64,000 nucleotides of DNA from Nitrospirota bacterium (GTDB taxonomy: Bacteria > Nitrospirota > JACRHL01), in NCBI GenBank assembly GCA_029881725.1, contig JAOUMB010000002.1, positions 43,398 through 107,397 on the forward strand. Direction: 5' to 3'. The stretch's first letter is position 1; the number at the start of each line of letters is the position of its first letter. A program made the position numbers and the translations under genes. Below the pieces are notes generated by a model that ran no database searches, had not been told where the DNA came from, and saw nothing but the letters and a program-made list of their open reading frames with translations. Of this stretch, positions 1-64,000 are shown piece by piece.

Positions 1-1070
1 GGGTGCGGTATGCGTTTCTGCGGGAGGCCGCCGCTCTCACCGGCGCCGCGTGCATCGCCACCGGCCACCACGCGGACGACCAGGTGGAGACGGTGCTGTG
101 GCGGCTGGCCACCGGCGCCGACCCGGCTCATCTGTCCGGCATGGCCGCCCGCTCCGGCCCCCTGTGGCGCCCTCTGCTCGGGGAGCCGCGCGCGGCCCTG
201 GCCGCCTACCTGCGCACCCACGAGCTGCCCCATGTGGAGGATGCCAGCAACCAGGACCTGCGCTACACCCGCAACCGCATCCGCCACCGGGTGGTGCCGG
301 AACTGGCCGCCATCAACCGGGCGCTCACCGGGGCGGTGTCCCACACCGCCCGGGGGCTGGCCGAGGACGACGATTTTCTGCACCGGCAGGCGGCACGGGC
401 ATGGGATGAGGTGGCGCGTGCCGACGGGGAGGCCCGCTGCCTGAATCGCGCCGGGCTGGCCGCCCTGCATCCGGCACTGGTGCGCCGGCTGGTGCGCCGC
501 GCCCTGCAGGAGGCGGGGCAGGCGGTGGTGCACCATCGTCACGTGGGCGCCGTCATCGGCCTGCTGAACGCGGGGGCGGGACGGCAACTGGACCTGTCGG
601 ATGGGGTGCGCGCCACCGCCGGCTACGAGGAGATCCGCCTGAGCGCGGCGGCCACCGGCACGCCTGCCGGGCCCGTCGCCAGCGAGATTGCCCTGGCCAT
701 CCCCGGCGATACCCCGGTGCCGTGGGCCGGCGTCGTCCTGCAAGCCCGGCTGGCCGACCCTCCCGAACCGGGCTGGACGCTGTTCGACCGGGCCACCTTC
801 AGCGGGCCATTGACAGTGCGGCCCCGGCGTCCGGGGGATCTCTTCCATCCGGACGGCATGCACGGCCACGCCAAAAAACTGAAGGATTTCCTGATTGACG
901 CCCGGATTCCACGCGGGGAACGCGGACAGATTCCCCTGCTGGTGGCCCCGGAAGGGGTTTTATGGGTGGTGGGGATGCGACAGGACGCCCGCTTTATGGT
1001 AAAAACTAGCGTGGGAAGCGAACAACCGGCACTGGCGCTCAGGGTGCGCGCCGCCGCCGCTGTGATGTGA
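1..1070 (+). CDS. tilS: tRNA(Ile)-lysidine synthase, 5' truncated by window edge
   Basis: The product ligates lysine to C34 of tRNA-Ile(CAU) so that it reads AUA. The frame is already open at base 3, and the N-terminal PP-loop (SGGxDS) that every TilS carries is missing, so the gene begins upstream of this window. What remains starts at the conserved ATGHHADDQVETVLWRL segment, continues through the NRIRH(R) region, and ends with the C-terminal TilS domain (RPRRPGDLFHPDGMHGHAKK, with KLKDFLID just after). The stop codon overlaps the GTG start of the next gene, so the two are probably translationally coupled. The ATG in the ORF track is only the first methionine-like codon at the edge, not the real start. 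Confidence 0.93.
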   Translation, partial: VRYAFLREAAALTGAACIATGHHADDQVETVLWRLATGADPAHLSGMAARSGPLWRPLLGEPRAALAAYLRTHELPHVEDASNQDLRYTRNRIRHRVVPELAAINRALTGAVSHTARGLAEDDDFLHRQAARAWDEVARADGEARCLNRAGLAALHPALVRRLVRRALQEAGQAVVHHRHVGAVIGLLNAGAGRQLDLSDGVRATAGYEEIRLSAAATGTPAGPVASEIALAIPGDTPVPWAGVVLQARLADPPEPGWTLFDRATFSGPLTVRPRRPGDLFHPDGMHGHAKKLKDFLIDARIPRGERGQIPLLVAPEGVLWVVGMRQDARFMVKTSVGSEQPALALRVRAAAAVM

Positions 1071-1645
1071 GGGAACCGGTGACGGAACGGAAATTCGGCA
1101 AGGCGCTGATCGATACCAAAACCCTGAGCGACCGGGTCAAGCAACTGGCCCAGCAGATTTCGCGCGACTATGAAGGGCGCGAAATCCTGGCCATCGGTGT
1201 GCTGAAAGGGGCGTCCATCTTCTATTCGGATCTGGTGCGCCAGATTCAGGTGCCGGTGGTGCTCGACTTCATCCAGGTCAAATCCTACGCCGGGCGCACC
1301 TCGTCCAGCGGCGAGGTGCGGATGATCGCCGAACCGGAGTTCATCGGCGACATGGAGGGGCGCCACGTGCTGATCGTGGAGGACATCGTCGATTCCGGCG
1401 TGACCATGCGCTACCTGCAAAAAATCCTGCTGGCCAAGGGCCCGGCCTCCCTGCGCTGCGTCACCCTGCTGGACAAGCCCAGCCGCCGCCGCATTCAGGT
1501 GCCGGTGGACTATGTGGGCTTCACCGTGCCCAACGTGTTCGTGATCGGCTACGGCCTCGACCACGCGGAGCGGTACCGCAACCTGCCCTACATTGCGTCG
1601 CTGGAAAATGCCGAAACCAACGGGGGACGCGGCCCCGCCGGTTGA
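1067..1645 (+). CDS. hpt: Hypoxanthine phosphoribosyltransferase
   Basis: Purine salvage enzyme that transfers phosphoribose from PRPP to hypoxanthine or guanine in the cytoplasm. The 192-residue product is of normal family length. It contains the PRPP-binding motif VLIVEDIVDSGVTM near residues 104-117, the ILAIGVLKGASIF segment near the N-terminus, and the DYVGFTVPN base-recognition region. The start is a GTG that overlaps the tilS stop; a second in-frame GTG four codons later is an alternative. The order tilS-hpt-ftsH is common in bacteria, which supports the call. Nothing is odd apart from the GTG start. Confidence 0.95.
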   Translation: MREPVTERKFGKALIDTKTLSDRVKQLAQQISRDYEGREILAIGVLKGASIFYSDLVRQIQVPVVLDFIQVKSYAGRTSSSGEVRMIAEPEFIGDMEGRHVLIVEDIVDSGVTMRYLQKILLAKGPASLRCVTLLDKPSRRRIQVPVDYVGFTVPNVFVIGYGLDHAERYRNLPYIASLENAETNGGRGPAG

Positions 1646-1698
1646 GCACCCCCAAGGGGTGTGTTACGATCAGTTTTCTTACTTTCTAGCGGGGAGTT

Positions 1699-3528
<1,830 letters not shown>

Positions 3529-3535
3529 TTCGCCC

Positions 3536-4423
3536 ATGACGCCCCCCCCGGCGCCCACCCCTCCGGTGGCGGCTCCCGCCCCGGCCCGGCCGGCCAGCGG
3601 CTGGGAAGGGTTGTTGCCCGCGGGGCGAACCGCCGTCATGGGGGTGCTCAACGTCACTCCCGACTCCTTTTCCGACGGGGGACGCTTTGTGGACACCGGC
3701 GCCGCCGTGGCCCACGCCGCCCGGCTGGTGGCGCAGGGGGCCGACCTGCTCGACATCGGCGGTGAATCCACCCGCCCCGGCGCCCCGGAGGTACCGGAAG
3801 GGGACGAAATCCAGCGGGTGGTGCCGGTCATCACCGCCCTGCGCGCCGCCGGCATCGACACCCCCATCACCATCGACACCCGCAAGGCCGCCGTGGCCCG
3901 CGCCGCCGTGCAGGCGGGGGCCAGCGCCGTAAACGACGTATCCGCCCTGCGGCACGACCCGCGCATGGCGGAAACCTGCGCCGACCTGGGGGTGCCGGTG
4001 GCCCTGATGCACATGCGGGGCACCCCGCAAACCATGCAGGAGGCTCCCGTCTACGGCAGTGTGGTGGCGGAAGTCTCCGCCTGGCTGGAGGCGCGCATGG
4101 ACGCCGCCGTGGCCGCTGGAATCGGCCGCCACCGCCTGTGCGTGGACCCGGGAATCGGCTTCGGCAAAACCGTGCGCCACAACCTGCTGCTGCTCAAGGG
4201 GCTGAACCAGTTCACCCGCCTGGGCGTGCCCCTGCTGGTGGGCACCAGCCGCAAATCGTTCATCGGCACCCTGCTGGAGGAGCCCGACCCGGCGCGGCGC
4301 GAATGGGGCACCGCCGCCACCGTCACCTGGGCGGTGGCCCATGGCGCGCGCATCGTCCGCGTGCATCAGGTGGCCGAAATGGCCCAGGTGGTGCGCCTGA
4401 CCGACGCCATCCGGAGCGCCTGA
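3536..4423 (+). CDS. folP: Dihydropteroate synthase
   Basis: Condenses p-aminobenzoate with 6-hydroxymethyl-dihydropterin pyrophosphate in folate synthesis. Signature motifs are MGVLNVTPDSFSDGG near residue 35, DIGGESTRPGAPEV near residue 75, and late elements DPGIGFGKT and GTSRKSFIG. The 295-residue length is normal, with a short Pro/Ala-rich leader before the barrel. The stop overlaps the start of cdaA (TGATG). Other folate and pterin genes (a tandem PTPS protein, folE, folB) lie elsewhere in the window, but this copy sits in the conserved ftsH-folP-cdaA-cdaR-glmM block. Confidence 0.97.
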   Translation: MTPPPAPTPPVAAPAPARPASGWEGLLPAGRTAVMGVLNVTPDSFSDGGRFVDTGAAVAHAARLVAQGADLLDIGGESTRPGAPEVPEGDEIQRVVPVITALRAAGIDTPITIDTRKAAVARAAVQAGASAVNDVSALRHDPRMAETCADLGVPVALMHMRGTPQTMQEAPVYGSVVAEVSAWLEARMDAAVAAGIGRHRLCVDPGIGFGKTVRHNLLLLKGLNQFTRLGVPLLVGTSRKSFIGTLLEEPDPARREWGTAATVTWAVAHGARIVRVHQVAEMAQVVRLTDAIRSA

Positions 4424-5238
4424 TGCTGGAACTGCTGTACGACTTCCGCTTCCCTCAGGATCTGCTGGACATCCTGCTGGTCAGCTTCATCTGCTACCGC
4501 CTGCTGCTGATCATCAAGGGCACCCGCGCACTGCGCATGATGGTCGGCATCGGCGTGCTGCTCGGGGTGCTGTTGGCCGCCAACCAGTTCGGCCTGCACA
4601 CCCTGGACTGGCTGGTGACCAGCTTCTGGAGCCAGATCGTACTGGCGCTGATCATCCTGTTCGCCCCGGAAATCCGCCGGGGACTGGCCCAGTTCGGGCG
4701 CATTCCGTTTGCCCACCTGCTCAGCCCCGGCGAAAACGCCCACACGGTGGACGAGGTGGTGCGCGCCGCCGTGGCCATGGCCAGCAACAAAATCGGCGGC
4801 ATTCTGGTGATCGAACGGGAAACCCGGCTGCTGGACATTGTCGAAGTGGGCACCCGGATGGATGCCCTGGTGTCGAAGGACGTGCTGCTGGCCATTTTCA
4901 ATCCCGCCTCCCCCATTCATGACGGGGCCGCCATCCTGCACGGCGGGCGGGTGGTGGCGGCCGGCTGCTTTCTGCCCATCGCCCTGCGCGTGAAGGACCC
5001 GTCCCTGGGCACCCGCCACCGGGCCGCCATCGGCCTCACCGAAGAAACCGACGCCCTGGCGCTGGTGATCTCCGAGGAGACCGGAAACATCACCCTGGCT
5101 TCCGGTGGCACCCTGATCCGCTCCCTGGACGGCCCCTCCCTGCGCAACGAACTGAATCGCCTGCTGGGGGAGGGCCCGGTGCCGGGGCTGTGGGTGCCGC
5201 GCCTGCGCGGATGGTATCCGGAAAGGGACCAGCCGTGA
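4423..5238 (+). CDS. cdaA: Diadenylate cyclase CdaA (c-di-AMP synthase)
   Basis: Makes cyclic di-AMP from two ATP. The ORF-track frame runs back into folP; the real start is the ATG overlapping the folP stop, giving 271 residues. There are three hydrophobic helices in the first 85 residues and then the DAC domain with the catalytic motifs DGAAILHGGRV and GTRHRAAIGL (the DGA and RHR signatures). It is immediately followed by a YbbR-domain gene and glmM, the same cdaA-cdaR-glmM arrangement known in Firmicutes and several Gram-negative phyla. That context ties c-di-AMP to cell-wall precursor supply. No dedicated phosphodiesterase is visible in the window. Confidence 0.95.
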   Translation: MLELLYDFRFPQDLLDILLVSFICYRLLLIIKGTRALRMMVGIGVLLGVLLAANQFGLHTLDWLVTSFWSQIVLALIILFAPEIRRGLAQFGRIPFAHLLSPGENAHTVDEVVRAAVAMASNKIGGILVIERETRLLDIVEVGTRMDALVSKDVLLAIFNPASPIHDGAAILHGGRVVAAGCFLPIALRVKDPSLGTRHRAAIGLTEETDALALVISEETGNITLASGGTLIRSLDGPSLRNELNRLLGEGPVPGLWVPRLRGWYPERDQP

Positions 5239-5927
5239 CGCCACCCCCGCAGACCGGCTGGCGGGCCAATCCCGGCCTCAAGCTGCTTTCCCTGCTGATG
5301 GCCTTCAGCCTGTGGCTGTACGTGAACGCCCGCGGCCAGGTGCAGATCAACTTCGCCGTGCCCGTGGTGCCCACCGACCTGCCCGCCGAACTGGTGCTCA
5401 CCGACCTCGGGGCCGAGAGCGCCGAGGTGCGCGTGCAGGCCCTGCCCGCCGATCTGGAGCGCATCCAGCCGCGCCATGTGGAGATGCGCCTGGACCTGTC
5501 CGAGGCGGTGCCCGGCGAACAGTGGCTGCCCATTTCCGTGGACGACGTGGTCGGCGCCGGAACCGCCGAGGTGGTCCACGTGGAGCCCCGCCAGGTGCGG
5601 GTGGTGATCGAGCGGCGGGTCACCCGCCCGTTTACCGTGGAGCCGGTCATCAATGGCGAACCCGACGCCGCGCGCAAGGTGCAGCGGGTTACCGTGGATC
5701 CCGCCGAGGTGCAGCTCACCGGGGGCGAATCCGCCTTCAAGCGTTTCAAGCACCTGACCACCCAGCCGGTGGACATTACCGGCCTGGCCCACTCCCTGCG
5801 CCGCGAGGTGCGCCTGGACCTGCAGGGACGCGACCTGCAAATGGCGGTCAAACAACCGGTATATGTTACGATTACACTTGTGGATAACCCGCCCGCGACG
5901 CCCCCCTCGGGGGCCGCGGCGCCCTGA
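5235..5927 (+). CDS. cdaR: CdaA regulator, YbbR-domain protein
   Basis: Membrane-anchored extracytoplasmic protein of the CdaR/YbbR type, which in studied systems modulates CdaA. The GTG start overlaps the cdaA stop, giving 230 residues; the longer ORF-track start lies inside cdaA. It has one N-terminal membrane anchor (LKLLSLLMAFSLWLYV) followed by repeated YbbR-like beta segments, for example VPVVPTDLPAELVLTD and VTVDPAEVQLTGGESA. It probably has two repeats, fewer than the four of Bacillus CdaR. A Pro/Ala-rich tail ends the protein. glmM follows after a 30-base gap. Confidence 0.88.
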   Translation: MTPPPQTGWRANPGLKLLSLLMAFSLWLYVNARGQVQINFAVPVVPTDLPAELVLTDLGAESAEVRVQALPADLERIQPRHVEMRLDLSEAVPGEQWLPISVDDVVGAGTAEVVHVEPRQVRVVIERRVTRPFTVEPVINGEPDAARKVQRVTVDPAEVQLTGGESAFKRFKHLTTQPVDITGLAHSLRREVRLDLQGRDLQMAVKQPVYVTITLVDNPPATPPSGAAAP

Positions 5928-5957
5928 CGGCAACCCCGACACCAGACTGGACGGCGT

Positions 5958-7316
5958 GTGAGAAAACTGTTCGGCACAGACGGCATCCGCGGTACCGCCA
6001 ACGTGGACCCGATGACCAGCGAAATGGCCCTCAAGCTGGGGCGCGCCATCGCGCACCTGTTCAAGAACCGCAAGGGGCGCCACCGCATCGTCATCGGCAA
6101 GGACACCCGCCTGTCCGGCTATATGCTGGAAACCGCCCTTACCAGCGGCATCTGCTCCATGGGGGTGGACGTGCTGCTGGTGGGCCCCATGCCCACCCCC
6201 GCCATCAGCGTCATCACCAAAAGCATGCGCGCCGATGCCGGGGTGGTCATCTCCGCCAGCCACAACCCTTATGAAGACAACGGCATCAAGTTCTTCTCCC
6301 GCGACGGCCTGAAGCTGCCGGACGACATGGAACGCGAGATCGAGCGCCTGATTTTCTCCGGTGACCTGGATGCCATCCGCCCCACCGCCACCGACATCGG
6401 CAAGGCCTTCAAGGTCGAGGACACGGTGGGCCGCTACGTGGAATACGTCAAAGCCAGCCTGCCCAAGGGATTCGACCTGGAGGGTCTCAAGGTGGTGGTG
6501 GACTGCGCCCACGGCGCCGCCTACCGGGTCAGCCCCGTGGTGTTTCAGGAACTGGGCGCCGAGGTGATCCCCATTGGCGTCAAGCCGGACGGTATCAACA
6601 TCAACGCCGGCTGCGGCTCCCTCTATCCGCAGGCCATGCAGCAAGCGGTGCGCGAGCACGGTGCCCACCTGGGCATCGCCCACGATGGCGACGCGGACCG
6701 GGTGCTGTTCGCCGACGAACACGGCAACATGGTGGACGGCGATCAGGTCATGGGTCTGTGCGCCATCGAGCTCAAACAGGACGGCCTGCTGGCCAGGGAC
6801 ACCCTGGTCACCACGGTGATGAGCAACCTGGGGCTGGAACTGGCCATGAAGGAGGCAGGCATCCACACCGAGCGCACCCAGGTGGGCGACCGCTACGTGC
6901 TGGAGCGCATGCTGGAGGGCGGCTTCAACTTCGGCGGCGAGCAGTCCGGCCACATCATTTTCCTGGACCACAACGTCACCGGCGACGGCCTGATCACCGC
7001 CCTGCAGGTGGCCTACTACATGCAACGCAGCGGCCGCCCCCTGTCGGAACTGGCCGCCTGCATGCAGCCCATGCCCCAGGTGTTGCTGGGCGGCCGCGTG
7101 GCCAGCAAGCCCGATCTGGACTCCCTCCCCGAGGTGGTGCGCGTTCAGCGGGCAATTGAGGAAAAACTGGGCGATTCCGGCCGCATGCTGGTACGCTATT
7201 CGGGAACCGAACCCCTGGTGCGGGTCATGCTGGAAGGACCGGATCAACCCACCATCGACACCCTGGCCCGCGAGATGCTGGATACCATTCTCGCCCAGGT
7301 GGGAGCGGAGGAATGA
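5958..7316 (+). CDS. glmM: Phosphoglucosamine mutase
   Basis: Interconverts glucosamine-6-phosphate and glucosamine-1-phosphate on the way to UDP-GlcNAc, peptidoglycan and LPS. The 452-residue product starts with the typical [13 protein letters not shown], carries the active-site phosphoserine loop [15 protein letters not shown] near residue 100, the metal-binding DGDADR loop, the sugar-binding GGEQSGH motif, and the phosphate-binding [12 protein letters not shown] near the C-terminus. The start is GTG. The stop overlaps the ATG of a cytochrome gene, an unusual neighbour for this otherwise conserved block. Confidence 0.98.
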
Positions 7317-7993
7317 CGATGGGACGCCTCACAACCCTGCTGGCCGCGCTGCTGACGCTGGCCGCCCTTCCCGCTGCGGCGCAAACGCCCTACTACGACG
7401 AGTTGCGCGGCACCACCCACGATTTTTCCCTGCGCGGCGGCGGCGAAATCTGCCTCGGCTGCCACGTGAACCCGCCGGACACCGCCGCCGACGATTTTCT
7501 GGTGGCCTCCCCCCTGTGGGGCGGCGGCTGGAACAGCGGCCTGTTCCCCGTGGGCCAGGCCGCCGCCGACGACTGGAGCGACACCAGCGACGCCTGTCTG
7601 GAGTGCCACGACGGCGGCCTGGCCGGTGCGGTGCACCAGCAGCGCGACGAGGTGGTCACCCGCGAGCGCGGCGGCAGCCGCTCCCCGGACCATCCCATCC
7701 GCATCCCCTACCCGCGCGCGGTGAGCGGCAAATTCGTGGTGCCCACCCCCTTGCCCCAGCACCTCCAGTACTGGTCGGTGCCCGACATGAAGGGCGAGCA
7801 ACTGATCCTGCCCCACGGCCCCACCTCCAGTTACCAGACGCTGGTGGATGTGGACAGCGCCACCTTCAACGCCGTGCGCACCCGCGATGGCAAGGTGCAC
7901 TGCGAAAGCTGCCACAACCCCCACAGCAACAAGGCCGCCCCGTATTTGAGGGCCATGCCCCCCGACCTCTGCCTGGTCTGCCACGAAAAATAG
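7313..7993 (+). CDS. Exported tetraheme c-type cytochrome
   Basis: A 226-residue exported protein with a clear signal peptide ([16 protein letters not shown], cleavage after about residue 23) and four CxxCH heme-binding motifs: CLGCH near residue 46, CLECH near 98, CESCH near 198 and CLVCH almost at the C-terminus. The last two are about 25 residues apart, as in the doubled-CxxCH cytochrome family, while the first two are widely spaced. A periplasmic electron carrier is the reasonable inference; its partners cannot be told. It overlaps the glmM stop by four bases, so it may be co-transcribed with glmM. Confidence 0.85.
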
Positions 7994-8265
7994 CGGGCCC
8001 GGCCCGCAGCGGTATCCGAAGGGGGTACCGGCATATAGAGGAGTAATGGGCGTCCACCCTGCGACATGCGGGGCGACGACCGCTCCGCCCTGGACCTTCG
8101 TGGGCGTGGCCCGCTACGATATCCGCACGGAAGCGACAGGCCCACTCCCCTCTCAAAAATCCCCTCCCCGTTCAGCGTCATTTCAGACTGGCTCCGTATC
8201 CTTCAACTCAAGACACGGAGGCCGAGTGCTTCGGACTCCCAACCCATTCTGAAGGAGAGAGACCC

Positions 8266-8403
8266 ATGTTCACCACCTACCTCATCATTGCCATGTTCGC
8301 CGCTGTCGCGGTCACTTTCGCCGTCCTCGGCACCCGTCAGGCCCGCCACACCCCGGTCACCCCGGTCCCGGCCCATCCCGCCCAGTTGAAAAAGGCCGCG
8401 TAA
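8266..8403 (+). CDS. Small single-span membrane protein, 45 aa (not in ORF track)
   Basis: ATG preceded by a good GAAGGAGAGAG ribosome-binding site. The frame encodes MFTTYLIIAMFAAVAVTF, a single hydrophobic helix, followed by a Pro/Thr-rich segment and the basic end QLKKAA. The stop is followed at once by a strong rho-independent terminator, consistent with a real terminal gene of a short transcript. I do not recognise the family. The size, single helix and downstream terminator resemble small membrane proteins, but coding potential rests only on the ribosome-binding site, hydrophobic profile and context. Confidence 0.5.
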   Translation: MFTTYLIIAMFAAVAVTFAVLGTRQARHTPVTPVPAHPAQLKKAA

Positions 8404-8435
8404 CCCCAACCATTCATTTCCATCGTGGGGGGGGA

Positions 8436-8472
8436 GAGGGGGTAGCCGCACCGGCTGCTCCCTCTTGTTTTT
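8436..8472 (+). terminator. Rho-independent terminator
   Basis: Stem GAGGGGGTAGCCG paired with CGGCTGCTCCCTC (13 pairs allowing two G-U), a three-base loop, then TTGTTTTT. It lies 32 bases after the stop of the 45-aa ORF. Confidence 0.8.
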
Positions 8473-9582
8473 CACCCCCCGGGCCGTAACCCGGCGGCCG
8501 CCGCTTCTCCCCGCCCCGCCCATTCCGTAATCAGACGGTTATTTTTCCCCATTTAAACCGTTAACGATCCGGTGCTTCGCCCACGAGTGCTATGCGCACG
8601 GGGATATTTGCTGGCTCGGTTATTCGGCCCGGATCGTTCGGCCTCCTCTCCGCCCGGAGGGGGGAGCGTTGGATCCCGTCACAACCGGTTGAAAACACAA
8701 AGTACGGATCATCCCTCCCCTGTCCCGATCCCACCGCGGGGGGGCCAGAATTCCCGCCCCGCACCCCCACCGCAATTTCATTTAATTGGTCGTTAAATCA
8801 AATGATTTTCAACCGCCACCCCCTTCCCGGCCCCCGGCACCCCCCATGGCGCAAACGGACCCCACCGTGTGACCGGCACCCATATTTAAAAAAACCCACA
8901 CACTTTCAATCCCTTCTGCACGTTCCGCTTCGCACGCCAGCGCCTCCACAAGGCCATTTTTTTCAAAGTTTTCAATATGTTCTGAATTTCCTCCGAATTT
9001 TCCCCATATAAACCACCCCAATCGTGCTACCGGCCTTCAGAACCCCTTGATATTCCGTTCCACCTTCACCGTGAACATGCGAAACCCACGGTGCTAAACG
9101 CCACCACAATGCGGATTTTATTCCACAAAAACAGCCAGTTCTGAACGTGAAAACCGTTAATTTCAACCGTGTTTCACTTCGCAACCACAAACGCGTTTTC
9201 TCCCGGTAAAACGGCCGGTTATGTTTTTTCCGCCGATTTTTTGCGAAACAAACCCGCCGTGCCCACAAACGGCCAAAACCACCGCGTTGTCAACGGGTTA
9301 TACCCGGCTGGTTACCGTTGCGCACGGTTTAGCGTTGCCGTTTGCGAAGCGGAGTAGCACGATTGCTCCCCGCCAACGCCGTCGGGGCGGACCTGCTGCG
9401 GCGGGGGGATGAGGCGGTAACCCATTGGTTTTGCGTTCCAAAAATCCACAGAGCAGACCGCATGCGCCAGATGTGCCGGATGCGCCAGCGGAATTCCGGC
9501 GGAAGGGGATACGCTGCCGCAGATTGAACGGGGAACCCCGCACCGGGTGGGGTTTTCCGGCCGCCGCCACACGGGGCCTATA
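8473..9582. other. 1.1-kb region without a convincing gene
   Basis: No ORF here has a recognisable product plus a ribosome-binding site. The composition differs from the flanks: many T and A runs, pyrimidine-rich plus strand, and repeated short AACCG / CGGTT words. Inverted repeats include ACGGTT...AACCGT around 8534-8562 and ATTTAA...TTAAAT around 8780-8800. A GC-rich hairpin (CTCCTCTCC/GGAGGGGGGAG) lies near 8642-8668. A TATAAT hexamer sits directly at the start of the M28 peptidase gene. It could be decayed DNA, a regulatory region or an unknown RNA; I see nothing decisive. Confidence 0.5.
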
Positions 9583-10467
9583 ATGGGTGCCGTGAACAGC
9601 CTCGAACAACGACTGCGCCGCCACGTGGACCGGCTGGCGGGAGAAATCGGCCCGCGCGGCCTGTTCGCCCCGGCGGCCTACCGGGCGGCGGCGGATTACA
9701 TCGACGCGGAACTGGCCTCCGGCGGCTATGAGGTGACCCGCGAGCCGGTGCCCGCCCCGAAGGACATGCCGGACGCCGTGTGCCACAACCTGGTGGCGGA
9801 ACGGCCCGGCACCGATCCCGCCGGTATCTGGCTGATCGGCGCCCACTACGACACCGTGCCCGGCACCCCCGGCGCGGACGACAACGCCAGCGCGGTGGCG
9901 GCCCTGCTGGAAATGGCGCGCCACTTTGCCGGGGTCTCCCCCCGCGACACGGTCCGTTTCGTGGCCCTGGCCAACGAGGAGATGCCGCACTTCACGCGCC
10001 CCTCCCATGGGGCCATGGCCCACGCCGCCGGGTGCCGCCGGCGGGGGGAAAAAATCCGCCTGATGGCGTCCCTGGAGATGCTGGGCTATTACACCGACCA
10101 GCCCGGCAGCCAACGCTACCCTGCCGGGCTGGGGGCCTGCTACCCGGACACGGGTAACTTTCTGGGGATCATCGGGGGACTGGTCAACACCGGGAGGATC
10201 AAGCGGCTGGCGGCCGGTTTCCGGGCCTCCACCGATCTGCCGTGTCAGGTGCTCATCACCCCGGTGTGGGCCCCGGCACTGGTGCGCAGCGACCATTTCG
10301 CGTTCCTGCTCAACCGCTATCCGGCGGTCATGATCACCGATACGGCGGACTTCCGGAACCCGCACTATCACAGCGCCGCCGACACCCCGAACAGCCTGGA
10401 CTACCCCCGCATGGCGGCGGCGGTCACCGGCCTGTGCGGAGCGTTTGAGCGGTTGAGCGGGGGGTGA
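9583..10467 (+). CDS. M28-family zinc peptidase
   Basis: Aminopeptidase-type metallopeptidase of about 294 residues using the ATG at 9583; the ORF-track GTG twelve codons earlier lacks support. Conserved elements are GAHYDTVPGTPGADDNASA (first zinc His and bridging Asp), the catalytic-glutamate region ALANEEMP, and the late HYHSAADTPNSLDY with the last zinc histidine. No signal peptide is visible, so it may be cytoplasmic. M28 enzymes remove N-terminal residues or process small peptides; the substrate cannot be predicted. It converges with the histidine kinase gene, seven bases apart. Confidence 0.87.
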   Translation: MGAVNSLEQRLRRHVDRLAGEIGPRGLFAPAAYRAAADYIDAELASGGYEVTREPVPAPKDMPDAVCHNLVAERPGTDPAGIWLIGAHYDTVPGTPGADDNASAVAALLEMARHFAGVSPRDTVRFVALANEEMPHFTRPSHGAMAHAAGCRRRGEKIRLMASLEMLGYYTDQPGSQRYPAGLGACYPDTGNFLGIIGGLVNTGRIKRLAAGFRASTDLPCQVLITPVWAPALVRSDHFAFLLNRYPAVMITDTADFRNPHYHSAADTPNSLDYPRMAAAVTGLCGAFERLSGG

Positions 10468-10474
10468 TCCGCCA

Positions 10475-12505
10475 TTATCCGGCCAGCGCCGCGCGGATCG
10501 CCGCCAGCAGCTCCGGCACCCGAAACGGTTTGGTGAGGTAGGTGGCAAACCCCTCCCGAAGGCCCCGTTCGACCTCCCGCGGCATGCTGTCGGCGCTCAC
10601 CGCAATCACCGGCACCTTCCGGGTGCCGGGGGCATCCCGCAGCAACCTGAGGGCCTGAAACCCGTCGATGCCGGGCAGGTTGATGTCCATCAGGATCAGG
10701 TCCGGATGCCGGGATTCAGCCATCACCAACCCCAGTTCCGCCGTTTGCGCGGAGATCAGTTCGATATCCACCTCCTTGCGGAGGATTTCCTCCATCAGCC
10801 GCAGGTTGGCCGGGTTGTCCTCGATATACAGCACCAGTCGGGCATGGACTTCAGGCGCTTCCCGTTTGGCTTCCGGTTGTGACTGTGGCTGGGGATCGTC
10901 CGGGTCCGGTGCCAGATCGAACACCACGGACCGGACGTCTTTTCGAGGAAGGTCGTCATGCACCGGAAGGCTGAACCAGAAGCTGCTGCCTTCGCCCTCG
11001 GTGCTGAAAAACCCCATGCGGCCGTCCATCAGTTCCACCAGCTTGCGGGTGATAACCAGCCCGATGCCGGTACCCTCCACGTCCCCGGCATCGGCCCCCA
11101 GCCGGTTGAACGGCTGGAAAAGCTCCGACTGCCGCTCGGCGGGAATCCCGCAGCCGGTATCGGCCACCGTAAAGCGCACCGCGCGCCGGTCCGGTTCCAG
11201 CCCGGCGGAAAGGGTGACCCGCCCCCCCGGCCGGTTGTATTTGATGCCGTTGGACAGCAGGTTGAGCAGCACCTGACGGAAGCGGGTGCGGTCCACTTGC
11301 AGTTGCGGCAGGCGGGCGGCGGCCGAGTTGTCGATCAGCGAAACCTCCCGTGGAGAGGCCAGGGCGCCGGCGATGGACAGGCAGTCGGCCACCACCGGCG
11401 CCGCATCCACCGCTTCCACCGACAGGTTCACCCGGCCACTTTCCACCCGGGACAGGTCCAGCACCTCGTTGATCAATTCCATCAGGTGATCGCCACCCCG
11501 CATGATGTGGCGAACGTACTCCTCCTGGGTGGGCGTCAGCGGTTCGTTCTCGATCAGTTGCAGCATCTGCGAAAAACCGATGATGGCATTCATGGGGGTG
11601 CGCAGTTCATGGCTCATGCGCGACAGGAACTGGCTCTTGGCGCGGTTGGCGGCGTCGGCCTGGTCGCGGGCGGCCTCCAGCTTCAACATTGTCGCCGTCA
11701 GTTCAGCGGTGCGGCTGGCCACCTGGTCTTCCAGCCGGTCCCGGTGACGCTCCAGCTCGCGGTCCCGCCGCTCGATGGCCTCCAGCATGGTGTTGAAGCC
11801 GTCGGTGAGGGCGCCCACCTCGTCATTCCCCGTCCGTTCCGCGCGCAGGGTATAGTCGCCGTGATCGGTCACCTGACGGGCGGTGGCGGCCAGGTTCCGC
11901 ACCGGCCGCGCAATGATCTGCCCCAGCCAGTGCGCCAACAGCCAGGCAAATCCGAACGACCCGGCCAGCACCAGCGCGGTAATCAGCAGGTGATGGCGCA
12001 CCTCGGCCCACAGGGGGGACAGGTCGGACTGGAGATAAAGCACCCCCAGCACCTCGCCATCCAGCAGGATATCGCGGCACAGGGAATAGGTCAGCGGCCG
12101 GAAGGTGTATACCCCCTTATGGCAATCCCGGTCCGCACCGTCCCGAATTCCGGGGGGAAGCGGGACATCGGCGCCCGAGGACGGATAGCGGGCGAACAAT
12201 GCCCGCTCGTGCAGCAACACCACCGCGGTCAACACCCCCGGATCGGCCCGCAACGCCGCCAGGGTCTCGTTGGCCGCCGGGGCGTCGCGGAAGGCCACCG
12301 CCGGAGCCACTCCCAGGGCGGTGACTTCGGCCAGCGCGGACAGGTCGTCGGCCAGGATGTAACGCACGGTGGAGAGGTTGTGCAGCAGAAACACCGGGCT
12401 GCCCAGCAGCAACACCACGGTGCAGGCAAACAGGGTGATGGCCGACAGCTTGCGCGCCAACGGCAGATCGGCCAACGATGTCGAAAAGATCCGCATCCGG
12501 CTCAC
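10475..12505 (-). CDS. Hybrid sensor histidine kinase with receiver domain
   Basis: A 676-residue inner-membrane sensor. Order of parts: N-terminal helix (residues 18-42), a periplasmic domain of about 120 residues resembling CHASE8, a second helix (near 170-195), HAMP, coiled coil, HisKA with [17 protein letters not shown], HATPase with DTGCGIP and [18 protein letters not shown], then a C-terminal receiver with phospho-acceptor [13 protein letters not shown] and the conserved Lys in YLTKPF. No output domain follows, so it needs a separate phosphotransfer partner, which is not in the window. The GTG start overlaps the stop of the YfiR-like gene. The trio with the TonB receptor suggests signal transduction from the outer membrane or periplasm. 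Confidence 0.92.
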
Positions 12506-13116
12506 CTGACCTCCCGCTCCGCCAGGCCGTACACCTTCCGGGCCAGCGCCAGCAGGCGAGAACTGATGTCCAGACCGGCGCCCCGCGCCGCATGCAGGTG
12601 AATGTCAAAGCGAATCCGGCGCTCCACGGTGACCAGACCGATCATCCCGCCCCGCTCGGCGAACCGCTCCATGTCACCCACGGTCAGCAGCCCGGCCCGC
12701 TCACTGGCGCGCAGAATCGACTCCAGCCGCCCCTCCTCGGAAGCACTGACGAACAGGAGGTGACACGGGTCCAGGCCGTCGCCACGCCCAAGTTGCCGCA
12801 CCCGCAGGGGCCGACCCGCCACCTGCCGGCCGTCCAGCACGTTCAGCGCCTCTCCGAACGGGTTTTTTCCGAGCACGCACAGGGCCACCCGGTCCGCCGG
12901 TTTTCGCGGGTCGGCGGGCCACTGGACGAACTGGGCAAAGCGATACAGCAGCGCCGCCTTGAGCCGGTATTCCTCCACCGGCGACGGTTCCGGCGAAGCG
13001 GAGGCCGCCAGCGGGGGGAACGCCCCCCCCAGCAGCGTGACAAGGGCCACCACTGCCGCCGATCTCGCCAGCACGGTCACTTGTGAATTCGTTTCCGGCA
13101 ACCCCCCGCCCCTCAA
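12502..13116 (-). CDS. YfiR-family periplasmic protein
   Basis: A protein of about 204 residues with a signal peptide (VVALVTLLGGAFPPLAASA) and the YfiR/DUF4154 fold: EYRLKAALLYRFAQFVQWP after the signal, CVLGKNPFGEAL, then the later RIRFDIHLHAARGAGLDIS and SSRLLALARKVYG. In Pseudomonas, YfiR is a periplasmic repressor of a diguanylate cyclase; here the downstream gene is a hybrid kinase instead. The TTG start overlaps the TonB receptor stop; a GTG at 13080 gives a more conventional signal peptide and is an alternative. Gene order receptor-YfiR-kinase on one transcript supports a shared pathway. Confidence 0.85.
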   Translation of the reverse strand: MRGGGLPETNSQVTVLARSAAVVALVTLLGGAFPPLAASASPEPSPVEEYRLKAALLYRFAQFVQWPADPRKPADRVALCVLGKNPFGEALNVLDGRQVAGRPLRVRQLGRGDGLDPCHLLFVSASEEGRLESILRASERAGLLTVGDMERFAERGGMIGLVTVERRIRFDIHLHAARGAGLDISSRLLALARKVYGLAEREVR

Positions 13117-15167
13117 AACCGACCGGTGACGGTTGCGGAAAGGGACCGTTCCGCCGCCAACGGCGCGATGGCGGAATTAAATGGAAATTCCACGTGCCCA
13201 TCCGCCAGATTCCGCCCCACCAGCGCGAACTCCAGGTGTTTTGCAGGGTGCCACGCCAGGCGCAGATCGGCGGTGAGATACGCGTCCACCGGCACCGGAC
13301 TGCCGCCGGTCTCCACGCTCAGATCACCCACGTAGCGCAACCACAGGTCGGTGCGGACCGTGCGCGATGGATCAAAGCCAAGGCGCACCGAAAGTTGCTG
13401 TTCAGGGGTGGCGGTTTCCTCCGCCTCGGCGGCGGGGTCGCCCACCGTGCTGTGCAGGGTGAGCTTCAGCCAGGAGTAGGCGGTGCGCACCCGCATCCGG
13501 GGGGATGGCCGCCAATCGGCGGCCAGTTCGGCGCCATAGGATTCGCCGGTGAGGTTGTTGTCGAAGTACTGCGGGTACACCTGGTAGGGAGTCCCCCCAA
13601 AGGTGTCTGGAAATGGCGCGCCGGAGGTGAAACTGAGCAGGTTTTTGTAGTCGTTGAAGAACAGGGCCAGATCCACCGTAAGCGCGTCTGAGGTTCGAGC
13701 CCGGTACCCCGCCTCCCAGGCCACCAGTTCCTCGGCCACCATGCCGCCGTCACCCATGAGGGTCACCACACCGGGAGGCGCACCGGGAATGACGCTGATT
13801 GCGAGCCGCATGTCGTGATCGGAGCGCGAGGGCTGACGGATGGCGCGGGCCAGCGACGCCCACAGGGAGTGATTCCCGTTGGGCGCCCACAGCAGGCGCG
13901 CGCCGGGCTGCACCTCCACGCCGGTATAGTCGTTGTGCTCCACCTTCACCCCTGCGGTCAGGCGCAGGCCGTCCGGCGGCAGGGCGATTTCGTCCTGCAC
14001 GAATACGTTGTACAACGGGGCGGTGCGGTGGGTGGCGGTGTAGCGGATGCGCAGGTTATCGTCGATGTCGTCGGTGGTCAGGGTCGCCCCGGCGCCCCAC
14101 ACCAGGTCGTGGCGCGCGCCCGGCGAAAAGCGGTGGCGCACCTCCAGCGCGGTGTTTTGCATGGTGCCGGAGAAGGTCACGCCGTTGCGCCGGGCACTGT
14201 CGGTGTAGAACTTCAGTTCCAGATCGGAGGTGTTGGAAAAGGTACGCACCCATCTGGCCTGCAGGTTGTAGCCGTCCACCTCGTCGTCCGCGACGCGGGT
14301 GGACGAATAGGGCGGGACCAGAAACAATTCCTGCACTTTCTCGCCAAAATAGCCGTCGTAGGCGTCTCCCTGCAGGGTGAGCGCGTCACCAGGAGCCGTT
14401 TTCAGGTCCACCCGGAACCCGCCGCGCACGACCTGCTGCTCGTCCCCATAGCCGGTACCGTCCTCGCTCCGGTATCCGTCCCGCAGGTCCAGCGTGGCGT
14501 ATGCGCGATAGCTGCCGTCGTGGCCAACGGCTCCCCCCTGCCGCGCCGCCAGCCGGGCCCGGTCGATGGTCCCGCCACTGGCGGAAACGTACTGCCCGCG
14601 CGAGTCGTGGGCCGATGCGGTGATGATGTTGATCACCCCGTTGACCGCGTTGGCACCCCACAGGGTGGCGCCAGGACCACGAATGATCTCGATGCGCTCG
14701 ATGTCCTCGAAAAGGGTGTCCTGCACATCCCAGAATACGCCGGAAAATAGCGGCGTATACAGGGGGCGGCCATCCATCAGCACCAGCAGCTTGTTGGTCC
14801 ACCGGTCGGAAAAGCCGCGGGCGCTGACCACCCAGGAATTGGGGGCGATCCGGGCCACATGCAGGCCCGGCACCATGCGCAGCAGGTCCGGCAGCGTGGA
14901 GGCGCCGGAACGGCGGATATCGTCACGGGTGATCACGAACACCGCAGCGGGAACATCGGCAAGGCGGCTCGCCTTTTTCATTGGCGAAACCACCTCGATT
15001 TCCATCAGTTGTTCAATAGAAAGGTCGGTCAGGTCGTCGGGAAACTGCGCATGGGCGTGCCCCACCCCCAACAGCATTAATGCCGCGGCCAGCACGCACC
15101 GCCACCCGGCGGAACGGAGCTCCCCGCATTCCCGGCGCACCGCGCCACCCACCCACTGGAAAGACAT
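13113..15167 (-). CDS. TonB-dependent outer-membrane receptor
   Basis: A 684-residue TonB-dependent receptor with signal peptide (AAALMLLGVGHAHA). After it comes the LTDLSIEQLMEIEVVSP segment typical of one receptor subgroup. The plug domain follows (DVPAAVFVITRDDIRRSGA, IERIEIIRGPGATLWGANAV) and then a long beta-barrel ending in aromatic ...TVTGRF, the usual BamA signal. The ATG follows a GGGGGAGG ribosome-binding site. An extended -10 element (TGGTATACT) lies about 57 bases upstream. Substrate unknown. It heads an operon with a YfiR-like protein and a hybrid kinase, an arrangement that suggests signalling rather than simple uptake. Confidence 0.93.
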   Translation of the reverse strand: MSFQWVGGAVRRECGELRSAGWRCVLAAALMLLGVGHAHAQFPDDLTDLSIEQLMEIEVVSPMKKASRLADVPAAVFVITRDDIRRSGASTLPDLLRMVPGLHVARIAPNSWVVSARGFSDRWTNKLLVLMDGRPLYTPLFSGVFWDVQDTLFEDIERIEIIRGPGATLWGANAVNGVINIITASAHDSRGQYVSASGGTIDRARLAARQGGAVGHDGSYRAYATLDLRDGYRSEDGTGYGDEQQVVRGGFRVDLKTAPGDALTLQGDAYDGYFGEKVQELFLVPPYSSTRVADDEVDGYNLQARWVRTFSNTSDLELKFYTDSARRNGVTFSGTMQNTALEVRHRFSPGARHDLVWGAGATLTTDDIDDNLRIRYTATHRTAPLYNVFVQDEIALPPDGLRLTAGVKVEHNDYTGVEVQPGARLLWAPNGNHSLWASLARAIRQPSRSDHDMRLAISVIPGAPPGVVTLMGDGGMVAEELVAWEAGYRARTSDALTVDLALFFNDYKNLLSFTSGAPFPDTFGGTPYQVYPQYFDNNLTGESYGAELAADWRPSPRMRVRTAYSWLKLTLHSTVGDPAAEAEETATPEQQLSVRLGFDPSRTVRTDLWLRYVGDLSVETGGSPVPVDAYLTADLRLAWHPAKHLEFALVGRNLADGHVEFPFNSAIAPLAAERSLSATVTGRF

Positions 15168-15223
15168 CCGCCTCCCCCTTTGCCCAAACCCGCGCGCCGA
15201 TGGCCATGCCTTCGCTACCCCTC

Positions 15224-15232
15224 AGTATACCA
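15224..15232 (-). promoter_or_regulatory. Extended -10 promoter element of the TonB receptor operon
   Basis: On the minus strand TGGTATACT matches an extended -10 (TGnTATAAT type). No good -35 is seen, which is usual for extended -10 promoters. The predicted transcript starts about 50 bases before the receptor ATG. Confidence 0.45.
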
Positions 15233-15316
15233 GTACAGGCCCGGTTTGATTTTATATCGGATATGCCGGAAGGTGGGAGCCGGCGCCACGCAAGGCAGTG
15301 CGCATCCATGCCCGGA

Positions 15317-16435
15317 TCAGGACAGGCCCATTTCCCTGAGAATCAACGCGTTCACCTTGCGCACATCGAAGCGCTCCTCGGCAACCCGGCGACTTTCCCT
15401 GCCCATTTTTGGAATCAGCGACGGATCCATCAGGAACCGCTCCATCCCTTTCACCAATCCGGCCACATCGCGCGGAGGAACCAGGACTCCGGTAACCCCT
15501 TCCTCGACGGCGTCCCGGCAACCTGGGACGTCGGTTGCCACCACCGGACGCCCCATCGCCATGGCCTCCATAACCGTGACCGGAAATCCCTCCCGGTACG
15601 AGGGCAACACATAGACCGACGCGCGTTCAATGGCGGGACGGACATCCCGCATCCGTCCCAGGTATTCAATGGCCCCGGAATTCTCCCAACTGCGGACCTC
15701 TCCCTCGGAAACACCATCCGGGCCTCCGTAGTCCCATCCCACCAGAAGAAAGCGGGCATGCGGATAACGCGCGCGAAGATCGGTGGCGGCAGCGGCATAC
15801 TCGCGGATCCCCTTGGACTTGAGCAGGCGGGCAATGAGCAGAAATACCACCTCCCCTTCCGGCAGCGGCGCAGGTGTGAACCGCGTCACGTCGACGCCGA
15901 TCCCGCCGATCTGGACGGCCTTTTCCGGTTGGGTCAGGATTTTCCGTTCGACAAAGGCGCTTTGATCTTCCGGATTCAGAAAAAACACCGTGTGCACCCG
16001 CCGCAATGCCATCCGATACAGAATGGTCGCAACGCGCCCCGCCCGTCTGGCGGTACGGCCTTCGCCCACAAACGCATATCCAAGCCCCTCGATCATGGCG
16101 CAACGCGTCGGCACCTGCGCCAGCCATGCCGCCAGGGTGCCGTAAATCACCGGCTTGATCATGTACCCGAGGAAAACGTCCGGCTTGACTTGCCGGAAAA
16201 GCATAACCAATGCAATCAGGGAACGAAGGTCGTGGATCGGGTTGGTCCCGGTCCGGGACAGCGGGACTTCTCTGCAGACAGCCCCGCTTTCCGTCAACGC
16301 CCGTGCATCATCGGCAGAAAAATCCGGGGCGCAGGCAATCACTTCATGCCCGCGATGGATCAACTCGCGAATCAACGGGCCACGAAACCCGGACAGGGAC
16401 TCGGATGAGGATCCCAGAAGGAGCACCCTGCTCAT
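15317..16435 (-). CDS. Glycosyltransferase family 4 (GT-B) for surface polysaccharide
   Basis: A 372-residue cytoplasmic GT-B glycosyltransferase. The N-terminal half has the LIRELIHRGHEVIACAPD acceptor-domain start and PDVFLGYMIKPVIYG. The C-terminal half has the donor-binding EX7E region SYREGFPVTVMEAMAMGRPV followed by VVATDVPGCRDAV and VPPRD. It resembles galactosyl- or N-acetylgalactosaminyltransferases of the PglA/EpsF type, though the sugar cannot be fixed by eye. The ATG overlaps the stop of the upstream GT2 gene. It is the last gene of the polysaccharide operon. Confidence 0.88.
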   Translation of the reverse strand: MSRVLLLGSSSESLSGFRGPLIRELIHRGHEVIACAPDFSADDARALTESGAVCREVPLSRTGTNPIHDLRSLIALVMLFRQVKPDVFLGYMIKPVIYGTLAAWLAQVPTRCAMIEGLGYAFVGEGRTARRAGRVATILYRMALRRVHTVFFLNPEDQSAFVERKILTQPEKAVQIGGIGVDVTRFTPAPLPEGEVVFLLIARLLKSKGIREYAAAATDLRARYPHARFLLVGWDYGGPDGVSEGEVRSWENSGAIEYLGRMRDVRPAIERASVYVLPSYREGFPVTVMEAMAMGRPVVATDVPGCRDAVEEGVTGVLVPPRDVAGLVKGMERFLMDPSLIPKMGRESRRVAEERFDVRKVNALILREMGLS

Positions 16436-17448
16436 TTTTCGGCGACTTCAAGCTCGTTGGATATTGCATGCGGGGGACGCTCGAATCGCGCCGTCACCAC
16501 CGGAACGAACGTGGGGTCGAAGCGACGCCACCCGGCCAGCAACTGAATGAACGCACCCGTGTACATCACCAGAAAATGGGGCCCCTTTGCAATCGAAACA
16601 ACCACCACGGTTGCGATGGCCGCCAGAAGGGCCGCGCCCCACAATCCCAGCCCACCAAAGCAAGCGGCCAGGGAAACACCCAAAAAAAAGAGGAAGGGGT
16701 ACGGGTAGTATCGTAGCAGTGACAGCAGATTCCCTGAGCCGAAACGGGATGCGAGCAATTGCCCGAATCCATAAAATTTCTTCCCCAACACGCCCGATGG
16801 AACAAAGTTTCCTGTCACGGTCCTCCACGCCGGAATGCGCTCGGTAAAATGGTCGACCATCGGGGTGTCCGTGTACCGCACCGGATAACCAGCTGCCACC
16901 ATACGGGAGTAAAGGTCGATCTCTTCATGGGAAAACAAGCACGGGTTCCAATTCCCGGCGACCATGACGGCCTCCTTCCGCAGCAAAACCGCACCCCCGA
17001 AATAGGGAACCGTTCTGTTCTCGCGGAAACCACTTCCAACCAATCGATCCCGGACTTTTCCGTCTGGATAGACATCCCGAAGCCCTCCCACAAACCCGCC
17101 ATGGGACGCGACAAGATTTTCGAGCCTGGCCAGAATTGCATAAAACTCCGGGTGCAGGGTCATGTCGGCATCAAGATACAAAACCCAGGAACCAGAACCT
17201 TCCAATGTGCCGATGAACCGCCCCGCGGAAGCACACAAATTTTTCGAACCATCCAGCACCAGCACACGATCGAAGAGCCCGCGGGCGAGAGATACGGAGT
17301 TGTCCGTGGATGCGGAATCGACATAGATCGTTTCGACACCAAAAGGCAATCCACTCAATGGTTCAAGGGAGTTGACCAGCCGGTCAATACTGGCGGACTC
17401 GTTGCGACCAATCACGCACACGGTAAGTGTAACCGGGAAGAAATTCAT
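16432..17448 (-). CDS. Glycosyltransferase family 2 with C-terminal membrane region
   Basis: A 338-residue GT2 enzyme. The N-terminus has the GT-A fold start TVCVIGRNESASIDRLV, the nucleotide-binding YVDSASTDNS, and the metal-binding YLDADMTL (DXD) near residue 95. The C-terminal third has two hydrophobic helices (FLFFLGVSLAACFGGLGLWGA region and the next), so it is membrane-attached. It overlaps both neighbours by four bases (ATGA). It probably adds a sugar to the lipid-linked repeat unit; donor and acceptor are unknown. Confidence 0.85.
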   Translation of the reverse strand: MNFFPVTLTVCVIGRNESASIDRLVNSLEPLSGLPFGVETIYVDSASTDNSVSLARGLFDRVLVLDGSKNLCASAGRFIGTLEGSGSWVLYLDADMTLHPEFYAILARLENLVASHGGFVGGLRDVYPDGKVRDRLVGSGFRENRTVPYFGGAVLLRKEAVMVAGNWNPCLFSHEEIDLYSRMVAAGYPVRYTDTPMVDHFTERIPAWRTVTGNFVPSGVLGKKFYGFGQLLASRFGSGNLLSLLRYYPYPFLFFLGVSLAACFGGLGLWGAALLAAIATVVVVSIAKGPHFLVMYTGAFIQLLAGWRRFDPTFVPVVTARFERPPHAISNELEVAEK

Positions 17449-18710
17449 CGATATCGAAGCCCCCTCGGTTTAAGCACATCCAACCGAGCCAGAAAAGAAC
17501 TGAATGCCGGCAACGCCGCAACCAGCAAAATACCGTACCCAGGTATGTTGTGCCTCATGGCAGTGCCATAATTTGCAGTTCCGAGCGCCCACACAAAAGA
17601 GATCGAAACGAATATGGCGACCAGTAGCGACTGAGTCCGCCTGACCCGCGTGTTTCCCCGATACAGGGTGATTAACGCACAGGCAATCAGAAGCAGCCGG
17701 AGCATACCCTCCATTGACCCGAACAGGTCCTTTGCTGTGCGCACCCACCAGGGAAATGGCGTTACCCAGAAGTACACCATGGACTGGACTGCCGTTGCCA
17801 AAAAAACAACGGGATTCGACGAGTCCAGAAGCGGCCCATAATCTGACCTCCCACCCGCTCCCCCAAGGTCGTTTTGATATTCGCTGACAACCTGGGTGAC
17901 ATCCCCCTGTGAAAGACGTGCCACTAAAAACATGCCACTGATATCCGACGATTTTGAAACAACAACAGGCAGGGCGCTTGTGGCCAACAGCAGGCATAAC
18001 AATAGAACACTCAGATGTACGGAACGATTGCGCCGATACCGACGTTGCGAACTCACGGTCAATGGCCAGTAGGCAAGCATGGGAAGCAGCAGCACGGAAT
18101 AGATGAGCATCCCTTTATGGGTGAATCCGAAAAGAGCCGTGGAAACCGTACAGAGGAGAAGGTATTTTCCTTTCCCGGTAAAGTGGAACTGTACGGCGTA
18201 ATAGACCGAGACCAACAAAAACAGGGACTCGTACGCCTCCCGAATGGTGATCGCAGTGTTCAGCAGAACGGTTGGCCAGCAACCAAAAAGCAGAACAATC
18301 AGCCACATGTTTTGTCGATGGTCCACCAGATGACAAAGCGCAACCAGCACACAGGTCGCAAAAGTGAACGCCAGCACCGAAAGCTCATTCCCAACCAACC
18401 AGGATGACCCGAAAATGCGGTATACGACGCCTAAAAACTGTATGTAGGCCTCGGCCCCGATGGCAAGCTCAACGCTTCCCGCCTTCTGCCATTCCGTCGC
18501 ATACAGATGAAAACTGCTGGGATCGCGTTCGGTAATCCCGCGAATCTGGCCCACAAATGCCAGCCAGATCGCCACCACGTGGTGCGCGGAAACAACTGTC
18601 CACACCGCAAGCACGGTAGACCGCCTCATCCGGACCGTGTGGAACAGCAACGGGACAAAATAGGTCATCACCAGAATGATGAAACCTGTAATGTCCCCTG
18701 AGGTCAGCAT
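17445..18710 (-). CDS. Polytopic membrane protein, candidate polysaccharide polymerase (Wzy-like)
   Basis: The ORF track starts far upstream inside the previous gene; the ATG at 18710 (MLTSGDITGFIILVMTYF) gives 421 residues, though its ribosome-binding site is weak. About ten hydrophobic helices can be counted, with a loop containing ITIREAYESLF and a large extracytoplasmic loop around YQNDLGGAGGRSDYG. No glycosyltransferase motif is seen. In an operon with a Wzz-like regulator and a flippase, the missing function is the Wzy polymerase, and length and topology fit. Wzy proteins share little sequence, so this is inference from context. An EpsG-like role is also possible. Confidence 0.55.
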   Translation of the reverse strand: MLTSGDITGFIILVMTYFVPLLFHTVRMRRSTVLAVWTVVSAHHVVAIWLAFVGQIRGITERDPSSFHLYATEWQKAGSVELAIGAEAYIQFLGVVYRIFGSSWLVGNELSVLAFTFATCVLVALCHLVDHRQNMWLIVLLFGCWPTVLLNTAITIREAYESLFLLVSVYYAVQFHFTGKGKYLLLCTVSTALFGFTHKGMLIYSVLLLPMLAYWPLTVSSQRRYRRNRSVHLSVLLLCLLLATSALPVVVSKSSDISGMFLVARLSQGDVTQVVSEYQNDLGGAGGRSDYGPLLDSSNPVVFLATAVQSMVYFWVTPFPWWVRTAKDLFGSMEGMLRLLLIACALITLYRGNTRVRRTQSLLVAIFVSISFVWALGTANYGTAMRHNIPGYGILLVAALPAFSSFLARLDVLKPRGLRYR

Positions 18711-18801
18711 GCGTGTATCTGGTGCATTCTGGAGCAACCCGTGTACGCCACTGATGCGTTGACCCCCTTGGTTCCCGCCGTTCGTTCTGAAATTCGGGAA
18801 G

Positions 18802-19752
18802 TCACCTGGAAATTTCCTTCGCCAGCCGTTCAACCAACTCCCTGTCCACCGACTTGATTTTTCTGATAAACGGCAGTCTCGTCGCGCTTCGGGTACAGGC
18901 CGACAGTTTTTTGAAATATCCGGATTCAGCTCCAATTTGTGGCAGCCTCACGGGGAGCATGACCAAGAAATACATGAACAGGAACACACGAAATCTGAAA
19001 TTTTCGAACGGGGTGAAATTCCGGCTCGCGAACAGGATTCTGTTCAGCCATAAATTTGCGAAGAAAAATGGCTCATGATAGCTGTGACTCGACCCGGACC
19101 CATCCTCCATCTTTGCATCATGAAATACGGTTGTGTCCGCACAGATCGCCAGACGGTATCCGCTGCGGGTCAATCGCAACGACAACTCCATATCCTCCCC
19201 ACCAAAGAAATACGCTTCCGACCATCCTCCAATATGCGTAAAGGCGCTTGACCGAACCGCGATCACACACCCGCTGATAAAGGTTGTCTCGAACCTCCCT
19301 CTGATCGACGTCGCGGGCTGCATGGTCCCCGTATGGACACACCCCATGCGGCGTGGGCTGATATACCCTCCCGCGGTTTGAACGATTTCAGGGTTACCCG
19401 AAAAGACAACCTTCGGACCCACCGCCGCCAGTCCCTCACCACTGTCCACGAACGCGCTGGCTACTTCCGTGCGAAAATTTTCTTCCAGCATTGTGTCGTT
19501 GTTCACAAATACCAGGATGTCGCATTCCCGCTTCTGAGCTTCTTTGGCTCCCGCGTTCATACCGGCTGCAAATCCGGGATTGAAATCAGGGGGCCGGACC
19601 ACAAGAGGCTTTACCGTCACAGGGGAAAAATCGTGGGAATTATCCACTACGATGACCGTATCCTGTGGATCCGCACACCTGGTAACGCTCGCGACACACC
19701 GCTCGCTCATCGCCGAGTCCCTGAAGTGCAGGACAATAAACGCGAACCTCAT
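18802..19752 (-). CDS. Glycosyltransferase family 2, rhamnosyltransferase-like
   Basis: A 316-residue GT2 enzyme of the WbbL/rhamnosyltransferase type: AFIVLHFRDSAMSERCVAS at the N-terminus, VVDNSHDF, the NPGFAAGMNAG donor loop, the metal site FVNNDTML near residue 95, and the later GGEDMELSLRLTRSGYR motif with the catalytic acidic residues. A membrane-associating stretch (FRVFLFMYFLVMLPVRL) lies near residue 255. The ATG overlaps the methyltransferase stop by four bases. It probably transfers a deoxyhexose, but the sugar is inference. Confidence 0.85.
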   Translation of the reverse strand: MRFAFIVLHFRDSAMSERCVASVTRCADPQDTVIVVDNSHDFSPVTVKPLVVRPPDFNPGFAAGMNAGAKEAQKRECDILVFVNNDTMLEENFRTEVASAFVDSGEGLAAVGPKVVFSGNPEIVQTAGGYISPRRMGCVHTGTMQPATSIRGRFETTFISGCVIAVRSSAFTHIGGWSEAYFFGGEDMELSLRLTRSGYRLAICADTTVFHDAKMEDGSGSSHSYHEPFFFANLWLNRILFASRNFTPFENFRFRVFLFMYFLVMLPVRLPQIGAESGYFKKLSACTRSATRLPFIRKIKSVDRELVERLAKEISR

Positions 19753-20828
19753 GTCGATACCAGGGGATGCTTCGGCCGATCGGGTTCCGAGGTGGCGATG
19801 AGTAACGCCTCCTCCCCGGCATTCGGTTGGATTATCAGGAGAATCGATTCCAGTAGCTCAAATGCCTCGCCAAGAATCCGCTCCAGCACGGATAACCCGT
19901 TACCCGCCGGGAAACCAGGAAATTTCATGCGCAAGCTTTCCTGAACGATTCCCTGCCCACGGGGAACGGTCTTGCAGGTGCGAACGGACAGGCCTGCGGC
20001 CTGTGCCGTATGCCGCAAGGATCTCAACGTGAATATCTGGAAGTGACGGGGCGGCTCCAGCCCTCGCCAATCCCTGCCGAACAGGCGGTGTCCAAGCGAG
20101 TCGGCATTGGGGGTGTAAATCACAAGATGGCCGCCCGGATGCAGCACCCGCTTGCATTCGGAAAGCAGTTCAACCGGATCGGGCACATGCTCGATCACGT
20201 GACTCAACACCACGGCGTCAAAATGCCCGGACGGGAATTTTTGCGAAACCAGATCACCCTGGTGGACCTTGAGCCCCCGGGAACGGGCACGTTCGACCGC
20301 ACCCGGATCGAAGTCGAGCCCCTCGGCTTGCCACCCATAATCCTGCAAACGCGCCAGCGTTTCGCCCGCTCCGCAGCCCACTTCAAGCACATGACCGCCT
20401 TCAGTCCACGGCAGGTGGTATACCCTCGCGTCCGCATGCGCGAGTCTCCCGGGTTGCAACCGAAGAAGCATGGCCAGTGTCCGGTCGAAGAAGCCTGTAC
20501 GGTACCGATGGTATCCGAATCGTTTTTGCAGGTGTCCACGAACCGCGCGGTTATAAAGTCGCCGGGGCAGCGTGTCGGGCATGCTTTGCGGGGGAGCATG
20601 GGTATGGTACCCCGCGTACATATCGGGAAGGGCCTCGGCGGACGGCCTCGGGTCAAGCCACAGCATTCCGCAGCGGTGGTTGGCGCACCGGGCCAGGTCC
20701 CAGGACCCATGCACTCCGAAAAGCCTGTCTGTGAGTCCGCGATAAATGGGGCTTCCACCTGACGCACACGCCGGACACGCCGGAATGGCTATCGTCCGTG
20801 GCGTTGTGGCTTCGCCGGACAGCGTCAT
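19749..20828 (-). CDS. SAM-dependent methyltransferase with N-terminal zinc-ribbon-like region
   Basis: About 359 residues from the ATG that overlaps the upstream sulfotransferase stop; the ORF-track start is nine codons earlier. The N-terminus has two Cys pairs, CPACASGG and CANHRCGMLWLDPRPS, like the sugar- or polysaccharide-linked methyltransferases that carry a small zinc-binding head. The Rossmann domain follows: GGHVLEVGCGAGETLARL (SAM motif I), LDFDPGAVE, and VVLSHVIEHVPDPVELL. It likely methylates a glycan or its terminal sugar; chain-end methylation could set polymer length. Target not determined. Confidence 0.82.
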   Translation of the reverse strand: MTLSGEATTPRTIAIPACPACASGGSPIYRGLTDRLFGVHGSWDLARCANHRCGMLWLDPRPSAEALPDMYAGYHTHAPPQSMPDTLPRRLYNRAVRGHLQKRFGYHRYRTGFFDRTLAMLLRLQPGRLAHADARVYHLPWTEGGHVLEVGCGAGETLARLQDYGWQAEGLDFDPGAVERARSRGLKVHQGDLVSQKFPSGHFDAVVLSHVIEHVPDPVELLSECKRVLHPGGHLVIYTPNADSLGHRLFGRDWRGLEPPRHFQIFTLRSLRHTAQAAGLSVRTCKTVPRGQGIVQESLRMKFPGFPAGNGLSVLERILGEAFELLESILLIIQPNAGEEALLIATSEPDRPKHPLVST

Positions 20829-21757
20829 GTTGTGCCGGGCATAACGCCAGCGCATTCCGTTGCGGGGGATTTCCAGTGGGATAAATCCTTCCCGGTCAGC
20901 TGTTCCAATATCTCGATATCCGTAGTGAAATAGGCAGCGAGCTCGCTGCGAAGTTGCGGTGAAAGCGGTTCTCTTTTCTGCTTTCTTGACATGAGTCGGC
21001 TGTGCAACAGAGCGGTACCCAAGCCGGTCCCCCCCATAAACCCCGCCTTCCTCACAACCTGCGAGACAGCGGAAAACGCAGACGCCACCATCCGGGACTT
21101 CACCTGCCTGTTTTCATTTTTTATGGTGTAATCCAACTCCACATCAGTGCTGAGATCCAGAAATTGCAGGACTTCCTTCACCGACCCTTCGGTGTCCTCC
21201 GCAAAACGATCGAACCAGACGATGCAAACTCGATCGCGGCTGACCTGCTGGTACACGCGTTGAACCTGCCTTCCAACCGCCGCGACCTCTCCGTACACCA
21301 GTCCCTTCAAGTATGGATCACCCGATTGCTCCGATTCGGCCGTGCGCAGATCCTGCATATGCCATGCAGTTTTAAAGGACGCCACAGACTCATCACCGCA
21401 AGCCAGCGACTCGGAATGCAATGCCGCAGCCATCTCAATGGGATTGCGAAGGAGAATGATGAATCTGGCTTCAGGATTGTAGTCAATGATTTTGCGAACC
21501 GCGTCCCTGGAGTTTAGGTACACGGGAGACGCATCCCCAATGGCCAGGTGTTCCGGCCTTCGATGCTGAAAGCATCGTTCATACTGGCGCTCGGTTTTCG
21601 CAATGCGAAACCGGTCACCATAATCACTACAGAAGTACCTCGGCTCCTTTGGAACCGACATGCAAACATTCGGGTGTTGGGAAAGGTAGTAGGCCAGCGA
21701 TGTGGTACCGCTCTTTTGGGCCCCGATTATAAAAAAGTTCGGCTTTTGGAATTTCAT
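20825..21757 (-). CDS. Sulfotransferase family protein
   Basis: The 310-residue product starts at ATG 21757 (MKFQKPNFFIIGAQKSGTT), after an AGAGAG ribosome-binding site; the ORF-track start is 19 codons too early. The PAPS 5'-phosphosulfate loop IIGAQKSGTTSLAYYL near residue 10 and the 3'-phosphate segment RFIILLRNPIEMAAALHSE near residue 100 define the P-loop sulfotransferase fold (Sulfotransfer_1 type). In this operon it most likely sulfates the exported polysaccharide, a modification seen in rhizobial and marine bacterial glycans. No PAPS-synthesis genes are in the window. Confidence 0.85.
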   Translation of the reverse strand: MKFQKPNFFIIGAQKSGTTSLAYYLSQHPNVCMSVPKEPRYFCSDYGDRFRIAKTERQYERCFQHRRPEHLAIGDASPVYLNSRDAVRKIIDYNPEARFIILLRNPIEMAAALHSESLACGDESVASFKTAWHMQDLRTAESEQSGDPYLKGLVYGEVAAVGRQVQRVYQQVSRDRVCIVWFDRFAEDTEGSVKEVLQFLDLSTDVELDYTIKNENRQVKSRMVASAFSAVSQVVRKAGFMGGTGLGTALLHSRLMSRKQKREPLSPQLRSELAAYFTTDIEILEQLTGKDLSHWKSPATECAGVMPGTT

Positions 21758-21850
21758 TGGCGCGCTCTCTTTGGTCGGATCAACCCCCGACCGCCCCGGC
21801 TCCCGCACGGTCAAAGCAATCCCCTCTCCCGCCGCTGGCTCCGTTTCCCG

Positions 21851-22705
21851 TCAGGCCGACGGGCCCTGGGAAGCCCGGAACCCCACAGCACACCAGTATG
21901 GCGTGCCATTGTGAAACCGGATATTCACAAGGCCCGCATCACTCATCATTTTATGCAACTGATCCTTTGTGTACCGGTGCTCAATCCGGCTTCCAAATCG
22001 ATCGAGTGCGTCGGTAGCCATCGTATAAAAGCTCTTGTTTCGATACGCGGAAAGCGGGATGTTGTTCACGTTGAACCCCAGGCGTTCCAGCAACAAAGCC
22101 GCACGCGCCAGCGGAAAATAGATGGTGGCCGCAATGGCGCGGGTGATCGGAAGCTTGATTGGATGTGGAAGCCCCGCGACGATGCGACGCACCACGTTTG
22201 TTATTTTCCAGATGGCGCGGAACCACCAGGGCCGAAACTCCAACGCATAATAAATGTAAACCAGCATGGGCGCGCCGGGCTTCAGTTTTTCCACACACTT
22301 GCGAATACCGGCGGCGGTGTCCGGCACATGGTCCAACACCCCAAGGGAATAGCCAAAATCCATGGACTGGTCATCAAGGGGGATGTCGTCCACGGTCTTG
22401 GCATGAAAAACACAGTTTGGAAGCGCCTCCAGGTTGCGCCGGGCAACATCCAACGCCTCCTCGCTCGGATCAATGCAGTGCAGTTCTCCGACCCGGGGAG
22501 CAACCATCTTGGCCCATCGGCCGCTTCCGCAACCCAGGTCAAATCCCTTCGCGTTTTTTGGCAATTGTTCCCACGGGAATACTGCAAAGTATTCATTCAG
22601 AATCGTGGAGAGCTCTTCCTGGGACACGCCAGACTGGTCATAGGTAGACCACTCCTTGCCAAAATCCCGGACGACTTTATGGTCCACATTTTCGGATGGC
22701 TTCAT
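21851..22705 (-). CDS. Class I SAM-dependent methyltransferase
   Basis: A 284-residue protein with SAM motif I GFDLGCGSGRWAKMVAP near residue 55, HCIDPSEEALDVARRN, and post-motif SLGVLDHVPDTAAGI. A hydrophobic stretch (PITRAIAATIYFPLARAALLL) near residue 200 may contact the membrane. The family includes UbiE/Coq5-like and polysaccharide-associated enzymes; location between a flippase and a sulfotransferase favours glycan or lipid-carrier modification. It is the second methyltransferase in the operon and is not a close copy of the other, as it lacks the Cys-rich head. Confidence 0.82.
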   Translation of the reverse strand: MKPSENVDHKVVRDFGKEWSTYDQSGVSQEELSTILNEYFAVFPWEQLPKNAKGFDLGCGSGRWAKMVAPRVGELHCIDPSEEALDVARRNLEALPNCVFHAKTVDDIPLDDQSMDFGYSLGVLDHVPDTAAGIRKCVEKLKPGAPMLVYIYYALEFRPWWFRAIWKITNVVRRIVAGLPHPIKLPITRAIAATIYFPLARAALLLERLGFNVNNIPLSAYRNKSFYTMATDALDRFGSRIEHRYTKDQLHKMMSDAGLVNIRFHNGTPYWCAVGFRASQGPSA

Positions 22706-22718
22706 CGTCGTCTACCTT

Positions 22719-24017
22719 TCAACGAAAAGTGGCTACCGTGGCATTAATCCCAAGCCGCCCTCTTACCAGCACGGCTAAAACAACGTTCCAACCCGCCAGC
22801 GCGGCAGCCGTCGCCACCGCGGCACCAACGATGCCAAACGGCGGAATGAGCGCAAGGTTCATTGCAACATTCAACACGGTGGCCACCCCCACTACCCGTG
22901 CCACCGCTGCCTGCCCCCCCGTCATCACCATCAGATATCCCACCGACCCGCAGAACGAATTGAACAACTGCCCCGCCACCAGGATGGCCAATACCACCGT
23001 TCCAGCGACGAATGCATCGCCAAACCACCCTAGAATGACGTGCCCCGCAACGATTATACAGGTGCCTACCACCACAGAAAAGGCGCTGATCCAGCGGACC
23101 GAGGTGGTCACCAGGTGCTGAAGCTCCCGCATCCGGTTTTCGGTATAAAGGCGGGAGATCATCGGCGCCAGCACGGCATTGACCGATATCAGTCCGAATG
23201 ACATCAGCTCAGTCACCCGTGCGGCCACGGCGTATATTCCCGCCTCCTCGGCCCCGATCATGGCGCCCACCATCAGCGTGTCGATGCGGGCCATGACAAT
23301 CGCCATACCCGACAAAAGCAGCAGGGGCAGCGTGGAGCGCAGCCATTCACCATCGGCCCGCTCCGGGGAGACGGTGGTCATTTCCATCGGCAGGCGACGG
23401 GCCAGAAGAATGATAACGGCCACTGCCGCCACACCCACCGTGGCCAGATGTGTAGCGGTGGCGGCTGGGGCACTAAACGTCCCGACGTGCGCCACATACA
23501 ATCCGGCCATTACGGTGGCAAACAGCAGGGGGGGCAGCACCCGCGCGTAGAACTCGCCCACAACCACATGGCCCAGCGCCTGCAATGTGGCCTGGCGAAC
23601 GTTCAGCGAGGCCGCCAGCGGAATCGCCGCCAGCGCCCACCAGAAGGCATGGAGCATTTCGGAGCCGATGCGCGCGCCCAACGCCCATACCGCAAGCGAA
23701 CCGGCCCCCGTCAGTGCCAGGCCCAGCCAGAATGCATTTCGGAACGTCCATTGCAGCAGCCCCCGTGCGTGGGGCCAGTCCTGCCTGGAACAGTAGGCAG
23801 GTAGGTAGCGCAAGGTGTTGGTATCCATTCCCATGGTGGCCACCAAGGTCAGAATGGACAACCAACCAAGCGCCAGGATATAGATACCGAACGCCTCGGA
23901 CCCAAGCACCCGGGCCGCCAGCAGCTGCGTCGCAAACATCAGGCCGGCGGTGGCGCCCTTGGCCAGCAGGGTGCCGGACGCGCCTCGGGCAAGAAGGCGG
24001 CTCAGGTGGCTGGTCAT
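22719..24017 (-). CDS. Polysaccharide flippase (Wzx / MATE-like oligosaccharide exporter)
   Basis: An inner-membrane protein of about 432 residues with twelve or more hydrophobic helices, beginning ARGASGTLLAKGATAGLMF and ARVLGSEAFGIYILALGWL. That start is typical of the PST/MOP-superfamily flippases that move undecaprenyl-linked repeat units across the membrane. The ATG at 24017 is chosen; an in-frame TTG at 24053 overlapping the wzz stop is an alternative. Neither has a strong ribosome-binding site. Together with the Wzz-like and Wzy-like proteins it points to a Wzx/Wzy-dependent pathway. Confidence 0.88.
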   Translation of the reverse strand: MTSHLSRLLARGASGTLLAKGATAGLMFATQLLAARVLGSEAFGIYILALGWLSILTLVATMGMDTNTLRYLPAYCSRQDWPHARGLLQWTFRNAFWLGLALTGAGSLAVWALGARIGSEMLHAFWWALAAIPLAASLNVRQATLQALGHVVVGEFYARVLPPLLFATVMAGLYVAHVGTFSAPAATATHLATVGVAAVAVIILLARRLPMEMTTVSPERADGEWLRSTLPLLLLSGMAIVMARIDTLMVGAMIGAEEAGIYAVAARVTELMSFGLISVNAVLAPMISRLYTENRMRELQHLVTTSVRWISAFSVVVGTCIIVAGHVILGWFGDAFVAGTVVLAILVAGQLFNSFCGSVGYLMVMTGGQAAVARVVGVATVLNVAMNLALIPPFGIVGAAVATAAALAGWNVVLAVLVRGRLGINATVATFR

Positions 24018-24049
24018 TGAATCAGCCGCAGGGGGCAGCGGGTCCGGGG

Positions 24050-24994
24050 TCAACCGGAAACCGGCGTCGCACGCGGGCCGACGGGTGCCGCACGGCGCCG
24101 ACGCAGCCCCTCCTGAAACACGGCCAGGAATACCGATGCGACGCCGCCCAGAATCACTGCAACCACGACAATCAGGACGCGTCTGGGTCCGGACGGCCCC
24201 TTTGGGGCCTCGGCCGGGTCCAGCACCCGAAAGGCGAAGTCCTTGCGGGTGTTCACCAGCATCTTTCGGTTGTGCTCCCGGGCCATCAACGCGAACAGGG
24301 ATTGACGCACTTCCATCTCGCGGGTGCGAGCCAGTTCCGCGTTCAGAAATTCCAGGCTGTCGGTGACCCGCTTCATCTCCTGTTCACGGACAAAGGCGTT
24401 CAGATCGGCCACGAGCCAGCGGGCCCAATCAGCCGCCTGATCCGGATCGGTCCACTCCACGGCCACGGTCACCAGACCCGAGTTCTTGTCCACGCGGGTG
24501 GTCAGCACGCCACCCATTGTGAAGCGGGAATAGGCGGCCCAGAATGTTGGGGTGTTTTCCGGGTTGATCCAGTTTCCACGCTCCTTGTCCCACTCGCCCG
24601 GGAACAGGATCGGCATCAACTGATGCCGCTCGATAAACGGCCGGAGAAAGGCGCGTGAGTTGAGTACCGCCAGATACTCCAGGGTGGTCTGGTCTCCGCT
24701 CGGAAACAGCCCGGCCACCGGCAGCAGCCCCCCCAACGCCGCCCCCAGCCCCCCTTGGCGACCCTCCTCCTGACCCGGCGCCAGTAGTGTTTCCGCCGTG
24801 TATGTATCCGGCATAAGCAGGGACAACAGCGCCGCCAGCAGACCGACAAGCACGGCGCTCGCGGCAATCATGATCCGACGGTCCCAGATTACGTGCAGGT
24901 ATTCGAGCAGGTCGATTTCGTCCGGCTGGGGACCATACCCGTAGGACGGCCCGGGAGTCGGGCCAGATGGTTGAGGAGGATTGCTGTCTGTCAT
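24050..24994 (-). CDS. Polysaccharide chain-length determinant (Wzz-type)
   Basis: A 314-residue inner-membrane protein with the Wzz topology: cytoplasmic Pro-rich head, YLHVIWDRRIMIAASAVLVG start, first helix near residues 38-60, a large periplasmic domain (YTAETLLAPG and following), and a second helix near residues 270-295 preceded by the Pro-rich motif DPAEAPKGPSGPRRVL. There is no tyrosine-kinase domain. It controls modal chain length of the exported polymer. The ATG overlaps the stop of a 47-codon ORF (TGATG) and a sigma-70-type promoter lies upstream, so this is the head of the polysaccharide operon. Confidence 0.88.
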   Translation of the reverse strand: MTDSNPPQPSGPTPGPSYGYGPQPDEIDLLEYLHVIWDRRIMIAASAVLVGLLAALLSLLMPDTYTAETLLAPGQEEGRQGGLGAALGGLLPVAGLFPSGDQTTLEYLAVLNSRAFLRPFIERHQLMPILFPGEWDKERGNWINPENTPTFWAAYSRFTMGGVLTTRVDKNSGLVTVAVEWTDPDQAADWARWLVADLNAFVREQEMKRVTDSLEFLNAELARTREMEVRQSLFALMAREHNRKMLVNTRKDFAFRVLDPAEAPKGPSGPRRVLIVVVAVILGGVASVFLAVFQEGLRRRRAAPVGPRATPVSG

Positions 24995-25137
24995 CAGAAT
25001 GAACCAACGGCCTTCACAGAGACCTCGTCAACGCCCGGAATCAGTAGCACCGCTTCGTTTACTCCCATCGCCAGGCAGACACCGGGCGTTTCAATCTTCA
25101 GGCGGGCACCCGGACCGGGAGCGCTCCGCCTGCGCAT
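24994..25137 (-). CDS. Small ORF (47 aa) coupled to wzz (not in ORF track)
   Basis: An ATG at 25137 opens a frame ending in TGATG at the wzz start. The product begins MRRRSAPGPGARLKIETPGV, then includes VNEAVLLIPGVDEVSVKAVG. That end resembles the beta-alpha-beta end of heavy-metal-associated (HMA) or other ferredoxin-like small domains, but the CxxC metal site is absent. The predicted transcript start is only about 19 bases upstream. It could be a leader peptide that couples translation to wzz, or the remnant of a larger gene. Function unknown. Confidence 0.4.
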   Translation of the reverse strand: MRRRSAPGPGARLKIETPGVCLAMGVNEAVLLIPGVDEVSVKAVGSF

Positions 25138-25162
25138 TCCCACTCAATGAGCGCAGCCAAGG

Positions 25163-25191
25163 ATCATAGATTGCGTAACCACAAAAGTCCA
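25163..25191 (-). promoter_or_regulatory. Sigma-70-type promoter of polysaccharide operon
   Basis: Minus strand: -35 TGGACT, 17-base spacer, -10 TATGAT. Predicted start near 25156, just ahead of the 47-aa ORF and wzz. It agrees with consensus at four of six and five of six positions. Confidence 0.5.
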
Positions 25192-25515
25192 CAAACGACG
25201 GGCGGAGGCCCTGAACACAGGGAGTCGGAGCCAAGCACCTGACCTGCCGTCACTTGTCCCGGACGAAGACATGTGCCCAACGTCCTGGAGCTAAATTCGG
25301 GGGGGGGGGGTGCTGACAAAACCGAAGGCATCGTTAATCTGACGCACTTCGTTGTATGCTCGAGGAGGCAACCCCTACATTCGGACGGGCCCGGAAGCCG
25401 TTGCCGGGGGGGGGTGCCTGTGTGGGTGAGATATCCATTTGGCACGGGAACCAGGGAACGCCCCGGCCTCGCCCCCCACGACGGGTGCGGTGGCTCACTG
25501 CAACTTATTGAAAAT
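25192..25515. other. Intergenic region with long G tracts
   Basis: No gene seen between the polysaccharide promoter and tRNA-Glu. Two unusually long G runs occur (about ten G near 25301-25310 and eight near 25406), which are error-prone sites for sequencing and possible slippage sites. No terminator was identified. Confidence 0.45.
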
Positions 25516-25593
25516 TGGCGTCCCCAAGGGGATTCGAACCCCTGTTACCGCCGTGAAAGGGCGGTGTCCTAGGCCAGGCTAGACGATGGGGAC
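25516..25593 (-). tRNA. tRNA-Glu (anticodon TTC)
   Basis: Minus strand begins GTCCCCATCGTCTAG and ends GGGGAC plus G and an encoded CCA. The anticodon arm CCGCCCTTTCACGGCGG has anticodon TTC, and the T arm has GGTTCGAATCC. The cloverleaf closes fully. Confidence 0.95.
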
Positions 25594-25625
25594 GCGCAGG
25601 GCGCGCCACTGGGACGCGGCCGAAA

Positions 25626-25701
<76 letters not shown>

Positions 25702-25768
25702 GCATACCGGTCCGGAAAGTCCGGGGATGGTAACAGGGCGGTCCGCACGGGTCAAGCCGGAATGCGAA

Positions 25769-27157
25769 CTACACCCCCTCCTCTTCCAGGGTCTGCAACT
25801 GATGGTTGATCCCGCGCTGCAAGACTTCGTCGCCCGCCGGATCGATTTCACCCAGCACCTGCACCGCCTGCCCCGGCTTCAGGGTCAGCCGCAGGTAGCG
25901 CGCAAGGTGGAACCTGCCCCAGGGGGCACGCGGCCCCTCCGCCAATAACTGCGAAAGGCGAAAATGGGCCATGGACAGCTCATCGTCCAACGCAATTGCC
26001 CGCTCATAAGCCGCCAGCGCCAAGTCCGCCTCGCCCCTGCGTCGGTGCCACTCCCCCTGCCAGAAGTGCACGCTGGCCCCTTGCGGGTCGGCCGCCTGGG
26101 CCCGCTCCAACATGCCGGCCGCAGCCGCATCCTCCTGACGCACCAGGCATTCCGCCAGCGCCGCCAACGCCATCGCGGACTCCGGGGACTCCCGCACTGC
26201 CTGCTCCAGGAGCGGCCGGGCACGGGACAGGCGCGCGGCGCGCAACGCGGCGTAGCCCTTTTCAAAGGTCCCCTCACCCGGCACGCGCCCATCCACCGCC
26301 CGCGCGGCCAGCCCCGCCTGCAACCGTTGCCACCGCCCCGGATCCCGCGGGGCTGGCCCCTCCCCGCGTCGCTCGATCATCCGTTCCACACGATCGTAAC
26401 GCTCCTCCAGACCGGGGTGGGTGGATAGATAGGTGTACTGGTTTTTGGGTAACACCAGGTGGGCCTGCTGCCGCAACACACCGAAGAAACGCACCAGCCC
26501 CCCCGGCGCATAGTCGGCGTCATACAGGTAGGAAATTCCCGCCACGTCGGCCTCGCGCTCGTTATCGCGGCTGTAGGCCAGTTGCATGGAGGCCGCACCC
26601 GCCAGTGACACCGCCGCTACGGACTCCGAGCGCCCGAGAAGAATCGCCGCCGCCGCCATCAGATCGACGGCGGTGACCTTTTTCTGGTCCTTGAAAAAGT
26701 GGCCGTGGGTAACGTGCGCCACCTCGTGGGCCAGCACCCCGGCCAGTTCCTCCTCATCCCCCAGCCGGCGTAACAGACCGTCAAAAACGAAAATATAGCC
26801 GCCGGGGATGGCAAAGGCATTGGCCTGAGGGTTTTCCACCACAAAGAAGTGATAACTGTCCGGGTCCACCCCCGCGGCCACGGCAATATCGTGACCGATG
26901 GCCCGCACCGTGGCACCCACGTCCTCGTCGGTGTAAAACCGATACCCACCCAGTGCGCTGGCCATGAACGACTTGCCAATCTCCTTGCCGCGCAACACCG
27001 GCCCGGAGGGGGGCGGGCTGCCCGGTTCAGCGTCGGTCGCGGCTGGCTCATCCGACACCGGGCCGGACGCACACCCGGCCAGCACCGCCAGCAGGCAGGT
27101 CATGCGCAGACATCTGAACAACGGGTTTCCGATTGGCACGCTCTCTCCCAACCCCAT
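25769..27157 (-). CDS. M48-family metalloprotease lipoprotein with TPR tail (BepA-like)
   Basis: The 462-residue product uses ATG 27157, which has GGAGAG seven bases upstream; the longer ORF-track start is less likely. The N-terminus ends in a lipobox (LLAVLAGC), so it is a lipoprotein. The M48 domain carries HEVAHVTHGH (zinc HEXXH) near residue 155, preceded by NPQANAFAIPGGYIFVFDG, and a later READVAGISYL segment giving the third ligand. The C-terminal half shows TPR-like helices (ALAALAECLVRQEDAAA; WHRRRGEADLALAAYERAI). This architecture matches the BepA/YfgC family that handles outer-membrane protein assembly; that role is inferred. tRNA-Lys follows. Confidence 0.88.
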   Translation of the reverse strand: MGLGESVPIGNPLFRCLRMTCLLAVLAGCASGPVSDEPAATDAEPGSPPPSGPVLRGKEIGKSFMASALGGYRFYTDEDVGATVRAIGHDIAVAAGVDPDSYHFFVVENPQANAFAIPGGYIFVFDGLLRRLGDEEELAGVLAHEVAHVTHGHFFKDQKKVTAVDLMAAAAILLGRSESVAAVSLAGAASMQLAYSRDNEREADVAGISYLYDADYAPGGLVRFFGVLRQQAHLVLPKNQYTYLSTHPGLEERYDRVERMIERRGEGPAPRDPGRWQRLQAGLAARAVDGRVPGEGTFEKGYAALRAARLSRARPLLEQAVRESPESAMALAALAECLVRQEDAAAAGMLERAQAADPQGASVHFWQGEWHRRRGEADLALAAYERAIALDDELSMAHFRLSQLLAEGPRAPWGRFHLARYLRLTLKPGQAVQVLGEIDPAGDEVLQRGINHQLQTLEEEGV

Positions 27158-27255
27158 GCGACGGCTCTCCACCATCATACCCGGTGTAATCGCTCCCCCC
27201 AATCTTTCCCGGAACGGGACAGAATGTTTGCCCAAGCGGCGCGCCTCCCTTAAAA

Positions 27256-27271
27256 TGTTTCATAGTTGAAA
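27256..27271 (+). promoter_or_regulatory. Inverted repeat TTTCA-N4-TGAAA before the sigma-54 activator
   Basis: TGTTTCATAGTTGAAA lies 7-22 bases before the GTG start of the activator. The same half-sites recur nine times at 31456-31621. This suggests the activator's own operator, and its position at the start codon suggests autorepression. Confidence 0.45.
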
Positions 27272-27277
27272 AATTGA

Positions 27278-28711
27278 GTGGACATGCGACAGCTTACCGA
27301 AGAAAAAATCGACCCGGAGGTCATCCTCAACGCCCTCAACGACGGCGTGGTGACCATTGGCCTGGACCGCCGGGTGCACTACATCAACGAGGCCGCCCTG
27401 CGCATTCTCGGCTATTCCCGCACCGAGGCCCTGGGGGCCGAGTGCAGCCAGGTGATCCGCTGCGCGGCCTGCTCCAGCTCCGAATGCCTGATGGACAGAA
27501 CGCTGGAGACCGGGCAGGACATCCGCTCCTACGACACCTATCTGGTGAACAAGACCGGCCAGCAGGTCCCGATCACCGTCAACGCCACCCTGTTGCGCGA
27601 CGAGGACGGGCAGGTGATCGGCGAGGTGGAGGTGTTCCGCGACATCTCGGAACAGATCAAGCTCACCGAGGAGTTGCACGGCAAATACTCCTTCGGGCGG
27701 ATCATCGGCAAGAACCACCGGATGCAGCAGATTTACGACATCCTGCCATCCATCGCCGCCACCAAGACCACCGTGCTCATCGAGGGGGAAACCGGCACCG
27801 GCAAGGAACTCATCGCCCACGCCCTGCACGAGCACAGCGCGCGCTCCGGCAAGCCGTTCGTCAAGTTCAACTGCGCAGCCCTGGCCGAGGGGGTGCTGGA
27901 AAGCGAACTGTTCGGTCACGTGAAGGGGGCCTTTACTGGCGCCGTGGCCGACAAGAAGGGCCGCTTTGAACTGGCCGACGGCGGCACCATCTTCCTGGAC
28001 GAAATCGGCGATATCTCGCCCGCAACCCAGGTACGGCTGCTGCGTGTACTGCAGGAGGAAGCCTTCGAACCGGTGGGTGGCAACCACACGGTGCGGGTGG
28101 ACGTGCGGGTCATCGCCGCCACCCACCGCGACCTGAAGCAAATGGTCCGCGAAGGCAAATTCCGCGAGGACCTTTACTACCGCCTGCGGGTGGTACCGCT
28201 GCACCTTCCGCCCCTGCGCGAACGGCACGACGACATCCCGGCGCTGATCAACCACTTCCTGTCCGGTTTCAACCAGGAAATGGACAAGGACGTGCGCGAG
28301 GTAAGCCCCGAGGCCATGGACGTGCTGATGAATTACCCCTATCCAGGCAACGTGCGTGAACTGGAAAACATCCTGGAGCACGCCATGGTGCTGTGCCGGG
28401 GAAGCCAACTCACCCTGCACGCCCTGCCCAGCGAGGTGGTGCAAACCCGGCGCGGACTGGTGCAAATCAACACCATTCCGCAGTTGTCACAGCCGCCGGG
28501 CGGGGGCCTGATTGGCGTTGCCGTGCGGCCCTCCGGCCCCACCGGCGACAATCCGCTCAAGCAGGTGGAGCGGGAGGCAATTGTGGGGGTGCTCGATCAG
28601 TGCTCCTGGAAGCTGGGCATGGCCGCTGAGCGTCTGGGCATGAGCCGCACCACCCTGTGGCGCCGGATGAAGGAGTTCGGTATCGACAAGCGCGGCGGCC
28701 ACGCTGCGTGA
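27278..28711 (+). CDS. PAS / sigma-54 AAA+ / Fis-type transcriptional activator
   Basis: A 477-residue enhancer-binding protein. Residues 15-120 form a PAS domain ([19 protein letters not shown]), unusual in carrying four cysteines close together ([15 protein letters not shown]) that could bind a metal or Fe-S cluster or sense redox. The AAA+ domain follows, with Walker A GETGTGKE, the sigma-54 contact loop GAFTGA, Walker [12 protein letters not shown], and [15 protein letters not shown] Fis-type HTH ([20 protein letters not shown]) ends the protein. There is no receiver domain, so the PAS is the likely input. The start is GTG 27278 or ATG 27284. The next gene's GTG overlaps its stop. Confidence 0.93.
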
Positions 28712-29544
28712 GCGCCGTCTACCTGACCAAGCGGGCCGAGGTGGCGGTAGCCCACCAGTGCCTGCGCGACGACTGGAATGCGCTGCAGAACGAGGCGGTT
28801 TACGGACTGGAAAGCCGCCCTCACGGCCACAACTACCTGATTGAGGTAACCGTGGCGGGGGAGGTTCGACCGGAATCCGGCATGGTGGTCAACATCAAGG
28901 ACGTAAAGGCCGCCATGGGGGCCGTACTGGCCGATTACGACCACCGCAACCTGAACGGCGACCATCCGGCCTTCGCCCGCCAGGCACCCACCACCGAGCG
29001 GGTGGTGCAACAGATGTGGGCGGACCTGCAAGGCCGCTTGACGGACGGCACCCTGGAGCGGGTACGCCTGTTTGAGAACGAAGACACCTGGTACGAGGCA
29101 CACCGGCCCGGCTCTCCGCTGGCGCCGGGCGTGAAAGCAAGCATGCTGATTACCCGCAGATATACATTCTCCGCCGCCCACCGGCTGCACGCACCGAGCC
29201 TCTCCGAACAGGAGAACCGGGACCTGTTCAGGGATTGCAACAACCCCAACGGGCACGGCCACAACTACACCCTTGAGGTAACCGTCGGCGGCGATGTGGA
29301 CCCGCAAACCGGGCTGGCCACTGACCATCGGGGGCTGGACGAAACCATCCGCAAGGCGGTGGTGGACCGCTACAACTTCCGCAACCTGAACGGCGAGGTT
29401 CCGGAATTTGCGGACCAGGTCACCACGTCGGAGAATATCGTACGAACCATCTGGCAAACCCTGGAGCGGCAACTCGGCGACGGCACCCTGTACCGGATCC
29501 GATTGGGGGAAACCCGCGACAATTATTTTGAATACTATGGATAG
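28708..29544 (+). CDS. Tandem 6-pyruvoyl-tetrahydropterin synthase / QueD-like protein
   Basis: A 278-residue protein with two PTPS/QueD domains in one chain; normal family members have one domain of 120-150 residues. The GTG start overlaps the activator stop. The second domain (from about residue 146) has all expected residues: zinc His in [10 protein letters not shown], catalytic-type Cys in [14 protein letters not shown], and the HGH pair. The first domain keeps VAVAHQC and [13 protein letters not shown] but has no Cys at the matching position ([12 protein letters not shown]), so it is probably non-catalytic or altered. folE follows with an eight-base overlap, so the pair likely convert GTP to a pterin or to 6-carboxytetrahydropterin. 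Which one is open. Confidence 0.87.
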
Positions 29545-30139
29545 CACCATGAGCGTTCTGGAAAATACCACCGACAGCACCGCCACCCTGGAAACCGCCG
29601 AACTGGTTACCCGCATGCTGCACCTGCTGGGGGAAGACCCGAACCGGGACGGCCTGGTGCGCACCCCGATGCGGGTGGCCAAGTCGCTCCAGTTTCTGAC
29701 CTCCGGCTATCAGGAGGACATCAACGAACTGATCAACGACGCCCTGTTCGACGTGGAATACTCCGAACTGGTGCTGGTGCGCGACATCGACTTTTTCTCC
29801 CTGTGTGAGCATCACATGCTGCCGTTCTACGGCAAGGCCCACGTGGCCTATCTGCCCAACCGGAAGGTTGTGGGACTGTCCAAGCTGCCGCGCATTGTGG
29901 ACGTGTTCTCCCGCCGCCTGCAGGTGCAGGAGCGCCTCACCCAGGATGTGGCGCAAGCCGTACAGGAGGCGGTGAACCCCCACGGGGTGGCGGTGGTGAT
30001 CGAAGCCAATCACCTGTGCATGATGATGCGCGGCGTGGAAAAGCAGAACAGCACCACGGTCACCAGTGCCATGCTCGGCACCTTTAAGGACGACCCCAAG
30101 GCGCGTTCCGAGTTCCTCGACCTGATCCGGCGCAGATAA
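29537..30139 (+). CDS. folE: GTP cyclohydrolase I
   Basis: First step of folate, pterin or queuosine-precursor synthesis: GTP to 7,8-dihydroneopterin triphosphate. The 200-residue product shows [18 protein letters not shown], the zinc site [39 protein letters not shown], and the second zinc Cys region [10 protein letters not shown]. The start overlaps the PTPS gene; a second ATG four codons later is possible. Being directly coupled to the tandem PTPS gene favours a pterin branch distinct from the folP and folB copies elsewhere in the window. Confidence 0.96.
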
Positions 30140-30168
30140 TCCCCCTCCCCCCCAAGCGGAGGCTGTCC

Positions 30169-31458
30169 ATGTTGCAAAGCGCCATTCCGCTGGCCGATGT
30201 GCGCGAGCAGATGGCTGCGTGCATCAAGTGCGCGGCCTGCATGCCCGCCTGCCCCACCTATCGAATTGAACACCGGGAATCCATGGGGCCGCGCGGCCGT
30301 CTGGCCCTCGCGGTCGGACTCCTGGAAGGCACGCTGACCGCCGCCGAGGGCGCCACCCTGCCCATCAGTTCGTGCATCGACTGCCGCGCCTGCGTCCCGG
30401 CCTGCCCCCGCCACATTCGCCTGGACGACGTGTTCTACGCCGCCAAGGCGGAGTTGGCGGCGCAACGGTCCGGTGGCTTTACCAGTTGGGTTATCCGCAA
30501 GGCGGCGCGGGTGATCGTGACCGGCAACCGGTTTCATCGGGTTCTGGCCGCCGGGCGTCTGCTGACCGGCATCTATCGGGGAATCGCCGACACCAGCCCG
30601 GTGGCGCGCCTGCTGCCGTTTTTCCGCAACGGGCGCAAGCGCGTACTGCCGGACATCGTGGTGCGTCCCATGACCGACGACTATGCGGAAGTTGTGGAGC
30701 CGGTGCTCGCCCCCGGCCAGTCGCCAGTGGCCCGGGTGGCGTTCTTCCCCGGCTGCGTCATCAACTTCACCCAGACCGCCATCGGCCACGCCACCGTGCG
30801 GGCATTGACCCGGCTGGGAGTGACCGTGGTGATTCCGAAGCAGGCCCCGTGCTGCGGCATTCCCCTGCTGTCCATTGGCGACCGGGCGGGGGCGAGGCAG
30901 GTGGCCGAAGAGGTGATCCAACGCTATGGCTCGCTGGATGCAGACTGGATCATCACCGCCTGCGCCTCCTGCGGCACCACCCTGCGGGAAACCTACCCGG
31001 ACCTGATGCGAGGCGCCGCCCCTGCCCGGGCGCTGGCGGAGAAGGTCCTGGATGTGAGCGAGTTTATTCACCGCCATACCGACTTCGCGGAACGCGCCGG
31101 ACGCATCACACAGCCGGTCACCTATCATGATCCATGCCACCTGGTGCGCGGCATGGGGGTGACCCGCGAACCACGCGAAATCCTGCGGCAGGTCAGCGAC
31201 GGCCTCATGGAGATGGACGGCGCCGACCGCTGCTGCGGATTCGGGGGCCTGTTCTCCGCCCTGCACTACGACCTGTCCCTGGAAGTGGGGGCCGAAAAAG
31301 CCCGCGCGGTGGCCGCCACCGGAGCGCCGATCGTGGCCACCGGCTGCCCCGGCTGCCAGATGCAGATGACGGACACCCTGAACCGGGAGGGCGTTCCCGC
31401 CCGGGTCCTGCATACGATTGAAGTGCTGGACATGGCGTTGGAGAAGCCCGCCGACTGA
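30169..31458 (+). CDS. Two-cluster Fe-S oxidoreductase subunit, GlcF/GlpC-like
   Basis: A 429-residue protein with an N-terminal double [4Fe-4S] ferredoxin region (CIKCAACMPACPTY and CIDCRACVPACPRH), then two CCG domains (CCGIPLLSIGD near residue 226 and CCGFGGLFSALHYD near residue 355). This matches the Fe-S subunit of glycolate oxidase (GlcF) and relatives such as GlpC; the MGPRGRLAL segment after the first cluster fits GlcF best. The flavoprotein partners GlcD and GlcE are not adjacent, so the substrate is uncertain. A GGAGG ribosome-binding site precedes the ATG. The stop codon TGA is also the first TGAAAC of the downstream repeat array. Confidence 0.83.
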   Translation: MLQSAIPLADVREQMAACIKCAACMPACPTYRIEHRESMGPRGRLALAVGLLEGTLTAAEGATLPISSCIDCRACVPACPRHIRLDDVFYAAKAELAAQRSGGFTSWVIRKAARVIVTGNRFHRVLAAGRLLTGIYRGIADTSPVARLLPFFRNGRKRVLPDIVVRPMTDDYAEVVEPVLAPGQSPVARVAFFPGCVINFTQTAIGHATVRALTRLGVTVVIPKQAPCCGIPLLSIGDRAGARQVAEEVIQRYGSLDADWIITACASCGTTLRETYPDLMRGAAPARALAEKVLDVSEFIHRHTDFAERAGRITQPVTYHDPCHLVRGMGVTREPREILRQVSDGLMEMDGADRCCGFGGLFSALHYDLSLEVGAEKARAVAATGAPIVATGCPGCQMQMTDTLNREGVPARVLHTIEVLDMALEKPAD

Positions 31459-31621
31459 AACGCAAAACGTTCCGAAATGAAACATGCAACCTGAAACACC
31501 CATGAAACCACGGAATGACCAATATATAATTTTATAATACAACGTGTTGTAGCTATCGTTTCACGACATGAAACGCTCTAATTGTTTCAATTTGGAACAC
31601 GAGTTGTTTCACAGCGAAACA
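31456..31621 (+). promoter_or_regulatory. Array of TGAAAC/GTTTCA half-sites (activator binding region)
   Basis: Nine near-identical half-sites: TGAAAC at 31456, 31478, 31492, 31503, 31569; GTTTCA at 31558, 31584, 31606; CGAAAC at 31615. Two form inverted repeats: CGTTTCA-N5-TGAAACG (31557-31575) and TGTTTCA-N4-GAAACA (31605-31621). Several spacings are 11, 22 or 55 bases, near helical phase. An AT-rich stretch with TATAAT-like sequence and a TACAAC-GT-GTTGTA palindrome lies in the middle. Confidence 0.55.
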
Positions 31622-31685
31622 GGCCAAGCGTTGGCGGGAGGATTTTCCACCGTCATTTCAACGAGTTACCGGCATGCCAGAGCGA

Positions 31686-31701
31686 TGGCACGGAACGTGA
31701 A
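31686..31701 (+). promoter_or_regulatory. Candidate sigma-54 promoter for zinc-ribbon gene
   Basis: TGGCACGGAACGTGAA matches TGGCACG-N4-TTGCW at ten of twelve defined positions; the -24 GG is intact but the -12 GC is GA. The ATG follows about 44 bases after the predicted start, and the half-site array lies 70-250 bases upstream, as enhancers do. A second, weaker candidate is TGGAACACGAGTTGTT at 31593. Confidence 0.45.
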
Positions 31702-31755
31702 GTACGTTGTTGTACGCGGTCGGAATATCCGACGCTGTTTTTTAGGAGGTTCAAC

Positions 31756-31950
31756 ATGAACTGCCCGCGCTGCAGCAACACAATGATTGCCGACACCTTC
31801 ACGGATCTGATGGACGACAGTGGCGTGCTGGGCATCACCGCTTGGCGCTGCCTCACATGCGGCGAGGTGGTGGATCCGGTGATTATGGCCAACCGCGCCA
31901 ATCGCCCCGAGCCGTTTGTAAGCAAGTCGCGGAAAAACTGGGGCTCATAA
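31756..31950 (+). CDS. Small zinc-ribbon protein
   Basis: A 64-residue protein. The ORF track starts far upstream; the ATG at 31756 has a perfect AGGAGG site six bases before it. Two Cys pairs, CPRC at residue 3 and CLTC at about residue 34, form a zinc ribbon. The segments AWRCLTCGEVVDPVIMANR are typical of small uncharacterised zinc-ribbon proteins in environmental proteobacteria. No enzyme motif. Its promoter region holds the TGAAAC array, so it seems to be strongly regulated, which is unusual for such a small protein. Function unknown. Confidence 0.75.
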   Translation: MNCPRCSNTMIADTFTDLMDDSGVLGITAWRCLTCGEVVDPVIMANRANRPEPFVSKSRKNWGS

Positions 31951-32019
31951 AGCCCAAACCTTGCCTGTTTACAGCGCAGGGGTTACGATTGCACAACACC
32001 GTTTTGATGTTCGTCCGAG

Positions 32020-32045
32020 TCCGCACAGTTTCTGATGTGTGCGGA
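32020..32045 (+). promoter_or_regulatory. Hairpin in the 5' region of the IscA-like gene
   Basis: TCCGCACA-N10-TGTGCGGA is a perfect 8-bp inverted repeat 37 bases before the ATG. No T run follows, so it is not a standard terminator. It could be an operator or an RNA stem. Confidence 0.4.
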
Positions 32046-32081
32046 ACGGCCTGAAACCACCGAGGGAAGGAGCATACCCCG

Positions 32082-32423
32082 ATGTCCACCGAGACCACCA
32101 CGATCAACGTTACCGAAGCCGCCTCCACCAAGATCAAGGAGCTGCTGGAGAGCGAGAACAAGCAGGACCACGGCATTCGCCTTTCGGTCACCGGTGGCGG
32201 CTGCCACGGCTACCAGTACGGCATGAATTTCGACAACAACATCGGCGAGATGGATCAAGTGATCGAAGCCGCCGGCGTGAAGTTCATCGTCGACGCCATG
32301 AGCATGCCGATGCTGACTGGCGCCCAGGTCGACTACGTGGAGACCATGCAGGGTGCGGGCTTTGCCATCAACAACCCGAACGCCCAGTCCACCTGCGGTT
32401 GCGGCAGCTCCTTCAGCGCCTGA
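32082..32423 (+). CDS. A-type iron-sulfur carrier (IscA/ErpA family)
   Basis: A 113-residue A-type Fe-S carrier that passes clusters to apo-proteins. The three expected cysteines are present: one in GGGCHGYQYGM near residue 44 and two in the C-terminal CGCGSSF. The start NVTEAASTKIKELL is typical. ErpA is the closest guess from the YQYGM and Asn-rich segment, but IscA is not excluded. An AAGGAG site precedes the ATG, and a strong terminator follows, so it is monocistronic. Fe-S rich neighbours such as the GlcF-like protein may be clients, which is inference. Confidence 0.9.
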   Translation: MSTETTTINVTEAASTKIKELLESENKQDHGIRLSVTGGGCHGYQYGMNFDNNIGEMDQVIEAAGVKFIVDAMSMPMLTGAQVDYVETMQGAGFAINNPNAQSTCGCGSSFSA

Positions 32424-32481
32424 CCTGGATTAATACGGCCCGCACCCCGGAACGCCGGGGCACGGGAGGGGGGGAACCCGA

Positions 32482-32516
32482 AAGGCCCGCTTCGCCCAGC
32501 GAAGCGGGCCTTTTTG
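32482..32516 (+). terminator. Rho-independent terminator of IscA-like gene
   Basis: Stem AAGGCCCGCTTCG / CGAAGCGGGCCTT with a CCCAG loop, then TTT; the gene stop lies about 60 bases upstream. Confidence 0.9.
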
Positions 32517-32540
32517 TATTCCGGCGCCCTCCGTGGCTCA

Positions 32541-32549
32541 TGCTATGAT
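32541..32549 (+). promoter_or_regulatory. Extended -10 promoter for folB, possibly leaderless
   Basis: TGCTATGAT fits an extended -10 element. It ends six bases before the folB ATG, so the transcript would start at or next to the start codon. No ribosome-binding site is visible. Confidence 0.4.
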
Positions 32550-32555
32550 CCGCCC

Positions 32556-32927
32556 ATGCCAACCGACCGCCTGACCATCCACAACATTGCCTTTACCGCC
32601 CCATGCGGGGTATTTTCCGAGGAACGGGAGAGCGGCATGCGCTACCGGGCCGACCTGACCCTGATGATGGACACCTCCACCGCCGCCGCCAGCGACCGAC
32701 TGGAGGACGCAGTGGACTACGCCGCCGTGGCCAAAGCGGTGGTGGAAACCGCCACCGGGGCCGAGCGTTTTCTGGTGGAACGCATGGCGGCGGACATCGC
32801 CGACGTGGTATTGACGCGTTTTGCGCCGGTAATGGAGGTGGATCTGGCGGTCACCAAGGTGGCCCCCCCGGTTCCGGAGATCGGCGGCGGCGTGACCGTA
32901 TCCATCCGCCGCGCCCGCAGCCGGTAG
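32556..32927 (+). CDS. folB: Dihydroneopterin aldolase
   Basis: A 123-residue folate enzyme converting dihydroneopterin to hydroxymethyl-dihydropterin. The N-terminus LTIHNIAFTAPCGVFSEERE, the later DYAAVAKAVVE and FLVERMAADIADVVL, and the ending VTKVAPPVPEIGGGVTVSI follow the FolB pattern, with the active-site Glu and Lys present. ATG 32556 is preferred over the ORF-track start, which lies in the previous terminator. There is no ribosome-binding site, and the promoter is very close, so the message may be leaderless. It is not linked to folP or folE. Confidence 0.88.
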   Translation: MPTDRLTIHNIAFTAPCGVFSEERESGMRYRADLTLMMDTSTAAASDRLEDAVDYAAVAKAVVETATGAERFLVERMAADIADVVLTRFAPVMEVDLAVTKVAPPVPEIGGGVTVSIRRARSR

Positions 32928-33253
32928 CGCCTCACCCCTCCGGCTACGCCATTTGCAACCCGCCGATCTTTAACCGGCCGCGAAATTTTTCGGCGTTTTT
33001 TGCCCTCTCCCGCTTGCAATTAGCAATCGCATTCGTGTATTGGTAGTTATGCGCTAAACAACTACCCTGTGGATCCAGCATGGAGATGCAGGAGTGGGTT
33101 GTTTTGCAACCCGCCATGGACCGGCGGGCGCGCCGATGGGGTGCGATGGGGAAACACGACGTTTCCAAAACACAACCGGGTTTTCAAGTTTCCGCCGCGC
33201 GGTCGTGTGGCCTGCGGACGGTTTACGGGCTTTTTTGTAATTTGGGGCAAGCC
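32928..33253. other. Intergenic region upstream of the surface protein
   Basis: About 325 bases with no gene seen. It contains several short hairpins, for example TTGC-AATTA-GCAA near 33014 and GGAAAC-ACGAC-GTTTCC near 33150, and a TTGCAA that could be a -35 element. No clear riboswitch consensus was matched. Confidence 0.4.
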
Positions 33254-33505
33254 ATGCGTCGTTTTACCTTCTTCCAGTTTGCGCTCTGCATTTTCACTGT
33301 CGTGAGCCTGTCACTCCCGCACATCGCTCTGGCACAGGGGTATCAGATGCATGACGTGGTGTGGACGAACCCGATCGGCGTAACGATTTCCGGCAACACA
33401 ATCACCAAAACCGGCGGCGTCAATGGCGAGTGGGATTCCGGCGCGGTATCCACGCGCACGTTTTCCGGCGACGGCGGTGTGGAATACACCACTGACAGTT
33501 CCTAA
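33254..33505 (+). pseudogene. N-terminal fragment of the giant surface protein (frameshifted)
   Basis: From ATG 33254 the frame encodes a signal peptide (MRRFTFFQFALCIFTVV ... IALAQ) followed by HDVVWTNPIGVTISGNT and TFSGDGGVEYTTDSS, then stops at TAA 33503-33505. This is the first half of the same repeat domain found four times in the next frame (DVVW...TLTK...DGGVEF...IGLS). One extra T at 33503 explains the stop: removing it joins GVEYTTDSS directly to NYGGRFIGLS. So this is the true start of the large protein, separated by a one-base frameshift. Confidence 0.75.
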
Positions 33506-36500
33506 TTACGGAGGCCGCTTCATCGGGCTCAGCACGGAAGACGTGGATGGCACCACCGGCACGATTGACTACGCGATATTCCTTTGGGGCATCAACAACG
33601 GGTTTAGCCTTTACGAAAACGGCGTCGGCGTCGGGGGCGGCACCTGGGCGATCAACGACACCTTCCGGATCGAGCGTACCGGAACCACCGTCACCTATTT
33701 TCAAAACGGCGTGGCAGTCGGGACCAGCCCCACCCCCTCCACCGGCCGCCTGATGGTGGACTCCTCCCTCCGGTACACAGACAGCGCCATTACCAACATC
33801 CGCATTTTCAGCACCGATAACGTGGCGGACCCGATGGTCTTTTTCACCCCCCAGGTCACGGCCAGCCCGCAAAGCGCTGTGTTGCGTTGGGACACCAGCG
33901 ACAGCGCCACCAGCCGCGTGCTGTTTGGCGCCGGCGGCGTGATCGACCAGGCTTCCGTAACCAGCACGGCGTTGACAGACTGGCATCACATTGCCATTGC
34001 GCCCCTGCTGCCGGGAACCGAGTACACCGCTCAGGTGGAGAGCACCGACGGCTGGGGCAACGTGTTCCTGGGACCGGTGGTCACCTTCACCACCGATGCG
34101 ACCCCATGGACGTCCCAGAACATCGCGTGGACGAACAAGGTCGGCGTGACCGTGGACGGCGCCAATACGCTGTCCAAAACCGCCTCCACCGGATGGAACG
34201 CAGGTGCAACCGGCGCGAACCAGCCATTCCAGGGCGACGGAGCAGTGGAGTGGGTGGCGTCGGAGACCAATACTGCGCGCATGGTGGGGCTCTCCTACAC
34301 CAACGTGGACAACAGCTACACATCCCTTAATTACGCGCTGTACACAAACCACTTCGGAAATCTGTATGCTTTCGAATCAGGTGTAAACACCCGTACCTAC
34401 GGGGCGTACCAGACCGGCGATGTGCTGCGTGTTGAGCGCGTGGGCGCCACGATCTTCTACTCTGTGAACGGGGTGCCGTTCTACACCAGCACCGTGCCCT
34501 CCGGGGGAAGCGTCTTTGCGGACACCTCGCTGTACCACACGGGCAGCACCATCCAGGGGGTCAAAATCTACAATGCCAACCAGCCCGCGGCGCAACGGCA
34601 TGACGTGATCTGGGACACCCTGGCCAACGTTACTCCGGGAGGCGGCGGAACGTTGACCAAGACATCCCCCAACGCCTGGAACGGCGGGGCCATCTCCAGC
34701 CAGATCATCCCCGCGGACGGCGGTGTGGAATTTACCTACGATCAGTCGGTTGCGGTCCTCATCGGCCTGTCCGATCCGGTTGGCGGCGCTACGAATGGAT
34801 CCTTGAACAGCATCGCCTACGGGATGATGCAGAACGGCTCTTCTCTTTCCGTGTATGAAAAGGGCGTCGTGGTCGGAACCTTTGGCTCCTCCGCCCTCGG
34901 AACCACGATTTCCGTCGAACGCAAGGACGACGTGGTGTTCTATCTCAAGGATGGCATACCCGTATTCTGGAGCACGCTACCTTCCATGGGCGATCTGGTG
35001 GCCGACGTCAGCCTTTACTGGGAGGGCGCCTATCTGACCAACGCGCGTGTTTTCGCCAGCCCGCATGAACAGACCCCGAGCACCATTCCAAACCCTGGTG
35101 CGGGTTTGATCACAGAGGACGGCGCGACGATCTCGTGGGACTCGCTGGATCCGTCGAGTCAGCCGGAACTGAACGTCGGTTCCGTGCGCTACGGCACGAC
35201 CCTGGGAAGCTACCCCAATGCGGCGCCGGCGAATCCGGTTCCCGCCAGCAGCCATGCGTTCCGCCTGGGCAACCTGGCCGCCAATACCCAGTACTACGCG
35301 GAAATATCCTCCGACGACGGCTGGGGCAACGTGGCCACCACGGTGGTCACCTTTGTGACCGACGCGGCCGTTCCGCGCGCCGACGTGGTGTGGACGGATC
35401 TGGTCGGAACCACTGCCGGAGCGGCGGGGGCCCTTACCAAGACCGCGCTAACCGACAGCTGGGACAGCGGTGCCGTCTCGGTGCAGCGCTTATCCGCCGA
35501 CGGCGGCGTGGAGTTCACCCACGACACCGCCGTTGCCGTGGTAATCGGCCTTTCCAACTCGGCCACCGCGGCCTCCAACGCGACGCTTGGAAGCATCGAC
35601 TACGGGCTGATGGCCAATGGCTCCACGATCTCCGTGTACGAAAACGGCGTCAACAAGGGCGATTTCGGAACCGGCAGCGGAGCCACCCTGCGGGTGGAAC
35701 GCGTGGAGGGCACCGTGATCTACTCGAAGAACGGTGAGTCCTTCTACGTGAGCGAGGTGCCGTCCACCGGTGAGCTGGCGGCTGATATCAGCCTGTTCTG
35801 GCAGACGAAGGGCATCTCCAACGCCCGGGTATTCAACGCCAACACCCCGCCTTGTGCGGAACCGGTGACCGCCGATACTACCGTGGACACGCCGATCGCG
35901 ATCACGCTGCTCGGCTGTGACCCGGACGGGTATCCGATCACCTACACCGTGGGCAACCCGCAGTACGGCTCCCTGAGCGGCCACCTGGACGGAGATGCAT
36001 CGGTCATCTATACACCGGCGCCGGGCGACGCGCGCACCGACACCTTTACCTATACGGTTTCGGACGGGCAGTACGTAACGGCACCGGCAACCGTTACCGT
36101 GCGGGTTAACGCTGCGCCGGTCGCGGTCGACGACACGGCCACCACGGACGAGGACGTAGCGGTGGCCGTGAACGTGCTGACCAACGACACCGACGCCAAT
36201 GGCGACACCCTGACCGTCCTGCAGGCCAGCAACGGCAACAATGGACAGACGGTTGTGAACCTGGACCAGACGGTCACCTATACCCCGAACGCCGACTGGA
36301 ACGGCACCGACACCTTCACTTACATCGTTTCAGACGGGCGCGGTCTTTCGGCCACCGGCACCGTCACCATCACGGTGAACCCGGTGCAGGACGCGCCGCG
36401 CGGAAAGAGCACTCCGCCAGTGCACGTCCTGCCTGAAGACGGCATGATCGTCATCGACATCAACGATCATGTAATCGATCCAGATGGAGAGCCTCTCAAC

Positions 36501-38342
36501 GTTTCGCGTATCGTCACCCCTCCCGGCTGGGGTGGCAGCGCCACCGTGGACGCCCTCAACAACGCCAACGTGGAATACCTGCCGGGCACCGATTATGCGG
36601 GCCCTGACAGCTTCGAGGCAGAAGTGGTCGACACCCAGGGCGCCACCTACATCGCGGTGATCAGCTTTGATGTCACCCCGGTGGCCGACGCCCCGCGCCA
36701 GAGCCAGCCCATCACCCCGGACATCTGCCACGAGGACCACGTGGCCGGCACCACGATCTACGTATATAACTACGTGACCGATCCGGACGTGGGCGATACC
36801 GTCACCTTTACCGGCAACTTCACCAACCCCACCAGCGGTGGCACGGTGACGCCGATGCTGGACGGCGGCGGCAACTTCACCGGCAACTTCAACTACGTGC
36901 CGGGGCCGGACTTCAACGGTGTGGACAGCTTCACCTGCGAGATGATGGACAGCACCGGCAACATCATCTGGGTGACCATCACCCTCGAGGTGTTGCCCGC
37001 CAACGACGCGCCGGTTCCGGGTCCGGACGCCATGACCACCGACGAGGACGGCCTGGCGGTAACCATCAACGTGCTGGCCAACGACACCGACATCGACGGC
37101 GACACCCTCACCCTGACCGCAGTGAACACCGCCGGCACCCAGGGTACGGTGACCTTTACCGCAAACGGTGACGTGACCTTTACTCCGAGCGTGGCCAACT
37201 ACAACGGCCCCACCACGTTCACCTACACGGTGGACGACGGCTCCGGCGTGTCCAACGCTACCGCCACCGGAACCGTGACGGTGACCGTGAACCCGGTCAA
37301 CGACGCGCCGGTGTTCGGCACCGCCACCGCCACCACCGTGGCGGAGCCGGGCACCAGCACCGTCACCGTGACCGGTTCGGACATCGACGGCGACGTGCTC
37401 ACCTATCTGGCCGATTGCGCCAACGACGGGGTGTACGAGCTGAGCAATGGCACAGGCGAGTTCACCTGCGCCTACACCGACAGCGGCACCTACACCGTTC
37501 CGGTGAAGGTGTCGGACGGGGTGGTGGAAGCCGCCGGGTCGGCCACCGTCACGGTGACCAACGTGGCCCCGGTGATCACCGCGGTCACCGCGCCAATCAG
37601 CCCGCAACCGCTGGCCAGCGCAGTGAGCCTGAGCGTGGCCTTCAGCGACGTGAGCCCGGACGACACCCTCTTTACGGTGTCGTACAACTGGGATGTGGAC
37701 GACCCGGCCTCGGTGCCCGACGTGTTCACCGGCGTGAACGGCACGTGGGACGCGGGTCAGGGGCTGACGCTTGGCAGCCACACGGCCAGCCACACCTATA
37801 CCGCCAACGGCGGCTACGTGGTGAAGGTGGACGTGACCGACAAGGACGGCGGCACGGTGTTCACGGAGCACCACTTCATCACCGTGTACGACGCCACCCA
37901 GGGCCACATCACGGCGGGCGGCTGGTACAACGATGTGGACGGCACCGCCGAGTTCGGCTTCGCCAGCGTCTACCCGCTGGGACAAACCAGTTCCACCATG
38001 ATGGGTGACTTCCATCACACCGCCCTGGGGATCGACTTCCACATGAACCTGGATGTCACCTGGGTGGTGCTGGCCAATGCGGAAAGCCGCTTTACCGGAA
38101 GCGGGTACATGGAAACCGACCCACTCCAGCCGCTGAACTTCATGGTGTCCATGATCGACGCGGACCAGCCAAACGCCAAGTCGACCCTCGACGCGATCCG
38201 CTTCAGGATCTGGCGGGACAACGGCGATGGAACCACCACGGACGTCTATGACAGCCAGGTGGGCGACGGCGATACCGTCGACCCCACCGAGCTGTTGGAC
38301 GGCACCAACGGCGCCGGAGGTGTGTCCATCAGCCGCAACTGA
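33423..38342 (+). CDS. Giant secreted repeat protein (FN3-like and cadherin/tandem-95-like domains)
   Basis: The frame encodes about 1,613 residues after the frameshift (from 33504); the ATG at 33423 in the ORF track is not the real start. Domains in order: four copies of a repeat of about 160 residues (DVVW... TLTK... GGVEF... SVYENGV... ARVF), two FN3-like modules ending DGWGNV...VTF(T/V)TDA, several VCBS/tandem-95 cadherin-like repeats (DEDVAVAVNVLTNDTDANGD; DGLAVTINVLANDTDIDGD), a PKD-like part, and a C-terminal beta module starting GGWYNDVDGTAEFGFASV. No anchor or sortase signal is seen. It is likely secreted or cell-surface. A terminator follows. If the frameshift is real, the protein is not made intact. 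Confidence 0.75.
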   Translation: MASGIPARYPRARFPATAVWNTPLTVPNYGGRFIGLSTEDVDGTTGTIDYAIFLWGINNGFSLYENGVGVGGGTWAINDTFRIERTGTTVTYFQNGVAVGTSPTPSTGRLMVDSSLRYTDSAITNIRIFSTDNVADPMVFFTPQVTASPQSAVLRWDTSDSATSRVLFGAGGVIDQASVTSTALTDWHHIAIAPLLPGTEYTAQVESTDGWGNVFLGPVVTFTTDATPWTSQNIAWTNKVGVTVDGANTLSKTASTGWNAGATGANQPFQGDGAVEWVASETNTARMVGLSYTNVDNSYTSLNYALYTNHFGNLYAFESGVNTRTYGAYQTGDVLRVERVGATIFYSVNGVPFYTSTVPSGGSVFADTSLYHTGSTIQGVKIYNANQPAAQRHDVIWDTLANVTPGGGGTLTKTSPNAWNGGAISSQIIPADGGVEFTYDQSVAVLIGLSDPVGGATNGSLNSIAYGMMQNGSSLSVYEKGVVVGTFGSSALGTTISVERKDDVVFYLKDGIPVFWSTLPSMGDLVADVSLYWEGAYLTNARVFASPHEQTPSTIPNPGAGLITEDGATISWDSLDPSSQPELNVGSVRYGTTLGSYPNAAPANPVPASSHAFRLGNLAANTQYYAEISSDDGWGNVATTVVTFVTDAAVPRADVVWTDLVGTTAGAAGALTKTALTDSWDSGAVSVQRLSADGGVEFTHDTAVAVVIGLSNSATAASNATLGSIDYGLMANGSTISVYENGVNKGDFGTGSGATLRVERVEGTVIYSKNGESFYVSEVPSTGELAADISLFWQTKGISNARVFNANTPPCAEPVTADTTVDTPIAITLLGCDPDGYPITYTVGNPQYGSLSGHLDGDASVIYTPAPGDARTDTFTYTVSDGQYVTAPATVTVRVNAAPVAVDDTATTDEDVAVAVNVLTNDTDANGDTLTVLQASNGNNGQTVVNLDQTVTYTPNADWNGTDTFTYIVSDGRGLSATGTVTITVNPVQDAPRGKSTPPVHVLPEDGMIVIDINDHVIDPDGEPLNVSRIVTPPGWGGSATVDALNNANVEYLPGTDYAGPDSFEAEVVDTQGATYIAVISFDVTPVADAPRQSQPITPDICHEDHVAGTTIYVYNYVTDPDVGDTVTFTGNFTNPTSGGTVTPMLDGGGNFTGNFNYVPGPDFNGVDSFTCEMMDSTGNIIWVTITLEVLPANDAPVPGPDAMTTDEDGLAVTINVLANDTDIDGDTLTLTAVNTAGTQGTVTFTANGDVTFTPSVANYNGPTTFTYTVDDGSGVSNATATGTVTVTVNPVNDAPVFGTATATTVAEPGTSTVTVTGSDIDGDVLTYLADCANDGVYELSNGTGEFTCAYTDSGTYTVPVKVSDGVVEAAGSATVTVTNVAPVITAVTAPISPQPLASAVSLSVAFSDVSPDDTLFTVSYNWDVDDPASVPDVFTGVNGTWDAGQGLTLGSHTASHTYTANGGYVVKVDVTDKDGGTVFTEHHFITVYDATQGHITAGGWYNDVDGTAEFGFASVYPLGQTSSTMMGDFHHTALGIDFHMNLDVTWVVLANAESRFTGSGYMETDPLQPLNFMVSMIDADQPNAKSTLDAIRFRIWRDNGDGTTTDVYDSQVGDGDTVDPTELLDGTNGAGGVSISRN

Positions 38343-38361
38343 CGGAACAAGGGGCGCAAAC

Positions 38362-38399
38362 AAAAAGTCCCGGCACGGGTGCCCGTGCCGGGACTTTTT
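38362..38399. terminator. Bidirectional terminator
   Basis: AAAAAGTCCCGGCACGGG / CCCGTGCCGGGACTTTTT with a two-base loop. It serves both the surface protein and the convergent barrel gene. Confidence 0.92.
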
Positions 38400-38428
38400 G
38401 CGTTCCGCGTAACGCCAGACCGGGCGCC

Positions 38429-39487
38429 TCAGAAGAAATTAAGTTTCGCCAGGTAACGCCGATCACCGCGCTGGCCGCCATAGGCGCCCAGTTCCTCCGT
38501 GTAAACCGCCAGGTCGAGCCGTACCACCCACAGATCCAGGGTAGCTCCGGCAGCGGCGTATCCCTGGTGGTATCCGGCCCGCACGGCCAGGAATTTCCTT
38601 AGCCGCACCTCGCTGCCCAGGTTGGTGCGTTTTTTCCAATCCCTGTCAGTGCCCAGGTTGCCGGTAACGTCATTCAGGTCACCGGAAAACGTGACGGCAA
38701 ACGGGCCCAGCATGGGCTGAATGGCTATCCCCAGATTGAACTGATACGGCACCGTCCCCAGTGGCCCGAAGTCCAGATCGGTCAGGTTTTTGGCCACAAT
38801 CGCAAACCGGGGACCAAAGGGCAGGTCCGGGCGCAGGGTCAGTCCCACATCAAAGGCGAAATCGGTTTCCGGGTTGCCCACGTCGCCCACGGGGTCGAAT
38901 TGGGTGCTCACAATGTCCAGCGCCGTATAGTCGCGCGCCACCCCCTCACGCCGGACGAGTTTTCCGCCCACCCCGATGCTGGTGGTACCACGCTTGATGG
39001 CCATTGCACCCAGAATCCCGGATTCCACCCGGGCATCCACGGCTACATACGGGCTCACAGGGTTGCGCAGGTCCGCATCCAGGGTCCCCTGGTAGATCAG
39101 TCCCACCCCGAAACGGGGGGTGACCACCACCGGAAAGGTAGTCCCACGCATACGGATATGCTCCCCGATATGGGCACGAATCAGGTCGGCGGCTGCGGTT
39201 TCGGTACCGCCCGCCGCAGTTTGCAGATCGTCCACCAGGGCAGGGGCGTTCCTGGACACCTCCCCCTCCAGATTGACCATGTCCGCATTGAAACCATCCA
39301 CTTCGGTGAGGCCCGCCGGGTTGTAAATCAATGCACCGGCATCGTCGGCCACGGCCGCGTAGGCCCCACCCATGCCTACGGCGCGGGGACTCTGGTAGAA
39401 GTCTGGAAACGGAGTGGCTAAGGCCGGAACCGCCTCCATCGTCAGGGCTAGAGCGGCCAACAGGGCGGCACGATAAATCCTGCACAT
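38429..39487 (-). CDS. Outer-membrane beta-barrel protein (PorV/FadL/TraF-like)
   Basis: A 352-residue exported barrel starting at ATG 39487, with GGAGAGG five bases upstream; the ORF-track start is too early. The signal peptide ends VPALA. The hallmark SPRAVGMGGAYAAVADDAG plus ALIYNPAGL is shared by FadL-like, PorV-like and TraF_2 barrels, and the C-terminal end is aromatic (KLNFF). It follows a lipoprotein gene on the same strand with a 22-base gap and faces the surface protein. A role in export of that protein, as PorV has in type IX secretion, is speculation; no T9SS genes are visible. Confidence 0.8.
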   Translation of the reverse strand: MCRIYRAALLAALALTMEAVPALATPFPDFYQSPRAVGMGGAYAAVADDAGALIYNPAGLTEVDGFNADMVNLEGEVSRNAPALVDDLQTAAGGTETAAADLIRAHIGEHIRMRGTTFPVVVTPRFGVGLIYQGTLDADLRNPVSPYVAVDARVESGILGAMAIKRGTTSIGVGGKLVRREGVARDYTALDIVSTQFDPVGDVGNPETDFAFDVGLTLRPDLPFGPRFAIVAKNLTDLDFGPLGTVPYQFNLGIAIQPMLGPFAVTFSGDLNDVTGNLGTDRDWKKRTNLGSEVRLRKFLAVRAGYHQGYAAAGATLDLWVVRLDLAVYTEELGAYGGQRGDRRYLAKLNFF

Positions 39488-39509
39488 GGTTACCTCTCCT
39501 TGCCTTTCC

Positions 39510-40220
39510 CTAGAGGGTGACAATGTAGGCGCCAAGATCCACCCCGGTGACTACCCCTGTGCCGCCATTGATGTCGGCGCGCAACCGGCCGATTGAATCG
39601 GTCAACGTGGTACCTCCCCCCAGCGATGCCTCCACTGCGGCCATACTGGTTTCCAACAACACCAGGTCGGCCTCCACAACGCCTGCAAGCGCGTTCAGTT
39701 CGGTGATGCCCAGCGCGTCCCAGATTCCATCGTTGTTCGAATCGGCCGCCCGCATCACCGAGGCCACCAGATGCGCCCCGGCGGAAAGGGCCATATCCAG
39801 ATAATCGGCAGCAGTGGGGGCATTTACGTTCTTCAGCGCGAGGATTGCACCTTCCAGCCGCGTCACGTCGTCATCGGTCACACCACCATCGGGTGGTGGC
39901 CCGAACATGGCATCCAGGGTGGTGAAGCCCAGATTGGAGCCTCCTACCGGCACACTCTCCAGCACGGTAATCAGATTAACCAGGTCCACTCCGGCCAGCC
40001 CCATGCGTGCCTGTGCCAACAGCGCCAGCACGTTGTCACTGCAGCGCGTCACGTCCGGGCACAGGCCTTCCAGAATGGTAACGGCGGTGGCGTAGTCAGT
40101 ATTGTCGATGGCGATGGCCGCCGCCTCGATCAACGCTTCCCGGCTGGATTCATCGGCACATCCGCTGACCAGCTCCAGCCCCAGGAACGCAACGACGATC
40201 AACTGGCGAACCCTGGCCAT
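39510..40220 (-). CDS. Hypothetical lipoprotein
   Basis: A 236-residue lipoprotein from ATG 40220, which has GGAGGAG five bases upstream. The lipobox is LELVSGC. After it come helical, TPR-like segments (TAVTILEGLCPDVTRCSDNVL; LLAQARMGLAGVDLVNL) and a low-charge C-terminal region; one short loop, DSNNDGIWD, looks like a dockerin-type calcium loop. I do not recognise a named family. The gene precedes the barrel gene, so the pair may act together at the outer membrane. Confidence 0.65.
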   Translation of the reverse strand: MARVRQLIVVAFLGLELVSGCADESSREALIEAAAIAIDNTDYATAVTILEGLCPDVTRCSDNVLALLAQARMGLAGVDLVNLITVLESVPVGGSNLGFTTLDAMFGPPPDGGVTDDDVTRLEGAILALKNVNAPTAADYLDMALSAGAHLVASVMRAADSNNDGIWDALGITELNALAGVVEADLVLLETSMAAVEASLGGGTTLTDSIGRLRADINGGTGVVTGVDLGAYIVTL

Positions 40221-40367
40221 GTGCTCCTCCATGCCCGGATGGTTGATTGGCGACATGTTCAGGTTACCCCAAATGGAGCTCATGCACACCCACGCGGGTT
40301 GACCGGAAAGCACCGAGGCTTGAACGGCGCGCTCCCCCCTCAGCCCCCCAACGTTCGTAACCCGGAC

Positions 40368-40411
40368 AAAAAAAGGGCGGTTAGCCCAGCAACGCTGGAT
40401 CTAACCGCCCC
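40368..40411 (-). terminator. Terminator of the atp operon
   Basis: Minus strand GGGCGGTTAG with its complement CTAACCGCCC, an internal AT-containing loop of 16 bases, then seven T residues. About 58 bases after the atpC stop. Confidence 0.85.
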
Positions 40412-40468
40412 AAAAGGGTCGCCCAACAAGGTTGGTTGGACGCTATGGCGACCGCAAGGCGCCGGGAG

Positions 40469-40882
40469 CTATCCACCCCACTGGGCGGCGGCCTCCACCC
40501 GGGCTTCGGCCAGGGCGAGAACGTCCCGCGCGGCATCCTGCTCGTCACCGGTGGTGGCCGCAATGCGTCCCGGTGCCTCGGTGATGTCCCGCTTGGCCGC
40601 GTCCACATTCACTTCGCCGGGCAGCTCGGCCTGTTCGGCCAGCACCGTGACCACGTCGTCCTGCACCACAACGAAGCCACCCGCCACCACCAGACCCGAC
40701 TCCTTGTCCGGAGCCGTGAGCCAGGAGACGATGCCGGGGGCCAACGTGGCCATGAACGGCGTATGGCCGGGCAGCACGCCCACCATGCCATCACGACCCG
40801 GCACCCCGACCACTTCATCGGTTTCCACCGACAACATCGCCCGTGCCGGGGTAACCACTTCCAGGCGCACCTTGTCGCCCAT
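40469..40882 (-). CDS. atpC: ATP synthase F1 subunit epsilon
   Basis: A 137-residue subunit of the F1 rotor that couples the central stalk to the c-ring and can inhibit ATP hydrolysis. The N-terminal beta-sandwich has VRLEVVTPARAMLSVETDEV and VPGRDGMVGVLPGHTPF, which is the most conserved part of the family; the C-terminal helical hairpin is Ala-rich and short. The gene is the last of atpHAGDC, one base after atpD. Confidence 0.96.
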   Translation of the reverse strand: MGDKVRLEVVTPARAMLSVETDEVVGVPGRDGMVGVLPGHTPFMATLAPGIVSWLTAPDKESGLVVAGGFVVVQDDVVTVLAEQAELPGEVNVDAAKRDITEAPGRIAATTGDEQDAARDVLALAEARVEAAAQWGG

Positions 40883-40883
40883 G

Positions 40884-42317
<1,434 letters not shown>

Positions 42318-42378
42318 TTACCTGACACGCAATCCATTATGAAACGTCCCGTCGGCCGCACGCCGCGCGGGGAAAACT

Positions 42379-43242
42379 CTAGCCGTTCTTGAGCGCCTCG
42401 ACGCCGCCGATGATATCCAGCAGCTCCTTGGTCACCGCTTCCTGACGGGTTTTGTTGTACAGCAGGGTCAGCTTGCTGATTACCTCGCCCGCATTGCGGC
42501 TGGCCGCATCCATGGCAGTCATGCGCGCCCCGTGTTCACTGGCGGCGGACTCCATCATGGCCTGGAACAGCTGGACCTCAATGTACTTGGGAAGCAGCGC
42601 CCCCAGCACTTCCTCCTCATCCGGCTCATAGGTGAAGGTCTGCTCGGAGCCGGCCTTCGCCTCCACCGGAATCGGCAGCAACTGCTGGCAGGTGGCCTGC
42701 TGCGAAATGACACTCTTGAACTGGGAATACACCAGGTAGACCCGGTCGAACCCGCCTGCGGCAAATTTTTCCACGGCGTAACGGCCCACTTCCGCCGCGG
42801 ACACATACTCCACGTTGCCCAGCAGGCCGGTCCAGGTGTGGTCGATCTCGATGCCCCGGCGGCGGAAGAAGTCGCGCCCCTTGCGGCCCACGGCCACAAT
42901 GGACACCTCATACCCCTCGGCGGCCGAATCCCGTACCTGCTTGTAGGCCATTTTGCACAGGTTGGCGTTCAGACCGCCACACAGGCCCCGATCCGGGGTG
43001 ACCAGCAGGACCGCCGCGGTCTTTACCGGACGCGCCAGCAGCAGCGGATGGGTGGCTTGCTCCGGGTCCAGCCCCAGCCCCTGAAACATGGTGTTCATGC
43101 GCGTGGCATAGGGCCGTGCCGCCTCGGCCGCCTCCTGCGCACGGCGCAGCTTGGAGGCCGAGACCATTTTCATGGCCTTGGTGACCTTCTGGGTATTCTT
43201 GACGGACCCGATCCGCCGTTTGATGCTCTGCAGGCTCGCCAA
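42379..43242 (-). CDS. atpG: ATP synthase F1 subunit gamma
   Basis: A 287-residue central-stalk subunit. The N-terminal coiled-coil begins LQSIKRRIGSVKNTQKVTKAM and the C-terminal helix contains MTAMDAASRNAGEVISKLTL and YNKTRQEAVTKELLDI; these two helices form the shaft that turns inside the alpha-beta ring. The Rossmann-like middle has TPDRGLCGGLN. There is a 76-base gap to atpD, with no terminator seen, so the transcript continues. Confidence 0.98.
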   Translation of the reverse strand: MASLQSIKRRIGSVKNTQKVTKAMKMVSASKLRRAQEAAEAARPYATRMNTMFQGLGLDPEQATHPLLLARPVKTAAVLLVTPDRGLCGGLNANLCKMAYKQVRDSAAEGYEVSIVAVGRKGRDFFRRRGIEIDHTWTGLLGNVEYVSAAEVGRYAVEKFAAGGFDRVYLVYSQFKSVISQQATCQQLLPIPVEAKAGSEQTFTYEPDEEEVLGALLPKYIEVQLFQAMMESAASEHGARMTAMDAASRNAGEVISKLTLLYNKTRQEAVTKELLDIIGGVEALKNG

Positions 43243-43266
43243 CGGTCAGTCTCCCGTACGGTTCCC

Positions 43267-44784
43267 TTAACCCTGTTCCGCCAGGAACGCGGCCTTGGCG
43301 GCCTCGATCGCCGGCTTGAGGGCGCCCTTGATCTCGTCGTTCACCTGGCCCACCGCCACCAGCTTCGCACGCAGGTCCGCGTGGTTGGCGTCGATGTATT
43401 TGTGCAGGAACTCCTCGAACGGCCGCACCTTGTCCACCGGCAGGTCGTCCACGTACCCGTTACCACCGGCGAAGATGGAGATCACCTGCAGTTCCACCGG
43501 CAGCGGCCGGTACTGGTCCTGCTTGAGCAGCTCCACCATGCGCTCACCGCGGGCCAGCATGTTCTGGGTCGCCTTGTCCAGGTCGGAACCGAACTGGGCG
43601 AAGGCGGCCATCTCTCGGTACTGGGCCAGATCCAGGCGCAGGGTACCGGACACCTGCTTCATGGCCTTGATCTGCGCCGCGCCACCCACCCGCGACACGG
43701 ACAGACCCACGTTGATGGCCGGGCGGACGCCGGAGTAGAACAGGTCCGAACCCAGGAAGATCTGGCCGTCGGTGATGGAAATCACGTTGGTCGGAATGTA
43801 GGCGGACACGTCACCCGCCTGGGTTTCGATGATCGGCAACGCGGTCAGGGAACCCGCGCCCTTGTCGTCGGACAGTTTGGAGGCACGCTCCAGCAGGCGG
43901 GAGTGCAGATAGAACACGTCGCCCGGGTACGCCTCGCGGCCCGGCGGACGGCGCAGCAGCAGCGACATCTGCCGGTAGGCCACCGCCTGCTTGGACAGAT
44001 CGTCGTACACCACCAGCGCGTGCTGGGCGTTGTCGCGGAAATATTCACCGATGGCACAGCCGGTGTAGGCGGAAATGAACTGAAGCGCGGCCGGGTCGGA
44101 TGCGGTGGCGGCGACCACGGTGGTGTACTCCATGGCACCCGCGTCTTCCAGCACCTTGACCACCTGCGCGACGGTCGAGCGTTTCTGCCCGATCGCCACG
44201 TAGACGCACTTCATGTCCTGGCCCTTCTGGTTGATGATCGCGTCGATCGCCACGGCGGTCTTGCCGGTCTGACGGTCGCCAATGATCAACTCACGCTGGC
44301 CACGGCCAATGGGCACCAGGGCGTCGATGGCCTTGATACCGGTCTGCAGCGGCTCGTGCACGCTCTTGCGGTAGACGATACCCGGGGCCACCACCTCCAC
44401 GCGGGCGGTGTGCTCGGACTTGATCTCGCCCTTGCCGTCGATGGGCTCACCAATGCCGTTGACCACACGCCCCAGCAGAGCCGGGCCAACCGGCACCTGC
44501 ACGATCTTGCCGGTGCGCTTGACCACGTCACCCTGCTTGATGTGCGCAAAGGCGCCCAGCAGCACCGCGCCCACCTGGCCTTCTTCCAGGTTCAGCACCA
44601 TGCCCTGCACGCCGCCGGGGAAATCCAGCAGCTCGCCGGCCATGGCGTTTTCGAGGCCATGCACGCGGGCGATGCCGTCGGCGGCAGCCAGCACGGTGCC
44701 GGTCTCGGCGATTTCAGAGACCGACTCAAACCCTTCGATCTGCTTCTTGATCAGCTCGGTGATTTCGGATGCCTTGATGGTCAT
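43267..44784 (-). CDS. atpA: ATP synthase F1 subunit alpha
   Basis: A 505-residue regulatory nucleotide-binding subunit. The P-loop [15 protein letters not shown] near residue 170, [16 protein letters not shown], and the arginine finger region [20 protein letters not shown] are present. The N-terminus [16 protein letters not shown] is the delta-binding tail. Spacing to atpH (upstream) and atpG (downstream) is tight, confirming one operon. Confidence 0.99.
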
Positions 44785-44798
44785 CGGGCGACAAACTC

Positions 44799-45326
44799 CT
44801 ACAGTGCCTGGCGCAACTGCGCCAGCTGGTGACGAATGCTGTGATCAAACAGACGCGAACCCACCTGGACAACAAGACCGCCGAGGACGCTCGCGTCCAC
44901 CCGGTGCTCGATGTCGGCGTCCGCGCCGAGAATTTCCTTGATGCGCGTATCCACTTTGGTGGCCGCCGCCTTGGGTAGCTCAATGGCGGCGGTGACGGTC
45001 ACCGACAGGCGCCCTTCGGACGCGTCCACCATCTCGCCAAAGGCAGTGGCGACCCGGCCCAGCAGGGTGGCACGACCGTTGGCCACCAGCACCTTGAGCA
45101 GATTGCGACCGGCCTCGGCCAGCCCGGCCCGATCCGCCACGGCGTACAGAACCGACAGCTTCTGATCGTCGGTAACCCGGGGGTTATCCAACAGGCTGCG
45201 CAGCTCGGACACCTCGAGGGCTTCCGCCATCTGCTGCAACTCGCCCCGCAACGCCTTCGCGGCCTTGGGGTTGGCCACTACCTCGTACAGCGCGGCCGCA
45301 TACCGTTTAGCTATGGTGCTACTCAC
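44799..45326 (-). CDS. atpH: ATP synthase F1 subunit delta
   Basis: A 175-residue peripheral-stalk subunit that links F1 to the b subunits. [14 protein letters not shown] at the start, the helical bundle ([19 protein letters not shown]) and the C-terminal [21 protein letters not shown] all fit AtpH. The GTG at 45326 (VSSTIAK) is chosen; a TTG two codons earlier is possible. It is the first gene of the operon: no atpB, atpE or atpF is found upstream, where rplU is divergent, so the F0 genes must lie elsewhere. Confidence 0.95.
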
Positions 45327-45407
45327 CCTCAACTCTCGAAAAAGACGGCTCTACTAGAGTGGACGCCCGACGGGGCGGCCGCTGGCTGAAACCTGAAAGA
45401 AGCCGGG

Positions 45408-45437
45408 ACAGTAGCACATCCGACCAATGAGGGTCAA
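45408..45437 (-). promoter_or_regulatory. Promoter of the atpHAGDC operon
   Basis: Minus strand: -35 TTGACC, 18-base spacer, -10 TACTGT preceded by a TGC (extended element). Predicted start near 45401, about 75 bases before atpH. Confidence 0.6.
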
Positions 45438-45514
45438 CGCGTTTTGGGGCTCAAAACCGGGGAATCCCACCGTGCCCGGACACGCCCCCCGTTGCAAAAA
45501 AGCGCCGGAAAGGA

Positions 45515-45544
45515 TTGACTTGGAGGGTCGTTTCGTTCTATAAA
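45515..45544 (+). promoter_or_regulatory. Promoter of rplU-rpmA
   Basis: -35 TTGACT, 18-base spacer, -10 TATAAA. Predicted start near 45551, leaving a 5' leader of about 74 bases before rplU. Confidence 0.65.
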
Positions 45545-45624
45545 TATCGGCTTTGCGGATTCTTGCCGGACCAGTGGCCGGTTTCCCCGTTTCTGTTGTG
45601 GTTTGAAGAGGGATATCCCGAACC

Positions 45625-45936
45625 ATGTTTGCGATTTTTGAAAGTGGCAGCAAGCAGCACCGCGTCTCCCCCGGAGATCTGCTTGCGCTCGAAAAACTCT
45701 CCGGCGAGCCGGGTGACAAGATTTCCTTCGACCGTGTGTTGATGGTCTCCACCGACAAGAAGACCGAGATCGGCAAACCGGTGGTTGCCGGCGCATCGAT
45801 TTCGGCCACGGTGATGGATCAGGGTCGCGGTCCGAAGATCTATATCTTTAAGAAGAAGCGGCGCAAGAAGTATCGCCGCAAGCAGGGCCACCGCCAGGCG
45901 CTCACCCACGTGCGCATTGACGAAATCAAGGCCTAG
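45625..45936 (+). CDS. rplU: 50S ribosomal protein L21
   Basis: Structural protein of the large subunit, 103 residues, normal length. MFAIFESGSKQHRVSPGDLLALE at the start and the basic end KKKRRKKYRRKQGHRQALT are typical of L21 (it binds 23S rRNA). rpmA follows 18 bases later and obgE after a terminator: the standard rplU-rpmA-obgE arrangement. Confidence 0.98.
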   Translation: MFAIFESGSKQHRVSPGDLLALEKLSGEPGDKISFDRVLMVSTDKKTEIGKPVVAGASISATVMDQGRGPKIYIFKKKRRKKYRRKQGHRQALTHVRIDEIKA

Positions 45937-45954
45937 CGCGGAAGGACACGGAAA

Positions 45955-46218
45955 ATGGCACACAAAAAGGCAGGCGGCTCCTCCAAGAACGGGCGCGACA
46001 GCCACTCCAAACGGTTGGGCGTCAAGCGTTACGGCGGCCAGTTGATCAGCGGCGGAAGCATCATCGTGCGCCAGCGCGGCACCCAGTTCCATCCGGGACT
46101 GAACGTGGGCCGTGGCGGCGATGACACCCTGTTTGCCAAGGTCACCGGCGTGGTCGAGTTCGGCCGCAACCGGTACGGCAAGCGGCAGGTGAGCATCGTT
46201 CCGGTCGAGCAGGCCTGA
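45955..46218 (+). CDS. rpmA: 50S ribosomal protein L27
   Basis: An 87-residue ribosomal protein whose N-terminus reaches the peptidyl-transferase centre. It starts [16 protein letters not shown] directly, with no cleavable extension like that of Firmicutes, and contains [19 protein letters not shown] and [15 protein letters not shown], which are diagnostic. A terminator follows. Confidence 0.98.
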
Positions 46219-46246
46219 CACACCGGAACTCCGCTTCCAGCTTTTG

Positions 46247-46287
46247 AAAAAAAGGGGTGCGGCCGGTCCGGTCGCACCCCTTTTTTT
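46247..46287. terminator. Terminator between rpmA and obgE
   Basis: AAAAAAAGGGGTGCG / CGCACCCCTTTTTTT with an 11-base loop; the A and T runs make it symmetric. It limits readthrough from the ribosomal genes into obgE. Confidence 0.9.
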
Positions 46288-46328
46288 ATTCCAGCTGCGG
46301 CACCACCCCCACCCAAGGCACCTTCCCA

Positions 46329-47395
46329 ATGTCCATGTTCATCGATCAGACGCGGCTGTTTGTCCGCTCCGGCGACGGCGGCAAGGGGTGTGTCAGTTTC
46401 CGCCGTGAGAAATACATCCCCCAGGGCGGCCCCGACGGCGGCGACGGCGGCAAGGGGGGCGATGTGGTATTCGTGGTGGATAACGGCCTGTCCACCCTGG
46501 CGGAACAACGCTACCGGAAACGCTACGAGGCCCCCAACGGACAGGGCGGCAGCGGTGCGCGAAAAACCGGCCGCGACGGTGAAACCCTGCTGGTCCCCGT
46601 CCCTCCCGGCACCGTGGTCAAGGACGACGAAAACGGCGAGATCCTGGCCGACCTGGTTACCCCCGGCCAGCGTTTTGTGATTGCCCGTGGCGGCATGGGC
46701 GGCTTGGGCAACCAGCACTTCGCCACCTCCACCCGGCAGACACCCCGTTATGCCCAGCCGGGTCTGCCCGGCGAATCCCTGTGGGTCACCCTGGAACTGA
46801 AACTGCTGGCGGACGTGGGACTGGTCGGATTTCCGAATGCGGGCAAATCGACTCTGATCGGCCGCATTTCCCGGGCCCGACCCAAGGTGGCCGACTACCC
46901 GTTCACCACCCTCACCCCCAATCTGGGTGTGGTTTCCGGGGACGAGTACCGCACCTTTGTGGTGGCCGACATCCCCGGACTGATTGAGGGAGCCCACGAC
47001 GGCAAAGGGCTGGGAACGCGGTTTTTGCGCCATATCGAACGCACCCGCTACCTGCTGATGATGGCGGATGCCACCGGCATGGCCGACCCCTCCCCGGCCC
47101 AGGCGCTGGACACCCTGCGCCAGGAGCTTTCCGCCTACGACGCCCACCTGGCCGAGCGCCCGTATTGCGTGGCGGCCACCAAGGCCGACGCGGCGGAAGG
47201 GGCGGCCCTGGCTGAAATCCAGGATTGGGCGAAGGAGAAGGGCGTGCCGTTTTTCATCATCTCGGCGGTGACCGGTGACGGAATCGACGATCTGGTGCGC
47301 CATCTGGGTGATACAGTATTCGCGCTGCGGGAGCAGGAAGAAGAAGCCCCCGTACCGGAAACCGAAACCTCCACGCACTCGGTGTGGGACGACGA

Positions 47396-47399
<4 letters not shown>
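46329..47399 (+). CDS. obgE: GTPase ObgE/CgtA
   Basis: A 356-residue ribosome-assembly GTPase. The glycine-rich Obg fold is seen in GGPDGGDGGKGGDVVF and RGGMGGLGNQHFATSTRQTP, then the G domain with G1 GFPNAGKSTL near residue 168, G3 DIPGLIEGAHDGKGLG, and G4 AATKADA. ATG 46329 is chosen, though ATG 46335 is possible; the ORF-track start is inside the terminator. The stop overlaps proB by four bases. Confidence 0.97.
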
Positions 47400-48532
<1,133 letters not shown>

Positions 48533-48557
48533 TTGCGCCCCGCTCCGCGCGGCCCTG

Positions 48558-48577
48558 CGCGGAATTCCGCGTTTTTT
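48558..48577 (+). terminator. Terminator after proB
   Basis: Palindrome CGCGGAATTCCGCG followed by TTTTTT, 25 bases after the proB stop. The stem is short, so efficiency is uncertain. A TACAAT -10-like element at 48590 could start the next transcript. Confidence 0.65.
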
Positions 48578-48707
48578 CTCAAGTTCCGCTACAATGTTCT
48601 GAAGTCTGCATGACCGCCCGGAAACGGACGCGACACGGATCGTTGCGTCCCGGAAAACGTGTCATTGCCATTGACCCGTCCGGCCAAACGGCCGATGAAG
48701 GAGCGTT

Positions 48708-49802
48708 ATGGAACGGGTTCATTTTGACGTTATTGTTGTTGGCGCAGGTCCCGCAGGGGTCACGGCCGCCGCCGGAGTCGCACGTACCGGAGCCTCGGTG
48801 CTGCTGCTGGAAGCCGGGGCGTACGCCGGGGCCGAAAACTGGTCGGGCTGCGTCTATTTTGCCGAAAACCTCGTACATCCCGACGCCTTCGGGCCGGAGG
48901 CGATGGACGGCGCGCCGTTTGAACGGGCGGTGGTACGGCGGGGCATCGGGGCCACCGATGGCGACACCATGGTGGGCATGTCCCACCAGGACGCGTCCAC
49001 CTTCCAGCACTGCTACACGGTGCTGCGTCCGGCCTTCGATCCCTGGTGGGCGGAACGGGCCCGCCAATTGGGGGCCACGGTCATGCCGGGCACCACGGTC
49101 ACCTCGCTGATCCGCCGCGGCGGGCGCGTGGCGGGGGTCCATACGGAGCGGGGGCCCGCTTACGCCGACGTGGTCTTTCTGGCGGAAGGCGACGCGTCCC
49201 ATCTGGTGCGCTACGAGGGGCTGGAGCGGGTGCAGAGCCCGGACTTCATGCAGGGCGTGAAGGTGGTTCTGAACCTCCCGGCCTCCGAGATCGACCGCCG
49301 GTTCGGGCTGGCCCCCGGCGAAGGCGCGGCCTGGGAACTGATGGTGCGCAATCCGTCCCTGGCGGGGCGCAGCCTGCACCTGAACATGGGCGCCTTCCTG
49401 TATACCAACCGGGACTCCCTGTCGCTGGGCTATGTGGTGCCCCTGTCCAACCTGGCGAAGAACTTCAAGGGCAACCACGAGGACCTGCTGGCCTGGGTGC
49501 GTACCCTGCCGGGCATCGCCGAATACGTGGAGGGGGCGGAGGTATCCGCCTTCGGCACCAAACTGATCCGCACCGGCGGCCTGACCCAGGCGCCGATTCT
49601 GGTGGAGGACGGCCTGGCTGTGGGCGGCTCCGCCTGTGGCCTGGGCATCGACATCCCGTGCCCCAACTTTACCGGCCCCGCTTCCGCCACCGGCCTCTAT
49701 TTCGCCCAGGCGTTCCGCGACATGGCGCGCACCGGAAAGCCCCCCTCGGCGGCCAACCTGACCGCCCTGTATCTGGACCGCCTGCGCCAGTCCCGCTACT
49801 AG
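48708..49802 (+). CDS. ETF:quinone oxidoreductase (FixC-like) flavoprotein part; continues in-frame after TAG
   Basis: From ATG 48708 (AAGGAG site upstream) the frame encodes an FAD-binding dehydrogenase: FDVIVVGAGPAGVTAAAG (dinucleotide motif), GAYAGAENWSGCVY, later GLAVGGSACGLGIDIPCP. This is the ETF:quinone oxidoreductase or FixC flavoprotein core, 364 residues, which passes electrons from ETF to quinone. It stops at TAG 49800-49802, in the middle of the conserved tail (YLDRLRQSRY*KDADSLS); in FixC the equivalent runs on as ...S(Y/F)V-KDL.... The next long ORF is in the same frame 36 bases later, with no ribosome-binding site of its own, so both were probably one gene. Confidence 0.85.
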   Translation: MERVHFDVIVVGAGPAGVTAAAGVARTGASVLLLEAGAYAGAENWSGCVYFAENLVHPDAFGPEAMDGAPFERAVVRRGIGATDGDTMVGMSHQDASTFQHCYTVLRPAFDPWWAERARQLGATVMPGTTVTSLIRRGGRVAGVHTERGPAYADVVFLAEGDASHLVRYEGLERVQSPDFMQGVKVVLNLPASEIDRRFGLAPGEGAAWELMVRNPSLAGRSLHLNMGAFLYTNRDSLSLGYVVPLSNLAKNFKGNHEDLLAWVRTLPGIAEYVEGAEVSAFGTKLIRTGGLTQAPILVEDGLAVGGSACGLGIDIPCPNFTGPASATGLYFAQAFRDMARTGKPPSAANLTALYLDRLRQSRY

Positions 49803-49838
49803 AAAGACGCCGATTCCCTGTCCGAATGGCCGCACTTC

Positions 49839-52800
49839 ATGGAGTCGAGCCGCAACCTGTTCGGCAGTTCCGTGGATCTGGCCTGCGGCAAGGTACGCTA
49901 CATGACCGCCCGCGAACCGCAATGGAAGCGGTGGTGGCTGGTGGGCCGCTTTATGCGCGGCTACTACGCGCCGAAAACCGCCGCGCGGCTGCTTGGCGAC
50001 ACCCTGAAAATGGCAGCCTCCCTGCGGCTGGACAAATCCGTTTCCAAGGCGCTCACCTTCAAAACCGTGGGCGGTTGGGTGAGCAACTCGTTCGGCCCCG
50101 GAGCGCGGCCTCCGAAGGGCTTCCGCCTGGAGATGCGCTCCGCGGGCGAGCGCAAGGAAATCAGCGATCTTCCGATCGGCGTGCGGGGCATGGTTTCGCG
50201 CATGACCCCCTCCCTGTCGCGGGCCCTGGCGGCCGTGTACCGCAACGACACCACCCCCATCGAAAAACGCCTGGGCGAAGCGGTGGGGCACGTGGTGTCC
50301 GGCCTGCGCCTGAGTGACATGCTGATCGGCCTGCTGGCCGGAGCGGTGTCCGGGGCATGCGCCCTGGGAAGCGCCGTGATCGATCTGCTGCGCTATTACG
50401 TATTCAAGGTGTCCGCCGCCAAAATGCTGGCCGAACGGGTCACCGCCGACAGTGCCCGCATCAAGGATCAGCGGGAGTTGACCGCCGCCCCGGCGGACCT
50501 GACCATGGCCGGACGGCTGGCCACCAACACCTATCAGGAGGGTTCCGCAGCCCACATCCGCGTGCTGTGGCCCGATACCCTGCCGGAACACGGCCAGTTG
50601 GCGGACGCCCCCTACTGGTCCGTCTGCCCCGCCGGGGTATATGCCTTTGAGCCGTCCCTGGCCGGACACGGGGAGGCCACCGTCAACTGGGAAAACTGCA
50701 TCAAGTGCGAGTCGTGCTGGCAGTCGGCCGGAGCCGGCGTGCGCTGGGGCCGCCATACCGACCACCGGCTGATCTACCGCCCGGACACCCCGGCCCTGGA
50801 CCTGATCATGCCGCACGCCGAGTCCACCACCCATGCGCCGCACACGGAAACCACCGCCGCGCTTCCGGAACAGGCCCGGGGCGGCATCCACGCAGAGCCG
50901 CTCAAGGAGGTGGCGCGCCTGGCCCAGAGCGCCCACGCGGCCCTGACCCAGTTTGAAATTGCCGCCGCCAACGTTCCACGGGTGGCCGACGCCACCCGTC
51001 TGGAATGGCCGCGCCGCACCGGAGACGCCTCGGTACACCGCCTGCGGGCCCTGGAAACGGAGTTGACCGGCTCGGAAATCCTGCTGCTTCCCATGCGGGC
51101 CGGACTGGCCCACTCCCCGTTCACCGATCTGGCCCAGGCGCTGGCCGACGAGGGCGAAAGCCTGTCCGGGCACCTGCGCAACGGCGATCTGTTCGAAGCG
51201 GTTGCTTCCGCCCGGAGGGTGCGCGAAACCGCCGTGGCGGAGTTGTTTTCCGTGCTCGGCATCGATCCCCCCGGGGGCCCGGTGAACCTCACCCCGATGG
51301 CCGACCCGTTCGCCCCGGGAGCGGTGGAATCCGCCCTGCGCCAGCGGTTCCCGGACACCCGTATCAAGGAGTGGGAGCGGTACGGTCTGGAAGGGGCTGC
51401 CGCCCGTGAACTGGCGGACCACTTTAACGATCTGACCACCCCGACGGCGGAGCAGCCGCTGCCGGCGGACACCCTGGCCCACTTGCGTGCGTGGAGTTCC
51501 ATCCACGCGGGGGTGGCGACCCTGGGGCTGGCGCGCATCGCCGCGCGCAGCGCCACCGGCAATGCCAACGCGGTGCTGATGGACGGCTCCGGCCTGAGCG
51601 CCTCCCCGGATGGCGGCAACACTCGTCTGAGCGGCACCCTGGTTCTGGTTCCCGCCGCCTTGGGCGGTGATCTGATCATCACCCGGGACGGGCACGCCCA
51701 CACGGTTTCCGGCGACGATCCGGGACTGTCCCGCCGCAAGGTGGCGGCGGGCGGCCTGCACCCGGCGGGCTTCGAGACCATCCAGGTGGACGTGACCGTG
51801 CCCGCGGCGAAATCCAGATCGACCCACGCCGGGCTGCGCACCTTCCTTGCCTACGGCTACGGAACCATTGCCCTGGGCGCGGGCGACTATCTGGCGCGGC
51901 GTTCCCTGGAGCAGGGCCTGGGCCGCATCCAGTTCCCGGGTCAGATGAAAGACACCCAGGGGCACGACGGCGTGGCCAAGTTCGGCGCCGTCAAGGCGCT
52001 GGTGGCGCGCACCCTGGCCTGGCGCGGCCTGACCGCCGCCGTGGTGGAGCATACCAGCGGCCAGCCGGATCTGGCCGCCGCCGTGGCGGCCCTGGCCTTC
52101 TGCCCCAAAAACGGCCGCATGTCCTACGACGCCGGGCAGACCTTTGGCGGCACCGGCTACTCGGAGGACGACCTGCTGGCCCGGTTTTACCGCGACAGTT
52201 CGGTGTTTCCGTTCCTGGCCCCCGGCCACGGGGCGGTAGCGCGCGTGGCTTCGGAGTGGCGTGGTGACCGCTCCATTCCGCTGGCGGCCCGCCTCATCCC
52301 GGAAGCGGCCAGTGCCTTTGCACAGCTGGCCGAAGGACCGTTCAGCGACGAAGTGCAGCGCTGGCAGCGTGCCGCCGCCCAGGTGGACCGGCTGGAGGCC
52401 GACAATGGCATCGCCCGCGAGGCCACCGTGCTGGCCGTCGCCCTGTTCCACATGCTGACCGGGGCCGGCAGGGATCTGACCGCCGGACAGCCGGTGGAAG
52501 ATCAGTCCGCCCTGCTGCGGGTGCTGCTGGCGGAACTGGAGCAGATGGTCCGGCAGGCCACCACCCTGCCCGGCGCGGGCGCCCCGGCCACCGTCGCCCA
52601 TTTTCCCGAAATCCCCGACCGGGATCCGATTGCGCTTCCCATCTCTTACGCACAATTGGTGGAACGGGACGACCCTTATTCCTCCGGCGATTTCCTGCTT
52701 GGAAAGGACGTGGGCCAGCCGCGCTTCATCCCGGAAATCCAGCTTCACGACCTGGAACTGCGCGACAAGTGGGAGCACTGCTACCACTGGTTCCTGGAGC

Positions 52801-55800
52801 GGTGCGGCAGGATTCCGGGCGGCTCCGCACCGGATGGGGACGGCTTCTACGAACACTACATCGAGCGCATCCACAGCATTCCGCCGGACATGCTGGAAGG
52901 GTTCAAGGAACACGGCTTCTTCTGCACCGTGGTGCCCAAGGAACTGGACGGCTTGGGGTGGCGCAAGATCGGTTACTACCTGCTGGTGTCCGGGGCCATG
53001 CGCCACGGAGACGCCTCCCTGTCCCTGTTGATCATGGCCAGCACCAGCATCGGCATCACCCCGGTGCTGATCGGCCTGGGCAAGGAGGTGCCACTGGTAT
53101 CCGGCGAACTGAGCGCCTTCGCCAGCGAGCCGGCCCGGCTTGGGGACATCCAGAAGGGGCTGGACGCCATCGTCAAGAACCTCGACCGGCCCGACCCGGG
53201 GAAGCTGGAACGGGATTTCAAGAAGCTGCTGGACAAGGTGGACGGGCTGCGCAAGACCAAGGTGGTCAAATACCTGGCGCAGAATTTCCTGAAGGCCTTT
53301 TATACCGCCGCCCTGGCGGGCCAACGGCGTGATTTTTCGGCCTTTGCCGACGGCCTGCGCCAGGCGCAGCCGCTGCTGGCCAAACTGCCGGAAACCGTGC
53401 GTCACGCGCTGGACGAACTGCCGCGCCGGGAGCGCGCCCACCAGTTTTTCCTGCGCGGCATGAGCCACGGCGGTGTGGCGGCGTTCGCCCTGACCGAACC
53501 CACGGCGGGATCGGACTCCGGCGGGGTCACCACCACCGGCCACCTCAAATCGGCCACGGTGGAGCCGTTGCCCGACGGGCGTTTCCGGTTCGAGATCGAC
53601 GGCAACGAGCGGTTCCTGCTGGATGCGGACCGCATCGAGTTCAAGGACCGTTCCATGCTGTACAAGCTGGCGGACGGCACCCTGGCACCGGTGTCCACGG
53701 CCACCTATGACTACCAGACGGATCAGGGCGTGCGCACGGTGAAGATCGGCGGCAAGGACCTGCCGTTTCACGACATCGCCCAGGTGCGCGAAGGCAACGT
53801 CTACGAGTTTTATGAGCTCACCGGCGCCAAGATGTGGATCACCAACGGCCGCGTCTGCACCCACCTGTCCATGTATGTGAAGACCGACGAGGGCATTACC
53901 GGCCTGATGGTCGATCGCCACGCGGAAGGGCTGATCATCGGCCGCGACGAGGACAAGATGGGCCAGCAGGGGTCGCCCACCAACGAAATCGCCATCGACC
54001 GGGCGCGGGTGCCGCGCGAAGGGGTGATCGGCTACGAGGGGCATGGACAGGTCAATGCCCTGGACACCCTCAACGTGGGACGTTGCGGCTTGGCCACGGC
54101 CAGTGTGGTGATGGGCCGCCGCATGCTGGTGGAAGCCCTGAAGCGCATGCCGGACCACCCGGACCGGGAACGGGTGCTGGCGGAATGCTCCGCCCGCATC
54201 TTCGCCACCGAATCGCTGGTGTTCCATCTGATCGGCCGCTTCGACAACCACCACACCGAATCGCTGCGCATGGAAAGCGCCATCGCCAAATACGCGTGCT
54301 CCGAGATGTTCCACGATGTGCTGGATCGCATCGAAGGGCTGTGGGGACCGGCGGGGCAGACCCGTGACGAATTGCTGGAGAAGGCGCGCCGCGACGCCCG
54401 CATTCTCAACATCTACGAAGGCACCAACGAGGTCCAGCGGTTCCTGATCCTGCGGGAACTGGCCGGCATGATCAAAACCTGGGCGCCGGTTGAGATTCCC
54501 GAGGACGACGCCTTCGGGGTGCGCATGGCCCATCACAAGGAACGCCTGCGCCGCTATGTGGCCGAGGCGGACGACCGGCTGGGCGACTCCCTGTGGCTGG
54601 ACGCGGCCATTCAGCCCGCCTTCTTCCCGCTGGCGGAGATGGCCGGAGAACTGTACCAGTTGGATACGGTGATCTACCGGCTGCGCTGGCTGGACGAACA
54701 GCGGGCCGCGCTGGGCGACTATGCCACCACCATGATCGCCGTGGGCGAACGGGCCGCCGAACAATGCCTGGATCGGCTGGAGGAACTGGCGGCGCGTTAC
54801 GAACAGGGGCGCCGGGCGGCCCTGGACAGCCGCTATCCCGCCGAGGTCGTGGCCTCCGACGCCGCCATGCAGGAGCGCAGCGCGCAAACCCCGCCGGTCG
54901 GCGTGCTGAACCTGGATATGACCATCACCTGCCTGGTGCGCCCCGCCGCCGTGGTCTCCCCCCGGCCCCGGCTGGACGATCTGGGGCAGATTGCGGAGCG
55001 GGTGTGGCAGATGCACCCGGCCGATGAAGCCGCGCTGGCCACGGCCCTGGAGATTGCCGCCCGCGCCCATGGACGGGTGACCGTACAGGCGGTCTCCTGC
55101 GGCGGGGCACAGGGCGAACAGATGCTGCGCGACGCGCTGGCCGCCGGGGCGGAAAGCGCCACCCTGCTGCCGATTCCCGCTCACGCCACCCCGGCCGAGT
55201 GGGCCACCGCCCTGAAGGGCGTCAAGGGCGCCCGATGGGGTGATCTGGTGGTGTGCGGGAAGAACGGCGCGGATGGGGAATCACCCATTGGCGCCGCCGT
55301 CGCCGCCGCACTGGTGGCCAACTACCTTGAGTCCCCCTCCGTCGGTGTGACCGATGGTGGTGACGCACTTACCGATGCCAACGGCCAAGTTCTGGGGCCG
55401 AATACAGTGGTCTGCATGGACCGGGTGGGCGCCAGGGTCAACGCCACGGTCAGTGGCCGTGTGGTTGCGGGTAATGCGGGGATTGCCCGCCCCACCGTGG
55501 ACATGGAGCCGGCGCGGGTGGCGTTCTCCCATCGGGAGGGCACCCCCGCCGCGGGCCAGGTGGCCACCACCCCGACCGCGGCAGCCAGCCGCTTGATGGC
55601 CCTGGCGGATGCCGTTCGTCAACACGTGGCAGACCCGGTTTCCGGGACCATGGGCAAAGCCCCCCGGCCGGGCGGCGATGGGATTTGGGCCTTCGCCCAG
55701 GCCCACGAAACCCGGGGCGCCCTGGCCGCCTTTGGCGCGGCGGTGCAGTTGGGCAAGACGCTGGGAATTCCGGCCCGGGCCTTGGTCACCGGTTCGGAGG

Positions 55801-57035
55801 ACGGCATTCGCGCCGTGGCGGGACTCGCCCGGGATGCGGGGATCAGTTCGTGTCACGCGGTGAATACCGATGGAGCGGCCCTGTCCTTTTCCGGTGCCCG
55901 CAAACTGGTTTCGACGGTGATCGGGGACCACCCGGAACCCTGCCGCGTGGTTGCCCCCCGTGCCTGGGGTCCGGCCCTTGCGGCAGCGGGCGCCAACGGC
56001 CCGGCGGTGATGCTGTTCGGTGTCACCGGCATTGAGGGCAAGGGCGCCACCCTGAAGCTGGTACGGCCCGCCTACGACGACAAGCTGGTCCAGATGGCCC
56101 ACGTGGAACCGGCACGAGGGCTTTTGTTCACCGTTGCCGACAGTGCCGACTTCGGTCTGGCCGGACCGGTAACCAACTTCGCCCTCACCCGCGACGAAGC
56201 CGCAGTGGGTCCGGATGATCTGGACCCCACCTTCGTGCTGCCGGTGGATACGCTGGCCAATGCGGATGTGATCGTGGATGTGGGGTACGGCGCGGGAAGC
56301 GACGCGGGCCTCCGCCTGGCCAATGATCTGGTCGCGGCACTCAAGGCCATGGGCCTGTCTCCGCACCTGGGCGCAACCCGCAAGATCACCCAGGGCCTCG
56401 GATTGATGGGGCTGGACCACCAGATCGGTCAGACCGGACTGCGCGTCAATCCCCAGATCCTGTTTGCGCTGGGAATCTCCGGGGCACCGCAGCACGTGGA
56501 CTATATCGGCGGACGGGCCCAGGTTTTCGCATTCAACCGCGATCCGGACGCCCCGTTGATGAGCATGCGCAAGCCGGGAGTCACCGTGCATCCGGTGGCC
56601 GGGGATCTGTTCGCCACGGTTCCCGAATTGATCCGGGCCTTACGCGGCGGCCCGGAGCCAGGCCCCACCAGCCCCGGCCCGAAAACCCGTAAACCGGAAC
56701 CTCAAACAGCCGTCGCGGAGCCTTCCGTCGCCGAGGCGCCCGTTGCGGAGGAAGCGGTTACGGGTGAGGGACCAACTGAATCCCCGGTAGTTTCGGTGGA
56801 CGCAGAGGAAACCCCACAGGTCACCGAGACGCCAGAGAAGGCGACTACCCGCAAGCGCCCCGCTCCGGATGGATCGGCCAAGAAGGCCCCGGTCAAAAAA
56901 TCACCGGCCAAAAAGGCCCCGGCCAAAACCGGGACCGACGCTGCGGTGAAAAAGAAGCCCGCCACCAAGGGAACCAAGCCCGCCTCTGGCAAGACCGGCG
57001 CAGCCAAGCCAAAGGGCCCGAAAAAGAAAGACTAG
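49839..57035 (+). CDS. Giant fusion: ETF-QO tail/ferredoxin + two acyl-CoA dehydrogenase modules + EtfB + EtfA + basic tail
   Basis: A 2,398-residue frame. In order, with rough residues: FixC tail and membrane-type helices (1-190), [4Fe-4S] domain CPAGVY...CIKCESC (260-305), a degenerate acyl-CoA dehydrogenase-like module (350-920, with AGQTFGGTGYSEDDLL but FPFLAPGHG where the catalytic Glu loop should be), a second dehydrogenase (930-1665) with ALTEPTAGSDSGG, GAKMWITNG and the catalytic Glu in NIYEGTNEVQ, EtfB-like (1690-1900), EtfA with FAD-binding KITQGLGLMGLDHQIGQTG and GISGAPQH (1950-2270), and a Pro/Lys/Ala-rich basic tail. Each part is normally a separate gene product. Together they would take electrons from an acyl-CoA to quinone in one chain. 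The in-frame TAG upstream complicates this. Confidence 0.85.
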   Translation: MESSRNLFGSSVDLACGKVRYMTAREPQWKRWWLVGRFMRGYYAPKTAARLLGDTLKMAASLRLDKSVSKALTFKTVGGWVSNSFGPGARPPKGFRLEMRSAGERKEISDLPIGVRGMVSRMTPSLSRALAAVYRNDTTPIEKRLGEAVGHVVSGLRLSDMLIGLLAGAVSGACALGSAVIDLLRYYVFKVSAAKMLAERVTADSARIKDQRELTAAPADLTMAGRLATNTYQEGSAAHIRVLWPDTLPEHGQLADAPYWSVCPAGVYAFEPSLAGHGEATVNWENCIKCESCWQSAGAGVRWGRHTDHRLIYRPDTPALDLIMPHAESTTHAPHTETTAALPEQARGGIHAEPLKEVARLAQSAHAALTQFEIAAANVPRVADATRLEWPRRTGDASVHRLRALETELTGSEILLLPMRAGLAHSPFTDLAQALADEGESLSGHLRNGDLFEAVASARRVRETAVAELFSVLGIDPPGGPVNLTPMADPFAPGAVESALRQRFPDTRIKEWERYGLEGAAARELADHFNDLTTPTAEQPLPADTLAHLRAWSSIHAGVATLGLARIAARSATGNANAVLMDGSGLSASPDGGNTRLSGTLVLVPAALGGDLIITRDGHAHTVSGDDPGLSRRKVAAGGLHPAGFETIQVDVTVPAAKSRSTHAGLRTFLAYGYGTIALGAGDYLARRSLEQGLGRIQFPGQMKDTQGHDGVAKFGAVKALVARTLAWRGLTAAVVEHTSGQPDLAAAVAALAFCPKNGRMSYDAGQTFGGTGYSEDDLLARFYRDSSVFPFLAPGHGAVARVASEWRGDRSIPLAARLIPEAASAFAQLAEGPFSDEVQRWQRAAAQVDRLEADNGIAREATVLAVALFHMLTGAGRDLTAGQPVEDQSALLRVLLAELEQMVRQATTLPGAGAPATVAHFPEIPDRDPIALPISYAQLVERDDPYSSGDFLLGKDVGQPRFIPEIQLHDLELRDKWEHCYHWFLERCGRIPGGSAPDGDGFYEHYIERIHSIPPDMLEGFKEHGFFCTVVPKELDGLGWRKIGYYLLVSGAMRHGDASLSLLIMASTSIGITPVLIGLGKEVPLVSGELSAFASEPARLGDIQKGLDAIVKNLDRPDPGKLERDFKKLLDKVDGLRKTKVVKYLAQNFLKAFYTAALAGQRRDFSAFADGLRQAQPLLAKLPETVRHALDELPRRERAHQFFLRGMSHGGVAAFALTEPTAGSDSGGVTTTGHLKSATVEPLPDGRFRFEIDGNERFLLDADRIEFKDRSMLYKLADGTLAPVSTATYDYQTDQGVRTVKIGGKDLPFHDIAQVREGNVYEFYELTGAKMWITNGRVCTHLSMYVKTDEGITGLMVDRHAEGLIIGRDEDKMGQQGSPTNEIAIDRARVPREGVIGYEGHGQVNALDTLNVGRCGLATASVVMGRRMLVEALKRMPDHPDRERVLAECSARIFATESLVFHLIGRFDNHHTESLRMESAIAKYACSEMFHDVLDRIEGLWGPAGQTRDELLEKARRDARILNIYEGTNEVQRFLILRELAGMIKTWAPVEIPEDDAFGVRMAHHKERLRRYVAEADDRLGDSLWLDAAIQPAFFPLAEMAGELYQLDTVIYRLRWLDEQRAALGDYATTMIAVGERAAEQCLDRLEELAARYEQGRRAALDSRYPAEVVASDAAMQERSAQTPPVGVLNLDMTITCLVRPAAVVSPRPRLDDLGQIAERVWQMHPADEAALATALEIAARAHGRVTVQAVSCGGAQGEQMLRDALAAGAESATLLPIPAHATPAEWATALKGVKGARWGDLVVCGKNGADGESPIGAAVAAALVANYLESPSVGVTDGGDALTDANGQVLGPNTVVCMDRVGARVNATVSGRVVAGNAGIARPTVDMEPARVAFSHREGTPAAGQVATTPTAAASRLMALADAVRQHVADPVSGTMGKAPRPGGDGIWAFAQAHETRGALAAFGAAVQLGKTLGIPARALVTGSEDGIRAVAGLARDAGISSCHAVNTDGAALSFSGARKLVSTVIGDHPEPCRVVAPRAWGPALAAAGANGPAVMLFGVTGIEGKGATLKLVRPAYDDKLVQMAHVEPARGLLFTVADSADFGLAGPVTNFALTRDEAAVGPDDLDPTFVLPVDTLANADVIVDVGYGAGSDAGLRLANDLVAALKAMGLSPHLGATRKITQGLGLMGLDHQIGQTGLRVNPQILFALGISGAPQHVDYIGGRAQVFAFNRDPDAPLMSMRKPGVTVHPVAGDLFATVPELIRALRGGPEPGPTSPGPKTRKPEPQTAVAEPSVAEAPVAEEAVTGEGPTESPVVSVDAEETPQVTETPEKATTRKRPAPDGSAKKAPVKKSPAKKAPAKTGTDAAVKKKPATKGTKPASGKTGAAKPKGPKKKD

Positions 57036-58492
57036 TCTCCCAGCAGATTGGGGAATCCAGCCCGCCCCATGGCGCCGTAGGTGAGCACCTTTCCGTGTTC
57101 CACTCCGGGCTGGTCGAACGGGTCAATGCCGTACAGCCCGCCTGCGATGGCGGTCATTACCTCAAACAGGTAGAACAACTGGCCCATGGTGAACGGGTTC
57201 AGTTCCGGAATGGTGATCCGCACGCTGGGGCGATTGCGTTCCCGCAGCACCATTTCCGTTGCTGCCTGCTCCACGTTCAACAGGCGCGCCAGCGTGGCCC
57301 CGGCCAGATAGTTCATCGCCCCCACCTCCGGGTGGGCACCGGGAATGGTCACCGGGTCCGCAAACCGCTCTACCCGCATGAAGGTGACCAGCTTGTCGTT
57401 TGGGCCCTCCACAAACAACTGCACCTGGGAGTGCTGATCGATGGCCCCCACCGCAGGCAGTGGCGTCTGGCCCGTGTGGACCGGGTTTCCCTGCAGATCG
57501 ACGGCTTTCCCCAGGCTTTCGGCCCACAGTTGGACGAACCAGTCCGCCAGATACTTCAACGAATCCGCGTACGGCATCATCACCGCAATCGGCTTGCCCT
57601 TGCGGGTATCGGCCAGATAATGAAGCGCGGCCAGCCGATAGGCCGGATTGGAGTCCAGATCGGCACTACGGGTGCGCTCCTCCATGTCGGCGGCCCCGGC
57701 CAGCAGCTCGACAATGTCGATCCCGCATACGGCCGCGGGCAACAGCCCGACGGCGGTCAATTGGGAAAACCGGCCGCCCACGTTGGGCGGTATCTCAAGC
57801 GTACGCCACCCCTCCCGCTCGGCCAATGGCCGCAGATCCCCCTTTGAAGGGTCGGTGGTGGCCACCAGGTGGTCCGACGGGCGGGCGACGGAGCGGGTCA
57901 ACCAGTCCCTGGCCACCAGATAGTTGGCGGCGGTTTCGGCGGTTCCGCCGGATTTGGACACCACGTTGACGCAGGTGCGGGCAGGATCCAGATGCCGCAA
58001 CACCGCCGAGACGGTGGTCGGATCGATGTTTTCGAGTAAAAACAGACGGGGGCCACCCCGCTCCTCCCGGGACAGGAGGTTATAAAGAGGTTCCCTCAGC
58101 GCAGCGTGGGCGGCTTTGGGCCCCAGGGAGGAGCCGCCAATGCCCACCAGCAGAAAGTTGTCGAACTCGTCCGCCAGTTCACCTCCCAACCGGGCGATGG
58201 CGGACGCGTCCTGATAGGGGAGATCGTAAAACCCCAGTTCACCGGCTTTGCGGCGGTCGGCCAACGCGTTGTGCGCCGCCATCAGGGGGGCAGTCAGTCC
58301 GGCGAATTCCTTCGGCGCAATCCCGTGTGCGGAATCAATGGTTGGGGATTCGGCGCGGGTGGTATCCAATTGGACACGGTTTGCGGCAATCCACTCCGGA
58401 TTCGAATGGCGTGTCAACGGCGCACCTCCCACAGATGGTTTGATGGCGGCCAGTCGGTTCCCGAAATGGAAGCCCTTGCCACCTTGGGCCAT
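57032..58492 (-). CDS. pgi: Glucose-6-phosphate isomerase
   Basis: Interconverts glucose-6-phosphate and fructose-6-phosphate. The ORF track starts inside the cbb3 terminator and next gene; ATG 58492 gives 486 residues. Motifs: FDNFLLVGIGGSSLGPKA, VVSKSGGTAETAANY, the catalytic Glu region NVGGRFSQLTAVGLLPAAV, IDQHSQVQLFVEGP, and the C-terminal PFDQPGVEHGKVL. The ribosome-binding site is weak. The stop codon TAG shares the palindrome CTAG with the fusion gene's stop, so the two convergent genes overlap by four bases. Confidence 0.95.
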   Translation of the reverse strand: MAQGGKGFHFGNRLAAIKPSVGGAPLTRHSNPEWIAANRVQLDTTRAESPTIDSAHGIAPKEFAGLTAPLMAAHNALADRRKAGELGFYDLPYQDASAIARLGGELADEFDNFLLVGIGGSSLGPKAAHAALREPLYNLLSREERGGPRLFLLENIDPTTVSAVLRHLDPARTCVNVVSKSGGTAETAANYLVARDWLTRSVARPSDHLVATTDPSKGDLRPLAEREGWRTLEIPPNVGGRFSQLTAVGLLPAAVCGIDIVELLAGAADMEERTRSADLDSNPAYRLAALHYLADTRKGKPIAVMMPYADSLKYLADWFVQLWAESLGKAVDLQGNPVHTGQTPLPAVGAIDQHSQVQLFVEGPNDKLVTFMRVERFADPVTIPGAHPEVGAMNYLAGATLARLLNVEQAATEMVLRERNRPSVRITIPELNPFTMGQLFYLFEVMTAIAGGLYGIDPFDQPGVEHGKVLTYGAMGRAGFPNLLGD

Positions 58493-58500
58493 TCTGCCAA

Positions 58501-58543
58501 AAAAAAAGAGTGGGAGGCGAGGCCTCCCACTCTTTATTTTTTG
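58501..58543 (-). terminator. Terminator at the end of the cbb3 operon
   Basis: AAAGAGTGGGAGGC / GCCTCCCACTCTTT, three-base loop, flanked by A and T runs, so it works both ways. It separates the oxidase operon from pgi. Confidence 0.9.
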
Positions 58544-58578
58544 CCTCCGGGCACGCTGCCCGGCAGTGCAGGACGTTT

Positions 58579-59013
58579 CTACTCGTAGTAGGTCGGGCAG
58601 TTCGCCGCGACAAAGTAGAGTCCAATCACCACCGTCAGCACCCAAACGACCGTCAGGACATAGCCGCCGTCAAACCAGGGGGCCTGGTTCGAGGTCAGCG
58701 CCTGGGTGCACTTGGGATCCGGCGTGTCGGTTACGCAGCCACGGTAGGGCGGCTCTTTCTCCACGCCAACGTACTTCTGGTCGCCGATGATGCTCGGCGT
58801 CAGGAAGAACGAACGCTGATCGAAGTTGTACGCAGAAGTCATGAAGTCATACTCCTTGCGCTCACCCCACAGCGGGAAGGTAATCAGCACCGAGGTGAAG
58901 ATCACCATTGCAATCAGGCTCGTCATGAAGACCGGCCACGGACGGCCACCCTCGCGGATGCCGTCGTAGAGCTCCCATTTGAGCTCTTCGAAGGTCAGTT
59001 TGCGACCTGCCAT
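58579..59013 (-). CDS. Two-helix membrane protein of the cbb3 operon
   Basis: A 144-residue protein with two transmembrane helices (near residues 28-50 and 115-137). The loop between them carries two cysteines (YRGCVTDTPDPKCTQ) that could form a disulfide, and the C-terminus ends AANCPTYYE. GAAGGAG precedes the ATG. No match to CcoP, CcoQ or CcoS was recognised: it has no CxxCH heme motif. It is the last gene of the operon, 75 bases after ccoO. Possibly a structural or assembly subunit of the oxidase. Confidence 0.7.
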   Translation of the reverse strand: MAGRKLTFEELKWELYDGIREGGRPWPVFMTSLIAMVIFTSVLITFPLWGERKEYDFMTSAYNFDQRSFFLTPSIIGDQKYVGVEKEPPYRGCVTDTPDPKCTQALTSNQAPWFDGGYVLTVVWVLTVVIGLYFVAANCPTYYE

Positions 59014-59088
59014 GTTAATTCTCCTTCTTCACTAATGAAGCGGTAGCACGGCCGGGGGGCGCATGGCCCCCCGGCCGGGTCGCCAACG

Positions 59089-59649
59089 TTACTTGAGGCT
59101 CACCATGTAGGCCGCAAGCGACTTCAGCTCATCCGTCGACAAAAAGTCGAAGGACTGCATGATCGATTTCGGCGCCACGGAGCGCGGGTCCTTGTGGTGC
59201 TGCAGGTGCCACGGAATCGACGGCATGCGGCTGCCCACATGCATCAGATCCGGAGCCTTGCGGTCGGAACCGACCACGGTCGGCGCTTCACCCACGAAGT
59301 CGCCGGCCAGCGGCGGAGCACCGAAGTACTCCCAGTCCGCACTCTGCTCGGGGAGCAGGGTGTGGCAGTGCCAGCAACCCTCGCGGATGAAGATCTTCTT
59401 CCCAACGCCAACCGGGTTGGGGATCATCTTTCCGCGCTTCTCGATTTGGGGGGTGTTCCACCCCTTCATCAGCGGGTCACGGACCGACCATGCGGAGGTA
59501 CCGTACATCACCTGCTTTTCCAGCGCCAACTGCGTCGCGGGAACGGATGCCAGGTAGACACCGCCGACGCCGATGGTCATGAACACCGCGATCCCGAAGA
59601 TCAGCAGGAACATGATTACGCCGATCTTGTACTCTTTATAACCACCCAT
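59089..59649 (-). CDS. ccoO: cbb3-type oxidase monoheme subunit (CcoO-like)
   Basis: A 186-residue membrane-anchored c-type cytochrome. One N-terminal helix (IGVIMFLLIFGIAVFMTIGV), then the single heme motif GCWHCHTLLPEQ near residue 92, APDLMHVGSRMPSIPWHLQHH with the axial Met region, and the end LSTDELKSLAAYMVSLK. The HTLLPEQ and PDLMHVGSR features match CcoO. It is shorter than most CcoO. It follows ccoN by 28 bases. No diheme CcoP gene is present, so this heme may be the only c-type heme of the complex unless ccoP is elsewhere. Confidence 0.88.
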   Translation of the reverse strand: MGGYKEYKIGVIMFLLIFGIAVFMTIGVGGVYLASVPATQLALEKQVMYGTSAWSVRDPLMKGWNTPQIEKRGKMIPNPVGVGKKIFIREGCWHCHTLLPEQSADWEYFGAPPLAGDFVGEAPTVVGSDRKAPDLMHVGSRMPSIPWHLQHHKDPRSVAPKSIMQSFDFLSTDELKSLAAYMVSLK

Positions 59650-59676
59650 TGGTGTGTTCTCCTATACAGCTTTCGC

Positions 59677-61098
59677 TTAGGTGTAGTACGCGGTGGCCGG
59701 AGGATTCTTCTCCGTCACCGGCTCACCAGCGGTGGCCGTCTTGTAGAGGTTGTACAGGAAGATCCACTGACCCAGAACGATCGTCAGACCGAACAGGGAC
59801 CGCCCAACCATGTACGGGTGGGTGGCGTACACGACGTCGATGAAGGTGGTGTTGTACACCTTGCCCGACGCCTGGATCAGACCGGCCAGAGTCAACGTGG
59901 TCCAGAACCCGATGAAGCCGACGGTGGTCAGCCAGTAGTGGGTGGTGGCCAGAGACTGGCTGTAGATCTTCCGCTGGAACAGCTTCGCAATCGCGTAGTA
60001 GGTCGCGCCGATCTCGATGAAGGTCGAGAATCCGAGCAACGCAAAGTGCGCGTGCGCCACGATCCAGTGCGTACCGTGAATGTACCAGTTGATCGCACGG
60101 GTCTGCTGGAAGGCACCCTGGAAGTTCAGGGGCACCGCCATCAGGGTACCGGTGAGAGCGAACTGGACGGACACGTTATCCGAGAACATCTGCCACTTGC
60201 CCTGCACGGTCAGCACCATGTTGGTGATGAACGCCAGCGACGGGATGAGGATCATCACGCCGGACACCGAGGCAAACGACTTCATCCACTCCGGGATCGG
60301 AGCACCCATCAGGTGGTGCGCACCCGGAGTCGAGTAGAACGCCACGATGGTCCAGAAGTGAAGGTGGCCGATCTTGTGGCTGTAGAGCACGTTGCCGGTC
60401 ACCTTCGGGATCACGTAGTACGCGATCGCCGCGGACACCGGGGTGATCCACAGGCCCAGCACGTTGTGCGCGTGCCACCAGACCATGTAGGCCTCGTTCA
60501 GACCGGTAACCGGGAACAGATCCGGAATCGCGCCGATGAAGTAGGTCATCCAGATCATCACCAGGGCTCCCAGGAAGAACCAGATGGTGATGTAGATGCC
60601 CTGGGTACGACGCTGGGTCACGGTCATGAAGGTGTTAACCGCGGCAAAGCCGAGGATGAACACCAGCACGTAGATATCAACCGGCCAGATCAGCTCCTGA
60701 TACTCACGACCGGAGTTGGCGCCCACCAGCAGCGACACGGCCGCAACGACCAGACCCACGTTCCACAGCCAGATGTTCCACAGGCCGAGCTTCTCGCTCC
60801 ACAGCCGGCAGTTACACAGGGCCGGGGTCATGTAGTACATGGCGGCCACGAAAGCCATGGAGATCCAGCCGAAGATCACCAGGGTAATGTGCATCGGACG
60901 CACACGGCCAAAGGCGAACGCCGAAGTCAGCGGACCCATCACGTCCACGCCGTTCAGCAGATCGGGCCATGCGATCCGCAAACTTGTAAAGAACCCGAAA
61001 GAGGCACCCAGGCACAGCCACACCACAGCGCTAAAGAACGCATGCTTGGCGGCGGTACCGGGCCGAATCCCCTCGTAGGTCGCAGTTGCAGTACTCAT
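59677..61098 (-). CDS. ccoN: cbb3-type cytochrome c oxidase subunit I (CcoN-like)
   Basis: A 473-residue heme-copper oxidase subunit with about twelve helices. Expected ligands: low-spin heme His in RPMHITLVIFG, CuB ligands WWHAHNVLGLW and the pair in YSTPGAHHLM, and heme His residues in HWIVAHAHFALLG. The Tyr in FYSTPGAHH lies where cbb3 enzymes have the cross-linked Tyr, six residues before the His pair; nitric oxide reductases lack this Tyr, so O2 reduction is the better call. The ATG has AAAGGAG upstream. It is fifth to seventh in an operon of unfamiliar small proteins. Confidence 0.93.
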   Translation of the reverse strand: MSTATATYEGIRPGTAAKHAFFSAVVWLCLGASFGFFTSLRIAWPDLLNGVDVMGPLTSAFAFGRVRPMHITLVIFGWISMAFVAAMYYMTPALCNCRLWSEKLGLWNIWLWNVGLVVAAVSLLVGANSGREYQELIWPVDIYVLVFILGFAAVNTFMTVTQRRTQGIYITIWFFLGALVMIWMTYFIGAIPDLFPVTGLNEAYMVWWHAHNVLGLWITPVSAAIAYYVIPKVTGNVLYSHKIGHLHFWTIVAFYSTPGAHHLMGAPIPEWMKSFASVSGVMILIPSLAFITNMVLTVQGKWQMFSDNVSVQFALTGTLMAVPLNFQGAFQQTRAINWYIHGTHWIVAHAHFALLGFSTFIEIGATYYAIAKLFQRKIYSQSLATTHYWLTTVGFIGFWTTLTLAGLIQASGKVYNTTFIDVVYATHPYMVGRSLFGLTIVLGQWIFLYNLYKTATAGEPVTEKNPPATAYYT

Positions 61099-61150
61099 AC
61101 CAAACCACTCCTTTCGATGCCGGAACCCAAAGTTCCGGCGATCCAGTTAA

Positions 61151-61366
61151 TCACTCGTCCGGGGCCTGCTGCTTCATCAGCATGAACATCATCGCCGCCA
61201 CCACAAGCCCGATTGCGAACGTCCACTTGAACATGTAGATGTAGTCGCCGGTCCACACATCGTGGCGGCCGGACCACATGCCCAAATTGACTGCGGAGCC
61301 GATAACGGTTCCCAGGCCGAAGCCGAGAAACGCCCCATTCAGCACCCACGTAAGCATCTTTTCCAT
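61151..61366 (-). CDS. Small two-helix membrane protein upstream of ccoN
   Basis: A 71-residue protein from ATG 61366 (GGGAGGAATTG site upstream); the ORF-track start lies in the previous gene. Two helices (VLNGAFLGFGLGTVIGSAV and FKWTFAIGLVVAAMMFMLM) with a short loop. Size and position suggest a CcoQ- or CcoS-like accessory subunit, but no sequence signature was recognised. Confidence 0.65.
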   Translation of the reverse strand: MEKMLTWVLNGAFLGFGLGTVIGSAVNLGMWSGRHDVWTGDYIYMFKWTFAIGLVVAAMMFMLMKQQAPDE

Positions 61367-61395
61367 TTCAATTCCTCCCTTGATCGCCAGACGGG

Positions 61396-61611
61396 CTACT
61401 CGGAGTATTTCCCGGCCTTGCCACTGACCATCATGTAGATCAGAAAGACACTGTTGCAGGCGAGAATAAAGCCACAAACCGCGGCAAACGTAGACAGCCA
61501 GCCCGGACCATGGTGAGCAGGATTCCCGTGCGCCTTTTCGAGCGCGAAGGCCAGATCACCCATCCCGACCAACACAGCGGTGGTCACCATGGCAATTGTC
61601 GACTTGCTCAT
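61396..61611 (-). CDS. Small membrane protein of the cbb3 operon
   Basis: A 71-residue product with AAAGGAGGGATCTG before its ATG. An N-terminal helix (IAMVTTAVLVGMGDLAFAL, perhaps a signal anchor) and a second helix (FAAVCGFILACNSVFLIYMM) are separated by a His-rich loop KAHGNPAHHGPG, which could bind a metal such as copper. No family recognised. Confidence 0.65.
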   Translation of the reverse strand: MSKSTIAMVTTAVLVGMGDLAFALEKAHGNPAHHGPGWLSTFAAVCGFILACNSVFLIYMMVSGKAGKYSE

Positions 61612-61655
61612 TCAGATCCCTCCTTTTTCCAATTCAGGTTGCCCAACGAACAACC

Positions 61656-61907
61656 TTACGGATTGTCCAGATAAGGATCCTTCCGATCGACGTCGATGTC
61701 GTCGATGGCGTCCTTGTACCACAGCACACCGCCCGCCACCCAAACAGCCACATAGGTGATGAGGATGTACATAAACGGTGTGTTCGGACCCCACCACGGG
61801 TTACCCCCGATGTCTTCGCCGAACACCTTCACATTCTGGGCCATGATGATCTCGGCGATCACCGCCACAGCAATAATCACACCCCAGATCAGGAACTTCC
61901 CTTGCAT
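61656..61907 (-). CDS. Small two-helix membrane protein of the cbb3 operon
   Basis: An 83-residue protein preceded by AAAGGAGATAG. Helix one is FLIWGVIIAVAVIAEIIM, helix two YILITYVAVWVAGGVLWY, with the Trp/Pro-rich loop GGNPWWGPNTPF between them and an acidic end DAIDDIDVDRKDPYLDNP. No signature was recognised. It sits 44 bases before the His-rich protein and likely belongs to the oxidase complex or its assembly. Confidence 0.65.
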   Translation of the reverse strand: MQGKFLIWGVIIAVAVIAEIIMAQNVKVFGEDIGGNPWWGPNTPFMYILITYVAVWVAGGVLWYKDAIDDIDVDRKDPYLDNP

Positions 61908-61977
61908 GGGCTATCTCCTTTGTTTCTCCCGGCGACTTCCGCCGTTCTTCCGTGGAACACCGAGCTTCCCATCGACC

Positions 61978-62601
61978 TCACCCTCGGGGCCGACTTAAAT
62001 GGAAGACTACCGGTGCCGCCGGGTCACCTCCCGCCTCCCGGATTCCAAGCACTTTCAGCTCAGCTGAAGCGGGTGGATCCGGATGGGGCTGGAAGAAAAC
62101 CAGAGACTCCCGGGTATACCCCGGAAACACTCTGGCCACCCCTAGCTTCCGTTTCTGGAACTGGTCCAGAACCTGTTTGTGCTCACGCCGGGCCGTGGCC
62201 GAGGCGTAAGCACCTGTCATTCGCTCATTAAACAGCCGAAGCGCCTCTTCGGTGCTCAGAGCGCGCATCTCCCGAGCACCAACACGAAGCATTACCCGGT
62301 CAAAATCCACATCGACCGGCCCCTCGGCCGCATTCGCGACACTCAACTCAAACACCCAGAAGGTACTCACCAGCAGCGATGAGATGCCTTCCGTCGCCTC
62401 CCCGCGGGAAACGACCCGAACCTTAACTCCCCCGGTGGTTACCTCCGGAGGATCCACCCGAAAGACCAGACCTTGCTGCCAGCCCTCGGGATTGGAAAGA
62501 AACCCGACATACCTCGAAATGGCGAGTATTAAACTGATCGTGGCGGCAGAAGTCAACAAGACCGCGAGAATGACGACTACCTTTTTTCTGGTGTCCGCCA
62601 A
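61978..62601 (-). CDS. Hypothetical membrane-anchored protein with Ig-like region
   Basis: A 207-residue protein, TTG start three bases after the previous stop. One N-terminal helix (VVVILAVLLTSAATISLILAI), then an extracytoplasmic domain rich in beta strands (VTTGGVKVRVVSRGE; WVFELSVANAAEGPVDVDFDRV), resembling a small Ig-like fold as in the C-terminus of CcoG, but without the Fe-S or helices of CcoG. A helical part follows (LRLFNERMTGAYASATARRE). Function unknown. The operon position suggests a role in oxidase assembly. Confidence 0.6.
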   Translation of the reverse strand: MADTRKKVVVILAVLLTSAATISLILAISRYVGFLSNPEGWQQGLVFRVDPPEVTTGGVKVRVVSRGEATEGISSLLVSTFWVFELSVANAAEGPVDVDFDRVMLRVGAREMRALSTEEALRLFNERMTGAYASATARREHKQVLDQFQKRKLGVARVFPGYTRESLVFFQPHPDPPASAELKVLGIREAGGDPAAPVVFHLSRPRG

Positions 62602-62604
62602 TGC

Positions 62605-62988
62605 TCACCCCGCCTCTCCTTCCTTGCCACCGCGGCGCCGCCAGGTGTACCAGAAGATCACCACAAACCCGCCGCCCACGTATAACAGGGCCGCCAGCAT
62701 GCCGCCATCCAGGAACGACCCGCCGCCCGCACCGGCCGCCAGGCGCTCCAGCGGGTTGCCGCCACCACCCGTCAGGAATGGTGCGTTCAACATCACCGCC
62801 AGCAGCATGACCATGCCCACCATCACCGCCAGCCACCAGGGAATGTTCCGCTGGCTGCTCTCGATCCGGTTGTACAGGTCCGCATCTTCAAAGCGGTCCT
62901 GGTACGGGTCAGCCTGGGCAATCAGATCGTGATCCACGTCCAGTCCGCCACGCGGGGCCACCGGTTGAATGTCTTCCGGCAACGCCAT
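62605..62988 (-). CDS. Hypothetical two-helix membrane protein
   Basis: A 127-residue protein whose ATG overlaps the previous stop (TGATG). Cytoplasmic-type head rich in Asp (DVDHDLIAQADPYQDRFEDAD), helix one WWLAVMVGMVMLLAVMLNAPF, a Gly-rich loop GGGGNPLERLAAGAGGG, helix two LAALLYVGGGFVVIFWYTW and a basic end. No family recognised. Confidence 0.6.
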   Translation of the reverse strand: MALPEDIQPVAPRGGLDVDHDLIAQADPYQDRFEDADLYNRIESSQRNIPWWLAVMVGMVMLLAVMLNAPFLTGGGGNPLERLAAGAGGGSFLDGGMLAALLYVGGGFVVIFWYTWRRRGGKEGEAG

Positions 62989-63647
62989 CAGGAGGCCCCT
63001 TCCGGACCGGAGGCCACCGGCACCGCACGCGCATCGTCAAAAATACGGGGATCGTCAAAGCTGGGCTTCACCCGCTCTCCCTCTTCCGGGTAGGCGCAGT
63101 AGTCGGCCAGCACCGGGGTGAGCGTGTCCTCGAAATAGGAGCCCTTGAACTCGCCGCCCACCAGCAGGTCCCCCGCCTTGTCCAGATAGCCCAGAAAGTT
63201 CAGCAGCAGTTCGTCCCGCAGGCGCCCGTCACGCACATCAATCGACTCCACCCCGGACGCCCCGTCACGCAGCCCCTCAAACACCGACCAGAGCCACATA
63301 CGGGCCCCCTGCAGGTTGGAAAACACGGCGGACTCGCGGGTCCACGGCCGGCCCATCATGGGAAAGAATACGGATTCGTGGCGGACCAGCAGCCGGTCCA
63401 AGGTGCGCATTTCCGATTCCCAGGCGAATCCCAGCGGAACCAGGCCCTGCTCCGCGCGCTCCCGGGCGACCTGACCCAGACGCTGATAGCCTTCGAGGGC
63501 GGTCTGGAAATCGTTCGCGAAACGGGCACGCACCGGATCCGCCGGGGACACGGCCCACGCGGCAGCCGGAGCCATGCACGCCACCAGCAACACCAGTAAT
63601 GTCAGGAATCGGGACACCGCACTCCCCGCTTTACGAGACAGGCACAC
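62988..63647 (-). CDS. Hypothetical exported protein, first gene of the cbb3 operon
   Basis: The ORF track starts at 63716, but GTG 63647 has a GAGGAG site and a clean signal peptide (FLTLLVLLVACMAPAAAWA), and lies just downstream of a predicted promoter; this gives 219 residues. The mature part is mainly helical (ARFANDFQTALEGYQRLGQ; LLNFLGYLDKAGDLLVGGEF) with an ending that includes ADYCAYPEEGERVKPSFDD. No CxxCH or known metal motif. Family not recognised; periplasmic location is likely. Its stop overlaps the next gene. Confidence 0.6.
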   Translation of the reverse strand: MCLSRKAGSAVSRFLTLLVLLVACMAPAAAWAVSPADPVRARFANDFQTALEGYQRLGQVARERAEQGLVPLGFAWESEMRTLDRLLVRHESVFFPMMGRPWTRESAVFSNLQGARMWLWSVFEGLRDGASGVESIDVRDGRLRDELLLNFLGYLDKAGDLLVGGEFKGSYFEDTLTPVLADYCAYPEEGERVKPSFDDPRIFDDARAVPVASGPEGAS

Positions 63648-63675
63648 ACCACTCCTCTGAACCCTGAAGGGCCAA

Positions 63676-63681
63676 AGCGTA
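63676..63681 (-). promoter_or_regulatory. Extended -10 element (TGCTACGCT) of the cbb3 operon
   Basis: TACGCT preceded by TGC. The predicted start (about 63669) is 41 bases from the centre of the inverted repeat, as in class II FNR promoters, and 22 bases before the GTG. Confidence 0.4.
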
Positions 63682-63701
63682 GCATCATCGCGCGACCGTG
63701 G

Positions 63702-63717
63702 TATGACATTCGTCATA
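63702..63717. promoter_or_regulatory. FNR/CRP-like inverted repeat TATGAC-N4-GTCATA
   Basis: A perfect 6-4-6 inverted repeat. The spacing equals an FNR-box (TTGAT-N4-ATCAA), with the half-site changed to ATGAC. It lies before an operon for a cbb3 oxidase, a usual FNR or FixK target. Confidence 0.5.
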
Positions 63718-63778
63718 AGTGCCGATCCTTATTGGTTTCTGGCACCGGCCATCCGGTAAACATGAACGATCCGCCCGA

Positions 63779-63806
63779 AGTATACGGACCCACCGGAAAA
63801 GGTCAA
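63779..63806 (-). promoter_or_regulatory. Sigma-70-type promoter upstream of the cbb3 operon
   Basis: Minus strand TTGACC, 16-base spacer, TATACT. Predicted start near 63772, upstream of the inverted repeat. Confidence 0.55.
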
Positions 63807-63831
63807 CCCCGCCCGGAAAAACAACCCGGCG

Positions 63832-64000
63832 TCAGGTCGTGTGGGGGCACCCGCCGGCTTCGTCCACAAACTCGATACCCACCGCAAACACCCCCCCCAC
63901 CTGATTGATCCACACCACGTTCCCCTGATAGCGCTCGGCCACCTCCACCTCTTCCATGAGGTCCTCGATAGTGAGTTCAATGTGCCGGCTCCCCGCTGGG
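63832..64000 (-). CDS. C-terminal part of a PilZ-like domain protein (cut by window edge; not in ORF track)
   Basis: The open frame at the right edge reads AGSRHIELTIEDLMEEVE, ERYQGNVVWINQVGGVF and AVGIEFVDEAGGC before TGA. The run hydrophobic strand - G-x-V-V-W - short loop - G-I-E-F is the end of the PilZ fold, which binds c-di-GMP through an N-terminal RxxxR/NxSxxG motif. That N-terminal motif would lie outside the window. The frame in the ORF track here is a shadow in another frame. Located directly upstream of the cbb3 promoter. Confidence 0.55.
   Translation of the reverse strand, partial: PAGSRHIELTIEDLMEEVEVAERYQGNVVWINQVGGVFAVGIEFVDEAGGCPHTT

Follow-up and report, generated by a model that had tools for sequence, protein, structure and literature searches.

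Promoters of the NtrC and NifA type combine a -24/-12 site, activator sites tens to about 200 bases upstream, an AAA+ activator with a GAFTGA loop, and RpoN. The locus analyzed here has dyads at 80-230 bases, such an activator, RpoN in the genome, and a -24/-12-like site whose -12 element is poor. The site bound by NtrC is GCAC-N-GTGC, and that of NifA is TGT-N10-ACA. Regulons made up of an activator, dyads and a sigma-54 promoter have been described in Desulfovibrio vulgaris (PMC4641369) and in the Clostridiales (PMC6615313), with one-component PAS activators common among them; both concern phyla other than Nitrospirota. The GTTTCA/TGAAAC motif reported below is absent from the main texts of these two papers.

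We analyzed a 64,000-nucleotide stretch of a Nitrospirota genome (the window). From its sequence and that of its relatives, we judge with a probability of about 0.8 that positions 31456-31701 are a sigma-54 promoter control region for a small zinc-ribbon gene, run by the activator encoded at 27284-28711. The initial annotation had proposed the layout of an enhancer-dependent promoter, a proposal supported by the conserved -24/-12 site, the conserved dyads, the RpoN encoded in the genome, and the association with an activator.

Half-sites and predicted promoter before the ribbon gene

Eight exact half-sites, TGAAAC or GTTTCA, are packed into the 156 bp from 31456 to 31611, where about 0.06 would be expected. 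On the forward strand, TGAAAC starts at 31456, 31478, 31492, 31503 and 31569, and GTTTCA at 31558, 31584 and 31606. The remaining 22 exact copies are dispersed singly over the window and nowhere form another cluster. By a Poisson estimate, eight half-sites in 160 bp have a probability of 2e-15, and 5,000 dinucleotide shuffles of the local sequence (31456-31755) gave a mean of 0.41 half-sites and a maximum of 4. Besides the dyads listed in Table 1, positions 31469-31483 read GTTTCA-N3-CGGAAC on the minus strand. The strongest dyads in the window are those preceding the ribbon gene and the one at the start of the activator gene.

Much of the initial description of this array holds. The half-sites had been placed 70-250 bases before the promoter, and we find them 80-230 bases upstream of the -24 element, a range comparable to that in relatives; the first does overlap the stop codon of the upstream Fe-S gene, the TGA at 31456-31458 being shared with the half-site at 31456. 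Of the nine half-sites counted, eight are exact, but the ninth (CGAAAC, 31615-31620) is imperfect. The suggested spacing by multiples near 11 bases fits only in part: the start-to-start distances are 22, 14, 11, 55, 11, 15 and 22, and the start residues modulo 11 are 0,0,3,3,3,3,7,7. Helical phasing with an 11-base period is not convincing.

Table 1. Features of the locus, with positions in the window
Feature	Position	Strand	Evidence or remark
GTTTCATAGTTGAAAA, N4 dyad, proposed autoregulatory operator	27257..27272	+	11 bases before activator ATG, right after -10-like TTAAAAT
PAS - AAA+ (GAFTGA) - Fis-type HTH activator gene	27284..28711	+	Pfam Sigma54_activat 2.5e-72, PAS, HTH_8 1.3e-11
Upstream Fe-S protein gene (CCG + 4Fe-4S)	30169..31458	+	Pfam CCG 8.7e-35, Fer4 families
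Upstream part of array	31456..31508	+	TGAAAC at 31456, 31478, 31492, 31503
Sigma-70-like hexamers ATGAAA-17-TATAAT	31502..31530	+	in AT-rich block; 1 found vs 0.4 expected; overlaps half-site
GTTTCACGACATGAAAC, perfect N5 dyad	31558..31574	.	sole exact GTTTCA-N5-TGAAAC genome-wide
GTTTCAATTTGGAAC, N3 dyad, second arm 5/6	31584..31598	.	counterpart GTTTCATTTTGGAAC in L003
GTTTCACAGCGAAAC, N3 dyad, second arm 5/6	31606..31620	.	80 bases upstream of -24 element
-24/-12 sigma-54-type site TGGCACG-GAAC-GTGAA (TGGCACGGAACGTGAA)	31686..31701	+	10-12/12 sites placed alike in ten closest orthologues
Leader hairpin GTCGGAATATCCGAC, then T-run	31719..31739	+	terminator-like match
Ribosome-binding site AGGAGG	31744..31749	+	direct reading
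64-aa zinc-ribbon gene (CPxC...CxxCG), proposed target	31756..31950	+	orthologues in relatives
IscA/ErpA-type Fe-S carrier gene	32082..32423	+	Pfam Fe-S_biosyn 9.3e-22

The sigma-54-type site TGGCACGGAACGTGAA ends 54 bases short of the ribbon gene's ATG, in agreement with the distance of about 55 claimed beforehand. It matches 10 of the 12 consensus positions; the GG of the -24 element is present, and the -12 element has GA instead of GC (GTGAA vs TTGCA). A 10/12 match was also reached in 7 of 200 shuffles, and we regard the site as unremarkable alone, its apparent significance coming from its conservation in orthologues. RpoN itself is encoded in the genome (TIGR02395, 2.9e-137, G000:C95).

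The ribbon protein has four invariant cysteines in the orthologue alignment. It has no match in Pfam. Its YgiT_finger score is 16 bits against a cut-off of 20.2, and its predicted structure is of low confidence (pLDDT 70), with weak fold matches to MqsA and to RNA-polymerase-type ribbons. In the Nitrospirota families f1 and f10 the IscA-type gene comes next after the ribbon gene, at a distance of no more than about 15 bases at locus L005, and the two are possibly cotranscribed. Paralogous ribbon genes elsewhere in the genome (G000:C41) were considered as similar loci and set aside, having neither array nor sigma-54 site. The interval from the activator gene to the Fe-S gene (28657-30139) contains, as recognized by eye, two QueD-like domains in one 295-aa ORF and a GTP cyclohydrolase-like gene.

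Conservation in Nitrospirota relatives

The ribbon gene is present in 42 of 61 Nitrospirota genomes. Each of the ten closest orthologues (L002-L011; f1 and f10) is preceded, 70-78 bases from its start codon, by a sigma-54-type site, and half-sites are found further upstream; the match is 12/12 in L004, L005 and L011, 10/12 in L002, and 11/12 in the remaining six. Groups f2, f6 and f8 have sites matching at 10-12 of 12 positions, 57-160 bases upstream, several of them with TAGCAC or TGGTAC as the -24 element.

For the motif, we counted all k-mers in 25 regions upstream of ribbon genes, grouped by the presence of the activator and not by the motif, and compared the counts with dinucleotide shuffles. 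GTTTCA/TGAAAC was the top 6-mer (67 occurrences vs 7.0 expected, present in 25 of 25 regions) and TGTTTCA the top 7-mer (40 vs 2.2), in genomes that are related and thus not independent. The orthologous spacers have diverged in sequence yet retain the motif. A second arm matching at least five of six positions accompanied 13 of the 67 GTTTCA occurrences at a spacing of three bases and 11 at a spacing of four; other spacings had 0-2, and some second arms read TGCAAC. Because the second arms cluster at a spacing of 3 or 4 and hardly elsewhere, we take the predicted operator to be a dyad of about GTTTCA-N3/N4-TGAAAC. The form proposed earlier, TTTCA-N4/5-TGAAA, was right in being dyadic and in allowing N4, but N3 and N4 are commoner than N5, of which there is a single exact instance genome-wide.

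These comparisons bear on whether the sigma-70-like hexamers at 31502-31530 might drive the ribbon gene instead, with the half-sites binding a repressor or a conventional activator of another family. The hexamers do match at 10 of 12 positions within the array, in its AT-rich block, but distant orthologues retain a good sigma-54 site at a constant distance and the motif accompanies an AAA+ sigma-54 activator across phyla, leaving this explanation improbable. The hexamers could possibly represent a second promoter or a bend.

The likely activator, the leader and other sites in the genome

The protein most likely to act on the array, as judged from the comparisons below, is the PAS-AAA+-Fis activator. 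Its listed ORF begins at a GTG (27278), and the conserved start is the ATG at 27284 (MRQLTEE). The alignment of orthologues contains the GAFTGA loop, a conserved C-x8-C-x3/4-C in the PAS domain, and a recognition helix reading SRxTLWR or GRSTLWR; over 25 activator sequences, two of the PAS cysteines are invariant and the third nearly so. Against the NCBIfam activator equivalogs (NifA, NtrC, NorR, TyrR and others) the protein falls below the curated cut-offs, the best being NifA at 399.6 vs 528.85 bits.

In f2, f6 and f8 the ribbon gene immediately follows an orthologue of the activator gene; the two are separated by about 4 kb in f1 and by about 42 kb in f10. Group f9 has many ribbon genes without a close activator orthologue, and there a half-site occurs in 4 of 25 ribbon upstream regions (one each), against 25 of 25 in the set counted above (Fisher 4e-10; upstream GC content 0.54 in f9 vs 0.41). 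Because some f9 genes keep sigma-54-like sites, the ribbon family may be linked to sigma-54 more widely, via other activators. The f9 genomes G011, G019, G027, G035, G042, G049, G054 and G059 have 8-15 ribbon paralogues each; the sigma-54-like sites, where present, lie about 80-115 bases upstream, and GTTTCA is almost absent.

In a wider collection of PAS-activator loci, half-sites were found within 200 bases before or 400 bases after the activator gene at 20 of 22 loci with the SRxTLWR helix and at 8 of 25 with other helices such as HKSTLFR, in a grouping that was made post hoc, among related loci, and with L161 assigned by hand. The GRxTLWR group, mostly from f10 where the target is distant, was intermediate in half-site frequency. 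Some loci, among them L127 and L164 with more distant SRxTLWR activators, have half-sites and a sigma-54 site before a different next gene (12/12 at L127 and L128, 11/12 at L164). Targets or neighbors of such activators include an IscA-type carrier (f1, f10), 2-oxoacid:ferredoxin oxidoreductase genes (f8), a YgaP-like membrane protein (L128), an ArsP-type permease (L164), and a FeMo-cofactor-family protein (L196). A conserved protein (MCM...CxC..., without a match in Pfam) is encoded after the ribbon gene in f2 (L092, L094) and at L126, where the end of a MoaA-like gene and the activator gene overlap.

A dyad with N4 spacing occupies the same place at the start of the activator gene in all four f1 genomes: GTTTCATAGTTGAAAA in the window, GTTTCATAGTTGAAAC in G003, where it is perfect, GTTTCATAAGTGAAAA in G001, and GTTTCATCGTTGCAAT in G002. 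A genome-wide pattern search for N4 dyads recovered it in G000, G001 and G003, and two f8 genomes have N3 dyads at the activator start. The dyad suggests that the activator regulates its own gene; repression would be the likeliest effect, because the dyad abuts a -10-like element.

Even with the sigma-54 promoter correctly identified, some activator other than the one at 27284 might bind the array, binding by the 27284 protein being a prediction. Leptospirillum-like f10 genomes have a second SRxTLWR activator that carries the motif, as its own GTTTCA-N4-TGAAAC repeats followed by a sigma-54-like site, and because the activator orthologue is 42 kb off and this second activator exists, the regulator of the ribbon gene in f10 is ambiguous. 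Against another activator at our locus stand the neighboring positions of the two genes in f2, f6 and f8, the putative autoregulatory dyads in f1, and the SRxTLWR helix, which among the HTH matches read in the window's own genome belongs to the 27284 protein only; we give such a substitute little chance. At L242 (about 2650-2840) and L243 (about 2500-2735), the gene for this second activator, a cysteine-rich protein, precedes the repeats, the sigma-54-like site and a conserved membrane peptide, some 43 aa long, whose sequence ends in FEKxQxPLIxGIGxF.

If the leader hairpin and T-run (31719-31739) were the main point of control, through attenuation, the terminator-like match there would be accounted for, but we consider this very unlikely: hairpins are common in the leaders of relatives but vary in strength, the T-run is absent there, and the leader has no match in Rfam. 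For these reasons a conserved leader RNA was rejected as a candidate, as was a terminator inside the leader, which is not conserved. At another locus (L117), an exact sigma-54 site precedes a leader resembling, by eye, a c-di-GMP-I riboswitch.

No further members of the regulon were found in the window's own genome among seven exact sigma-54 sites, none of which has more than one half-site in the 300 bases upstream, and the dyad-like matches from the pattern search elsewhere are mostly single and isolated. Matches at GTTTCACTTCGCAAC and GTTTCATTTMGCAAC were rejected as operators, both being part of an interspersed repeat. G000 and G003 also have a TGAAAC ahead of rpoN; it is the rpoN start itself (ATGAAACTC) and was rejected too. 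An interspersed repeat that includes accgtGTTTCACTTCGCAACcacaaacg and cccacaaacggcca occurs in the window at about 9080-9290 and at L199, L200 and L202-L204, on several contigs and often at their ends. That the array is itself part of an interspersed repeat, or that chance or base composition produced a cluster in this AT-rich spacer, has a negligible probability in our judgment, since apart from the existence of a repeat containing GTTTCACTTCGCAAC the evidence runs the other way: the repeat is a different sequence, shuffles of local composition never exceeded four half-sites, and diverged orthologous spacers keep the motif.

Proposed mechanism and known systems

The motif, the promoter, the conservation of both, and their association with the activator are what we read in the sequences, and from them we infer binding, looping, activation and autorepression. 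The activator would bind several dyads of the form GTTTCA-N3/N4-TGAAAC, 80-230 bases upstream of the promoter. On a signal received by its PAS domain, perhaps redox, thiol or metal given the three conserved cysteines, it would contact RNA polymerase-sigma-54 at 31686-31701 by DNA looping and open the promoter by ATP hydrolysis. The promoter would drive the zinc-ribbon gene and probably also the IscA-type gene that follows, and the activator would bind one further dyad at its own start, probably repressing itself.

A broader scheme is more doubtful than this, and we offer it as speculation: that three-cysteine PAS activators are a widespread class sensing redox, thiol or metal signals through those cysteines and using one operator code (GTTTCA-N3/N4-TGAAAC, read by SRxTLWR) to turn on a nearby Fe-S, sulfur or metal gene that differs between lineages, with a zinc ribbon and an Fe-S carrier as the output in Nitrospirota.

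The locus provides a testable set of activator, operator and promoter in a phylum where such control has been little studied, and ties an uncharacterized family of small zinc ribbons to one regulator. The suggested rule relating recognition helix to operator can be checked across phyla, and a regulator that apparently serves a single target locus besides its own operator would make a compact model for enhancer-dependent control.

The text of the open papers we searched contains no description of the motif, of a sigma-54 regulon in Nitrospirota, or of cysteine PAS activators. Among known proteins, the ribbon shares with the YgiT/MqsA-type zinc fingers the form of a small CxxC...CxxCG protein, and its fold weakly resembles the N-terminal domain of MqsA (E 0.5), but it has no HTH domain and lies below the YgiT_finger cut-off. 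Unlike the NtrC and NifA systems, the operator here is GTTTCA-N3/N4-TGAAAC, the sensor is a PAS domain with three conserved cysteines, and the target is a small zinc ribbon. The module is apparently an undescribed one: a new regulon built on a known type of gene switch.

Follow-up and report, generated by a model that had tools for sequence, protein, structure and literature searches.

The window that we analyzed is a 64,000-nt stretch of a draft Nitrospirota genome (126 contigs, estimated completeness of 98.35%), and its end coincides with the end of the contig that carries the genes discussed here (C81). Between positions 63647 and 58579, nine genes follow each other on the minus strand with spacings that range from a 1-bp overlap to 75 bp, and Shine-Dalgarno-like sequences precede them. 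In the order of transcription, these genes and the hairpin downstream are:

62988..63647, minus strand: p242, exported protein with a predicted helix bundle (open reading frame with Shine-Dalgarno sequence; AF2 model helical, pLDDT 68)
62605..62988, minus strand: p127, two-helix protein without haem, paralogue of p144, in the family with a FixP_N-type anchor (family profile)
61978..62601, minus strand: p207, one membrane helix and a beta-sandwich domain, TTG start (predicted structure; orthologues)
61656..61907, minus strand: p83, two-helix protein with the invariant C-terminal IDDIDVDRKDPYLD, kept in four genera of the host family
61396..61611, minus strand: p71a, small membrane protein with a variable His-rich loop (alignment; resemblance to a micro-protein)
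61151..61366, minus strand: p71b, two-helix protein found upstream of ccoN across the clade (synteny; alignment)
59677..61098, minus strand: CcoN, catalytic subunit, with all ligands and Tyr255 retained
59089..59649, minus strand: CcoO, membrane-anchored mono-haem cytochrome c (one CWHCH; FixO match)
58579..59013, minus strand: p144, two-helix haem-less protein with a CcoP-type (FixP_N) N-terminal anchor (profile matches; synteny)
58505..58535, no strand assigned: terminator-like hairpin, bidirectional and intrinsic, 14 pairs and a T run, just past the last gene

This nine-gene operon is real, and its composition is more than chance since the gene set is kept in other genera and phyla. Inspection of the open reading frames and Shine-Dalgarno sequences bore out the gene order, strand, ribosome-binding sites, and overlaps or short gaps described in a first-pass annotation of this DNA. 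The annotation had counted six unknown proteins beside CcoN and CcoO; the operon actually encodes seven such companions. Only CcoN and CcoO were recognizable among its products using Pfam and NCBIfam, and ccoP, ccoQ, ccoG, and ccoI were all absent from the locus, as the annotation had stated. The open frame of p242 reaches 63716, and its most likely start is the GTG at 63647 because an AGGAG lies just upstream. Elsewhere in the window, positions 49839-57035 of the plus strand form a single open frame of 2398 aa, an unusual fusion in which acyl-CoA dehydrogenase-like parts, electron-transfer-flavoprotein-like parts, and a Lys/Ala-rich tail can be distinguished by eye.

The COX1 domain of Pfam spans the length of CcoN (266 bits), and the score against TIGR00780 (256 bits) did not reach the cut-off of 583 bits. 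The closest PDB chains are solved cbb3 CcoN subunits (219.6 bits, versus 47.4 bits for NorB); these matches and our tree both grouped the protein with cbb3 CcoN and not with the A, B, or NOR types. The ligand roles follow from an alignment with the P. stutzeri enzyme and from what is established about it. The haem ligands His70, His349, and His351, the CuB ligands His211, His261, and His262, and the active-site tyrosine of helix VII (Tyr255) were invariant in 27 of 27 members of the clade. Because all of these haem and CuB histidines and the tyrosine are kept, CcoN should be an O2-reducing subunit of the C family (cbb3). In addition, 35 positions carry a residue that all or nearly all clade members share and that 13 other cbb3 sequences do not have. 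The clade, which fills 27 rows of our tree of 48 haem-copper subunits and has an SH-aLRT of 99%, was sister to the remaining cbb3 oxidases sampled, including the canonical and the Nitrospira-type fused forms; this tree was a quick one with long outgroup branches, so that its rooting is uncertain.

Close copies of CcoN (92-97% identical) were found in the other three genera of the host family. Homologues with 54-64% identity occur in Leptospirillaceae, Gallionellaceae, Ca. Nitrotoga, Ferrovaceae, Mariprofundaceae, Chromatiaceae, Arenicellales, and one Bacillota bin, and the clade includes Leptospirillum, Gallionella, Sideroxydans, Ferrovum, Nitrotoga, and Mariprofundaceae. We retained 80 loci for comparison: 15 of Leptospirillaceae type, where ccoN is apart from ccoO, and 65 others. 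The order p71b-CcoN-CcoO-p144 was complete in 61 of the 65 non-Leptospirillaceae loci, and p71b was present in 63 of them. In Leptospirillum, p71b adjoins CcoO; one single-contig Leptospirillaceae genome (G020) carries p71b-CcoO-p144 at about 649 kb and ccoN at 754 kb (the assignment to this family was read from matching contigs named Leptospirillum). A TatA-like gene follows ccoN in two loci of Leptospirillaceae (L039 and L040). Five genomes of the same family (G060, G055, G102, G091, and G094) present at least two copies or fragments of the clade CcoN on different contigs.

The first-pass annotation proposed a distinct branch of heme-copper oxidase with its own subunits or assembly set. The tree and the synteny of the loci agree with a deep cbb3 branch that comes with small proteins of its own; forms from Ferrovum JA12 (PMC4725956) and Sideroxydans (PMC8788666) had already been published, so the branch was known before. 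For the Ferrovum oxidase, only subunits I and II were reported, and the authors of that genome proposed a co-localized cytochrome c as the substitute for subunit III (PMC4725956). In Sideroxydans, the proximal and distal cbb3 clusters do not encode the same set of subunits (PMC8788666), and Zetaproteobacteria and Gallionellaceae present proximal or distal cbb3, or both (PMC7029218, PMC10734462). The host clade is probably the "distal cbb3" of the literature on iron oxidizers (PMC8788666, PMC7029218). The clade and its lack of CcoP are therefore known, and most of the subunit set is undescribed: in open-licence papers, we found no description of the p144/p127 anchor family, p71b, the micro-protein presented below, or the Nitrospirota-specific genes, nor of a complex or structure of the clade enzyme.

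CcoO passed the cut-off of FixO (72.3 bits against 29.6) and scored below that of TIGR00781 (78 bits against 201). No di-haem CcoP was detected over the cut-off genome-wide, the best TIGR00782 score being 30.6 bits for a cut-off of 180, and no ccoP above cut-off was found in the four genera of the host family or in Leptospirillum. With TIGR00780 and TIGR00781 both below cut-off and no di-haem CcoP, the host enzyme does not classify as a canonical ccoNOQP oxidase; the placement of CcoN, the presence of p71b and p144, and the absence of CcoP fit the Ferrovum/Gallionella/Leptospirillum clade. The CcoN of the operon is the sole full-length haem-copper (COX1) subunit of the host genome, and no cytochrome bd was found there. 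This oxidase is thus probably the main or only terminal oxidase of the cell, as judged from a draft genome that was searched for haem-copper subunits and cytochrome bd.

The last gene of the operon, p144, and its paralogue p127 share an N-terminal stretch (YDGI-x-E ... P ... helix) that is also that of FixP_N. The FixP_N model (PF14715) matched 16 of the 26 members of the p144/p127 family with a best E-value of 2.5e-7. One member (L051) scored 29.5 bits, over the gathering cut-off of 24.9, and the p144 of the window only 11.1 bits, so that a CcoP origin of this copy rests on its relatives. When the family profile was compared to all PDB sequences, the first four matches were CcoP chains (best E of 0.0087). 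No haem motif was seen in the aligned members, and the Cys pair of p144 is kept only within the host family. The small proteins had been presented as unknown, which stands only in part: the p144/p127 family appears to carry the CcoP anchor, and a match to a known Cco family, which would have spoken against the first-pass interpretation, is thus partly present. Comparisons of the small proteins of the window locus to FixQ, FixH, and FixS gave nothing above noise.

Across 148 relatives, the p144/p127 family and the clade CcoN were found together in 23 genomes. Neither was found in the others apart from one mismatch each way (G043 and G065), both in incomplete genomes, and the family is restricted among these relatives to the two families with the clade CcoN. 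The corresponding Fisher P of 1e-24 overstates independence, given that the species are related and that the pattern amounts to two families in the phylum plus linkage elsewhere. Small proteins occurring mostly without CcoN, the situation that would have spoken against the first-pass interpretation, were not seen in the case of p144/p127.

The protein encoded upstream of ccoN, p71b, carries a conserved GxGxGxV motif and has no convincing kin in Pfam or the PDB. Between p71b and ccoN, a short open reading frame with a hydrophobic helix was found in 53 of the 53 proteobacterial loci with room for one, usually preceded by a strong Shine-Dalgarno sequence. At least 50 of these 53 frames encode the same micro-protein of about 30 aa (consensus MAxIAGxLGILLAFSSMWFSWYLLMP). 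Differences were seen in 39% of comparisons at codon position 1, in 23% at position 2, and in 59% at position 3, the pattern expected of a coding frame. The unannotated single-helix product, LAFSSMWFSWYLLMP, was observed in L073-L127 (e.g., L098 9824-9910), and it is possible that gene finders skip it. Its best match among the small frames of other loci is the second helix of p71a, with weak E-values (0.009 for the orthologue in G001 and a domain E of 0.042 for the window copy). The two proteins also occupy nearly equal positions in their operons. Based on this match and position, p71a is the probable counterpart of the proteobacterial micro-protein. We considered whether the micro-protein is CcoM or CcoQ and rejected both in view of a lack of PDB or Pfam support. 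CcoM, a 36-aa subunit of the P. stutzeri cbb3 enzyme (PMC10433244), is likewise very small, single-helix, and cbb3-linked, but has no sequence match to the micro-protein and is comparable in size and context only. The copper-handling role that had been suggested for the His-rich loop of p71a was also rejected because the loop varies and only PAHxGP is conserved among the four genera.

The remaining three proteins, p242, p207, and p83, were detected solely in the host family; the profile E-values for the small proteins of the operon come from iterated searches inside the fetched loci, with no independent database. Orthologues of p207 are found in three related genera (AF2 pLDDT of 78), and a fold search returned only loose, general beta-sandwich matches (TM of about 0.3), among them a FixG-related domain and PCuAC copper-chaperone domains. 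There was no Pfam match for p83 and no fold match for p242. Such lineage-specific genes in a Nitrospirota family point to ongoing change of the complex.

Of the ccoP and ccoGHIS genes that might have been located elsewhere in the genome, ccoP is lacking over the cut-off, and CcoG-like and CcoS-like proteins are encoded at a second locus (contig C25, L045). The genes of this locus encode the CcoS-like protein (16.4 bits against FixS, below cut-off), an anchored one-haem cytochrome c, two 4-helix COX1-like proteins, a protein with an FGE-sulfatase domain, a thioredoxin-like protein, and a divergent CcoG-like ferredoxin (136.7 bits against a cut-off of 316.7). The COX1-like pair is located as follows:

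L045:7822-8376 and L045:9391-9882: two 4-helix COX1-like proteins, with counterparts in L156, L157, and L113

Genes of the C25 type directly adjoin CcoO-p144 in Leptospirillum and are found close to ccoN in Proteobacteria. The window operon and C25, which are on different contigs in the host, are therefore probably one system in two pieces. Haem-copper oxidases have a pseudo-threefold build, and in line with it the COX1-like pair aligns with more than one of the thirds of CcoN, and one protein of the pair with all three (these pairwise E-values are uncorrected for membrane composition). Both proteins keep an HxH motif that resembles the one of helix X, and in the genomes examined they were always found with the clade CcoN. 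A long match span in L051-L056 was initially a candidate CcoN insertion and was rejected, as it corresponds to a separate 4-helix COX1-like gene just upstream. The FGE-sulfatase (SUMF1-like) domain protein has a membrane helix (L045:8378-9376; L113:14877-15974), and such a protein lies inside the oxidase cluster of Nitrospirota, Leptospirillum, Nitrotoga, and Mariprofundaceae. One relative from the phylum (L047, G048:C15) carries a fused CcoN-CcoO gene and, no more than 17 kb away, three further divergent haem-copper subunits (1844-3403, 12599-14017, and 16892-18523).

The cbb3 oxidases of iron and nitrite oxidizers (Ferrovum, Gallionellaceae, Ca. Nitrotoga, Leptospirillum, and Mariprofundaceae) are the closest known systems: their CcoN is 54-60% identical and of the same clade, and they share with the host a one-haem CcoO, adjacent p71b and p144, and the lack of CcoP. 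In contrast to them, the host operon adds p242, p127, p207, p83, and a longer p71a, its CcoO is 186 aa long instead of about 320, and its cytochrome c, COX1-like, and CcoG genes sit at another locus. Canonical ccoNOQP and ccoGHIS systems (P. stutzeri 3mk7; Sphingobium and Mesorhizobium operons) have a similar CcoN fold, ligands, tyrosine, and CcoO, and the N-terminal anchor of their CcoP is recognizable in the p144 family of the host, whereas the host lacks the di-haem CcoP and CcoQ, possesses other small proteins, and has its CcoN in a separate clade. The fused cbb3 of Nitrospira and Nitrospina (PMC3578206; L046) also serves cbb3-family respiration in nitrite oxidizers of related lineages, but its CcoN is 33-34% identical to that of the host and in a separate clade, its CcoN and CcoO form one fused frame, a Gly is found at the position of the host Trp207, and p144 is missing.

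Taken together, it is likely that the operon encodes a CcoP-less, lithotroph-type cbb3 O2 reductase that has small subunits of its own and receives electrons from one-haem cytochromes. From the gene content, ligands, phylogeny, synteny, co-occurrence, and the absence of a recognizable CcoP and bd, together with the known chemistry of cbb3 oxidases, we infer the membership of the complex, the route of electrons, and the roles of all the small proteins. A periplasmic cytochrome c, likely including the anchored one-haem cytochrome of C25, would deliver electrons to the haem of CcoO. From this haem c, electrons would pass to the low-spin haem b and then to the b3-CuB-Tyr center of CcoN, where O2 would be reduced to water. 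The CcoP anchor would persist as the haem-less p144 (and p127), probably occupying the CcoP site and holding the complex together. Roles as small structural subunits, comparable to those of CcoQ or CcoM, are probable for p71b and p71a, and p83, p207, and p242 probably serve the Nitrospirota family as additional subunits or in assembly. The CcoG-, CcoS-, and thioredoxin-like proteins encoded by C25 would also take part in assembly. More tentatively, the clade might constitute a structurally distinct class of cbb3, in which the p144 relic, p71b, and a micro-subunit (p71a here) replace CcoP/CcoQ and the COX1-like proteins, each similar to one third of CcoN, belong to the enzyme itself or to a dedicated relay that passes electrons through haem b.

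Alternatively, the small proteins might be assembly or copper-delivery factors analogous to CcoH, CcoS, or Sco, the mature enzyme being CcoN-CcoO with a soluble cytochrome c. The FixG-related and copper-chaperone domains among the fold matches of p207 point in this direction, as do the His loop of p71a in the host genome and the helix and beta-sandwich of p207, which we take to be the general layout of FixH/CcoH. However, these fold matches are weak, the loop is not conserved, p144 resembles the anchor of a structural subunit, and the assembly-type genes are found at the second locus instead, which makes this scenario rather unlikely.

It is still less probable that the operon belongs to a standard cbb3 oxidase, with ccoP and the assembly genes located elsewhere or in an assembly gap and with small proteins that are unrelated neighbors. 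The genome is indeed a draft in 126 contigs, its FixO and COX1 domains are standard, and a CcoG-like protein is located elsewhere, but four genera of the family and Leptospirillum all lack a ccoP over cut-off, p71b and p144 are linked to the clade CcoN across phyla, and this CcoN sits in a separate clade. Finally, the divergence of CcoN from TIGR00780 and its Gln327, where P. stutzeri CcoN has Glu323, could be expected of an NO reductase or of some other haem-copper branch that does not use oxygen. Gln is found at this position in other cbb3 sequences too, however, Tyr255 is invariant, cbb3 CcoN chains far outscore NorB, and the haem-copper and bd searches found no other O2 reductase in the genome, so that we consider this last explanation highly improbable.

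The likely CcoP-less oxidase belongs to an enzyme type that terminates respiration in many iron and nitrite oxidizers, and its partner proteins, the micro-protein included, can now be named and tested. An anchor of CcoP type without haem points to a possible route to the loss of the electron-entry subunit, with electrons coming directly from dedicated cytochromes.
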